From NCBI RefSeq assembly GCF_022201045.2, contig NC_068558.1, positions 2,232,001 to 2,296,000 of the forward strand: a DNA stretch of 64,000 bases, in the 5' to 3' direction. This DNA comes from Citrus sinensis. Taxonomy: Eukaryota; Streptophyta; Magnoliopsida; Sapindales; Rutaceae. Position numbers and translations under genes: made by a program. The notes under the pieces are model-generated. The model worked only from the letters and a program-made list of their open reading frames with translations. It searched no databases and was not told the origin of the DNA. How positions within the stretch are numbered: position 1 is the first letter of the stretch; each line of letters starts with the position of its first letter. Below are positions 1 through 64,000 of this stretch, piece after piece.

Positions 1-644
1 GAAAAATGCAATTACAATTATTATAACCCTTTTGTCTAGAGATATTAAAAATACAATTACGCAACTCCATAAGCACAAAAAACTCGACGGGCGCAACTCG
101 ATATATATGGCAATTTTGAGGAGAAAAAAGAAAAAAAAAAGCAACAACATTGGGATCATCAAGTCTGTTGACGTCTAATAATTGGCTCTGATCCATCCCC
201 ATTTCTGGGTATTTTTCTTTTCATTGGAGTCTGTAAATCAAGACTAGTATCAGAAAAATAATACATCTATTATAGATATTTCATTTATGCACGTGTGTTA
301 TAAAATTTTATATACGCACGTAAACTAAAAAAGGAGACAAATGGAGCAGACGACGAATAGAAATGGCAAAAGAGTCGGCGGGTCTCCTTGTACCCTGTTT
401 TATGCATTGATGTGAAAAAGAGATTGCATGTTTCAACGTTCTTTTGTCAAATTTAAAGGCAAACGCCACTCGATGAATCATGAATGTATATACCGAGCAT
501 TTTACCTACCATAAAATATATAAACTTGTTTTTTTTGTTTCCCCCCTTTCCCCTACTAAGGCTTCAACAACCAAAGTCTTTGTGTATATATAATTACATG
601 CTTACCTCAAAAATATTCTTGAGCAAGAGGCGACGTTGATACGC

Positions 645-646
<2 letters not shown>

Positions 647-700
<54 letters not shown>
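647..700. repeat. (AT)n microsatellite
   Basis: About 27 uninterrupted AT dinucleotides. Likely polymorphic in length between individuals. Confidence 0.9.
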
Positions 701-704
<4 letters not shown>

Positions 705-1893
705 TCAATTGTTCCTTGGAATGACTTATATATCTACATGAATGCATTCGCATAATACGGGCATATATACTTCCTCCATACGTAAAATAAATATATACAC
801 ACACACCACTAATTAAGAGAAAGCTAAATAAGCATCGTAATTTCTTATGTCATTACTCCGTCCTTTATTTTTTGCGATAATTTTATAATTAAGCATTATA
901 TCTTAGTCTAACTTGCCGATATTTTTTTTAATCTTAACACAATTTGCTTATATATTTAATTCTAAAATATGATGTAGCGAAATTCTGACTGATTAATAAT
1001 TAAATTAACCTGATCGAATTTGGTTTCCAAGCAGTCAAACAATTAAACTATGGAGCAGCTGGAAACCTAATAAATATAAAAGCGTGGCAGTCATAATACG
1101 TTATATCTATACACACACACACACACGCACACACACGGCTGATGATGATGAACATTGGAGTAATCACGATTTAAATATTCGCGTGACGTCCCTGAGACTT
1201 TTGCTGGATTTTGAGTTAAATAATTAAGATAATTTTGTGATTACTCTATTAATTGAAAGGTCAACGGTTCCAAACAAGCAGTTGATTGAGCATTTATAAA
1301 TAGTAATCCGAATTTGGATTGCCCTCTTTAAGTGAATTTCAACTTAGATTTTGGAAGACATACTGGGTACAAACAAACTTATAGTAACTTGTATACACGT
1401 ACGATCTTGCTTTCCGGTAAATGCCTAAACAAATTGAGAAAGCTAGAATGGAAATGTGAGCAACACCATTTTCTTGTAAATAAAGCTAGGGTTTGTCGCA
1501 GTATCAAGGTTACTCAAGATGTTGGATTTATTTCTCACATATTGTGGACTGACATAACTCATTCTAATAATTTTTCATGTTTCACTGGATTAATACGTGA
1601 CTGATGTCAAATATTAAGGAGCAATTTTGACAGACTCATTTATTAAGTGATCAAATATTATGTTAATGAGTCTGATTTTGTCATACCCTATATAGTAGTG
1701 TATTATGGACAAATATAACTTTCAATTATATTAATTTATCTCATAATGGGATGAGTAATTTTATACTAACACATGAGTGATCCCTGCACTCAACCACAAT
1801 ATTTAAATCACTTCAACCTATGGGGAGTTAATGCTTATAGAATTTGGGGTATGAGTACAGTGCACCTCTCTCTCTTTTCTCCCTTGCCAATTG

Positions 1894-1924
1894 AGTGTGT
1901 GTGTGTGTGTGTGCGCGCGCGCGC
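1894..1924. repeat. (GT)n-(GC)n compound microsatellite
   Basis: A GT run passes directly into a GC run. The purine-pyrimidine alternation could adopt Z-DNA, which is inference from composition only. Confidence 0.75.
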
Positions 1925-3890
1925 AGTGCATGAAGAGCTTGATTTGTAGCTAAAATCAAAGTAAAAATTACTGCAAAATGCTGGATTCGCAGGCTAAAAA
2001 CAAAATTTGGATTCATGGTTAATCAAAATAAATCTTGAACTTTTACTTACTGCATGTGTTTGCTTGGAAATGCAAGAACAAGAGCATAGAACTCAAATTT
2101 ATTTCATCACGGAATTATTGGTTGTCGCTTAGTTTGATTCGGGTTGTCGAAAAATGAACCAAAACAACCATACTTATATTATTTATTTTAGGTGGAAACT
2201 CTATTTAACGATTATTTATTTCAACTTTGTACGTTCAATTATTTCTCTACATCTGACTCCTCCGACCAACTTGCATGTTACTTGCCTACTTGGTTGACAT
2301 TCAAGTAACCAACTGCCAGCATAAGGTTAGGTTAGTGAGTTTATTGACTAAATATATTTACCGACATAAGTGACACTTGCAATTTACTAATTAACCCACC
2401 AAAAAACTAATAAATTATTATTTTTTTTAAAAAAAAAATTAATTAATTTTGAATACTTCCTTGACGGAAGCGTTCAGTTCTCGGTACTGTATTATGATAT
2501 CTGATTATGATTTGTAGAATAGATAACAAGAATTACTTTGGTAGTCCTACTTTCACAGTCCACCTCCAACCCAAAACTAACCAAATGCAAATTGCCAAGT
2601 TGTAAATGAGAGCGTGTTGATTCCTCTTCCTTTTTCTTTATCTTCTTCTTCTTCTTCTTCTTCTTACTATTTTTTTTTTCAATTCTTGAACAAGTCAATT
2701 TTCTACATACCTTCCCACCAGACATTGTTGTATTGTTGTTAGAAAATGGAATGCTGGTCAGAGTAACACAGCCACTAACTGGTGATGCAAGCTATCAAAA
2801 TGTCAACCTGTCTCTTTGGTCTTATTGTTTTTTATTGCGTTGAAAATGAAAAAAAAAAAAAAAAGGATCACCAGCAAACTGCTAACTGGAGGTTCTTCAA
2901 CGGATAAAATAGGTTTTTATTGTTTTAAAAATAGAAAGATAGCTAGACAAACGTCTATGCTCATTTCAAAATTAGAAATTTAAATATTTGTTTCCTTTTT
3001 TGAATTTCACTTATTTGGATAAAAATCACGACAATTAATTAATATATTAAAAAGATACTGCTTTTACCTCCATTCAAGCGGCAGATGAAATTCACCTCTT
3101 ATGGAAAGAGTTTGAATGTTATTATGGGCCATGGAAGATTAGGTGTAGTTATTATGGGCCCGAAACCGAGACTGAACTGGTCTTTCACAATTTTGACATT
3201 AAAAAGTGAAAAATCGTAAACGTCTCCCTCCTCCTCTACTTAATATTTTAAGAAATAAAAAGACTAAAAAGTGACAGTGGTTACACGTGACCATTTGTGT
3301 GTGTATATACGATATATTTATATTTTTGTCCATATTCGGCTTTTAGGTTAGAGCGATTGATTTGTAACGTCTCTCTTTGCACCCCACCACTGAGAAATTA
3401 TATTATTGCAGCCGGGAATCGTCTTACCATATAATATACTATTATGCAGCTGAGCACCATCACGGTCCATAGAGATGCAGCCCTCTGCCACGTACATCAG
3501 CACCAGAATCTAATGATGATCGTCGATCTTATCTCCGAATGCTAAATTAAACTTGCGCCGCAGAGAGAAACAGTGAGTTTGACAACAGCGTGAAAAAAGC
3601 ACTTGGGATATGAAGTGGCGGCATTATCTAATACCATCTAAGTGGAGAAAGAGGACAAAATGATGACCGTGTGATGTGTAGATTGTACGGGGACTCTTTA
3701 GTCTTTGGAGCAAAAGTGTCCAGCTGTTAAGATTTCATTGCGCTTGATCGTTGTAATAAATGCGTCAGATGGCTCTTTTTATTTCTCTTTAAAAATTAGC
3801 ACAAAGGTCAATCGATCTTGTGTTACTCTATAGAAGTCTAATACTCTCTCTCGATTCAGTTCTGCATCAGTCTCGGCCGCCCAAATCGCC

Positions 3891-6800
3891 ATGTATAGAG
3901 TTGTAGCCAGCAGAGCATTCAGAGCCGGAGCTCCTCAAAAGGCTTTTGGCTGTTGGTTCAATCTCTCTAGGTATTTTATTCGTCCTGCTCCTGCTGTTAT
4001 TTTTCTCTTTCTTTTTTAATTTCTTGTGTGGAAAATTGTGCGGGAATCCCATTTGGGTGGTTTTTGATAGATGTTATTATTGTATTTGTATGGGTTTGTG
4101 TTAATTTTTGAAGCGATCATAAAGGCTAGTAAAGTTCAGTTTTTTTTCTTCTTTCAGAATCATTGAGTAATGCATATTTTTTCTTTCCCACAAGCAGTCT
4201 TGTGGGAAAGGATTTCGTGGCTTAGCTTCCTTTGGAATTTCAACTGTATTCCTTGCGGAAGCATTTTCTGTTTGTTCTGGCCATCACCGAGACCAAGTTT
4301 TTAACTGTTATGCAAATGCAATCAGTTCATTGTATTCTCTTTCTCGATTCTTTTGAGAATTGATGCTGAATCTACTTGGTGATGATGGTGTATATATCAG
4401 TTGAACTTATTGATCCTCTAATCGGATTTTTTCCCTTATATTTTACTATACACGAGTCTATGATTTTAGCGGCTGTCTGAAGTTTGGATGCTTAAGATTC
4501 TGGCATTCTCTTTGTGGAGTTACTATGTGTATCATTATGGTTCTTCAATAACTTCTTTCTTTGATTTTTCTCATTTCTCTGTGTAGCAGATCAGCTCATA
4601 CTTTACCTTTTGCTACATTAGAGGCAGACGAAATATCAGGTTCTAAACCTGGTGAAGTGTACAATTTGGGTAGGTACAGCTCCTGTCGCATCAGTTTTTA
4701 TCTCATAAGCTGGGAAAAAAATGCTCAAATAATAGTGAGATACGCATTAGCAACTGTTTTAGTTTTTTTATCTCATATTGGTTCCTAATTTTGATTTTCT
4801 ATGTTTATACATTTTCTGGACTTTCAGTTAAGCATGTTAAGGTAATAAATGCATTGAGTTGACCTTAAGTTTGAAGGTAAAATCAGTGATTCTAGAGATT
4901 TCTATATGTGTGGCTTACATGAGTTGTTTGCTCCTAATTGGCTTTAAACTTGCTATGTATCAAGCTTCATGATACAAATATCTTGAACTTAGAATGTCTT
5001 TGATTTTAGTGCAGGGTAAGTGGACAGGATCATCAAATTGGAGTACGTTATTAGATCCATTAAATGGAGAACAATTCATTAGAATTGCTGAAGTGGGTGA
5101 AAAAGAAATCCAGGTATTTTCTTTGTGTGTCATGCACGGTGGTTTCATTGGTTTATTTGCTTATAGATAAGGAGACGCCTTGTTCCGAGTTTGTTTACAT
5201 CATCATTTTCTTTTTTTCTTTTTTTCAAGTGGAATTGGTCTAAACATTTGTTTGATACCGTGGTTGCTCTAAACTGAAATTTTCCTACTGCTGAATTGCA
5301 TTTGCAGCCATATGTAGAGAGCTTGTCCAAGTGCCCTAAACATGGTCTGCACAATCCCTTTAAATCACCAGAGAGGTTTGTCTGGACTTTTCTTTCATTC
5401 CTTTATCTTTGTTTGCTGTTTCTGAGTTTGTTTATTGGGTTATCAGATGCAAAGTTGTCATAATCAATATTTTTATTTTCTTATGTGTAGAAGATTTTTT
5501 TTTCCTATGATAATTACTCTTAGTGGATCTTGTCTGACAGATATCTTTTATATGGAGATATATCTACAAAGGCAGCCCACATGCTTTCACTGCCAAAGGT
5601 AATGCATGTTGAACAAAAGAATTATGAGCTTCTATATCCCTTCATGTAACTGACATTGAAATTCTGTAGTTCGGTTTATTGGTTAATATGGACTTCTGTT
5701 GGACACTATTTTGATTTCATATGACTTTCAGGTCTCCAATTTCTTCACTAGGTTGATTCAGAGGGTTTCTCCTAAGAGTTATCAGCAGGCTCTCAGCGAG
5801 GTTCAAGTTACACAGAAATTCCTTGAGAATTTCTGTGGCGATCAGGTATAATAAGATCAGCCCGGCTGAGAGTTTTTGGTCAGAAAAGTAGATAGAAAAG
5901 AAAAATATCCTGCCAGATGACATTCTCTGATGTCGAATGACCAAGGGTTTTGTGTATCTCTATTTGCATTTTATTTCATTTGAATGGGTGCATTGATATA
6001 TTCTTTTGCATCACTTTTTTGCCACATCCATGCATGCTTTCTTGACATGGACAACTTTCAGCTTTTATCCCTCTGAGAAGTCACTGAAGAAGTTCTACCA
6101 ACTTATTTGTGATCTGGCAGGTCCGATTTTTAGCAAGATCGTTCGCTGTTCCTGGAAATCACCTTGGACAGCAGAGCCATGGTTATCGTTGGCCTTATGG
6201 TCCTGTAAGGCATTTGCTTTCAATATATTTTGTAGTTAATTATAATTTATTGTAGTGAAGCTGTCTTAGCATGATATCTGTTACCACCTTGTCAAGATGT
6301 CTGCATGCACCATCTTTACATTACTTTCTTATGCAGCATTGGGGTTCCTTATATGTTCTAGGTCATCATAATTGCTCTTTTTCCCTGTTATATATGCTTT
6401 CTTGTCCATAGATTGTCATGTGATATGTGTTGGTGAATCTGAACGAATGTCTGTGCAGGTTGCAATTATTACTCCCTTTAATTTTCCACTGGAGATTCCT
6501 TTACTTCAGTTGATGGGTGCGCTCTATATGGGTAATAAGCCCATTCTTAAAGTTGATAGCAAGGTACGTTGTTGAATACCATTGGTGGCGTAAAATTATT
6601 GTTTCATTATTGCAGATATGAGATGCAAAATGAGTTATTTTCACTATTAACCAAATTTTTAAATGCAACTGAGGATGTTCCTAATGAATGGCTCATTTGG
6701 TTTGGCTTTTTGTGCTGAAAGAAAGAGGTCAAGGGTTTACGTCCAAAGCTATATGTTTAATATGAGGTGGTATGTGGTGCATGGACACATGGTAACCAAA

Positions 6801-9705
6801 AAAAAATGGAAAAATTGTAACTGACGATAAATATACTTGTTGTTTACAAATTATTGTCACTGATGTTCATTGGTGGCAGAATTAGAAAAGGACCAAACAG
6901 TATGTTTAGAGGAAAAAAAATTCCTGGATGTTTAATGAATTAGCTGGGTAAGGAGAGAGAATGATAGTTTACATGAATAGTACTCAAGTTAGTGGACTGG
7001 TGTTCTCTGCAATTTACATTGATTTCAGAACATTCAAATTTTTGTTCATAATGAGGAAAATGTAGTTCTGCTTTTGTTCTGTTATTGAAGTTCTTACTAA
7101 TTCATGGATGTTCTGGCTTTAAAAAATGTCCCATAGGTCAGCATTGTTATGGAGCAGATGATCCGTTTGCTTCACTATTGTGGGTTACCTGTCGAAGATG
7201 TTGACTTCATAAATTCTGATGGGAAAACAATGAACAAGCTTTTGATGGAGGTTAGCATCTAAAAGTGTTAATAAATTTATTTCAGTGGTTTATACTTGTG
7301 TTGTTTGGGATATACTTGCTTGCTTTAGCAAATACTTAGCTGAGTAAGCTTTATGTCTCACTCCCTATTGAGGTACTACTCGATCATATGTTATATTTCA
7401 CTAATCTCTCCAGATTTATCACTGATGTTAATCACTTTTACCTTCTATATTTCCTAAGTCCCTATTTTAGTTATGCACTTCTATTCTTTCATTCCTTTTT
7501 CTCCCTTTCCTTCTTCTAACTTCTTAATTGGGTATTAATCTGATTTGATATTTTGTCATATTCTCTTCAATTTATCTTGGAATAATTTAACTTTATCATG
7601 TTGTTTCTTATGGGTATTGCTATGTAACTCTAACCCACAAATTTTGCAGCGTTCATAGCGTGTCTGTATTTAAAATGTTGATTTGCATGTAAATTGTGGA
7701 TTGGTGTTTTGTTGATATTTTACTCTTTTACAGGCAAATCCACGAATGACTTTATTTACTGGAAGCTCAAGAGTGGCTGAAAAATTGGCTGTTGACCTGA
7801 AAGGTCGCGTTAAACTGGAAGATGCAGGATTTGATTGGAAAATCTTGGGACCTGATGTTAATGAGGTTTCTTGCGGGCAATTAATTATTTCACTTTAGAT
7901 CATGCAATTTTTTTCTTCTTGATTTAAGATCATTTTTGACTTCTTTCTTGTTGATATTTGAATGTTAGGTGGATTATGTTTCATGGGTGTGTGATCAAGA
8001 TGCATATGCATGCAGTGGCCAAAAATGTTCTGCACAATCAGTACTATTCATGCATGAGGTTAGTTGCTTCAGATTAGCTTTTTGTACTTGTTATTGTATA
8101 AATGTATCAACGCTTTCTTACTAATCTTGAGCTATTAATGCTTATAACTAAGGTTGAGGATATAATCTCTTGTAGTTCCATTCCTTGATCAACTCGTATT
8201 TTAAGTTTTTATGTTGAATCAAGAGAGTTGATTTTACATTTGACAGTATGTACACTTAGCATCCACAGATTTGCAAATTCAATGGGTTGGCTCTTTCCAT
8301 TGTTAATATAAATGTTTACTTGTTCAGAATTGGTCTTCAACTTCACTTTTATCCAAAATGAAAGATCTTGCCGATAGAAGAAAGCTGGAAGATTTAACCG
8401 TCGGCCCTGTTCTTACTGTAAGTGTGACTTTTTTCTCCTTCTTTTCCCTACTATTATAGATTTTTTATTTCAGATTGCTCATAAGATACCATTCAGTAAT
8501 GGTGGATGCTGTTCATGGACTTTCGGTTAAATGGAATTACATGAGCACATTATGAGTTCGTTAGGCTTTACAGATAAATTGTGAATTTCTGGACTGTCCA
8601 ATTCACCATAAAAATTGTACGCTAGTGCAAATAGAACAAAAGAATGCTTGGTTTGGCTTGACTCTATATTCCCATTTCTTGTTGACTGCCACCCAAGACT
8701 CTGAACTATGTGTTTAGCCTGTTGGGGTATGTGCCCAAAGCATTTTTCCTCAAAAAAGAAAATAAAAAAATAAAAAAAAATATTACCATCTAGGTCATTC
8801 TAAAATTCACGCTTTTACTGTTTCTCTGTTTTGGATTTTGTATTGTTGTTGCAGTTCACAACTGAAGCAATGCTTGAGCACATGAATAAATTGCTTAAGG
8901 TACCAGGTTCAAAGTTACTCTTTGGTGGTGAAGAGTTGAAGAACCATTCCATCCCATCCATATATGGTGCTCTAAAACCAACAGCCGTCTTTGTGCCACT
9001 TGAAGAAATTCTGAAAGATGGAAATTATGAACTTGTAACAAGAGAAATCTTTGGACCTTTTCAGGTAAACAAAGAGAAATCAATTATGTTAGGGAATTAC
9101 CATTTGTTGACAATTGGATGTTAATGGTACTCACAATAGCAAATATTCATGTTTTAGATTGTCACCGAGTATAAGCAAGATCAACTTCCTCTAGTGTTGA
9201 ATGCTTTGGAGAGGATGCATGCACATTTAACAGCTGCAGTGGTTTCAAATGATCCACTCTTTTTACAGGCAAGCTTAAAGTTAAAGAAATCATTTTCTCA
9301 CTCTCCAGTTTCATCCTCAGAACAATGAAACCATATTTTGCATGATGTGTCAAATTTTCTGTAGCTTCAGCTCATTTCTTGTCAGTAAATCAATTCGCAG
9401 GAAGTGATTGGGAATACAGTGAATGGCACTACATATGCTGGATTAAGAGCAAGAACAACTGGAGCTCCACAGAATCACTGGTGGGTAAAATAAATAATTT
9501 TTCCAGTTTTCATATTTCATGAGAAGTTTGTTGGTGCTTATCAGCAGAAATTGGGGGATATGACAGGTTCGGACCATCTGGAGATCCGAGGGGTGCAGGA
9601 ATTGGAACCCCGGAAGCAATAAAACTTGTTTGGTCTTCCCATAGAGAAATCATATACGATTATGGTCCTGTACCAGGGAATTGGGAGATTCCACCATCTA
9701 CTTGA
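3891..9705 (+). CDS. P5CDH: Delta-1-pyrroline-5-carboxylate dehydrogenase, mitochondrial (ALDH12A1)
   Basis: Oxidises pyrroline-5-carboxylate (glutamate semialdehyde) to glutamate with NAD+, the second step of proline breakdown in the mitochondrial matrix. I read 16 exons: 3891-3970, 4587-4669, 5010-5113, 5308-5375, 5541-5598, 5732-5845, 6121-6204, 6459-6563, 7137-7250, 7734-7865, 7969-8058, 8328-8417, 8855-9064, 9158-9268, 9401-9480 and 9567-9705. They sum to 1662 nt (553 residues) in continuous frame, close to the 556 residues of Arabidopsis P5CDH. The N-terminus MYRVVASRAFRA is a basic, amphipathic mitochondrial presequence. The aldehyde dehydrogenase motif FTGSS is at about residues 278-282, and the catalytic cysteine is in GQKC at about residue 334. 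The protein ends IPPST, as in the Arabidopsis enzyme. Intron 14 has a GC donor (position 9269) instead of GT; all others are GT-AG. No break was seen. Confidence 0.96.
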
Positions 9706-10348
9706 AGATTCCCATTGGTTAGAAGGCATCAAGATTAATCCTGAAGAGAGTTTATGATCCCCAATATAATGCATCATCTGATAGCAGCTTAGTATTTCTC
9801 ATTCCTTAGTTATCCTAGCTAGTTTTATGAAATAAAAAATATGGGCAATTTTGTATTTCACAAATTGATACTGAGAATTATGCCACTCTTTTCGGCCTCA
9901 TCTCCTGTGGTGAATGCATGAGCATGCAGCAAAAAATGAGTTTTAATTTTATGTTATGAATGGTATATGCTTATCTCCAATAATTGATTCCATATAATGG
10001 CAAATTCTGTGACTTCTCACTTTTGATATTATTTTTACAAATACAATGTACGATTGGGCCATCGGCAATAAACACACTTCGCAACGTGTTTGTAAACATC
10101 ACAAGCAATAGGAAATATCATTTTAGATTTATTTTATCACGAAAGCTGCTGCGTTGGAGCATCTCCAAAGCAGTCCCCAGAAATGGTTGGATGCATATAA
10201 TTGAATCTAAAATAATTGTAATAACATGAATCTAATGATTTTTTAGATTGCTCTGTGTTGTGGCACTTCCAACGTAGCTGAATTCTTTTATCATTTGATG
10301 TTGCTCTTTTAATTAAAAGAGCTGATCAAATTTGATTTGTGATGATGA
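9706..10348. other. 3' flank of P5CDH, no gene seen
   Basis: Contains the presumed 3'UTR (AT-rich, with an AATAAA-like signal in the ATGAAATAAA stretch near 9825-9836). The following DNA shows no supported gene. Confidence 0.5.
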
Positions 10349-10357
10349 TGATAATTA

Positions 10358-10480
10358 GGATCCCTCTAAATTACATGCATGTACCTTACAATCCTCTCAC
10401 ATGAATAGTGAGTGGACCCACATCATTCACTATTCATGTGAGAGGGGTGTAAGGTACATGCATGTAACTTAGCATTAGCC
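10358..10480. mobile_element. Small palindromic miniature transposon, MULE-like
   Basis: A 123-bp fold-back element. The arms centred on ATGCATGTACCTTACA (left) and its complement (right) pair over about 40 bp with few mismatches around a short loop near 10415-10425. A 9-bp direct repeat, TGATAATTA, flanks it at 10349-10357 and 10481-10489. A 9-bp target duplication with long inverted arms is typical of Mutator-like miniature elements; the superfamily call is inference. It has no coding capacity. Confidence 0.75.
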
Positions 10481-10519
10481 TGATAATTATCATGAGATCA
10501 TAGCTTTGGGAGTTATTGC

Positions 10520-10953
10520 ACCGAGTGTCTGTTTGATGTGATTTATTTAATAATTATAAGTATTTATTTAATTTTATAAGTTCTTATTATAATTTTTATT
10601 GTTGTTTGGTTGCTTTTTTAGTAGGGTTTTAAGAGTTTAAATAAATTATTTTGTCTCTACTAGTAAAAGTTTAAATTTTGGTATTTTGAGAGTAGAGGGT
10701 TGAAAAGTTTTTTTAAATGTTAAAATATCTAAAAATATTCTCTACTTATTTGATAATATTATTTTATTCTTTTCATAACATAATTTAAAAAAATTACCTA
10801 TTAAAGTAATTTCATAGATTTTTAATAAAAGATTTTTTTGACAACCAAATAACTAAAATTTTTTAAATAAAAGTTTTATTTGTAAAAGTTCTACTACTAA
10901 AAATTCTACTTAAATAAATTTTACTTGAAAAGTTGTACCAAACCGAGTTTTAA
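10520..10953. mobile_element. Possible degenerate miniature inverted-repeat element
   Basis: A strongly AT-rich block of about 430 bp. Its two ends are loosely inverted: a GTTTGATGTGATTTATTT-type start against a rightmost end whose complement reads CTCGGTTTGGTACAAC. The ends pair imperfectly and I see no clear target duplication. It may be an old non-autonomous hAT-type element, or simply AT-rich DNA. Confidence 0.35.
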
Positions 10954-11292
10954 CGCTTATGTGATAATGGAAAATTTACGGAAATGCCCAAAATGGTAAC
11001 TGGGTTAGTTTTGTAAATCGGCCCTAAGTTTGGGTACTCCTCTGCAAGTTCTCCCCCAAATTTCTTCTCACTTCTCTCCTTTGACCAGCTGTCTTGCAAA
11101 ACCCTGTGCTCCCCCAAAAACCCTTTGACGTCTCTCTCTTTCTCTCTCTCTTGCCGATTAGCGGCGCCAATTACTGCACAGACCATTTTTGTACTCAGTA
11201 TTCTTAACTTCAGAAAACTTCCCAGTCACATCCAAAAGGAAACCTGAACAATCAAGCAAGGCTGCCGCTAGATTTGTGATCCTTAAAATCAG

Positions 11293-11756
11293 GTATCTTT
11301 TCACTTCTGTTTCTGAGTGTGCTTTTATTAATGGGTTTTCGTTATCTTAGCTTTTACGATTGCTTTTCGTTCCTGAAATTTCTTTGGACATCCAATGGGT
11401 CTATGAACAAAGCAGTGATTTTTACATAAATATCTGCCTTTTAGGTTGATTTTTATGATTGTTTGTTGGTTCTCATGGTTTTTGTTTTCGTTTTTGAAAC
11501 TGCTCGCCTAACTAACGTGGGTTTCATGTTGGCGCCCCGCAATATGACTTTTAACCATTTTCTCTTTTGAGGCTTTTGGTTTTCTTTTTTCTTATGGTTG
11601 AAACTTATTTCTAGAATATCTGCAGATATGGTTCACCTTAAATGCAGAATTGTTTAAAGATTAGTTTCGTGTTTTTTTTAAAAAAAAAATTATTATAATG
11701 CCTTTTATTCTTAGGTTATTTATTGTACGTAACTGATTTCAAGTTTTTGATCGCAG
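11293..11756 (+). other. Intron in the 5'UTR of the 390-residue protein gene
   Basis: The donor GTATCT follows a pyrimidine-rich leader (about 11040-11160 on the + strand), and the acceptor TCGCAG precedes the start codon by 8 bases. Leader introns of this kind are common in constitutively expressed plant genes and often raise expression; that role is inferred here. Confidence 0.65.
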
Positions 11757-11764
11757 TTATAATC

Positions 11765-12937
11765 ATGACATTGCTGGAAGTGATAACCAAGGCCGTTGCC
11801 AATCACGAACTACCAGGTTCCCAATTAGAGCACCCGATCATACTCAACCCAGATAATATTTTCCTCAACTTGAAGCCAGAACTTGAGGGTGCGAGTGCTG
11901 CTTCACTTGTAAATCCTGTTTCTGGATGGCAAATCTCTGAAGTTGATACCTATCTCATTGACTCAGGCAAGAAATTCCATGCAAAGCTGAAGCGAAAGCT
12001 TAAAGATACTAACAACTTTGATAAGGATGAATTTATTGGGATTTTGAACCCATATCTCCAGAAAATTGGTGAGAAAGTTGGAATTTCCACCAGGATTAAT
12101 AGATCTGATAGTGGATATACTCAGGGTTTGATTGAAAAGGTTGGCTTTTTAATGGGTCGAGATGTGGCATCTTTGGTATTGGAAGCATGCATCAGTTTGA
12201 GGATTTGGGAATTGGTGGAGACTTTGATAGTTCATGGGCTTGTTGATCATTCCTCGTACTCGAATTTGGTTACGAGACTTGCAACAGAAAAGAGGTCAGA
12301 TTTGCTTTGTCTTTGTGTTAAATATTCTCCAGATCTTGGATCGTCTGAGTTACTCTGCATTTTGAAGTACTTTCTTTGTCCACCTAAAGATGCTTATGGT
12401 AGCATGGGTAGTGTGAGGATGGAATGGGAGAGCCAAGCCTTGTTAGCTATTGAGAAGGCGAGCGATGAAAATCTCTCTAGGAAGAAATTGTGTTTGGCAA
12501 AGGAGGCTTCAATACTGTTGATGGTTGCACATGATGGATTTTCAGTTTCTGAACTTTGTCTGCATTATTTGTTAGCATCTTCAAACATTGATGAGGTGAT
12601 ACTTTCCTCCTCAATAAGTAAGTTGAATGGTAAGGAGTTGATGGGCTTGATTCGGTACTTGGGGAAATGGTTGAAGAAATTTGAGAGGTTTCCCCAGGCT
12701 GGTCCATGTCCTGAAGCATCATTCGGGTTGGGTTTGAAGGCTTGTGATTGGGTTCCTAAGCTTGAAGTTATTGTGCAATGTCTTGGTTTGGTGCTTGATG
12801 AGAACTTTTCTTCACTGGTGCTGCTCCCAGAGTTTCAGGAGGAGCTGAGATCTATTGAGGGAGTGGTTAGTACTCTAGCATCAGAAGCGCGATATTGTTG
12901 TTCGTTAGCGAACGTAGTTAAAAGATTTGGGAGTTGA
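11765..12937 (+). CDS. Unrecognised conserved-looking 390-residue plant protein
   Basis: A single uninterrupted coding exon of 390 codons starting MTLLEVITK. I chose this ATG because a clear acceptor (GATCGCAG) ends at 11756, just upstream, and a donor lies after 11292; the gene therefore has a 5'UTR intron of about 464 bp. Any in-frame extension upstream of the acceptor would be intronic. The protein looks soluble and mostly alpha-helical, leucine-rich, with no signal peptide or membrane span and no zinc-binding, nuclease or kinase motif that I can name. Local charge patterns (KKFHAKLKRKLKDTNNFDKD at about residues 76-95) fit an intracellular, possibly nucleolar, protein. A distant relation to the C-terminal part of NOL11-type ribosome biogenesis factors occurred to me, but I cannot support it from the sequence alone. 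Confidence 0.85.
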   Translation: MTLLEVITKAVANHELPGSQLEHPIILNPDNIFLNLKPELEGASAASLVNPVSGWQISEVDTYLIDSGKKFHAKLKRKLKDTNNFDKDEFIGILNPYLQKIGEKVGISTRINRSDSGYTQGLIEKVGFLMGRDVASLVLEACISLRIWELVETLIVHGLVDHSSYSNLVTRLATEKRSDLLCLCVKYSPDLGSSELLCILKYFLCPPKDAYGSMGSVRMEWESQALLAIEKASDENLSRKKLCLAKEASILLMVAHDGFSVSELCLHYLLASSNIDEVILSSSISKLNGKELMGLIRYLGKWLKKFERFPQAGPCPEASFGLGLKACDWVPKLEVIVQCLGLVLDENFSSLVLLPEFQEELRSIEGVVSTLASEARYCCSLANVVKRFGS

Positions 12938-13810
12938 TGATGAAGGGGTGCAGTGACGTATATCAATGTTGCACAATTTTGCCTAATTTTTATAATGTCA
13001 TTGTAATCTCTCTCTTTTTTTTTTTTTGGGAATGAATCGAAGCTGTTTAACAAGATTATGGTTTGAGTGGTTTGATTGTGATAACTGTTTGATCTATAAA
13101 AGCATATGGATCTTTTTCTCCGCTTTCAAATGGCTGCAATGTATTCGTAGGACCTCATTTAGAGAGTTTTACTGTTTAAGAGCAGCTCTTAGGCCTGACC
13201 ATCTATCAATTTCGCAGGTCACAGTTGCTTTGGGGTCTGAAAACCGTAGATCGGTAGATGTGCTCTTGATATTCATATCCTTATTATTGGGAATAATATA
13301 TTTATATATTTTCAGCTTGTGGCAAGAGATGCATATCCAGAAACTCGCATGCCCATGAAATTTACTTGATAATATGCACTTTAGTCAATTCATGTAGGTA
13401 TGTTCTTCAGCAACTGCATTAGGAAATGGTCACAACTACATTAGTCTTCAACAAGTTTGTTCCTCAGTCTTCTTCAGTTTTATCATTCGCGGGTGCATGA
13501 TAGTCAATCTTTTAAAATATATAACCATTCTGTTGAACATGAACATAACAGAAATAATTTTATCAAATAATTTTATCAATGTGAAGAATAGATGATTTCC
13601 CAACATAATTTTCCTGCATCTAATTATCTCAACTGAGGAAGAACAAACGACTGCCGACCAACTCATTCTATTTGATTTTTCTACCCATTGTTGTCAGTTT
13701 AACAGCGTTAATTTTAACATCAGATGAAGACTTAGTAGCAGCTGGGATGGCTTCAAATGATGCCAAACACTAACAGGAACTCAAGTTCTCAAGCCACTTC
13801 CCGTCAGTCA
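12938..13810. other. Shared 3' region between converging genes
   Basis: Holds the 3'UTR of the 390-residue protein gene (+) and, from the other side, that of the tRNase Z gene (-). No additional gene is supported; the short open frames here lack coding character. Confidence 0.5.
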
Positions 13811-16290
13811 TCAGAAACCTTCTGTAAGAGCAAAAACTCGGCCAGCCAAAGGCGCAGGCACTGCATCTACAGCTCTTCGTATTTCCTGATACAGAATCAG
13901 CACATATTGACAATTTAGTCATGGAATCACAAAAAGGATTTATAAAAATTCAAGGAAGCGTTGAAAAGAAAATCTGGTAGTATAGCGTATAAAAACCCAA
14001 AATCTAAAATAACTCAAAAACCTCAGTGTCCAATCACATTGGTCTTGTCCTTCAAAATATAACGAAATTTCGAATGTGGAAAGGGCTTATGACAGACAAC
14101 AAAAGACTGGAGATTGAATATAACATGATGTGGCATTGCTAATACTTAGCGGAACTCAGACAAAAAAGGTAATAAATTTAGAAGCTTGGGGATAATTACT
14201 GAACCACACTGTTGCTCAAGTAGTAGGCATTTGATTGAACAATCGTAAGCAATATGTTTTATAGGACATTCTGCTTATTGTCATCTTCTACTTATTATAC
14301 CTGGGATGGGCTGGTAGACAGTGAGGTTATTAGTAACGCTGGAATGATCAAAGAAGATGGCCAGAAACTTACATCTACTTTATGGCGAGCAGAAAAGTGA
14401 ATGAGTAGAATTGCTTTGTTCTCAAACTTTTCTGCATACTCAACTATCTGGATGTTCATCAACAAAAAATAGAAAGAAAGAGTTAGAAAGATACATCGCT
14501 TCATGCATGCAACATAAAGAGGGTTTATTGAAAAATATGAGGGATAATACCTCAGACAGATGAGTGTGTCCATAATCTCTTGCCTGCTCCACTGTTGTTG
14601 AGTCATCAACATAGGTGCTCTGCATGAGAAAAGACAAGATACAAGAAATAATACGTTAACCAGTCATAATATCTAGATTTGATATCATTGCATTCAACAT
14701 AAAAAACCCTTCTCAAAAAAAAAAAAAACATAAAAAACCAACATAACCATCTCCTTAAAAGTTGTAGTTTCCAACAAAATGAGGTTTTCACCTCCATAAC
14801 TAGAATCCTTGCCCTCAAAACATCAATATTAGCTTCATCAACGATAAAATCGGACATTGTGTCTCCTGTAAAAGCAACTTCAGGTGTCGTCACGGTATAT
14901 GTAATCTGCCAATACGAAAACTCAACCTTGAGGAAGCAATAAAATCAAAATTAAAAGATGAAAAGTTAAAACTTAAATAAAAAACCCAAGAACTTTCCAG
15001 ATATGATCTAAAATATAATGGCATTTTAAACCAACAAACATCCTCCAGATGACATAGAAAAGGGAGCAGATTGAAATAAAATTTTGAAAAAAGGGGAAAG
15101 AATGAATTATGCATGAAGGACGAAACTGTGAATACAAAAACATAAATGGTTTGCAGACAAAATAAAAGACCTCCGTGCCTGACGACTTCAATTTCTTAAT
15201 CTCATCCCCAGGAAGGCCAAGGTACTCTTGTTTAAGTTTCTGCTTCACGGAGTAAACTACGTAACCCTGCAATGTTTCAGGAAAGCATAACACAGCTCAA
15301 AGTAGATTCTAATGAAGCCTATAATTAAATCAAACAAGTCTTCATGGGAAACCAACATAAAAAATATATGACAACAGAATGAAGTTTACCTGGCTTTGTA
15401 TAACATGGTAAGTTTTGAAGGCTTTTACAAAAAGGTCCTTTCTCATGCAAAACTCTTCCCCTGCAAAAATGTAAAGTTGAATTAAACAAAGGAGAAGCAA
15501 AAGTATCCAACAAGGTCACATAATTTTTATCCGAAGTAAAGGTTAAACATTACCCACATCCAAGCCAACCAGTGTATGGTTCAGCTCAGAATGATCCATC
15601 CTTCTATGAATCTCAAAGAGTTGTTCCACATCTTCTTTAATACAAGAGGGAACAATAATTGTGGGGGGCTTCATGCGGTACAGGCCTCTGGTAGCGACAT
15701 ACATGGGCAATCCTCCCTGTAAATGTAAGCATTAAATGAATTATTCCATAATAACTAAGAAGGCAGTCCCAGCAAGTTAAAAAATTATACAAAAAGAAAA
15801 AAAAAACAATTGTTAAAAAGAAAAATTCCATGTATAGCTACTCAAATGCATACAAAAGAATGTCACTGACTCACTTAGCAGTGAACGTCCATTGACTGAC
15901 TATCTTAAAGCTAATAATATTTTAAAACTGCTAATTAATCAGTCTGACAACAAGTAATCGAAAACATTCAAGAGCTATTACTTTACTTTACTTGTATGAA
16001 ATAATTTATTTAGCAAACAAAATTAGCTAACAAAATTAAAAAAAGAAAGGAAAGAAAAAGAAAAAGATGGAAGAAGAAGAACTAACAATGTGATCCATGT
16101 GGGCGTGGGAGATAAAGAGGAAATTTTGAGAGAGAGCTCGAGAAGGGCATCGTCCAATATCGAATGCTAAATCGAGAGAGGGGAAAATAATGCAAGTCTC
16201 GTGGCCTGCTATCGACAATCCTTCTACTTTGTACCCTTGTAATTGCATCCCCCTCCCGCTCTTCTCCTCTTCTTTGGCTTTCGTGGCCAT
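13811..16290 (-). CDS. tRNase Z, short form (nuclear/cytosolic ribonuclease Z)
   Basis: Endonuclease that removes the 3' trailer from precursor tRNAs before CCA addition. Eight exons on the minus strand: 16290-16087, 15716-15554, 15460-15390, 15266-15171, 14905-14792, 14619-14551, 14447-14373 and 13885-13811. They total 867 nt, 288 residues, in unbroken frame. The metallo-beta-lactamase signature HAHMDH is at about residues 62-67. A second metal-ligand motif, FTGDT, is at about 190-194, and HFSAR, with the final histidine ligand, is at about 256-260. Length and motif spacing match Arabidopsis TRZ1/TRZ2, and the end VFALTEGF parallels their VFALTQGF. There is no clear organelle presequence. 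I chose the ATG at 16290 (context AGAATGG); an in-frame ATG at 16320 would add ten residues. The gene converges on the 390-residue protein gene. Confidence 0.94.
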
Positions 16291-16329
16291 TCTGTAGTTC
16301 AACGGCTGCAGAGCAATCAATCATCAATG

Positions 16330-16965
16330 GGTATATGCCAATCTCGATTCAAAATCGGAACAAAAGCTTTACGCTGATGTACTTCATTTCCAGTCGAGTT
16401 CGATTTTATTTATGTATTGGACTTTTCGTGTGATTTTTTTCAGTTAATATCATAACAAAGGAAATATATAAATATGAAAGTAATTTACCCTTGAACACTA
16501 GGAGACGACACAGCATTTTTACTATTGTGTTTTGACCTTGACTCACAGGTTGGGCTACTGCCTATTTTGGACCCAAAATAATTTAACACCACCATTCTCA
16601 GTACACATTTCAGTTGGAGTTTGATGTATTGGTAGCCCCTTTCTACAAGGGCACTGCCCTACGCGCGCGCACACAAAAGTCCTTCTCAAGTACGGGTTGC
16701 TTACATTTTTTAAAACATGCACTCATAAATTATGCGGTCTAAAAATGTAAAAAATGAACTTCTCTTAAATTTACACACACAACAGTCTTTCTTAAGTACA
16801 GATGTTTGCATTTTTTTGAAATATGCGCTCGTAAATTGTACAGTTTAAAAAAATTTAAAATTAATATTTTTTAAATTCCATGATTTAAGAATGTATAATT
16901 CTCATTATATTTAGCAACACTCACTTTAATTTATAAATAACCTGTATATTTATTTCTCGCTAAGG
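16330..16965. other. Upstream flank of tRNase Z, no gene seen
   Basis: Presumed promoter side of the minus-strand tRNase Z gene, grading into AT-rich repeat DNA. Two related short tracts (around 16665-16750 and 16770-16860, sharing TACGGGTTGCTTACATTTTT-like and TCATAAATTATGCGGTC-like segments) suggest a local diverged duplication of about 110 bp. Confidence 0.45.
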
Positions 16966-17575
16966 ATTATTTTTGAGAGGTTCAAAAGTGATTTTGAAAA
17001 GTTAAAAACTAATTATACGGTTTGGAAATTTTTTTTATGAATTACTTTTTACAAAATCCCTCTATCATACAGCATATTTTAAAAAGTAGGGAAACAAAAT
17101 CTGATTTTAAAAATTATGTTTATATTTAATACAATTTCATATATATGCTCATATATATTATAAAAATTTAAAATTATCCTTATTAATTAAGAAATAAAAT
17201 CATTAACTTTAAAAATATTATTATTATTATTATTACTATATTGAGATAACAAAATAAAAAATAAAATTAATAATATGTATATTTTTTAGTTATCAATTAT
17301 TATTGTGTACAATAAAAAATATTTTATAAACATGTTTATACATATTAAACAAATTTTATTCTAACAATATATCAAATTCAGTTATTTATATTCCTAAACA
17401 GTTTAACAGTAAGATTTATCAAATACGTATTATTACTTTTAAAACTTATAACATTTTTTAAAATAAATTTGATCAAATATGTAATTAATTTTCTTTATAG
17501 TTGACTATTTCTACGATATAAGTAACAATAATTATTTTTAAAAATATAATATTATCAAACTGACCATTAAACTGA
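16966..17575. repeat. Diverged repeat copy A (miniature element-like, about 600 bp)
   Basis: Aligns by eye in direct orientation with 18205-18785. Shared landmarks in the same order are a GAGAGGTTCAAAAGTGATTTT-like start, the block AATAAAATCATTAACTTTA, a short ATT/TTA triplet run, TTTTAGTTATCAATTATTA, ATTTTATAAACAT, and CAGTAAGATTTATCAAATACG. It is non-coding and AT-rich. The GGATTACTTTTG...GGTTCAAAAG ends resemble common plant miniature hAT-type elements, but I could not define target duplications. Confidence 0.6.
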
Positions 17576-17810
17576 AGTTTCTACATTCTAATACTAAGCA
17601 AGTCACATAATAAAAGAAACGTATCAGGCGATCGCTGATGTAATTAAACTATTTACTACAAATAGCCAATGATAATGATCCTAATCCTAGTTTTTATTAG
17701 CTGGTAGGTTTGTCTAGTCAAAATGGGACACAAAATGGCAATGAGTTAGATGACTGGGGCACTTTTGTTTAGTCAATTTTTTCTGGTTGAAGAGGGTGAA
17801 TAAAGGTATT

Positions 17811-18068
17811 TTTGTGATTGAGGTTGTGCAGTTGTAGTTTAAAAGGTACAATATTAAAGTATTTAATAAACACTAATTATTATAGTTTGTAAGATATATT
17901 GATATAATTTTTTACTTGTATGATGAAAAATTTATTATATCTTTAATAATTTTATCAAAATTATTATTTAAAATTTACAGTTACTATATATTATTAACTT
18001 CTATTTTATAATTATAATTTTTTCACAGTAGTTGTAGCTTTTAAGCTACAATACCTCAATCACAAACG
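17811..18068. mobile_element. Probable miniature inverted-repeat element
   Basis: About 258 bp with inverted ends: TTTGTGATTGAGGT at the left and its complement ACCTCAATCACAAA-type sequence at the right, continued by imperfectly paired GTTGTAG...AAAAG arms. The interior is AT-rich and non-coding. No convincing target duplication was seen, so the exact ends are approximate. Confidence 0.5.
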
Positions 18069-18204
18069 GGAACATAAAGTCAGTAAATTTGTGCTGGGCA
18101 TAGCCTTGTCCAATTCTAGTCAATTTTTACTAGCTAATAAGGTTGTTTTTTATATTACAAAAAGGTAAATGCTAAAAATTTAAAATTTTGAATTTAACAA
18201 TAAG

Positions 18205-18785
18205 AATCCATTTGGGATTACTTTTGGAAGGTTCAAAAGTAATTTTAAAAATTAAAAGGTTGATTTTGATACTTGATAAATTTTTATAAAAATCACTCTA
18301 TTTTATGGAGATTTTGAAAAGTTGCATTTTTTCTACTTTGCACTTTTACACTTAGTATAATTTCCCATACATCCTCATACATATTATAAAACTCCAAAGT
18401 TATTCTTTTTAATTAGGAAATAAAATCATTAACTTTATAGAGATTATTATTATTACCAATTATATTCAAATAATAAAATAAGGAATAAAATTTGTAATAA
18501 TATAAAATATTTTTTTAGTTATCAATTATTACATGTACACTATAAACAAATATTTTATAAACATATTTATAGATGTTTAAATGAATTTTATTCAATAATA
18601 TATTTAATTAAGTCATTTACATTCTTACAGCAGTTTAATAGTAAGATTTACTAAATACGTATAATTGCTTTTAAAATTCATAGTACTTTTAAAAATAAAT
18701 TTACTGAATGTTTAAATAATTTGTTTCACATCTGATTATTTTTATAGCATAATTAACAAAAAATATTTTAATAATGCGCTGAGTA
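18205..18785. repeat. Diverged repeat copy B (partner of copy A)
   Basis: The second copy of the roughly 600-bp repeat, in the same orientation about 1.23 kb downstream, with the inverted-repeat element of 17811-18068 lying between the two. Divergence by eye is substantial, with many substitutions and small indels. The two copies are therefore old insertions of one family, or an old tandem duplication. Confidence 0.6.
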
Positions 18786-19560
18786 CACAATGTAATTACT
18801 AAGTCAAAATTATTTCGAACCAAACTAAGAGAGATGCTTCATTTTCTTTTCATATGTTATCGAATGTAAAAAATAGAGAAAATAAATACTAAAATCATCA
18901 TAAATTCGATATTAGAAACAAATAATTAATAAGTTGTTCAATTATGACGCCATAGATAAATAATGACAAAACTAAAACCAAATTAACCTTTAATTAACAT
19001 GAATCAGCTCTATTCTTTAACCTCGACACAGACGACAAAGCTAAAAAAGACTTGCATGCAGTTCTCCTTTTTTTAATTGTAAAAATGACTAGTTTAAAAT
19101 TTTATTTTAAACCTAACAAGTTGTGTATTTTTCAACATTATTACATCTAAATATTTTAATTTTTTATTTGCAAGCATGTTGAAGCATTTTATTATAAAAC
19201 GATATCTCATCTAAAAATTTAGAAAAATTTTAAAATTAATAAAATTTTAGACTTTAAATATTTAACAAACAATTTTATTACTCATAATGTTGTATTCTAA
19301 TCCAATACTACATATCGAAAAAGAAAATTCAGTTTATACGTAGGAATGTAATAAATGTGAAATTTTATATTTTTTAGTTATTACAGTTTATTTATTCATA
19401 ATTTATGCGGCGACATAAATTAAAGAGAGATTTACATGATTATATCTGCCAGATGATAATAAGACTACAGTAAACAAGATTCATTACCATCTTTCTCTCT
19501 TCCCAAACCAGCTTCTCCAGAAATCTCCGAAAAGGAAAAGAAAGTCTCTGAAACTGAATA
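18786..19560. other. AT-rich flank and 5' region of the YLPM1-like gene
   Basis: No gene seen. The last about 110 bp (CTCTCTTCCC-type pyrimidine-rich stretch near 19492-19510) is the likely 5'UTR of the gene starting at 19561. Confidence 0.45.
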
Positions 19561-21196
19561 ATGGATTATCCTCATCATCAATGGCATTTCAGACCACCAC
19601 CACAAGTAAACAGCATCTGCCCAATCTGCTCAAATTTTCACTTCCCATTTTGCCCTCCCCCTCAGCCTCCGCCTTCTTACGCTCACCAAAACCCTAGGTT
19701 CCCGACCCGGCCCGGATTCGACCCGATTCCTTGGCATAATAATAATATAAACCCGAATTTTGATAGACGACATCCGTTACCGCCAGCGTACGATTACTAC
19801 GGTGGTGCTAACGGTTTTGTGACTGAATGCGATAGGAATTACAATAAGCGAATGAGAGTCGATGAAAATAATTACCAGATTACTTCGGATAATGAGCGGA
19901 GATTGAAGTTGATTCGCGATCACGGCGGCAACGGGGCTGGAAACGCACCGTTTCATAATACGAATGGATTTAATTCGTTTGAAAATCGCGTAGATTATAA
20001 TTCTGATTGGCAGAATTATGGTCCTAACAATCAGCCACCGCCGTCCATTCCGCCGTTACCACCGCCACAACAAGGATATGATAATTTCAATGTACAAGGA
20101 GGTTACTTGCCTCCTCTTCCTACGTCTCCACCTCCGCCTATGCCGGTGGAGCCGCCACTGCCGTCTCCTGCACCACCAAATACGTCTTTGTTTCCTGTTC
20201 ATGCGACTGTACCTTCATCTTATCCACCAATTACACGTGTTTCTTCTGAGTTGATTTCGGAGGTCTGTTTGAATATATTTCTCTTACTTCTTTTTCTCTC
20301 TCCTTTTTTTTTATTAATTCGTGTAATTGTGTTGTTTGATTTATAATCTTTTGTTTGTATTGTGAAGGAATCGCGGACGTTGCCTATGCAGTATCCGGGA
20401 GAGAGCCACTTGTTCCCCCTGAGGCAATTATCCCCAGATAAGCCGAAGGTTGTGAATGCTTTGCACTTGTTGAAGCAGCCTCATCGAGCTACTCGTCCTG
20501 ATCATTTTGCGATCATCCTCCGTGGTCTTCCAGGTAGTTTGCTTTCATTAATTCTTTATTATTTTAGTGGGAAGGAAAAAAAGAAAAAGAAATGTGCTTA
20601 ATTGTTTGGTGCATGGTTTCGTGAAACATTCATATTCTTTGGTTCTATAATCGTGTTGGATTATCTTTTGTAATTCTTTATGTTTATAGGTAGTGGAAAG
20701 AGCTACATAGCAAAAATGTTACGCGACCTTGAGGTTGAAAATGGTGGTGATGCTCCCAGAATTCACTCTATGGATGATTATTTCATGACAGAGGTTGAAA
20801 AGGTTGGCACCTGACTTCATTTGTCTTGATCTTTAAATAGAATCATTGTGGGTTATTTTAAATTTCTGTTTCTCTTTTATGTCATGAACTTTTCGTGTTT
20901 GTTGGTATTTGGTTCTGCCTTATTGTCATCTACACACCTGTACACATAAATTTTATGTTATAAGGTTCTAATGTTGCTGGATGTGTCTCTCTTCTCTTCT
21001 ATTCTAAAGGTTGAGGACAGTGATGTTTCAAAGTCTTCGGGTTCACTTAGAAGCAAGAAACCGGTTACGAAGATGGTGATGGAGTACTGTTATGAACCTG
21101 AAATGGAGGAGGTATTGCCAGCCATTTCATCCAAGAAACTGAAAGTTTTTTATTCATATATCATGGCGTGGTTTTTCTTATTTCTGGCTTTACATT

Positions 21197-21231
<35 letters not shown>

Positions 21232-24200
21232 TCAGTTGTCGGGCTAAGGTTGCAGTTGTAGTCCCTTATTTTTGTCTTGTGTTATATAGAACAAGAACTG
21301 CAATGTCTAGCCAGTGTCCACCTGTTTTCAATCTAGACTGTTTGGTTTCTACTGGGATTTAGCATCATGGATGGGACTTACTTGATCTTGCCAAGCTTTC
21401 TTTACATTGAAGAAGATGAGTTTATGCACAGTGACTATGACTTTATACATAAGCAGATATTATAGAAATATTTTAGTAAACTTTTGCTTAAGTTTTGTGG
21501 ACGAATATATAAACTTCAATTACTTAGAAATCTCTGAGACTAACATAAAGTGTGACCTAAGTTTGGGAATCTCTAGATACTATATTTACCTTTATGGTAA
21601 GTATCCTGGATCTCGTCTCGTGTTGCCTATGATATCTTTTGCCTTACTTTTGTAGCCCGTGAAGTTATTGACTCTAAGTGCTTGCTTGCTCATGGTATGT
21701 GCTATGTTGTTACTTTCTTAAACATTGACCGAAGTTTGTCCCCACTACAGGCTTACCGGTCAAGCATGTTGAAAGCATTTACGAGGACCCTTGATGAGGG
21801 TAATTTCACTATTGTAATCGGTATGGAATTTTCTTTTGATATTTCAATGTCATATTGAAAAGATGCATTGTTATTTTTCTTGTTATGTTCTGCCCATTTC
21901 AATGGTCTTGGTAGTGTTGAAATTGAATTGTCTTTTTCTAGAAGCCAAATGATTGGTTATATGTTGAAAGTTTTATATTTATTTGGTGAAATTGTTTCGT
22001 TCACGGTGTTCAGGCTGTGTCTATGTTTGTATTTGATTTCTTAAACATGTTACTAGTTGTAGCACCAGGTCGTAGAAATTACTCTCCTTCGCAATGTGGG
22101 CTCGCGTGATCTTTATGAACTATTGCCTAGTTTAGGAGAAATCTTTTGTTTGTTTCTCTTTTTCAAAGAATTTTGAACTGTAGGGATTAGAATAAAGCAA
22201 GGAAATTAAAGGTTCTTCTTTTAGTTACACTGGAACTTATAGCATTCAACAAGTTATAGATTAAGGGTGATGCAGTGCCCATGCGCTGCTTGCATTTTCA
22301 CTAACTACAGATGCAGTTTTGTTCGACAATTGACCCTTTCTTGCTGGTATGTGTGCCTCGTCTTAGTGGATGACCGCAATCTGCGGGTAGCTGATTTTGC
22401 TCAGTTTTGGGCAACTGCAAAGGTATACCCTTAATCCTTTTTCCTTCTTTCCTCCCCCAATCTGTGAGTATGTCTGCTGTCAATTTTTTTTTTTTTTTTT
22501 ATGGGGTTTCCTGGGAATAGTTAAGGTCTTCGGGTGCAAATAATCTATAGGAGTTTCATTGAAGTTTGAAGCTAAAGATATTGATGTTCTGCATTTGTAT
22601 GGTAATGTTTTATGGGATCTACCATGTTGGACTTCAGTTTTATGCGCAGTGTAGTTGTCTATTCCATAAATCCTTCTTAGTCTTTTTTTTTTTTTTTTTG
22701 ACCAGCAGCCTTTTCAGTATATTGTGCACTTTGGTTTTCCCTGTATTTGAGAATTTTCTTTGCTGTATATAAGCACAAAAGTTATATATTTAGCTGTATT
22801 TGAGGATACAATGCCATTAAATTGAATGATCTATTGTAGAATGGAAATATTTATGAGAGGTTTCTTTGTTAGGATTCAGATGTGCTTTGCTCTTATCTTC
22901 TTTTTCCTTCCGTTTTGCTTTTAGTTGTTCTGTATTTTTAGACTATGTTCAACTTCCAAAGCAAAGTATAAGGTACTTGAAATTTATTTATCATCTTTTC
23001 GGACAGAATAATCATCACTATTGGGGATCATCTTTTCAGTGGTCCAGAGATGATCCACGCTTTTTTGTATATGTAATCCAAGGGCATACCACAGAACATT
23101 TGCTGTTCTATAAAATATTTCAAAGACTAGCAAATATTAGCAATTACTTTTGGGAACTTGTAACCTTTGTAATAGAATTATATTATATTTTTTTTAGGAA
23201 AAAAAGGTAAATTTTTTTATATTCATATTTTCTCCTGTTTGCTATTAGAAGATTATCCAATATTATGATTCCAAATAAGCGCAAGTTTTAATTGATGGTA
23301 TGCTTGAAATGATATTAGCGGCTTCATATTTCTATCATCTAATCTTTGATATAATTGCACTTGTATTATTGTTATATGCACTATGAGCTAAGTTGGACAT
23401 GTCAGTGGGGAGTTTGTTGTAGACAGGGCAATGTTACATATCACTAATTATTTGGATGTTCCTCTTTATCTGTTGCTTTAATTATCATTATATAATTATT
23501 CCACGTATAGCTTGTTATGGACTTTCCATTTTATTAATGGTCACATATCAAAATTTTCTTTTCCAGTTTGACTGAGTTTTTATCTTACATTGTTTGATGG
23601 AGTTTTGGATAGTTTGCATTGTTAATGTTTTATGCTTCCCATTATCAAGCTATAATACATGGAAAAATAGAAATGTTTTGACAGAAAAATATTTAAAATG
23701 GCTGAACTTTTTATTGAATTGCCTACAATGTACAGGAACGGAACCGAGAAAACTGCAGTCACATTATTTGTGTTGTTTTTGGTGCATTTGGTGCACTCAA
23801 TTTGATTCTTTTTTAATTTTTTAACTGTCCCTGCTCATTTAGTTTCTGAATTGAATTGCATCTTTTTTTAAGGGAGAATGGCTAATATGTGAAAGATGAT
23901 AATTTGTGACAATTGTTTAAAGTTTCAATAGATGTGCTCAATTATAAAATCCCTCAATATTATGTGTCTTCCAATGATGATAGAAGCAGAGCCAATAGTT
24001 TTTTTTCTCTTGTCTGTTATATGCACTGCTCATTGTTTCTTGTTTTCTTGTCAGAGATCGGGCTATGAAGTGTATATACTAGAAGCTACATACAAGGATC
24101 CAGCGGTGAGTTTATATGCTATTCATTGTTTTTCATTTTCTCGATAATTGCTCTTTTGAATGTGCGGTTTGTATTTTTCCTACTGCACTAGTTATATTTG

Positions 24201-26553
24201 GGGGTTCTTTATTTGAAATAATTCAAAAATTTAGCATAAATGGGGCAGAAGTTCCCTACATACATTGGCAGTATGTGAATGGTTTGGTGAAATTGCAGGG
24301 CTGTGCAGCTAGGAATGTTCATGGTTTCACCCTTGATGATATTGAGAGGATGGCTGGACAATGGGAGGAAGCTCCAACTTTGTACTTGCAATTGGATATT
24401 AAGGTTGTGATTAATTTCTAATTTTTGTTTTGTCTGAGATCCAACTTTGTACGTGCAATTGGATATTAAGGTTGTGATTAATTTCTAATTTTTTATCTTG
24501 TTTGAGATGCTGGAAGTTATAAAACAAATCATTGTCCATAGGTAGAAAAATTTACATATCTGCTTCGACCAAAGTCAAATTTAATTAATAAAAGGGAAAA
24601 GACTGTAATCTGATTTGAGATTTATTAACTTGTAAAAATTTGAGAACCAGTTATCTTTCTTCGGACTTTTAAGTTAATGTACTTTAGTTCTAATGCTATA
24701 CTTCTGCTGGCATGACAGACTTTGTTTCATGGAGATGACCTGAAGGAAAGTGGGATCAAAGAGGTAAATGAATAATTTATGATGCTAAGTCCACTTTGCT
24801 TGGGACTAGAATAATACAAGTACTTTTGCCTGATTACAACTAGCTCTTGTTTCGCTGAAATCAGGCCTACACTTCTTAACCTAATCTTGGCCAATACCTT
24901 TGCTTTTACTGCTTGTTCCATAATGAGCATGGAAGTTTTGTGCTAGCTTTGGTACATAAAGATGTATTAATCCGCTATGTTGGGATGCTTACTTGATCCC
25001 TGTAGCTGACATGTGAATCAGCTTTGACTGGGATTTTCAGAAGTAGGGATGATAATAATTATTGATGTTTAATTCTGCCCAAAGTACATCTCAGCATTTA
25101 CTTTAGGCGTTTGTTCCACAAAGTCTTCATTCATTAATAGCACATTGAGTGGGGAATCTTGGAATCGGCATTCTACTGGCTTATTATTATTTTTCTCATG
25201 TCAAAATCGACAGGTAGAAATGGATATGGATGAGGATTCTGATGGTCTATTAGCACAGCAAGAAAAAGAAACCAACAGCATTGCAGTTTCTATAACAGGA
25301 GAAGATCCACCAGCAGGTGTATATTTCATCAAGTCAAACAATTACTGTTGTTCAGTTTTTCTGATTTGTCAATATGCCTGTATAGAAACATGTATGCATC
25401 TGCATAAGGATGGATGAATGACTATGTGCATGTTTTCATTTATGCATATTCTATTTAGTTCTGTTTATTATTTCATCTAGTTTTGGGCTGGCTTTTTAGT
25501 TTATAATTTGAACTTCAGATTTCCCTAGGAATGAGAAGAGATGGGATGCTGAAGGGGACCGTCCAGCGGAAGTAGTGAAAGACTTGGGCAGTAGTAAGTG
25601 GTCAAATGATTTAAATGAAGACGATGATGAAACCTCCGGTGTTGTGAAGGGTAACTCAAATGCTCTTTCTGGGTTGTTCCAATTGTATGTTAAGGAAGGG
25701 AAATCCGTGCATTGGGGTGATCAGGTATCTGCTAAATCTGATTCTATAAAGTTGTAATGTTAAATGCCGATGCATATATCCACCATAAATAGAAATGGGT
25801 ATTTAGTACAAATGTTTCCACACTAGATTGCTATAAGCTGGTGATAATGGTAGTTTTGCCTAGTCTGCTTCAGTGGAAATGTTGTCCTCCATTGGTTTTC
25901 AGTTTTGCTTCCGTGATAGAATTTTTGTTCCACATAATTCTCTCCAGTTCATTGTATTCTTACTAAATTGTTTTGCTGGTCTTGTTCTTTTCTTAACGGA
26001 TTTTTATTTAAAAATTTCTTCCAGGTTGGTGATACTGGGTTCTCAATAGGTGCTGCAAAGAAGTCAAAAATGTTATCTTTAGTAATTGGACCGGGTGCGG
26101 GATACAACTTGGTTAGTCTTGCAGCTGTAATGGTGGCTTATAATTTGGATTGTTGGAAGTACTTTTCACAATTTGTGATTATCATAGTTAACTTATTGTT
26201 CTAAAATCCAGAATTAGTAGTTTTTCACTTCAAGTTCTTTTCATCCTCATTAGACGTAAATTTTCTGAGGGCCTGGGGGATGACTCATTGATTTTTATGG
26301 TTCTCTTATTTACTTTCACCTTATCTTGGTGCAAAGAGAGCCAAGTTAATAATGTTGCTTTATGTGCTTCCTACTCTTGCAGAAGTCTAACCCATTACCT
26401 AAAGAAGAGAGCCTGTCAACCCAAAGCACTGGTAAGTTGAAGAAGCAGAGTGCATTTCAAGAGCGTCTTCGTGCAGAGCATGAATCTTTCAAAGCTGTCT
26501 TTGATAGGAGGCGACAGCGAATTGGTGGACTTGATTTGGAGGAGGAGCCATAG
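19561..26553 (+). CDS. YLP-motif-containing protein 1 (YLPM1)-like P-loop protein
   Basis: Thirteen exons: 19561-20262, 20368-20533, 20690-20802, 21010-21111, 21751-21820, 22367-22422, 24055-24105, 24299-24403, 24719-24763, 25214-25316, 25519-25724, 26025-26111 and 26383-26553. They give 1977 nt (658 residues) in continuous frame. The first 234 residues are rich in proline, asparagine and tyrosine, with PPPLPP-type runs and an early CPICSNFHFPFC cysteine pair that may bind metal. A P-loop kinase-type domain follows: the Walker A motif GLPGSGKS is at about 287-294, then SMDDYFMTEVEK and a YEPEMEEAYRSSML segment. The C-terminus has acidic stretches and a basic, helical tail (QERLRAEHESFKAVFDRRRQ). 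This is the domain order of metazoan YLPM1/ZAP3, a nuclear protein linked to RNA and phosphatase binding; the plant function is not established. Intron 6 is unusually long (1.6 kb), and a tandem duplication copies the exon 8 donor. Confidence 0.9.
21203..21231. repeat. (GA)n microsatellite in intron
   Basis: A short TA run followed by about 12 GA units in intron 4 of the YLPM1-like gene. Confidence 0.8.
24374..24507 (+). repeat. 67-bp tandem duplication over an exon end and splice donor
   Basis: The segment starting CCAACTTTGTAC at 24374 recurs at 24441, 67 bp later, nearly identical (one visible change TACTTG to TACGTG in the exonic part). The first copy includes the last 30 bases of exon 8 and its GTTGTG donor at 24404. 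The second reproduces exon end plus donor (GT at 24471) inside the intron. The high identity means a recent event compared with the surrounding intron. Confidence 0.85.
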
Positions 26554-27421
26554 CGCAATTTGGATTCCAAACCCTTCCCCCCCGTGGGCTCCGGGCGGCT
26601 GGGCAGTAATGCCTAGTTATTTTTGTTGTACTGTTGGGGTTCTTTAAGCTGTTGTTCCTAGTAAAATAGGTTAATTATTGTATTTTATGTTTTTTTTTCC
26701 CCTTGGTTCGCCCCAAAAGATAGCCCTGGAGAGTTCCGGTAAGGGGTAATAAAAATGGCTTTTGGTCAAGCCTAGCTGAGTAGTGAGTAGTAGAAATTAG
26801 AGAATGTTTTTGGGTTGGTCTGAAAACAAAATGGTTTTCTACCCGACCCAATGGCGTTTTTGATAGATATTTATTTTTGTAATAACACGTATTTTTCTCT
26901 TGTACAGAGAATTTTGTAATGGATTTTAGAGCTCATGCTTTTTGATAAAACTATTGGCTTCCATCATGCCTGCCATGTGGTGCGAAAAACAAATGTTTGT
27001 ATACTTAAAACTATTCCAATGGAAAAAAAAATGTTTGATTACATCTTAACACAATGAAAAAAAAGTCATTTGTTGCACTTGGAAAAGGAACGAAGTCTAA
27101 TTTGTGTGTCTTCCGTTAATCGGATCTCGCTGCTAGTCTATTTCGTGGCCGGCCATTGGTTTAATGGGTGAAAATCTTCAGGATAAAATGCAATGGTAGG
27201 AAGTGGATTCTGGCGTCAGTTTGACAAGCAAGTGCATCCTTCATTCATAAAATTGCATGCAAGTTTGTGGGCCTTACCAAAATCAGCTAGACTGCATAAT
27301 TAATACAGTGTATCCTTTCGTCATAACGTAACATTTTTCTCTACCACTGCATTTCGCTGACTGCAAAGTGTTCCCTCTCTCTCTCTCTCTCTCAGTCTCA
27401 TCCATTCTATTTGGTTACTTG
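26554..27421. other. 3' flank of YLPM1-like gene and 5' flank of isochorismate synthase
   Basis: The first few hundred bases are a plausible 3'UTR. No further gene is seen. A (CT)n tract at about 27372-27393 lies in the presumed isochorismate synthase leader, 30 bases before its ATG; such pyrimidine tracts are frequent in plant leaders. Confidence 0.5.
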
Positions 27422-31593
<4,172 letters not shown>

Positions 31594-32333
31594 AAAGGTC
31601 AGTGTTTTCAGTTACTAATACATTTTTATACTTTTCTCTGCTTCTTTTTTTATTTTGGGAGGAAAGGTTGTTTCTCCAAATAAGACATTGGTAGATATAT
31701 AGTTTAGAGAATTTACTTAGTAGATGATTGTGGTTTCACTGCAGTTAGCATTCTGCTGACCAGGATGAAGAAAAAAGCTTCCAAAAGCATGTCTATTTCT
31801 TTTTTTCCCTGAAAAAGAAGAATTGTATCCGGCATAATATTGGCTGTCCAAATATTTTGGTTAGCTCGCTCACCTGTTTCGAACTCCTCAGTGTCTGGAA
31901 AACATTAATGGAGCAGATTAGCTCCATCGTTCTGACAACGATCGGAAGTGATCTCCAGGAATTTTAAATCAAGTGGTAGGAAAAACAAATAACAAGTATT
32001 AGCAAATTGTATCAACAGTTTTGATTTGTTTCACCTAAATAGTAGGAGGGGCCAGGCAGCATGTTGTTTGGTTGCATCAATTATAGGTCAGTCTCCTGCA
32101 CATTTCATAGAACAAAACTTTGCCATTGTCGATTTAAATGACTGAAATTTTATGTTTCCTTAAATAATAATTTATTACATTGCTACATCACTCAGTTCAA
32201 TCAGAGGATTGCAAATATTTTACCTTTACATATGTACACTGAGAACATCATAAGGATGGAAATGATTTGTCTGAGATTCCTAGTTGTAAAATACAACCTC
32301 TGTTCTAAATTACAGGGTTCAAAATAATTAGAA
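31594..32333. other. Shared 3' region between isochorismate synthase and pectate lyase
   Basis: 740 bp between two converging stop codons. It holds both 3'UTRs and no additional gene. Overlap of the two transcripts' ends is possible but not shown. Confidence 0.5.
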
Positions 32334-33933
32334 TTAACATGGCTTATTCACATAGCAATTAAGAGCACCTGAAAAGCGTGTCATCTGGGACGCAAATTTC
32401 CCAGGCTTCGCAGGTATCACATCCTGTCTGTTCACATTTCTGACGTCGCTCCCTGATTCAACAAAGAAGGCTCCATTCATCATCAAATCCATTTCTGACC
32501 TCCAATTCCATGTTTTCCAAACACTTTGCGGGGAAGAGTCCCTCTTGGTCACCTGCAATGAAAATATTATTAACTCGTCAAAATTATGCAGCACATTGTA
32601 ACAAAAGTCAAAAAAGGAAGAGGGGGGTTGTTACGACTGTACCTCTTTAGAATGGTGACTGTTAGAGGCAAGGAATCGGTTACCCTGGCTAAGGATGGTG
32701 GGATGCTGGCTACCGCCTATAGCATACATTAGCCAATGAGTGTAGTCATTGTTGACAACATGCGCAAATCCGAATCGGACTCGGGGCATTCTCTGCACTA
32801 ATTGTTTACCAAAGTGATTGAAAGCAACAGTAACTTGCATGATTGAATCTTGCGGGTGGCTATCACTTGCGCCTAACAACATCACATGATCCTGGTGTGT
32901 GAAGTGGGAATTGGAAACGGTGATCGCAGTTGATCCCATTACAGCATCAATCAGTCCATCTTGGCAACCAGACATAGACACATGGTCAATCCAAATATGA
33001 GAGGCTCCAAACATTGAGATTCCATCACCATCACTAGACGAGCGAAAGCCATGATGACTAACCGAGTCCCTAATCATGCCACCCTTGCCTGCTTTAGTTT
33101 TACGAATGTGAAGGCCATGGATGATGATGTTCTTCACAAACTGCATCGTAATTTGAGCACCGTTGTAGATCTGAACATTAGAGCCACGCGCATCAATGGT
33201 CTTGTCACTAGTTATTAGTAGCTCTTCGCTGAGCCTAATGACCATGTCATGAGCAAATGTGATCCAAAGAGGCCTTTCTTGGATGACAGCATGGCGTAAA
33301 GTTCCTGGTTTGGGATTCACAAGGTCGTCGTCTGCTGGGTTTGTTACTACGTAAAACGGACCGTTTTTGCCTCCAATGGTGCCGCGTCCAAACCCTTGGG
33401 CACAGTCAGCTAGCCTCTTGCGGTTATTAGCCCAGTTTCTGTCACATCTCCAGCACTGATCTATTGGGTTTGTGGCTGCGCATCTTCCTGTATATGGACG
33501 TCCCCTCAGATACCTCCTTGTGCTACTACCATTTTCGAACATCCTATTTTTAATTCAATTAAATTAATACTCTAAGTAAGAAATTGATTAATGATGGATT
33601 AAAAATGAAAAAAAAAAGTAAGGAAAACTATGTACTGACTAACAATAATATTAATTTTCAATAATAATAATAATAATAATGTGGGAGAGTGTGTGTGTGT
33701 GTGTATTCATATGCGAAGCAAAGTTAATTAATTACTTACATGTGAACGTGCTTATTGAAACTACTAACGACTTCTTCAGGATTTGGATGATAAGCTTCAA
33801 GGGCATGCCTTCTAGCATTTTCAGCTCGCTTCTGCCACACCTCATCGAAATCGTGAGTGTTAGCCTTCAAGATCGGGGATATTGAAGCCAAACCAAATAG
33901 AGTTAACAATATTCCTGCATTTGCAGCTGCCAT
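32334..33933 (-). CDS. Pectate lyase, polysaccharide lyase family 1, pollen (LAT59-like) type
   Basis: Secreted enzyme that cleaves de-esterified homogalacturonan in cell walls by beta-elimination. Three exons on the minus strand: 33933-33740, 33543-32643 and 32552-32334; 1314 nt, 437 residues. The N-terminus, [17 protein letters not shown]..., is a signal peptide. A pectate lyase N-terminal domain follows ([20 protein letters not shown], about 27-46), as found in the pollen LAT56/LAT59 group. The catalytic beta-helix carries [53 protein letters not shown] (calcium-binding region) and [21 protein letters not shown], which holds the conserved catalytic arginine. It ends with a CYVNKPC tail. 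The start was chosen because it gives the signal peptide; three codons further upstream there is only a non-ATG extension. The pollen role is inferred from subgroup membership. Confidence 0.94.
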
Positions 33934-35130
33934 TACATGCAACTGTGTTGTCCTTTAATTAATGGTGATATTAGTGTGTGTATTTTCTTTTTTAACTGCG
34001 TGATTTGGATTAATTAAACTTGGGTTCTCTCACCCGTTGCCATTGTATGAAGAGACAAGATCAAGTTTTTTTCTTGGTGCTGTGGTTGAAATATTTTTCA
34101 GGCAAATATATTGAGATTTTACAAAGATTGCTTTCAAGTACGATTTAAAGCAATAGTTAATCTAAATTTAGAAAAGATAATAAGGCAGGCGTCGAGAGGG
34201 AAGGGAGGAAAGCCGCTTCCCCTCAACGGATCAACTATTAGTTTTGGATATTTATAACATGAGGTAGATATTATCCTTTGTTTTTATGTAATTAAGCTTC
34301 ATGCTAGCTAGCTACTACGTGTTCGGATATATGACCATGATTGTAATTCTTTTTTTTTTTTTAAATATCTACTAATGGCTTTGGCTCGCAAGTACTCTGC
34401 CTCCTGTTTGTATTTTAATCAATTTGTACACTCGCATATTTGAATTTCATGGTTGAAGAAAGATAATTGACATATGAAATCCTTAAAGATGGTTGTGTAA
34501 TGGATTACATTGGTCCATTTAGAAGTCGCATGGCCCGTAGACGTTGGAGTAAATAGGATTAATTCTAGATTCTTTATCAATGGTAAGGTTTACATTTTGG
34601 GGTTCTAACATATCCCTAATTATAAAGTCGAGAGTTAGAGAAGAATTAAAAATCATTAGCATCAATTGATACAAAAGTTTTCTTATTACAAGAACGTAAA
34701 TGCTAAAGTTTGCATTATTTTATACAACAGCTTATCTTCTGACGGTCATTTTTATTAACCACAAAACCGATCATTGTGAGGTGCGAGGGAATTGTAAAAG
34801 GTGTCGTTTGGTGGAAGCATTCGCAATGTCGATACGTGCAATAAGCTAAAATGTAGCAGAGCACGCGTCCAATGTCGACGTAATCCACCTAAAATCTTTT
34901 GGTACACATAACAAGCAAAGAATACTCCCTTTCCTTCCTCTAATCCACATTGCATACTTGTTTGTGCAGGCTGCCAAAAACTTAAAAGCCCTAACACCGT
35001 AAGTTTAGAATAACTATCCCACATAAAAAATCTGTGTGAATCCGATCATGGAGTTTCCCATTTCTATAAATGATCGATACGTACGTATCCATATAATAAA
35101 CCCATAACCCATACTACCATTACAAAAAAT
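33934..35130. other. Promoter-side gap between pectate lyase and HSP20-domain gene
   Basis: The two flanking genes are divergent, so both promoters should lie here. AT-rich, with no extra gene supported. A short (AAT)n run lies just inside pectate lyase intron 1 (about 33659-33680). The sequence TATAAATG at about 35064-35071 lies about 60 bp upstream of the HSP20-gene start and is a plausible TATA element. Confidence 0.45.
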
Positions 35131-35945
35131 ATGGCAAACGTGGGAAGAACAAGAAGAGACGGAGAAAAAACCCTCACGAATAACCCCATAGTCAAAGAGT
35201 TTGTACCTTCGTCAGGTTGGACGGAGGACTCCAATGGCCATTATCTCCTTGTCGATCTACCAGGTACTCAACCAGACTAGAATTGATCTTTACTGTAAGA
35301 TTATATATAATGGTATTGATATTTATTAATGGTTAATGTTATTACTGTGTTGCGTTATATGAAGACTTCAAAAAAGAGCAGGTGAAGCTTCAGGTGGACA
35401 GCTCTGGAAATATAACAGTCAGCGGAGAAATGCTGACGAGTGACAACAAATACATAATGCGGTTCGAGCAGATGTTTCCATTGCCACCCAATTCAGATAT
35501 GGACAAGGTCTCGGGGAAATTTGACGGCGAGTTACTTTATGTTACTGTGCCAAAGAGAGCAAAAGAAGAGTCGACGGAGCAACCCTCGCTTTCTGCATCT
35601 GCATCTGGAGAAAACGAACAACAAATTCTTCATCGCAATGATGACATCCCTGAAAATGTCGTCGAAGAAAGCAACGACCATCAGATGCGAGAGGGTGATG
35701 ATGATCGTGCCTGCCAAAAGGACAACAAAGAGACGAATAATAAGAGCGAAAAGGATTCTTCCGTAGATAGTTTTGGTGAAGATTTCTTACGAAAATGGGG
35801 AAATGAGCCAAGTCATCCATTTGAAAGGGGAATGAAGATATTGCGGAGAAACAAGGGGATTATTATTACGGCAGTATTGGCTTTTTCGCTGGGCGTGTTA
35901 TTATCTCGTAAATTCGGATCTGCTGATCATATTGATTCTGATTAA
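35131..35945 (+). CDS. HSP20/alpha-crystallin-domain protein with C-terminal membrane anchor (RTM2-like)
   Basis: Two exons, 35131-35263 and 35365-35945, 714 nt, 237 residues. Residues about 20-105 form an HSP20 domain (FVPSSGWTEDSNGHYLLVDL, KEQVKLQVDSSGNITVSGE, FPLPPNSDMDKVSGKFDGEL, YVTVPKR). A long, charged, Ser/Asp/Glu/Asn-rich disordered segment follows (about 106-200). Near the C-terminus there is one hydrophobic helix (GIIITAVLAFSLGVLL) followed by basic residues. HSP20 domain plus tail anchor is the layout of Arabidopsis RTM2, which restricts long-distance movement of tobacco etch virus, and of its many paralogues. Membership in that family is well supported; an antiviral role is not. 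The I-x-I/V motif used for oligomer assembly in classic small heat-shock proteins is not evident, which fits this non-canonical group. Confidence 0.88.
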
Positions 35946-38097
35946 TTTGCATTGAGGTGTCAGTAATAATTTATGCTTGTGTTTGTTTGTGATATTCATG
36001 TGTTCATGTAAATATTGGTATGCACATCTGCGTGCCTGCCCATGTACAAGTATATAGAGAATAAAATGTTTGCTGGTATATACTATAAGAAATTTCAAGT
36101 AACGAGTTCCTTGAATATTGGTTAATTAATCATCTCCCTGCATGCTTCGCATAATTAATTATCACATGGAATTAACAATTCCCTAACTGAGCTCTTGCTT
36201 GTAACTGATCAATGTACTTTACTGATCACATGCATGGATGATTCCATAACAATCTAAGAAGATGAAATTACGTACAGATTCAACGTAACCAAGCAGTTGA
36301 TGAGAAAAAAGGAGAGAAAAGAAAAGAAGAGGCATGCAGGACCCCAATGTGAATGAGAAAATGCAGATGATGATTTTGAATAGAAACTTGGTGTGCGATC
36401 GAGCGACAACATGAATGAGACATATCATACAATTAATTTCAAATTTTATCCTGTACGTTCCCAAAATATATGTGCCAATCAAATGATGTCTATCCATGAA
36501 CAACCAGATTGATAGTTTATTAAGGGTCTTGTGGCGTTACAAATTTGATTGGATGCTAGACAAGAAAAAAGAGAAAAAAAAAAAAAAAGTAAAAAAAGAA
36601 TGGCATCAAAGTATTGGCTGTTGGCTATTGGCTATTCCTGTTTCAGCAAATATTCTTGGGTTTTTTTACGAAGTTGCATGTAGCATCGCATTGCTCTCTT
36701 CCACGAAGTATCCTGCAAACACACACAGACAGCAGCATGCATCTAGATATATAATCAGGGAAAAAAATAAAACTTTATCCTGTAGGATCAGATTCTGAAA
36801 GTAGTCCACCAATTCAAAAGGGAACTCGAAAAGCCACCTAAAAATGACGCGCGATGGAGAAGCTTCTTTGGCAATGGTGCCAAAGTTTCACCATTGGTCC
36901 CAAATTAACGAGAATGTTTAATGATAGTGGATTTCTTGTTCTGATTGGGATGAGGATTCCACCTGTATTTTAAATTTGAGTTGGGTAGGTAGGTTATTCC
37001 GGAAAAATCTACAAGCACCATGTGAGAATTTAGCGTGTCGAGTCATTTCCTATATTAAAATTCAATCTTAGATATTTTTGAAGTACGGTATCGAACCTAC
37101 TAAAGGCCTTATTTGAGCCCTTTTGTGGTGTTGTATTGTTCGCTCTTTTTTAGCCTAGTAATACAACTTATTATTATTTTTATTTTTTTATTTTTTTTTA
37201 AAAAAAAAAAAGGAACAAAAGAAGCTAGTGGATTTCTTTCTTCAGTTAAACCTAGGATTTGGAAATATAACAATAAAGTTCAGTTTTGTGACCGTCAATA
37301 TACGGCGTGAACCTTCTCACTCGTTCCCTCGCCCCAGCGTCATGTGAATGGATACACAAAGACACAGATGCTAAGATGGATAATTAATTTACTTTTGGCT
37401 AAAACTAACTAATTGAATAGGAAAATAATAAAAAAAAAGATTATATATGTATGAAACGGTAACCTAAATCATCACTTCTTTGAACTAATTCGTAATTTTT
37501 CTCTTGGTTTTTATTGGAGGAAAGGGTGAACATAACCGAGGCAAACTTGAAAACAAAAATTCGTGATAGCAGCTTCGAGAAGAAAAATGTATTTGTATCC
37601 ATATTAAATATATATATATATATATATAATTAAAAAAAAAAAAAAAAAGGTGATGAGCATTTTGGTCTTTAAGATTGTTGACAAGGGAAGAATAAGAGAG
37701 GCCGGCCGAACGGGTGAAAAAAGGTGATGCTTTTGTGGCTCAACTTTATTCAAAATGTGGGTGCTTTTGACAAAAAAGAAAGCGGCATGGTTTGGAGGTG
37801 GAATCATGTGCCTTGCGCACCACACCACAGCCCACAGGCATCATATCCTATGTGACTCTTGACTATGGAAAAAGTCCCCATTTTCTACATCTCTCCCCTT
37901 CATCTCTTATCACTCTCGTTCGCTTCAAGCTTTGCTTGGCCCCAGCTGCTGTGAGAATCATCCAATTTCAACTAATTAATCACTACGTAATTAAATTATT
38001 AATTGAGACAGCCAATGCAAATCATCTAAGCTCGGCGCGAAAATGTTAAATCCTAAGACAAAAAAAATCGACGGTCATTTATGAACTGATCATAAAT
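35946..38097. other. Long intergenic gap, no gene seen
   Basis: About 2.15 kb with no supported gene. It includes poly-A/poly-T rich stretches (36575-36595, 37188-37211) and an AT microsatellite followed by an A-run near 37608-37648. Short open frames over these tracts are low complexity. Confidence 0.5.
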
Positions 38098-38107
38098 TTA
38101 TATATAT

Positions 38108-38931
38108 GAGTAATTTTTAAAAGAGTAATGATACAGCCACAAACTCTTGTACAAACCTATTTTGTATAAACTGATGTGGCATGATAAGATTGGTTGAATT
38201 AAATATCACTTGGCCCACATGATTTGTTTTTATTAATTTATATTTTCATTCAACCAATGATATCATGCCACGTCAGTTTGTACAAAATTAGTTTGTACAA
38301 GAGTTTGTGGCTGTATCATTACTCTTTTTAAAAACCTCCCTTGAAGTTTGGGTTTGTTGCAAATAGATGGTAAAAATTTATTTATTTGTAAAAAATTCCC
38401 TACCGTCAGTTAACTTTAACATTGACCGTTAGTTGACTGTGCAAAGACAATATCACCCTTAACAACAATTTGTAGACGGAAATAACTAAAAAAAATTAAA
38501 ATTGTTGGCGCGAAAAGCACAAACCCTATTTTTTAATAATTTTATCCTTGTCAATTCCAAAGATTTATAATATCATAGGTAAAGATTATAACTATTTCAT
38601 TTTCAAGTTTTTAATTTTATCTTTTTTGTAGAAACTTTAAGAAAATATCAATAATTTAAAGATGATTTTTTAAAATTTTTAATTTTATCTTTCTTGTAAA
38701 AACTTTAAGAAAATATCAATAATTTAAAAAAGATAAAATAGTCAATAATTTTAATTTTTTTTAGTTATTTCCGTTTACAAATTATTATTAAGGGTAGTAT
38801 TATCTTTGCATAGTCAACTAACGGTCAATATTAAATTTAACTAACGGTAGAAAATTTTTTATAAATAAATAAATTATCACCATCTACTTGCAACAAGCCC
38901 AAACTTTAGGGGATATTTTTAAAAATTACCC
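38108..38931. mobile_element. Outer Mutator-like miniature element with long inverted repeats
   Basis: An 824-bp element whose two arms of roughly 190 bp are inverted copies. The left end, GAGTAATTTTTAAAA, is split by the inner element and then resumes with CTCCCTTGAAGTTTGGG; the complement of the right end reads GGGTAATTTTTAAAAATATC, then CTAAAGTTTGGGCTTGTTGC. A 10-bp direct repeat, TTATATATAT, flanks it at 38098-38107 and 38932-38941; the flank is AT-rich, so 9 or 10 bp cannot be separated. The interior contains a short tandem duplication around TTTTAATTTTATCTTT...AAGAAAATATCAATAATTTAA (about 38605-38730). It has no coding capacity. Confidence 0.8.
38123..38324. mobile_element. Inner miniature element nested in the outer one
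   Basis: A 202-bp element, nearly a perfect fold-back. The first 34 bases (38123-38156, GAGTAATGATACAGCCACAA...) are an exact reverse complement of the last 34 (38291-38324), and pairing continues with few mismatches through GTGGCATGATA and ATTGGTTGAAT. An exact 9-bp target duplication, TTTTTAAAA, flanks it at 38114-38122 and 38325-38333. It interrupts the left arm of the outer element, so it is the younger insertion. The 9-bp duplication with long arms points to the Mutator superfamily. Confidence 0.88.
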
Positions 38932-38941
38932 TTATATATAT

Positions 38942-39455
38942 AGTACGTACTATCAGTAGAATCAGCTATGCTGGGATATTGCAATTGCTTGTGATTTCAT
39001 TAAAGTTTTATGTAATTTGCAAAGCTCCTATATTCCTCCTATTTAAAAAAATAATAAATAATAATGTAAAGAAGCTGAGGTGGATAACGAACCCGTAAAA
39101 GTAGGGGGAAGCCGAAAAGTAGCAAAAGCAAAAAACTTGACGAGAGAGAATGGAATCATTTTTCCATTGCAGTGCCACACACACTGCACAAAAAACATTC
39201 GCTTAAAATCTACAGCAACAACACCACCAAGTAAAAGATTAAAAGAGAAAAAAAAAAAAAGGAAAAATCAAAACACAGTAACGATACGAAATCAAATAAT
39301 AAAAACGCCAGCAAACAAAACAACAACAAATTCAATAAAGCGAAATCCGCCTCATTTCTCTCTCTCTCTTTCTCACCCGCTATCAACGCTGCCCACTCCG
39401 TGTCCAAAACCCAAAAACCCCCTCTCCCCTCACTTTCCGCTTCTAAAATGAGACC
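38942..39455 (+). promoter_or_regulatory. Proximal promoter and 5'UTR region of QUIRKY-type gene
   Basis: The DNA between the nested elements and the ATG. The last 100 bp is a pyrimidine-rich leader with a CTCTCT run near 39357-39372. AAAATAATAAATAATAATG-type AT-rich sequence near 39047-39066 is the only TATA-like region I could see; no specific site is assigned. Confidence 0.4.
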
Positions 39456-42400
39456 ATGACGACGCCGTCTCAACCACCGCCGCAGCAACAGTTTACCGTA
39501 CGCAAACTTGTCGTGGAAGTTGTGGACGCACGTGACCTTCTCCCCAAAGACGGCCAGGGAAGCTCCAGCCCCTACGTCATCGCTGACTTTGACGGTCAGC
39601 GGAAGAGAACGTCCACCAAATTTCGCGACCTAAACCCAGTATGGAACGAGCCGCTGGAGTTCATAGTCTCGGACCCCAAGAACATGGACTGCGAAGAGCT
39701 CGAAATCGAAGTCTACAACGACAAAAGGTACTGCAATGGCAGTGGCCGTAAGAACCATTTCCTCGGAAGGGTCAAGTTGTGCGGCAGCCAGTTTGCTAGG
39801 CGAGGAGACGAAGGCTTGGTGTATTTTCCGTTGGAGAAGAAGAGTGTTTTCAGCTGGATTCGAGGTGAGATTGGGTTGCGAATTTATTACTACGATGAGT
39901 TATCTGAGGAGGAGCATCAGCATCCACCACCGCCTCAAGACGAGCCGCCGCCGCCGCAGCCGCCTCAGCAACAGCCGGGGGTGTGCGTAGTTGAAGAGGG
40001 ACGAGTTTTTGAAGTTCCAGGAGGACACGTGGAGGTTTGCCATCCTGTTCCAGAAATCTATCATGGCCAGCCGCCGCCACAGGCTCCTATCATCGAGGAA
40101 TCTCAACCGCACGGGGTGCACGTGCAACCCGAACCGGTCCAAATTCCGCCTCATGATGAGCCGATTCCGACGGCGGTTCCGGCGGCCGAGATTAGGAAGA
40201 TGCAAAGTGGATGTGCTGAGAGGGTTAATGTTTTGAAGAGACCAAACGGCGATTATTCACCTAAAGTGATTAATTCGAGTAAGCCTAATGGAGAAGTTCC
40301 AACGGAAAGGATCCATCCGTACGATCTCGTTGAGCCGATGATGTATTTATTTGTCAAAATCCGAAAAGCGCGTGGGTTGGTTCCAAACGAGGCCCCGTAC
40401 GTGAAAATAAGAACCTCCAGCCACTACAGAAAATCAAAACTAGCGAGTTACCGAGCCTGTGACCCACACGACTCGCCCGAGTGGAACCAAGTTTTTGCGC
40501 TTTTTCACAACAAGAACGACTCCGTCAGCGCGACCTTGGAGATCACGGTGTGGGACTCGCCGACGGAAAATTTTCTTGGTGGTGTTTGTTTTGATCTCTC
40601 AGATGTTCCAGTGCGGGACCCACCGGATAGTCCCCTGGCCCCACAGTGGTATCGCCTTGAGGGCGAAGCTTCAGATCAGAATAACAGAGTGTCCGGCGAC
40701 ATTCAGCTCGCAGTGTGGATTGGAACTCAAGCCGACGAAGCGTTCCCTGAAGCGTGGAGCTCAGACGCTCCCTACGTGACTCACACGCGCTCCAAGGTTT
40801 ATCAATCGCCCAAGTTGTGGTACCTGAGAGTTACTGTGATGGAAGCTCAGGACCTTTGCATTGCTCATAATTTGCCTCCGCTAACGGCGCCGGAGATTAG
40901 AGTTAAAGCACAGTTAGCGTTACAGTCTGCACGGACGCGGCGTGGCTCCATGAACAATCATAGTTCGTCGTTTCACTGGCACGAGGACGTGTTCTTCGTA
41001 GCCGCCGAGCCGTTTGAGGACTCGCTGATTTTGCTAGTCGAAGACCGTACAGCCAAGGACGCAGCGGCAGTGATACTGGGACACGCTGTGGTTCCTGTGA
41101 GCTCGATTGACCAACGAATTGATGAGCGCCACGTGGCAAGTAAATGGTTTCCATTGGAGGGTAGTTGTGGCCGGGGATGCGCACGGTCCTACTGCGGGAG
41201 AATTCAGCTAAAATTATGTTTGGAGGGTGGTTATCACGTGCTTGATGAGGCAGCTCACGTGTGTAGTGACTTTAGACCCACGGCTAAGCAGCTGTGGAAG
41301 CCGCCCGTGGGGATTTTGGAGCTGGGGATTTTAGGCGCGCGTGGATTGTTACCGATGAAAACCAAAAACGGAGGCAAAGGGTCCACTGATGCTTACTGTG
41401 TGGCCAAGTATGGTAAAAAGTGGGTGCGTACCCGAACCATTACTGACTGCTTTGATCCACGCTGGAACGAGCAGTACACGTGGCAGGTGTATGACCCTTG
41501 TACCGTCCTCACCGTTGGAGTATTTGACAACTGGCGAATGTTTGCTGACGCGTCGGAGGAGAGACCCGATTACCGCATTGGAAAAATTCGCATCCGCGTA
41601 TCAACACTGGAGAACAACAAGGTGTATACAACTTCGTATCCATTGCTGGTATTGTTGCGGACCGGATTGAAGAAAATGGGCGAAATTGAATTGGCGGTTC
41701 GGTTTGTGTGCCCTTCAATGTTACCCGAAACTTCCTCCGTATATGGGCAGCCACTGCTTCCAAGAATGCATTACTTACGGCCGCTAGGGGTGGCCCAGCA
41801 GGAGGCATTGCGTGGAGCTGCTACAAAGATGGTGGCTGCGTGGCTAGACAGGTCGGAGCCACCACTGGGGCCTGAGGTTGTGAGATACATGCTGGATGCG
41901 GACTCTCATGCATGGAGCATGAGAAAGAGTAAAGCCAATTGGTTTCGGATTGTTGCGGTTCTTGCTTGGGCTATTGGGTTGGCTAAATGGTTGCACAATA
42001 TAAGAAGGTGGAAGAATCCGGTTACTACGGTTTTAGTGCACGTGTTGTATTTGGTTCTGGTTTGGTACCCGGATTTGATTGTCCCAACTGGGTTCTTGTA
42101 TGTGGTCTTAATTGGGGTGTGGTATTATAGGTTTAGGCCCAAGATACCGTCGGGTATGGATACAAGATTATCACAAGCGGAAACGGTAGACCCGGACGAG
42201 CTGGATGAGGAGTTTGATACAATACCGAGTTCAAAACCACCGGAAATCATCAGAATGAGGTATGACAGGTTACGCATGTTGGCTGCAAGAGTACAGACGG
42301 TATTGGGTGATTTTGCAACGCAGGGAGAGCGGGTGCAAGCTTTGGTGAGTTGGAGAGACCCAAGGGCCACTAAATTGTTCATTGGGGTATGCACTGTTAT

Positions 42401-42551
42401 TACATTGGTACTCTATGTGGTGCCACCCAAGATGGTAGCCGTGGCATTGGGATTCTATTACTTGAGACACCCTATGTTTAGAGATCCCATGCCACCGGCT
42501 AGCTTGAATTTTTTCCGGCGGCTGCCGAGCTTATCGGACAGATTGATGTAA
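39456..42551 (+). CDS. QKY: QUIRKY, multiple C2 domain and transmembrane protein (MCTP15 type)
   Basis: A single-exon gene of 1031 codons. It aligns along its whole length with Arabidopsis QUIRKY, a plasmodesmal ER-to-plasma-membrane tether. QUIRKY works with the receptor-like kinase STRUBBELIG in tissue morphogenesis and belongs to the family of florigen-transport proteins (FTIP). Four C2 domains lie at about residues 14-145, 290-425, 445-595 and 615-750. A proline- and glutamine-rich linker fills about 155-285. The C-terminal phosphoribosyltransferase C-terminal-like domain (PRT_C, about 840-1031) carries hydrophobic spans, including TTVLVHVLYLVLVWYPDLIV and LFIGVCTVITLVLYVV. Hallmarks are KDGQGSSSPYV, EKKSVFSWIRGEIGL, HTRSKVYQSPKLWYLRVTV, GKGSTDAYCVAKYGKKWVRT and the terminal SLNFFRRLPSLSDRLM. 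The start ATG (context GACCATGAC) gives the family's usual short leader before the first C2 domain. No break was seen. Confidence 0.97.
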   Translation: MTTPSQPPPQQQFTVRKLVVEVVDARDLLPKDGQGSSSPYVIADFDGQRKRTSTKFRDLNPVWNEPLEFIVSDPKNMDCEELEIEVYNDKRYCNGSGRKNHFLGRVKLCGSQFARRGDEGLVYFPLEKKSVFSWIRGEIGLRIYYYDELSEEEHQHPPPPQDEPPPPQPPQQQPGVCVVEEGRVFEVPGGHVEVCHPVPEIYHGQPPPQAPIIEESQPHGVHVQPEPVQIPPHDEPIPTAVPAAEIRKMQSGCAERVNVLKRPNGDYSPKVINSSKPNGEVPTERIHPYDLVEPMMYLFVKIRKARGLVPNEAPYVKIRTSSHYRKSKLASYRACDPHDSPEWNQVFALFHNKNDSVSATLEITVWDSPTENFLGGVCFDLSDVPVRDPPDSPLAPQWYRLEGEASDQNNRVSGDIQLAVWIGTQADEAFPEAWSSDAPYVTHTRSKVYQSPKLWYLRVTVMEAQDLCIAHNLPPLTAPEIRVKAQLALQSARTRRGSMNNHSSSFHWHEDVFFVAAEPFEDSLILLVEDRTAKDAAAVILGHAVVPVSSIDQRIDERHVASKWFPLEGSCGRGCARSYCGRIQLKLCLEGGYHVLDEAAHVCSDFRPTAKQLWKPPVGILELGILGARGLLPMKTKNGGKGSTDAYCVAKYGKKWVRTRTITDCFDPRWNEQYTWQVYDPCTVLTVGVFDNWRMFADASEERPDYRIGKIRIRVSTLENNKVYTTSYPLLVLLRTGLKKMGEIELAVRFVCPSMLPETSSVYGQPLLPRMHYLRPLGVAQQEALRGAATKMVAAWLDRSEPPLGPEVVRYMLDADSHAWSMRKSKANWFRIVAVLAWAIGLAKWLHNIRRWKNPVTTVLVHVLYLVLVWYPDLIVPTGFLYVVLIGVWYYRFRPKIPSGMDTRLSQAETVDPDELDEEFDTIPSSKPPEIIRMRYDRLRMLAARVQTVLGDFATQGERVQALVSWRDPRATKLFIGVCTVITLVLYVVPPKMVAVALGFYYLRHPMFRDPMPPASLNFFRRLPSLSDRLM

Positions 42552-44124
42552 TAATAATAGAGAAGAGTTGAAGAGTAGATTCCATTCATTAGTTATTACT
42601 AGTTTTAAGGCACCAAAGTAAAAGTAAAATAGGGGAGGGAGTGGGTGGGGATGAGGGTTGAGGTTTTGTGTTGAAAAGTTGTCTCTTTATTTTTTTGGTT
42701 TTGGGGGGTTTATATTTCATATTTGAATTTGATTGACTGACTATTGAAGAAGAAAATTGAAATAAGAGAAAGGAGGTGGTGGGCACTGCCACTGGGACAG
42801 TTTGGAGGGTAAGAAAATTGAGTGCCCGGTTCTGTACGAGTGTGGCCGACCCCAGAAGAGAGAAGAGAGAAGAGATTGATGTAATGTAACGATGTCTCAG
42901 AAAGTGAAAAACATTCAATTCAATTGCTTTTCTAACACATATTGCTTAACACCTTTTCTTCAACCATATCTTTATTCATACCTGTGTCAATAATATATTA
43001 TTATTTCCAGCGTAAAGTGTAAAACTATAAATACAATTTTCACGATCGCAATCACAGGTCGCAGCAGTTCCGTATTTTTCAGTTTAGTTTCGGTACAGTT
43101 TCATAAAGTAAGGAGGTCCATTTGATTTGCGGGCAGGCATGGTGATGGGCTGGGCCCATAGCGTCGATCTGAAAATTTAGTCAAGCTGTATGGCCGGCAG
43201 CTGGCAGCTTTCAGCTTCTTTTTTAAGAATCTTTTCAGAAATTTTTGACTTTAAGAGCGAATTTGTTCGGGGGGTTTGTAAACAAACTAGCGATTTGGGT
43301 ACAAGGTCTAGTTTATCGACACATGTGGGTACCGGTGGGAAGTAACCTACAAATAAAAAATACATATTGACTTTTTTAGTTGGGTGGGATATAATAACCA
43401 CTCCACTTTTAAAAAATTTATATTATTTTTAATAATTTTAAATAAAGAAGAAATTTGAATAGTTAATAAATTAGATGGTTATTAAATATTTAAATTTATT
43501 GTACAAAACATAAGTTTGGACAATTTAGTTATTTTATATTAAAAGGGTAAATAATTTAAATTAAAAATATGTTAAAACAATATTAGTGACCAACAATGGC
43601 CAAGAGACTTATATAAAGAAAATTATTTAATTGATTAATTGTTTAAACAATTCTTTATATTAATTTTTTTAAAATAATGTGAAACTTTTTTTAAAAATGA
43701 CGTGGATTTACACTTATTGTGGGGAGTAGAAATATTCCCACCCTTTTCAGTTAGTCGACTTTTACATAAATGTGCATGTACAGTTTTTCTCTCTTGGCGA
43801 TTTGGTTTAACAAAGAGATAACAAAATTTGGGGATTAAAATTAGTATTGTCAAAAATCTTAATGATAGATTAAAGATTTTAATCTAGGTGGGGAAAATTG
43901 AAAACCCATATAATAATAATAATAATAATGTGAGGCTAAGCGTATGAAGTTGACACTGAGATTCAAAGTGACCAACAAAATAACTTCCGCTTGAACAAGT
44001 TTGGTCATGATCGTTGATTATTAAGTGTACTTATTATTGGAAAACAAATAAATAATAAATAAATAAGAACATCGAATTTGAGAATAAAAAGGAGGTTTTT
44101 ATTTAAATATGTTCCATTTGTTCT
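42552..44124. other. 3' flank of QUIRKY and intergenic DNA, no gene seen
   Basis: The first about 350 bp is GT-rich and is likely 3'UTR. The rest is AT-rich with an (AAT)n run near 43909-43930. No coding sequence is supported. Confidence 0.5.
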
Positions 44125-44717
44125 AAAATACCAAATTTATGCCCTATTATACATATACCTCATGAAAGTATAAAAAGTCAAAAATACCCTAAAAAGTCAT
44201 CTATCTATATTTTCTTCCTCTCTCATGGCTTCTACATAATAACATAACCAAAGTCGAGTATACTCGATTTTTTACCTGACTTAATTAAAAGGAAATTTTT
44301 CATTTTAATTTAAGTTGAGTATTCTCGACCAGTTACCAAACTTTCATGAAAAGTCGAGAAATTTTGTTGAATGAATATCGGCCAAGGTTAAATTAAGGTC
44401 GAGTATTCCCGACGCTTTACTCGATTTATGTGAAAAAGTCTAGAATTCTCCAAAAAAAAATTTTATTTCAATTGAAGTTGAGTATCTCGATTATTTACCC
44501 GACTCACATGAAGAAGTCCAGAATTTAAACTGAATTACTAATTGTACATGGTTTCGTTAAAATCGAGTATTTTCGACTATTTAACAGTCTTTGAGGATAT
44601 GAGTTCAGTTTTGTGAGGATTTAATTGAGATTATTTTTGTATTTTCAATGATTTTTTAAAGTATATATGTGTAACACATAAGAGTATTATAATTTAAGAC
44701 ATATATTAGGTATTTTG
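44125..44717. mobile_element. Short non-autonomous element with GTCGAGTA sub-terminal repeats
   Basis: About 590 bp. The ends are imperfect inverted repeats of the form AAATACC-AATTTATG; the same ends bound the 3.3-kb element at 50031-53321. Inside are repeated motifs of the type GTCGAGTATTC, ACTCGATT and TTACCCGACT, and the stretch AAAAGTCAAAAATACCCT...AAGTCATCTATC also occurs near 50079-50115. It is best read as a deletion derivative of the larger element. No clear target duplication was found. Confidence 0.6.
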
Positions 44718-44735
44718 GAGGAAATTGGGTACATG

Positions 44736-45782
44736 TAAAGGTGGCCAGCAGGCCAGGCAGCATGTGGCACGGTACAGGCACGACATGTTTCGGCAAGGCA
44801 TATGGCACGGCACAACACACATGTGGGACGAGCCGGGCTCAGATTTTTGGGCACGTGGGCCTTAAAAGCACGGCACATAATAAGCACACTTTATTGGTGG
44901 GCTAGCACGCGGCTTATGGGCCATCAATAGCACGAGTGACAAAGTATATCAAAGGAAATTTTTTTAATAAAAAGTAAAAATAAAATGTTATGATTTTATA
45001 AATATTTTAAAATTAAAATTTTTAATATATTTTATTAAATTGATTTAAGTCTTAGTTTTAAAATAATTTAATTGTTTTATGTTTATCATTTATTAAATGA
45101 ATAAATAAATATAATAATTTTAATAAATAAAATTATAAATATCATAATTTTATAAATGATATTTCAAAATTTTACGAAAATTAATATTTCATTTATAAAA
45201 TCATAACTTAATTAATGGAGATATGTTTCATTTGTGAATAAATAATTTTCATATTTATACAAAAAAAATTATGAATGAAATATTTTTTATTTTTATGATA
45301 AATTAAAAGTTGCATCTTCATTCAATGGAGTTCAAGTCCAATTATAATATTAATTAATAGTTCAAATAAAATTAGGTGTAATTTGCTTCACTGCAGTTCA
45401 AATAATATTATTGTTTTGTAATTGAATTGGTAATTGTTAAATTAAACATTTAAATATATAATTGTGAAATTGTGATAAACTGATAATAAAATATTAATTG
45501 TTCTCTTAATAGTTAATAGAAATTATTATTATTGTTATTGTTGTTATTGAAAGATGGACTAATGGATTTGAAAAAATACGATAGACACGTGGGCTTAAGC
45601 AAAACACATCACGTATGGGAGTTTAAAAAAACATGTGAGTTTAAAAAAAAAATTGATGGGCCAAAAAAATGGGCTGGACATGGTACGGCCCATCAATTTG
45701 GTGGGCTGAGCATGGCCGTGCCGTGCCGGCCCGTGAATCCTCACAGGCCTTGGTTTGCCGACACGGCCATCGGCCACCTTTA
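44736..45782. mobile_element. Non-autonomous hAT-like element
   Basis: A 1047-bp element with terminal inverted repeats TAAAGGTGGCC / GGCCACCTTTA, followed on both sides by GC-rich sub-terminal sequence built from short CACGGC / GCCGTG and GGGCC / GGCCC motifs around an AT-rich core. The flanking 8-bp repeats GGTACATG (44728-44735) and GGCACATG (45783-45790) differ at one base. An 8-bp target duplication and this kind of end fit the hAT superfamily. It encodes no transposase. Confidence 0.78.
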
Positions 45783-45790
45783 GGCACATG

Positions 45791-46925
45791 CCAAGCAATT
45801 CCCCCAATAAAAAGGCCAAAGAAGAACGGATTTGGTATGACGTACATAAACAATCAATCAAAGCACATCGATCCCTGCTAATGCCTGCATCTGCAAGACT
45901 GCAACGACCTAAACGATTGAGATTCCAGGTCTGAAACTGTAGTCCCATTTAATTTTTCATCAATAAGATGAAGGATAATTCCCAATAATTTATGATCAAT
46001 CAAGCTTGCAGATGGTGATCTCCCTCCCGTCTGTCAAATAGAAGCAACTAGCATCATATACGATCAAATCAAGAGACATCTGACAAGTCCACATTTCATG
46101 TGTCAAAATATACGAAATTAATTACCCAAAAAGAAAAGAAGAATTTTTTATTGCTTTTGAGTTTTGACATAGTTATGGTTCTTCAGTAAAGAATCCAATA
46201 CTTTCCAGGCCTTTCTTGCATGATATTGCTCACAGGTGTATACCTAGTTCCCATGTTGGATTGATTATCGATTGGCTTCAAAAGAAAAACTTAATTTATG
46301 TGTAAAGAGTATGACAACAAATTAGCAAAAGTGCATCGAATTATTATTCAATTAATAAGTAACATGCGACCGCATTCTCGAACCAATTTGAGTACATGCC
46401 CTTTATTTTTATTTTTATTTTTGGAATATTTTGCTCGTACGGTCATACATAATGTATGCCTATAGCTATAACATACATAGGTTTGCTTATTATTAACTTG
46501 ATTTGTCTGATCTTTAATTTGTTTTATTCGCAGTAGTGGAGCCTCAATTAATACAAAAATCCAGTATCTGCTGTGTGTATTGGGTTAATTTTTAATATGG
46601 GAGATTCAGCACAAATAGAAAAAAAATCAATCATCGTGTCAAAAAAAGGCTCCCCGCTTGTCTTGTCTGTTCACTGATCCGAATATGATCAAAGCACGTA
46701 TATACGACTGCTTTTGTTGCTTGTGTGCTTGTTGCTCAAGTTCATGCTTAACAAAGATGGAGGTACAAATTTCAAGTTTTTTTTCCTCCAATTTCAGCAT
46801 ACAAGCTCGATGTGTGCGTGTCTGTGTGTGTATAGCCAAGCCTCGTGCATTTAGATTCTGCCCTCTGTACATTTTCAACTGAGAGTGAAGCTCACTTCTT
46901 GTTGTACATTTCTCTTTCTTTTTTT
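45791..46925. other. Intergenic DNA left of the duplicated block, no gene seen
   Basis: Nothing supported beyond short low-complexity frames. Confidence 0.5.
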
Positions 46926-47244
46926 TTCACCTTTTACAGTTCCATTTCCGGACTGGAATCAAATGACTTAAAAATCTTAAACTTTTCCCGTCTTTTTTTG
47001 GCCTAGCTCCTTATAGAGTCCCTTGTAATTTTAAAAAAAATTGATGTGTCTACAATGGGATGTGACAAAAAGTTATTAAACTTTTAATAGATTCTTGGAA
47101 ATTTCGCTTTATACTTAAGTACTGCATGAGGAAACTTCCTTTTTGACCCTTTCTATCCTCGCCCGATAATAAATCGCCTTGCCACCCAAATCACAATTTG
47201 TTAATAGAAAAGTTTTGAACTCCACTGTTCATAAGATTAAACAA

Positions 47245-48517
47245 ATGAGCAACAGTCCTGGTTTATATATTGATATTGGCAAAAAGGCCAGAGGTTAGTT
47301 ATGTCATCTTCGGTTCTTTAGAATGCTTATTTTTATTAATATACTGAACATTTTACGCTCATATTAATTAATCCTTGCTTGCTTGTTTCTATGCAAGATC
47401 TTCTCTACAAGGATTATGGCGATAAGCAACCAGCAAATCACTTCCGCTACGATTGCGTGGACAGCAATTTTGATGTTTCCTGTCAATGTAATTTATGATG
47501 GCAATGAAGTTTCTCTTTCAATATCTCTCTTGCCCTGTAATGATATCGTCAATTGAAATGCATTACCAATACATATTTGCTTCTTATCAATCCACATATT
47601 GTGGGTTGTTGCATTACGGAATTTACTCAGCTTTTTTGCTTCTCATAGCTGGACATTATCAACTTACGATCTTATTGAATATAATGATCTGAACTTTTAC
47701 AGGTGATGCTATTGTGCCTGGACTGAGTACAGCTTTTAGATCTATCATTCCTGATTCTGGCGGGGTAAATTTTCTCAACTTAATTCTATCAGAATTATTG
47801 TGTCTCAATGATTTTTCGTTTGGTGTGATGTTATATGTATTTGTACAATGCTTAACCACAGGTGGAACTGCGATACTTGCATGACTATGCTGGGTTTACT
47901 GCAGGCATTGGGTTGAAGGCAGGCCGCCATAACCACCTTCAGTCGGTAGGACTTGACCGCATTGTAAAGTTTTCGGTTGTCGCAGGAAACACTGTTCTTT
48001 CTCTTGGGACCGATGCAGCGTTTGACATATCAACAAGGACTTTCAGCAATTACAATGCTGGCTTGAGCTTCAACACTGCCTTGTTCAATGCTTCCGTGAA
48101 CTTGTAAGCAATCTTACGAGAATCAATTGGTTCATTTCCAATTTTTTTTATTGATTATCAACTAAGCTTTTCTAGTAATGCAGGAACGACAAGCTTGAAA
48201 ACTTAAGAGCTTCTTATTATCAAGAACTGGTCCCTCTGACCAGGACTGCCGTTGCAGCAGAGTTGAAGCATAGCTTTTCTAATCACAGGAGTATTTCCGA
48301 TAACATTCCCATTCCAACCAGCTTGACAGTTGGTTTCCAGCACGGGCTGTTTCCTTCTACATTGGTGAAGGTCCGTGTCAACACTAATGGCAAGGTGGGT
48401 GCTCATGTTCAGCAGTCCTTCTGGCAAAAGTTCTCTATAGCTGTTTCTGGAGAGACTGATATAAGGGCCTCAAGCTGGATTCCCAATGTAAGATTCGGTA
48501 TGGCATTCAGTTCCTAG
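47245..48517 (+). CDS. Short VDAC-type (mitochondrial porin family) protein
   Basis: Five exons: 47245-47293, 47398-47487, 47703-47764, 47862-48103 and 48184-48517. They give 777 nt, 258 residues, in continuous frame. Family features are the N-terminal helix MSNSPGLYIDIGKKARDLLY, then VELRYLHDYAGFTAGIGLK, FSNYNAGLSFNTALFNASV, LRASYYQELVPLTRTAVAAE, FPSTLVKVRVNTNGKVGAHV and VSGETDIRASSWIPNVRFGM. VDACs form the voltage-gated anion channel of the outer mitochondrial membrane. Compared with ordinary plant VDACs (about 275 residues), about 30 residues are missing between the N-terminal helix and the YLHDYAG strand. Exons 2-3 encode a divergent segment (NHFRYDCVDSNFDVSCQC) where beta strands 2-4 would be. 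The usual C-terminal lysine-proline is also absent. The neighbouring pseudogene has the same layout, so this is an inherited subfamily trait. Whether it forms a normal 19-strand pore is doubtful. Confidence 0.85.
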
Positions 48518-48916
48518 AATAAACTCCATCTCTAAGTCAGAAGATTACATTTATATCATTTATTAAATGTTGTACTAGATAAATGGGTGCCTTCATGTTT
48601 AAAATTTCAAGTGAACTGATGAGATGGTTTCTGCACAAGTATTTTGAGGAACTATGATTTGAACTCCGCATAATTTTTAAGACTGAGAAGTGAAAGTAGT
48701 TGGAAAATTGACAGATACAAGCATCTTTCATCAAGAACATTTCATATCTTGTTGAATGTCATGTGCCCAGTAACTGTGTTACATAACAATTAATGAACAA
48801 ATTGACAACCGTAATTAGCCAAGAACAGAACACGTGCAAACTTGACAATAAAACAATAATAATCGTACTTGTCTTAACACAAAACTATGTGAATCCAAAT
48901 AAAAGGTAACACGTCA
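48518..48916. other. Spacer between porin and HIR remnant, duplicated
   Basis: Aligns in patches with 57470-57832, the spacer between the dead porin and the live HIR gene. No gene. Confidence 0.6.
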
Positions 48917-49130
48917 CTGGTGTTGAGAAGCCTGCTACATCTCTAACAGCAGAATGTCCATGGGGAATAAAGACTGCAGAGGATGTAGAAGGGCCTCAAT
49001 TTCCTTCAAGGTGTCGAAGTTTAGTACCCAATACTTTATTGAGATCATCCTTTAAATACATCCTTTGCCGTGGTTCCTGGAGCACTGACAGAGAATCCCA
49101 GCACACTGTCGGTGGCGAGCAATACCACGC
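48917..49130 (-). pseudogene. HIR gene remnant (3' end of the last exon only)
   Basis: Matches the C-terminal coding end of the HIR gene at 57831-58189. Shared blocks on the + strand include ACTGGTGTTGAGA, GCTACATCTCTAAC, TCCATGGGGAATAAAGAC, CCTTTGCCGTGGTTCCTGGA and CCCAGCACACTGTC. Internal deletions and insertions break the frame, and nothing upstream of this (earlier exons) is found to the right. It encodes no usable protein. It shows that copy 1 of the segment once carried HIR too. Confidence 0.85.
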
Positions 49131-50030
49131 GTTAATTTCAGTCCACCGTAAATTTAATTTATTATGTCCGCTGGTTCGTGTGGGAGTCTTTTTATTCTCC
49201 TTTTGGTTTTAAATTTTAGTAGTGTTTGTAATTATATTTTGTGGTTAGGCATTGGCTTAATTTGCGCTTGAGTTTTAAATATTTTATAATATTTAAATTG
49301 AATATGATCTTATATTTATGTCTAAATGGCGATGTATTATTGGTTATTGTTTTTTTTTTTCGAGTAATACATGATATTACTTACATATACATATACATCA
49401 CCATCTATAAAATTTTATTGAGATCATGTATTTAAAAGACGAAGAATGACTAATAATATATCGCCGCCATAAAGACGTATTGGTATTTTCCTAAAAATAT
49501 CGTTTCCGCCATGCCTTTCTTTGGTTAATTGTGTTTGGCTGCTGCTGGTGGTGGCAAAATTGGAGGGAAAAGACGAACCATTTACTGCCAATTACACCTC
49601 TATCCATCATACCAACCGTCTTTAACTTTTATCTTTATGTTTGGCGTAGCCAGAATTAACCCATAGTCATTTAATAAATAAATTTAAACTTTTAATTAAA
49701 ATTACAGATTTACATTTTAGTTATTATACATAAAGTTTAATTTCCGATATATGTATATTTAACAAGATATTTTAGAAGCCATTGTTTCATAATTTAAATT
49801 TATTAAATATGTTATGAAATTATTTCTAAAATTGAATATTTCAAAACCTAATGTAGAAATAATTTCAAAAATTCTCTGATTACCAGAAAATTATTATCCC
49901 AAATAGATACAGACGTTCTCTTTGGTCTTTGGATCGGCGAGAAATTTGAAAACACGTCTTTTTATTCACTCAATCTTCACTCAGCCAGATAACATCATGT
50001 TTTTTATTTCAATTTTGCCTCATTTAGCCA
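49131..50030. other. AT-rich gap before the MuDR-type element
   Basis: No gene or clear repeat seen. Confidence 0.45.
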
Positions 50031-50489
50031 TAAATACTAAATATATACCCCATTACATTCATATGCCCCCACGGAGAAAAAAGTCAAAAATACCCTTAAA
50101 AAACCATCTATCAACATTTCCTTACCTCATCATTTTAGATACTTTCTCACTCCTCGCAATTCTTCCTTTCTTATGGTTTTCTCCCCTCTCATCAATTCAT
50201 CTCTTACCTCTAAAACAAATTTTTTTGATAAACATAAACTCTTGAAAAAAAAAAACCTTAAAAATATGTGCATTGTCAAATGGTGAATAAATTATGTTTG
50301 AAATATAAATATTTTGTATACTTACAGTTTGATTTGACTTTATTACAAGTAAATTTACTGATGATTTATGAATTTGTGATAGTAAATTATTCATTTCAGT
50401 CTAGCACACACACAGAGTACTGTATAAAATGTAGAATTTAAGACCAAACATTTAATTTAAGTTTTAGGATTGAAAAATGATTTCAGGAA

Positions 50490-51250
50490 CAGGTCGAGTA
50501 CAAAGTTGGGTAAGTCGAGTAAGAAATGGAGTAAAGGAGTTTATTAAGTCAAGCAAGGAAATCAAGTAAGTCGAGTATCTAGTCTTGTAAAAATTGTAAC
50601 TAATCAAGTAAGTATGATGTAAGTCGGGTAGAAAGTCGAGAAATATGTCGAATAATAGTAAGCTTAGTAGTAAAGTATAAGTCAAGTTAAGTCAAGTAAT
50701 TAGTCAAGTAGTATAGAATAATTTTGATAACTAGTGGAATAGGTCACTGAACAAATCGAGTAAAAGTCAAGTAAGTTTATGAATAAGTCAAGTATGAATC
50801 GAGTAAGTCTATTAAATAAGTTGGGTATTAATTTTAAGTTTTTTGAACATGTCGAGGAGCCGAGTGATTTTTTGAACAAGTTTACTAGTTGAGTAAACCC
50901 AAAGTAACTCTTTGAACAAAGTAAGAATTTTGATCACGTCAAGTAAAAGTCGCTACGTTGAGCAAATCTTTTAACCAAGTAAGTCTTTTGAAAAAGTCAA
51001 GTATTAATTATTTTAAGTTGTTTGAATAAGAGAAGTAAGTCTTTTGAACATGTCAAGTATGAGTCAAATAAGTCTTTTGAATAAGTCGAGTACAAAATGA
51101 AATAAATCTTTTGAACATGTTGAGTATTAACTATTTTAAATTGTTTGAACAAGTCAAATAAGTCTTTTGATCACATTGAATAAGAGTCGAGTAAGAAGGT
51201 CGAGTAAGTTATTTGAACAAGTTGAGTAAGTTAATTAAATAAGTGGAATA
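50490..51250. repeat. Degenerate GTCGAGTAAGTC / TTTTGAACAAGTC repeat array
   Basis: About 760 bp of irregular repeats built from AAGTCGAGTAAGT and CTTTTGAACAAGTC-like units, variable in spacing and quality. The GTCGAGTA core is also the sub-terminal motif of the element, so the array probably grew by slippage within its end. Confidence 0.8.
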
Positions 51251-52034
51251 AGTCTTGTAGTGTAATTTTATTCAACTATTTTAATAATTTTTTTGCTAAA
51301 ATTTTTTAATGATGACAGTGCCATCACTCATCAATGGCAATCGTACGTGTTCCCATCATTTTTAACAATGAATGGACTTAGGAAAATGATGGTTTTATTC
51401 CTGACCATTTTCGCAATGGAAATGAATCAGAACACAAACTTATCTCAACACTCAGGTTGACGTGGAAAACAAACCAATCGAGATCCATCTTCGTGTGGAG
51501 AACACAATACTACCGGATCATGAAGCACCAGCTGATAGTCTACTAGTGTTGACTGTGACCAGCCATGCTCTTGGAAGAACTATTTTCCAAGACAAAGTTT
51601 ACTTGATAGTACTAATTCAATTTGCATGAATGATTTATTCCTCATTGTCGACGATTTAGCATCAAACGAGGTTGGTGATGGCAGCAACAGATTTGTGGAA
51701 AGACAACAATTTTCTTTTAAAGAGATCTTGTGAGGCATGCTCAGTACATATGCTGTAACAAATAAATTTGGATATGAAAGTTTAAGTCTGGCAAGGATAA
51801 AATTTTCGTCACTTGCCTGGATAAAAACTGTAAACGGCATCTTCATGTCGTTAAGGTGAATGATTGTGGTATGTTGTCTTTAAAAGGTGGCATTGTGGAG
51901 TTTTTGGGTCATGTCTTGAGTGCTTGGAGTAAGTGAAAGACTATACTAAGTCACTGTATAAAGATTTCCTTACTGAAATTGTATACTGATGATTTTGCTA
52001 GTTGTTATGAGATGACATTATATTTATAGCATTA

Positions 52035-52768
52035 TTATTTCCCCCGAGTCAAACCCCGAAAATCCCACAAAACGACGTCATTTCATTTTGATCTTTTTCC
52101 TTTTAATTTCAGATGCAAGCGCTGTGTCGAGCAATCCGTTTCAATCCAAACGATGTTGTTCTCCTTCAATTCGTTTCAAAGCACATGACGTGTTCTCCTT
52201 CAATCTATTTCAAGCACATGAGTGCGAGCATATGCTTTGTTCTTCAATTTCCTTTCAACCACAACACTCCAATTACAAAACCTTAAGTACATAACTCCTA
52301 AATTGCAAAACCCCAACTAGTTCCTCAAAATTAAGTGCAGAACCCCTAAATTGCAAAACCCCAACTAGTTCCTCAAAGTTGAGTGCAGAACCCCTAAATT
52401 GCAAAACCCCAACTGGTTCTTCAAAGTTAGTTTCAATTTGTATTTGGGCTTTGGCATAAGGTAACGTATTGATTCCTCAATGTTTACTTTACTTGAATCT
52501 TGAGCTGGTTCGTGTGATGGTTGTGGTCCGTCATCTGTGGCTTGCGTGATGACTATGAGTTGTGAGCGACGACAATTGTGGCTGGAGAACTCGAGAAATG
52601 CTGAGATTGCAGATTTTGTGGTTGTGAAAGTTGATTCAAAATGGTTCGTTTAGGCTTCATCAAAATGAAAGGAAAAAAGTGTTAATTCCAAACGGTGTGT
52701 TTTCATTTTAATCAAAATGGTGAGTTTCAATTCGGGGCTTGAGTCGAGGCGCAAGTTGGGGGAAATAA
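52035..52768. mobile_element. Inverted-repeat insert within the MuDR-type element
   Basis: About 734 bp with inverted ends TTATTTCCCCC / GGGGGAAATAA, continued by the looser pairs CGAGTCAAACCCCGAA / GGGGCTTGAGTCGAG and ACGTCATTTCATTTTGAT / ATTTTAATCAAAATGGT. No transposase and no clear target duplication. It is probably a separate, younger, non-autonomous element, although an internal foldback of the host element is possible. Confidence 0.55.
52291..52437. repeat. 48-bp tandem repeat, three copies
   Basis: CCTAAATTGCAAAACCCCAA begins near 52297, 52345 and 52393, a period of 48 bp. The units are almost identical, so the expansion is recent. Non-coding. Confidence 0.9.
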
Positions 52769-53321
52769 CTTTTTCCTTATATTTAATGTTTGTTGGTTAA
52801 TTTATGGTTGTTGCAAATACTATTATTTTTTAATGCTTATTACATATCTTAAAAGATGATTACTTACTAAAGCTAAAGTCGCGTATTCTGGACTCATTAC
52901 CCGGCTTCTATGGAAAAGTCTCGAATTTTTTGAGAAATTTAATTGGTCGTGGTTCAATTAAATTCAAGTATACTTAACTCGTTATCCGACTTTCATGAAA
53001 GAAGTCGAGAATTTTTCAGTGGACTTAATTGATTATGGTTTAACTAAAGTCGAGTATACTCAACTCATTACTTAATTTGATTAAAGAAGTTAAGAATTTT
53101 TTTTCAGAGAACTTAATCATCGTGGTTCATTTTAAGTCGAGTATTCTTAACTTGTTATCTAACTTACATGAAAGAAGTTGAAAATATTGATCTTGCTCGA
53201 CTTCAAGATATCAGTTCAATTTTGTGAAGATTTAATTAAAAATATTTTCATATTTTTCCTTTTTTTAAGTATATATGTGAAAATTAAAGAGTGTAACAAT
53301 TGAAGCATATTTTGGGTATTA

Positions 53322-53879
53322 CTAATGAGCAACCACAAGAAAGAGAATATATCCCAAAAAAAAAAATATGGTGAAAGAAATTTTGAGAATAAAGTTGTGT
53401 GGCGAGTGGAGGAAGTCGGTTTGCGCCAGTTTCCCATCACTTGCTGTATAATTTTAAGTTGAAATAAGCGCACCAACTTTTGTTCATCAGTTTGTTGTAT
53501 TTACTATCTTTAGCTTCCCATTCTCTAATTTTAATGCCTTCAACACTTAACTTTTTTTTTTGGTTTTTATTTCCTTCTCTCTCTCAGGTCTTCTGTATAA
53601 AGATGACCTGGAACAATCCACCACTAACGGTAACTTTTTTACTTTTTAACAAATTACCAACACGAGCTCTTAGGAGTCTGCCAGTGATTTTCAATCATTT
53701 TTTTAGTCGTTCATCCGTGGTCTAATTTTGGAGAGACAGTGGCTTAAAAAATGAATTTAATCTTTCCTCACCCTACCTTCAAATCAAAAGAGTGAAAAAA
53801 TAAATATTGTCTTGTAGAATTTTATCTTTTTTTTTATATTGCCCTGTCAGATTTATGATTTTTCTGTTTGAAATTTTTT
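53322..53879. other. Gap between DNA transposon and LTR fossil
   Basis: No gene seen. Contains short poly-T tracts. Confidence 0.45.
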
Positions 53880-54694
53880 TGTTATAGCCCTTTGGAAACC
53901 AAAATCTTGGTCAGCTTATCTTTCATTTGTTGTGTGTATACTGTGGATGTGTTATGTTGAGTAACGAAAAGTACCAGCTCGACCATGTCCTCATCTTTCA
54001 CCCTGAGGCGAATCTCCTCAGTTGAATGGCACAAGTAGAGTCCTGGTAAAACACCGTGTACGGGCATGTACGAACTAGAAACGAGCACCAACCAGAGATA
54101 TGTATCGACCAGATGCTCATCACCCAAAGAAAAAGGACACGATCTCACGAAATCGCGACAGTTTCGCCATACCCCGAACCGCTGGGGAGAACATGACATC
54201 CCACGTCTACCCACAATTCGGTGGTTGGAGACCCATAAGGGTCTATCATCACCCGAAAATGGAGGGCATGGAGAAGACTCAGAAAACGTGGGATGACGGC
54301 TATAAGAAGCCAAGAGATCGATGAAGAAGGGAATATAAAAATTGAGGGTAAAGGGGAAACTTTGCCAAATTATTATCAGAAATTCTTATATCCAAATCCT
54401 TGAGATATTTCGTATTAAAAATATTGCAACTAATCTGTACAACACAAATCATACAAGTTTTCTCGTAAACACCTTGTGCTAACTTAAGTATCGGAGGGTT
54501 TACGCCGGCAAAACCACCGACGTCTCTGATCTGTTTCTGTGAACGCAGGGTTAGAGAGAAGAAAAAAGGTGATTTCAACCCAAGGAGCTTGAACAATTGC
54601 TGAAGCAGGCAAAGGGCAACATCTTCTTCATTGATCATATAAGCGTTGGTGGAACGATCTGGTCGGGCAAAGGGCGATCAGATTTCAGCATCAA
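53880..54694 (+). mobile_element. LTR-retrotransposon fossil, solo-LTR-like fragment
   Basis: About 0.8 kb ending in GCATCAACA, the same 3' terminus as the LTR fossil at 55769-56864. Both carry a CGGAGGGTTNNCGCCGG motif in their 3' part (here near 54491-54510), and a TATAAAA-type signal lies near 54336. The left limit (a TGTTATAG at about 53880) is uncertain and no target duplication was found. It has no recognisable gag or pol domain and looks broken. Superfamily unresolved. Confidence 0.6.
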
Positions 54695-55864
54695 CATGTT
54701 CAATATTCTTCGTTTCCAATTGTGAATGTTGATATATGCGGCAGCCCACAGAGGAGCCAAGTGTAGTGTCTTCGGCTCTCTATTACTTTTTCAGCGGAGA
54801 AACCCATTTCACATCTTGTTGGACATGTCTGTTATTTTTTACGTTTCATTTTCGGTCTGTGATCTAATGTCTTGAAACTTCTGTCAGCAAAGCTTAAAAT
54901 ACATCCATGGATGCTTGGAAATTTTGCTTTATAATTTATACACAAGTACCTCATCAGGAAGCTTCCTTTTCAGCCCTTTATATCCTTGCCTAATAAATTT
55001 ATTTTCACCCAATCCACAATATGTTGATAGAAAAGTTTTGAACATTGTTTATAAGTTTAAACTTCAAAATGAGCAAGAGTCCCGGTTTATACATTGATAT
55101 TGGCAAAATGGCCAGCTGTTAATATCCTTTTCTATTCTTTTATTGTCGTTATAACTTAAACAATTTGCACTCATATTAATTATTAGTCAATTAATATTTG
55201 CTTTTATCAACGTCAGATCTTCTCTACCAGGGTTATGGTCAGCAACCACCTAATCACTTTCGTAACGAATGTTTAAGCAGCAGCTTTGATATCTACTGTC
55301 GATGTAATTAGTCTGCATTTAATCTTTTATGATGACAATAAAGTTCCTCTTTCGGTGTCTCTTTTTCCTGTTTTAATATCCAATACACAATGCATTACCA
55401 ATACTTAAATTCAGTAATGCAACAACTATATCAATTTATGCATATTAAGAAGCATTGGCTCATGGTCATAGCTCGACTATATCAATTTATAATGTGGACT
55501 TCTAATCGATTATAATGATCTGAACTTCCACGGGTGATGATGTTGTGCCTGGATTGAGTCCAGCTTTCAGGTCCATGGACCATGATTCTGTCAGTGTAAG
55601 AAAATTATCTCTACTTAACCCTATCGGAAATTTCAATGATTTTTTTATTAGTGTAATGTTACATGCATGTACAATGCTTCATTCTTAGAAGAATGGTGAT
55701 TGTAATCAGGTGGAACTGCGATACATGCGCGACTACGCTGGGATTACTGCAGGCATAGGATTGAAGGTTGTTTAGAGAATGAAATAGGGTGACCAAGATA
55801 AAGGTGTTTGCTCATATATTATCGTGCTCTCCTCCAGAGTAAAAGCGAGCAAATAGTTGAGTAG

Positions 55865-56030
55865 ATCATCTCGATCAGGATGCTATTGGTCACCTCGACC
55901 AGAATAATATGTGGTCACCACGAGCACATCACCTCGACCAGGATGTTATTGGTCACCTCGACCAGAATAATATGTGGTGACCTCGAACACATCACCTCGA
56001 CCAGGATGTTATTGGTCACCTCGACCAAGA
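55865..56030. repeat. 63-bp minisatellite, about 2.6 copies
   Basis: ATCACCTCGACCAGGATGTT-type units start at 55865, 55928 and 55991, an exact 63-bp period, and each unit itself contains two CACCTCGACCAG motifs. It lies within the LTR fossil. Confidence 0.9.
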
Positions 56031-56477
56031 AGTTACCAGAAAGCACGATTCAGTCAAAACATTTTCTTCGAAATATTAGGGACCATATTCTTAGTGGGCT
56101 GAAAATTAGTTGTTTTCTTGAGAATCCTAGGGGAGAGGATAAAAACCGCTATAGTTTCTTATAAAAACCCTAAGAAGGGAGAGGAAATGGGGATTCTGCT
56201 AGCTCTCTCTCTCTCTCTAAGCAACTGAACCCATTGGACATTTTTCTCTCTCTACCACAGAGAAATTTCTCTTTCGCCTGTGATTTCTTTAAGATTGATT
56301 ATTTTGAATTCTTTTCCTTTAAATTTACTTAAAAGCTTTTTGTTTAAAGCAATCATAATTAAGCCACATGAATTGTGGTATGGGTTTTTCCAAGTAAGAC
56401 CCGAATCCCTGACTTGAGCGTCGGAGGGTTCTCGCCGGAAAAACTTCCGGCACCTCCTGACCGTTAGTTGTGTTCAC

Positions 56478-56772
56478 AGGCTCACAGGTTATCTGCTCAT
56501 GGATTGTCTGCTCATGGGTTATCTGCTCACGGATCGTTTGCTCATGGGTTATTTGCTCATGGATTGCCTGCTCATGAGTTCTCAGCTTATGGATCGTCTG
56601 CTCACGGGTTATCTGCTCATGGATTGCCTGCTAATGAGTTCTCTGCTCATGGATCGTCTGCTCATGGGTTATCTGCTCATGGGTTCTCTGCTCATGGATC
56701 GTCTGCTTATGGATTATCTGCTCATGGGTTTTCTGCTCATAGAACATCTACTCATAGAAAATCTGCTCATGG
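56478..56772. repeat. 15-bp minisatellite, about 20 copies
   Basis: Tandem CTGCTCATGGATTGT / CTGCTCATGGGTTAT units. Because 15 is a multiple of three, two forward frames stay open (one reads GLSAHGLSAHG-like), which is a by-product of the repeat and not evidence of a protein. Within the LTR fossil. Confidence 0.93.
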
Positions 56773-57830
56773 TGCTAACTAATCATCAGCTTCCCACCAA
56801 ACAAATTTAATGATGATGTAGGGATCTAAGATCTGACCAACTTATCCGGATTTCGGCATCAACAAAGGCAAACCACAATCCGGCTATAGGAGTAGGATTT
56901 GCACTTGACCCCATCATTAACTTTTTGGGTGTCATAGGAGATACTCTTCTCTCTATTGGGACCAATGTTGCCTTTGACGGATTAACAGGTACATTAAGCA
57001 ATTAAAATGCCGGTTTGAGCATCAACACTGCCTTCCTTGATGCTTCCTTGACCTTTTAAGCAATATATTACAAGAATTGACTGGTTTGTTCCCAATTGTA
57101 TTTATTGATTATCAACTAACCCTTTCCAATAATGCAGGAGTGAAAAACTTGAGATTTTAAGAGCTTCCTGCTATTTAGAACTGATCTCTCTGACTAGGAC
57201 TGCCATTGCAGCGGAGTTAAAGCATAGTTTTTCTAAAAATGGCAGTATTTCCGACGCCATTCCAACCACCTTGATAGTTGGTATCCAGCATGAGCTGTTT
57301 CCTTCTACACTGGTGAAGGCCCGTATCAACACTGATGGCAAGGAGCTACTGTTGTCTAGAAATCTGTCTGGCAAAGAATGTCGTTAGCTTTCCATGTAGA
57401 GACTGATTTTAGGGCCACAAGCTTGATGCCTAAGATAATTATAGCTCTGAGGTCCAGTTCTTAATCAGAAGATTACTGAAAATATGTACAAATTATCTCA
57501 CAACATTGATATGCACTACTTGATAAATGGGTGCTTTAACGTTGAAAATGTTAAGTGAATTGATGAGATAGTTTTTGCAAAAGCTGTTGAGGAATTATGA
57601 TTACTATAACCACGCATAATTTGTGGGACAAAGAAGCGAAAGTAGTCGGCCAATTGACAGATCTTTCAACAACCACTGGAAAGTCTTAAGCTCGGTAAGT
57701 TTGTTGCAATAAAACAAATTAAGGACCACAATTTGCCAAGAATAAAACAGAGCACATGGAAACTTCGGAATAGATCAAAATGAAAACTTGTCTTGATACC
57801 AAAACTAGATAAGCCTTATCAATTAACGAT

Positions 57831-59063
57831 TCACTGGTGTTGAGACGCCTGAAGAAGTCCATCACGGATCTGTGTCGCTACATCTCTAACGGCACCAGGT
57901 CCATGGGGAATAAAGACAGCAGATGATTTAGAAGCAGCTCCAATTTCCTTCATGGTGTCGAAGTATTGGGTGACCAGGACCATGTCCATCACATCCTTTG
58001 CCGTGGTTCCTGGAACGTTGATAGAAAAACCCAGCACACTGTCTCTCAAGCCATCCACAATTGCCTGTCGCTGCCGAGCAATACCAAGCCCTGACAGATA
58101 TTTAGACTCAGCCTCGCCTTCAGCTCGTTTGATCTGTAAAATTTTCTCTGCCTCTGCCTTCTCGTTAGCTGCCACCCTCAGTCTTGCAGCTGAGGGAGTA
58201 CAATAATAAGCAAGATAAGATTTGAAATGAAGTTTGATACTCATTTGAAGAGATGCTAGATACATTACCAGCATTAATTTCATTCATTGCCCGCTTGACA
58301 TGCTCATCAGGTTCTATATCGACAATAAGTGTTTGAACAATCTCATAGCCATAAGCAGACATAGCCTGTTAGGAAAAATAACACAGCATAACAGGAATAA
58401 TTTCCTATAACCTTCACAATAAACGGGATTAGCTTACAATACAACAAACATCTCTGCGCGACAATGTACATTACCTTTTCGAGCTCCTCCTCCACAGCTT
58501 TGGCAATTTCATTTTTTTGCTCAAATGCGTCATCTAGATTTAACTTTGGAATACCTGCCCTAATCACTGAACAATTTAACAGAAGATCATATATAGCATG
58601 TGAGTGATGCACTAAACATAAGTCTATAGTCTTAAACAAATATATATATTTTACCATCAAAGACATAGGCCTGAATTTGAGTCCTTGTGTTGCTGAGTTT
58701 ATAGAAAGCATCATCTGCCTTATGTGCCAGGGCACGGTATTGAACAGATGCAACAACATTGACAAATACATTGTCCTGGTAAATCACCATAAATTACAAT
58801 AAAATGAAATTGAAGAACATGATGACATGACCACCCAAGTAACTTGTACCGATAACGAGTAGTTATTAACAGACCTTAGTCTTGGTTTCACAACGAACAT
58901 CTAACTGCTGCAGCCTGAGTGTAAGGTGACCAGCTAGCTGATGTCCAAGGATCCATGGGAGGAAATGGCATCCAGGTTCAAGGACATCCTCAAACTTGCC
59001 AAATCTCTCCTTAATAGCCACTGTTGATTGGTCAACTTGTACGCAACAGAACAGATTCCCCAT
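57831..59063 (-). CDS. HIR1: Hypersensitive-induced response protein (HIR1-type, SPFH/band 7)
   Basis: Five coding exons on the minus strand: 59063-58875, 58775-58655, 58566-58475, 58365-58269 and 58189-57831. They total 858 nt, 285 residues, the family's normal length. HIR proteins sit on the inner face of the plasma membrane in microdomains, oligomerise, and associate with resistance proteins such as RPS2 in Arabidopsis. The N-terminus, [19 protein letters not shown], has a Gly2 myristoylation site followed by Cys6/Cys7, likely palmitoylated. The SPFH domain continues with [13 protein letters not shown] and [21 protein letters not shown] coiled-coil follows ([27 protein letters not shown]), then [19 protein letters not shown] and [20 protein letters not shown]. 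The porin pseudogene converges on it about 360 bp away. A leader intron upstream is possible but not resolved. No damage seen. Confidence 0.96.
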
Positions 59064-61024
59064 CTTCTTTACACTCTAATATGATAAAAATAAAAATGTA
59101 AAAAAAAAATTAAAAAAATTAAATCACTTAGAAACCAAAATGAATTCATGGTAAAAAGCTATCAGGGAAAGAAAACTTACAAATCAATGCAGAAACAAAA
59201 TGGTGAATGCAAATGCCGCTGTAGGAAGATATATAGTGATAGAAACAAACAACTAAATCAAGGGACTTAAATAGAAACAAAAGCTTGGCCTAGGAAACTT
59301 CTCCAAACTTTCTATGCGTTTTTTAGTTAAGTTAACAGCAAATTAAGGGAAGTCCTATTTCCTAGAAGATTTCACAATTTTCGGCCATAAATAGATATCA
59401 AAGTTAAATATGTGAACTGTAGCCACAAAGGACAGTGAAGACTCTAAGAAACTTTCCCATTTGAATGAACTTAATTGTATATTCAATTAAATGTACGACC
59501 ATTTTGATGACGATTCTTGTTTGCATTAATGTGTCAAGAGTGATGATAAGCCTCAAAATTAACGAAAATAGCAGGATGTTGCGTGTGTGTCAAGATACAA
59601 TCAAGGCAACAAGAAAGTGCCTGAAAAAAGTTAAAAGAGACTTGAGAATGTATAAATTGTGAAAAACTATTATTAGCCGTCTTAGCTAAGAAAAATAACA
59701 AACGGAATTCTTGCTTAATTCTGTTCTATCAACTTTTTTTCATTGCTAAAGTTACGAAGATCGAGAAATTACTGTGAGTTAATAATAGTTTTTTGTTGAT
59801 AGAATACCGGAAAACTGAAGATGCCTATCATTTGTTTATTTACTTATTTCATGTCATTATAATAAAGAATGTTTTAATTGAAAGGAAAGCTTGACAGAAA
59901 CCCACAATTGAAATAGAAATTGTAGGAGAAAGCAGAGGAAACTCCATCACCTTTTAATTCTTTGAAAGAGAGAGTCGGAATCTTGACTTTGAGGGTTAAG
60001 AAACGACTTAAATTTTAGGTGCCTATTTTTATAGTTTTATAAGTTTCCTGGAAATTCAGAGAAATAAATTCTACTAATCCAATATATGTCTAAAAAGATA
60101 TACCCTACTGAGTAAATATGTGGTGGGTCAAGAAATAAACTAAGCATCCAAGAAAGGAAAAGTAGTTATTGCCTTTCTTGGGAGTATGGAATGTGGTCAA
60201 AGTCATCATCCTCTCTTTCATTCATTCGCCGTGAGATCGGTCCACCCGCTTTAGAGCTGGTGTTGGCCTGGTTCAATTGTGCTCTGCCGCATAGTGGGAT
60301 TCACTTTTATTAAATCTTGAAACTTAAGACTTTAGGCTAGCTGATCTACTCATATTCACTAGGCTTAATCAAACTTCATTAAGCATAATGATGATGTATA
60401 AATACTAGAATTGGCATGGGGAGCAGCTGCGCGGTGGCAGCGCAGCTGCCCCAAACAGGTCCTAAGAATAAATTTAATTTTAATTGTAATTAGACAAATT
60501 GTTATTAAATTTAAAGTTACCAAACTTAATTACAATTTAAGTAAGTTCAACAACGATAATAAATATTAATATTTAATAAATGATAAATAATAACAACTCA
60601 TGAATTACAATACTTACATGCCTACACATATCAATTTTTATCTCCCTTGTACTGCCCATATTATCAAAATTGCAACATTTTTTCGATATGTGGGTTTTTT
60701 GGGCTTAAATTTTACGGAACGGAAGTGTCAGTTTGAGGAGGTGGTTTTAGGGTCCTAAGAGTTAAAAACCCCACGTAATGGCAAGTCATCTGCTGGATGG
60801 GCCTTCGAATGGACTGGACTTGTGGAACAGAAAGATCAGAACTTTTTAAACATTTAAAGAAGCTTGGTCACAGATTTCCCAGATAGAGCAATCAACAATT
60901 CGATTGGTGGATGTTATAATATTATAGGACTTAAGATTACAGTGGAATCCGACGTGGCAGTTGGCATCACCAAGAAAATTTACGAAGTTTGCTTCTGATT
61001 CTGAATCATCATCATCAGACATCA
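59064..61024. other. Intergenic DNA between HIR and RIQ-like genes
   Basis: No gene seen. Both flanking promoters must be here because the genes diverge. It includes a GC-rich hairpin near 60423-60450 in an otherwise AT-rich setting. Confidence 0.5.
60424..60449. repeat. GC-rich short inverted repeat
   Basis: CAGCTGCGC and GCGCAGCTG arms around GGTGGCA. It could be the end of a degraded miniature element or a chance hairpin; no other end or target duplication was found. Confidence 0.45.
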
Positions 61025-61853
61025 ATGACGGTCTCCGCACCAACTCCAGTTGCCCAGGTTCATACGATCGAGTGCAACAGCTTCCTCTCCTCAAAGCTAA
61101 AGCCTCGCTCTAACCGTCTGTTTCCCGCCAAAAATGTCTCAACAATAGTTGCCATGGCCTCCAGAAAGAAGGTAACTCGAAAATCTCAAGACTCTCTAAA
61201 AAAAATTTCATAATATTTTTTTCCGGCTGAGTCTGTATCAGTATGTGATAATCATACCAAAGTATCAAACACTCATAAATTTTCAATACTTTTTTTTTCC
61301 TTTTTCTTTCAGTGATTGAGTAAAAGATAAATAAATGGAAATGGGTTATGAATTACAGTTTTGTCAACTCCATTGAGTAATAAAAATAAAAAATTTGGAA
61401 AAATGACAGGTAAATAAATACGATGCTAACTGGGAGAAGCAATGGTTTGGGGCGGGAATATTCTGCGAAGGAAGCGAAGAAGTGGAAGTGGACATGTTCA
61501 AGAAACTGGAACAACGCAAAGTATTAAGCAACGTTGAAAAGGCGGGGCTCTTATCGAAAGCAGAGGAGCTAGGAGTCACTCTTTCATCCATTGAGAAGTT
61601 GGGTCTTTTTTCTAAAGCAGAGGAGTTGGGTTTGTTGAGTTTGTTGGAAAAGTTGGCCAGCGCTTCTCCCTCCACTCTTGCCTCCGCCTCGCTCCCCATA
61701 TTTCTGGCCGCTGTGGCCGCTGTTGTGGTGATTCCGGACGATTCTGTAACCTTGGTAGTGGTCCAGGCTGTGCTTGCTGCTGCTCTTGGAGTTGGTGCTG
61801 CTGGTTTGTTTGTTGGCTCCGTTGTCTTGGGTGGCTTGCAAGAAGCCGATTGA
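61025..61853 (+). CDS. Chloroplast DUF1118 protein, RIQ1/RIQ2-like
   Basis: Two exons, 61025-61171 and 61410-61853, 591 nt, 196 residues. Residues about 1-49 are Ser/Lys/Arg-rich without acidic residues apart from one Glu, a typical plastid transit peptide. The mature part starts VNKYDANWEKQWFGAGIFCEG. It has the repeated helical units LSNVEKAGLLSKAEELGVTL, SIEKLGLFSKAEELGL and LSLLEKLA. Two hydrophobic spans follow (LPIFLAAVAAVVVIP, about 138-153; VVVQAVLAAALGVGAAGLFVGSVVLG, about 160-186). This is the DUF1118 family, which in Arabidopsis includes RIQ1 and RIQ2, grana thylakoid proteins needed for normal light-harvesting complex II organisation and non-photochemical quenching. Its length is close to RIQ2. 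The paralogue assignment is inference. Confidence 0.88.
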
Positions 61854-62899
61854 ATTTTTTTTTTCATTTCTTAGGTGATGGCAGGAATAAAATGGAATGT
61901 TTTGAAGGATAATTTAATATTGTGACTTACAATCTTACAAAAATTGTGAATTTGATAAGGTGAAGTGTGTGATTATTCCATTTAATTATATGATAAATGA
62001 TGAAAAATATTAAAAACTTTTATACCATTTTGAAGATAGGTAACTTATGTATTTGATATAATGAACAGCGATCCTTCTTTCTTTTCAATTAATTAATTTT
62101 TTTTCCGACCCATCAGGTTACCATCTTCTTCGTTTTAGAAAATAACCGACCTTATAGATTATTAACTGTTATTTTCTCTCCTCGCTTTTCTGTTAGTCAA
62201 ACAGAGCAATTTGTTTTTTGGGCTGTCGAAGTGGAACTTCTGCTCGGTTAGCTATGCTAGTAAATGATAAATGATAAATGTTTAATTTCATCATCTATGC
62301 TTGACTGCTATGAGTCTCTTAAGATTGATAATAGCATTATAAATCTTCATCCTGACTGGGTTTATGAGAGAACTAGAAATGTAATGATCATATATGTCTG
62401 CCTCCATTTCGACAAGACTATATTTTGCTCTCACAAATCAACTTTGTTTCAGGAACTAGAAAATTATGTGGATTCTGTGAAATCATTTCAAATTTCTTGA
62501 TCATTTGTTTATCCGGTCTTATTAAACTATGTTCTGCTATGTGTGTTAGGTCATATTATCAGATGACGGTTGTATAATTTCTAGAATATAATTTTCAGGT
62601 GCTAGGTTTTAGAATCGGGAATGATTTCAGATAATTAATAACTGAAGGGATTCATTTTACTACTACTATGTGATGAAAACTTGAAGTTGAAATAACATAA
62701 TGGGAATAATTGAGACAACATAACATAGAGCCTTAATAAGATAAGATAATCAAAAGAGTCTCGGACCCATTTCTTTTACCCTCAAACTGGCGAGGAAAAA
62801 AGACGGATTCACATTATAAAAGCTGACGAACTTGGTTCATCTGAACAATAAGCTACATTGTAACGCTATCTGTAACGTGACTGCTAAATTACTTTCATT
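61854..62899. other. Intergenic DNA between converging RIQ-like and NPF genes
   Basis: Contains both 3'UTRs. No further gene supported. Confidence 0.5.
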
Positions 62900-64000
62900 T
62901 CAAGGTCCTGTTGAACTGTACTTGTAGCGGGCGGCCCAGAAGAGAAAATGCAAGAAGTTAAGGCCACCGAGTATGCACATCAACCAGTAGAACCTCTCAA
63001 GGTGATAGTGATTCAAGTTGCTGCCAAAAAGCCATGGTGTGTGCCGATAAGTACTGGTGATATTATTGACAATTGATACAAGCACTGTGCTGAAGTAGTA
63101 TCCCATGGCCAGTGAGGCCCATGAAAGAGACGTGGCCAAAGACCTCATACTCAATGGGGCGTCTGTGAAGAAGAATTCCATCATGCCAGCTAAGGTGAAT
63201 AGATCAGCAGATCCTAGGAACAAGTACTGCAAGGCCACCCAAAGGAAGGTGATGGGTAGAGGTTCAGAAGAATTAACTAGACCTGAATTGACTGCCACTC
63301 TCTTTCGCTTGATTTCTACCAGAGCTGCCACAGCCATGGCCACAATAGAGAGTATTAGTCCTGTCCCAATTCGTTGTAGATGAGTAATCCCCATTTCAGT
63401 TTTGGTTACTTTTCTTGCAAAGGGAATGATAACATGATTATAAACCGGTGCAAGAATCAAGATGAAGATGACAGGGAACACTGGGAGAGAAGCTGGCGGG
63501 ACTTTTAATGAGCCAAGCTTGGTATTCATGGTTGCCGCTTGCTGGACCGAAAAGGTAGATAGCTGAGCAAGACAGCAGTTTAACATTATGGTAGACATGA
63601 AGATCGGGAAAATCTTAAAAACTATTTTGACCTCTTCTACTTCCTTTACTGTACATTGTACAATTGGGTAGGCAGGGTTGTTTCTCAATGCTCTATTGAG
63701 AAATTTGATATCTTCTGTTGGTTTCTGACTTGGCACCTTTTCTTTAACATTACTATTTCCCTCATCCCTGCTTTCATTTGAACAGGTTGGACTTGAGTGC
63801 ACTTCCGTTACAGCATTGCTAGAATTCTTAGATTTGCAGGTATTAAAAATCGCTGCGGTTAGAACCTGTAGGACCGGAATGAGAGAGGGTTATTTAGCCG
63901 TTGTTCAATTTCCATGACACCAACTTTGCAAATTACAGTGCTTGATTGATAGGTTTTCTGAATTTTACCTTGACGATGGTGGTAATCGGACATCCAGTGG
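62900..64000 (-). CDS. NRT1/PTR family (NPF) transporter, C-terminal part, truncated by window edge
   Basis: Proton-coupled major-facilitator transporter of the nitrate/peptide/hormone family at a cell membrane. Two exons are seen on the minus strand: the end of one running in from beyond the window (64000-63969, reading TGCPITTIVK) and the last exon, 63865-62900 (VLTAAIFNTCKSKNS... to ARYKYSSTGP). The G-S/C-P-I/L-T-x-I-x-K-V-L-x-A-A junction is diagnostic of NPF proteins before the central cytosolic loop. The last exon covers that loop, with LNRALRNNPAYPIVQCTVKEVEEVK, and the six C-terminal membrane helices, including PVFPVIFILILAPVYNHVIIP, MGITHLQRIGTGL and WVALQYLFLGSADLFTLAGMMEFFF. It resembles the NPF4 clade (which includes abscisic-acid importer AIT1/NPF4.6), but substrate cannot be told from this half. 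Confidence 0.92.

Follow-up and report, generated by a model that had tools for sequence, protein, structure and literature searches.

How did a locus come to hold one open porin gene and one open HIR gene, each accompanied by the remains of the other? In the window analysed here, 64,000 nucleotides of the Citrus sinensis genome (contig NC_068558.1, positions 2,232,001 to 2,296,000), two segments in the same direction each carry a VDAC-type porin gene with HIR sequence converging on it. The initial annotation explained this layout by the duplication of a complete porin-HIR pair, followed by the loss of a different gene from each copy. The name HIR follows that annotation; Pfam gives only Band_7.

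Extent of the duplicated segments

BLASTN matched two blocks in the same direction, 47087-47919 with 54907-55767 (E 9e-99) and 47951-49110 with 56903-58043 (E 1e-165). The alignment of the two copies spans the porin exons, the introns, the 3' spacer and the HIR tail, and introns and spacer are 67-81% identical. The likeness that had been claimed for exons, introns and spacer was therefore recovered, and it is not confined to the exons. Homology starts at 46834 in copy 1 and at 54755 in copy 2 and ends at about 49132 and about 58095, respectively, inside exon 5 of HIR. These limits define a unit of about 2.3 kb in copy 1 (46834..49132, forward strand) and a second unit, interrupted by a solo LTR, in copy 2 (54755..58095, forward strand). 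Since introns are present in both copies, retroposition is excluded and the proposed local direct duplication at the DNA level stands. Descent of both segments from a complete pair was not supported, because homology ends within a gene; this, together with the copied introns and the nearby direct orientation, is the pattern of a partial tandem duplicate.

Three further likenesses were considered as signs of a larger unit and rejected. The stretches 44993-45191 and 49669-49867 scored above all whole-region shuffles (0 of 200 as high), but 104 of 200 local shuffles, the stricter control that preserves AT-rich stretches, and 21 of 131 real contig segments scored as high. For 49677-49822 and 60467-60607 the corresponding counts were 2 of 200, 9 of 200 and 10 of 48. 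The stretch 44096-44714 resembles 50001-53320 as members of one transposable-element family resemble each other.

Gene copies in the two segments

The copy-1 porin (47245..48517, forward strand), delimited by splice sites, reading frame and Pfam Porin_3, has exons at 47245-47293, 47398-47487, 47703-47764, 47862-48103 and 48184-48517. All four introns are GT-AG, the frame of 258 aa is open, and Porin_3 scores 129.9 bits (cut-off 28.4) over positions 74-271 of a profile of 271. Beside it, the HIR stub (48914..49132, reverse strand) is the 3' part of exon 5 including the stop codon, as indicated by the alignment and by a codon tree that groups it beside the HIR gene of the window. In copy 2 the HIR gene is complete (57831..59063, reverse strand), with five exons (59063-58875, 58775-58655, 58566-58475, 58365-58269 and 58189-57831), GT-AG introns and a protein of 285 aa containing the Band_7 domain (102.8 bits).

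The copy-2 porin (55069..57464, forward strand), read from its sequence and its alignment with copy 1, is dead. Its exon-3 acceptor is GG (55532-55533), exon 4 has a TAA at 57003-57005, the intron-4 donor is TT (57056-57057), and exon 5 has a 1-bp deletion near 57343 and a TAG at 57357-57359. Exon 4 is moreover split by a solo LTR of 1096 bp (55769..56864, no strand assigned), a single LTR with TG...CA ends, flanked by the 5-mers AAGGT and AAGGC (four of five positions equal) as target-site duplication, and repeated in the genome. Its family has at least 73 matches, its own place included, with 40 of 543 candidates scored, and the full-length ones cover positions 67-70 to 1165-1169 of a query starting at 55700. 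The gene content given by the initial annotation thus holds for both copies, except that the HIR tail measures 219 bp and not about 210. One open copy of each gene remains, and the two, said to lie about 9 kb apart, are separated by 9.3 kb from stop to stop.

DNA between the segments

The history that we favour, with a probability of about 0.77, is a partial tandem duplication with its right breakpoint inside HIR exon 5, followed by the death of the second porin. About 2.3 kb of an old convergent pair would have been copied locally and in direct orientation, in the manner of a tandem duplication, with the left breakpoint some 0.4 kb upstream of the start codon of the porin. A single step would then have produced a porin with a HIR 3' stub followed by a porin with the complete HIR gene, the stub being functionless from birth. 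Transposable elements would later have pushed the units apart, and the second porin would have accumulated at least five disabling changes, including the solo LTR in exon 4, with selection still acting on the porin of copy 1 and on the original HIR gene. The homology with its limits, the lesions and the open frames are observed; the order of these events is inferred, as is the reading of the right limit as the breakpoint of the duplication itself and not the mark of some later deletion.

Against this history, tandem copies should adjoin, yet 5.6 kb separates the units (49133..54754, no strand assigned). This DNA contains several repeats: dispersed pieces at about 49189-49351 and about 49754-49866, a transposable element at about 50000-53320 with a nested repeat at 52028-52776, and a solo LTR at about 53955-54696. 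The 634 bp at 53321-53954 are single-copy and unexplained, and with a gap of this size the duplication junction is therefore unreadable. A stretch at 53588 resembling porin exon 2 (LLYKD behind AG) did not rise above shuffles at the DNA level.

The separation of the units and the single-copy stretch would also suit an insertion of copy 1 as a dispersed partial copy, not head-to-tail, with 53321-53954 having lain upstream of the copy-2 porin from the start and the HIR copy again partial from birth. We consider this unlikely: closeness and direct orientation are what a tandem duplication predicts, and the transposable element together with the solo LTR of the gap fills about 4.1 kb of it.

The truncated HIR copy

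A true reciprocal loss would require that the whole pair was duplicated, that a deletion extending into exon 5 later removed the copy-1 HIR gene, and that the copy-2 porin died. The present gene content is compatible with it, and the porin part of the claim stands, since the porin is complete in both copies and dead in copy 2. The HIR part was not supported: tblastn with the whole HIR protein matched nothing in the window apart from the stub and the complete copy-2 gene, and no trace of exons 1-4 or of the DNA beyond them follows the stub above real-segment controls. The DNA after the stub scored 21.0 against the HIR remainder, a score reached by 51 of 106 real contig segments and 27 of 200 local shuffles, although by only 2 of 200 whole-region shuffles, the least strict control, under which the gap DNA is weakly HIR-like. 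The results were similar for the same DNA against the region upstream of HIR (2 of 200 whole-region shuffles, 9 of 200 local shuffles and 10 of 48 real segments as high) and when 53321-53952 was compared with the HIR remainder (2 of 200, 7 of 200 and 20 of 106). Other sequence of the same age aligns easily: the 5' flank scored 82.0 (0 of 733 real segments as high), the spacer 117.7 (0 of 320), the stub 92.0 (0 of 546), intron 2 61.1 (0 of 510) and the left edge 36.7 (0 of 568). The decay of a full second HIR gene was thus not borne out, and reciprocal loss needs an additional deletion that left no trace above these controls.

The stub itself, whose alignment shows a pair of 26-bp deletions, one insertion of 13 bp and two further, smaller gaps, has evolved in a near-neutral manner as judged from its 62 codons. 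With its branch fixed at half the noncoding distance, omega was 0.69 against a background of 0.047; of the seven values tried, three (0.4, 0.7 and 1.0) were no more than 1.92 lnL units worse than the best. A free branch gave an omega of 0.40, between constraint and neutrality, which differs from the background (LRT 16.2) but not from 1 (LRT 2.1) and allows a spell of constraint before truncation. Dispersed repeats begin 57 bp past the stub, so a later cut of HIR by insertion and deletion is possible. Taking these points together, reciprocal loss is improbable, a shade more so than a dispersed insertion, and truncation of the copy-1 HIR at birth is more likely than its loss. A breakpoint inside HIR yields the layout at birth, so partial duplication explains it without any HIR loss. 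Chance likeness, or two half pairs that arose independently, through retroposition for instance, can practically be dismissed, given the two E values through introns and spacer, the identical intron positions, and a genome search with 46400-49131 that, apart from its own place, matched copy 2 and two short stretches on C6.

One complete gene was lost, the copy-2 porin, and a second working HIR gene is not needed. The case therefore seems to be tidy but ordinary genome wear and not a swap of lost genes. It indicates that an apparent reciprocal decay of a duplicated pair can arise in one step through an intragenic breakpoint, and that counts of reciprocal loss in single genomes should check for truncation at birth.

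Selection on the surviving genes

Of the two survivors, HIR is constrained (branch omega 0.06; LRT against 1, 15.4). For the copy-1 porin, omega was 0.54 without a clock, not below 1 (LRT 0.5), and dN/dS is below 1 only under the clock assumption. Neutrality of both porin copies together was rejected without a clock (LRT 12.0, 2 df). In simulations of neutral decay, the frame and splice sites of the copy-1 porin survived 10 times in 4000 runs at t 0.08, and never in 4000 runs each at t 0.14 and t 0.19. Because its frame is open against these odds, selection probably acts on this porin, and its function is predicted from sequence.

The N-terminal part of this porin is incomplete: the canonical exon 3 of the C4, C6 and C7 VDACs is absent, and alignment with the C6 and C4 proteins shows gaps of 28 and 8 residues in this part and later insertions of 11 and 9 residues. 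We tentatively suggest, at somewhat less than even odds, that the gene is a long-kept non-canonical porin that lost canonical exon 3 (36 residues, the two gaps) before the duplication, gained the two short insertions and is still under purifying selection, possibly with a smaller or altered barrel and a different job. This divergent, exon-reduced VDAC, seemingly kept by selection, is the most novel point left at the locus and deserves to be flagged.

Related loci in the genome

Elsewhere in the genome, searches recovered four VDAC loci and as many HIR genes. The convergent porin-HIR pair is old, and C4 and C6 likewise carry it. In a comparison of 38.5 kb around each of these two loci, the order kinase-like gene, HIR, VDAC was identical, "kinase" being our reading of the sequence and not the result of a family search. 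The window and C6 share a pectate-lyase match of 43 residues (97 columns in the synteny comparison). The C3, C4 and C6 loci likely derive from an old polyploidy. Kinase pieces on C3 with 39-52% identity, outside the window at 98.7-99.5 kb, were assigned to a different kinase, since most pieces of the C4 and C6 kinases are 77-92% alike; short matches of C4 and C6 to C3 (25-35 residues at 17.9, 71 and 76 kb on the window scale) look like repeats. These other VDAC and HIR genes, and also the duplication's age, weaken the idea that the locus could cause incompatibility between lineages.

Comparison with known systems

Our search of open-licence papers found no co-mention of At3g01280 and At3g01290, and none of its best-ranked titles dealt with the tandem duplication of a porin-HIR pair. 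The grape VDACs belong to the same Porin_3 family, and most of them are described as having six exons (PMC8242593); the window porin shares its N-terminus and later exon borders with the VDACs of its own genome, but has five exons and lacks the canonical third. The reports on divergent resolution in Mimulus (PMC5896889) and rice (PMC5555463) describe duplicates at two positions whose copies were functionally lost, with the losses meeting in interspecies hybrids, whereas here only the porin lost a complete copy, as seen in a single assembly. There is also a likeness with partial duplicates, which Katju 2012 (PMC3449122) reports to be common, making up, for example, 63% of the detectable spontaneous duplications in mutation-accumulation lines of C. 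elegans, and in which the shorter paralogue is truncated where homology stops at an intragenic breakpoint. In contrast to the cases set out there, the partial HIR copy was accompanied by a complete copy of the neighbouring porin, in the one species where we have seen it.

Extent and divergence of the duplicated segments

The window spans positions 2232001-2296000 of contig C3. The initial annotation described two segments in direct orientation, each descended from a porin gene with a HIR gene converging on it, and alignment confirmed the two as homologous (47087-47919 with 54907-55767, and 47951-49110 with 56903-58043). Copy 1 and copy 2 differ at 22.9% of 767 exon sites, 28.0% of 464 intron sites, 31.9% of 361 sites in the 3' spacer and 19.2% of 151 sites in the 5' flank, and the HIR stub of copy 1 (48914-49132) differs from HIR exon 5 at 18.6% of 204 sites, doubtful columns included. 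The K2P distance between the copies in noncoding DNA is 0.355 (976 sites). Porin introns 3 (47765-47861) and 4 (48104-48183) show 20.5% and 18.8% differences, against 31.5% and 33.3% for introns 1 and 2, possibly through gene conversion or chance.

On the left, similarity between 46834-46973 and 54755-54877 scored 36.7, compared with a local-shuffle maximum of 19.8 (0/200 as high), and none of 568 real segments scored as high; beyond 46834/54755 similarity did not exceed either control. On the right, similarity ends at about 49132/58095, within HIR exon 5. The DNA past this limit was compared with three controls of rising strictness: whole-region shuffles, local shuffles and real segments of the same contig. 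For the DNA following the stub against the remainder of HIR, scores as high occurred in 2/200 whole-region shuffles (7/200 for a slightly shorter pair), 27/200 local shuffles and 51/106 real segments; against the DNA upstream of HIR the counts were 2/200, 9/200 and 10/48. The interval 53321-53952 gave 2/200, 7/200 and 20/106 against the HIR remainder, and 44/200 whole-region shuffles and 17/48 real segments against the upstream DNA. Controls of the same age exceeded every real segment (5' flank, 0/733; spacer, 0/320; stub, 0/546; intron 2, 0/510). A tblastn search of the window with the whole HIR protein matched the stub and the intact gene only. We read the post-stub DNA and 53321-53952 as having no homology to the HIR remainder or its upstream DNA, judging from these sequence comparisons. 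Within the latter interval, 53588-53632 encodes LLYKD after a splice-acceptor-like AG and resembles the beginning of porin exon 2; as a remnant of that exon it was rejected, its DNA-level similarity not exceeding shuffles.

Origin of the HIR stub

A direct duplication reaching from the porin into part of HIR exon 5 would produce one unit with a porin and the 3' end of HIR, and a second with a porin and the whole HIR gene. The only loss then needed would be that of the copy-2 porin, and a stub cut at birth would be expected to evolve neutrally from the beginning. The observed units match this layout, 46834-49132 carrying the porin and the HIR 3' end and 54755-58095 leading into the whole HIR gene (57831-59063, minus strand), which is intact as first described (285 codons in five exons with GT-AG introns). 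Setting the stub's branch to 0.177, half the noncoding distance of 0.355, gave an omega of 0.69, and among the seven values tried 0.4, 0.7 and 1.0 all fell no more than 1.92 lnL units below the best; with the branch free it was 0.40 (LRT 2.1 against 1 and 16.2 against the background). These estimates, based on 62 of 119 codons being usable, fit death at birth and do not prove it. The initial annotation had proposed reciprocal loss after duplication of a complete porin-HIR pair, a reading we consider less likely, since a partial duplication ending in HIR exon 5 yields the layout with only the copy-2 porin lost. We put the probability that the stub was truncated at birth at roughly three in four.

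Fate of the two porins

The copy-2 porin (55069-57464) is dead and split by an LTR fossil, as originally reported. At least five lesions were found, affecting the exon-3 acceptor, exon 4 (LTR insertion and a stop), the intron-4 donor and exon 5 (frameshift and stop). The solo LTR (55769-56864) is flanked by the 5-mers AAGGT/AAGGC. A search of the genome (299.7 Mb, 11 contigs) listed 73 matches including its own place, with 40 of 543 candidates scored; among the matches listed, identity is 89% for the closest full-length match elsewhere and up to 95% for shorter ones. The LTR is probably younger than the duplication.

The copy-1 porin (47245-48517, plus strand) is intact, again as first annotated, with 258 codons in five exons and GT-AG introns. 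Without a clock its omega of 0.54 was indistinguishable from 1 (LRT 0.5) and did not differ (LRT 0.04) from that of copy 2 (0.45; LRT 3.3), and neutrality of both jointly was rejected (LRT 12.0, 2 df). When both branches were fixed at 0.177, omega was 0.43 for copy 1 (LRT against 1, 18.3) and 0.80 for copy 2 (LRT 2.1), a marginal difference (LRT 3.7). In simulations of neutral decay at the noncoding indel rate (4000 runs per t), frame and splice sites stayed intact in 10/4000, 0/4000 and 0/4000 runs at t 0.08, 0.14 and 0.19; counting stops and splice sites alone, the intact fractions were 5.2%, 0.45% and 0.1%. The simulation and the fixed-branch omega make it very probable that selection maintains the copy-1 porin, under a looser constraint than that on ordinary VDACs (background omega 0.07).

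Relative to the VDACs of contigs C4, C6 and C7, the window porin lacks 36 residues near the N-terminus in two gaps (28 and 8), the canonical third exon included, and carries two insertions, 11 and 9 residues long. The C9 VDAC gene model lacks its first exon. Its Pfam match begins at profile position 74. A PDB sequence search with it returned no match at E 0.01, and the C6 VDAC, along almost its whole length, matched VDAC chains of 12 distinct sequences. Because dead copy 2 shares the five-exon layout of the copy-1 porin, the gene structures indicate that the third exon was lost before the duplication. Omega on the stem branch to the two copies was 0.39-0.40.

History of the porin-HIR pair

The genome search for Porin_3 identified five loci (C3, C4, C6, C7 and C9) with 10 matches in all, the dead copy-2 porin not among them. 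HIR exon 5 was found at five places, in the window, twice on C6, once on C4 and, more distant, on C9; the stub was not among these matches. HIR and VDAC are convergent on C6 and C4 too, with a kinase-like gene beyond HIR in both, which argues that the convergent arrangement predates the split of the C3, C4 and C6 loci. On C6 (25054371-25059702) two tandem HIR genes adjoin the VDAC, one beginning MGQ like the C4 HIR and the other MGN like that of the window. In Arabidopsis, VDAC1 (At3g01280), HIR2 (At3g01290) and a kinase (At3g01300) presumably stand in a row; a literature search for At3g01280 together with At3g01290 returned no match.

The window and C6 HIR genes are separated by a neutral distance of about 1.3 over the full gene and about 1.6 over exon 5, compared with 0.355 between the tandem copies; by this measure the duplication would be about a quarter as old as that split. 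The core-eudicot triplication is about 120 million years old; if the C3, C4 and C6 loci stem from it, the duplication would date to about 30 million years ago.

Two genes flank the region, one carrying PRT_C and C2 domains (39447-42551) and the other a DUF1118 gene (61407-61853); their Arabidopsis counterparts, At1g74720 and At1g74730, we take to be adjoining with nothing between. Intron-containing genes, and families such as PRT_C and DUF1118, suggest that the genome is that of a flowering plant. Transposable elements at 44096-44714 (short) and 50000-53320 (long, holding a nested repeat at 52028-52776) belong to the same family and have their ends in common. A further direct repeat joins 17119-17538 and 18345-18769 (79% identity, 429 columns).

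The suggestion that reciprocal loss might cause lineage incompatibility appears unlikely for this genome, because C4 and C6 carry open-frame paralogues of both porin and HIR and the events are old. The event is of an ordinary kind, well preserved: a partial tandem duplication, the loss of one complete gene copy, and repeats afterwards.
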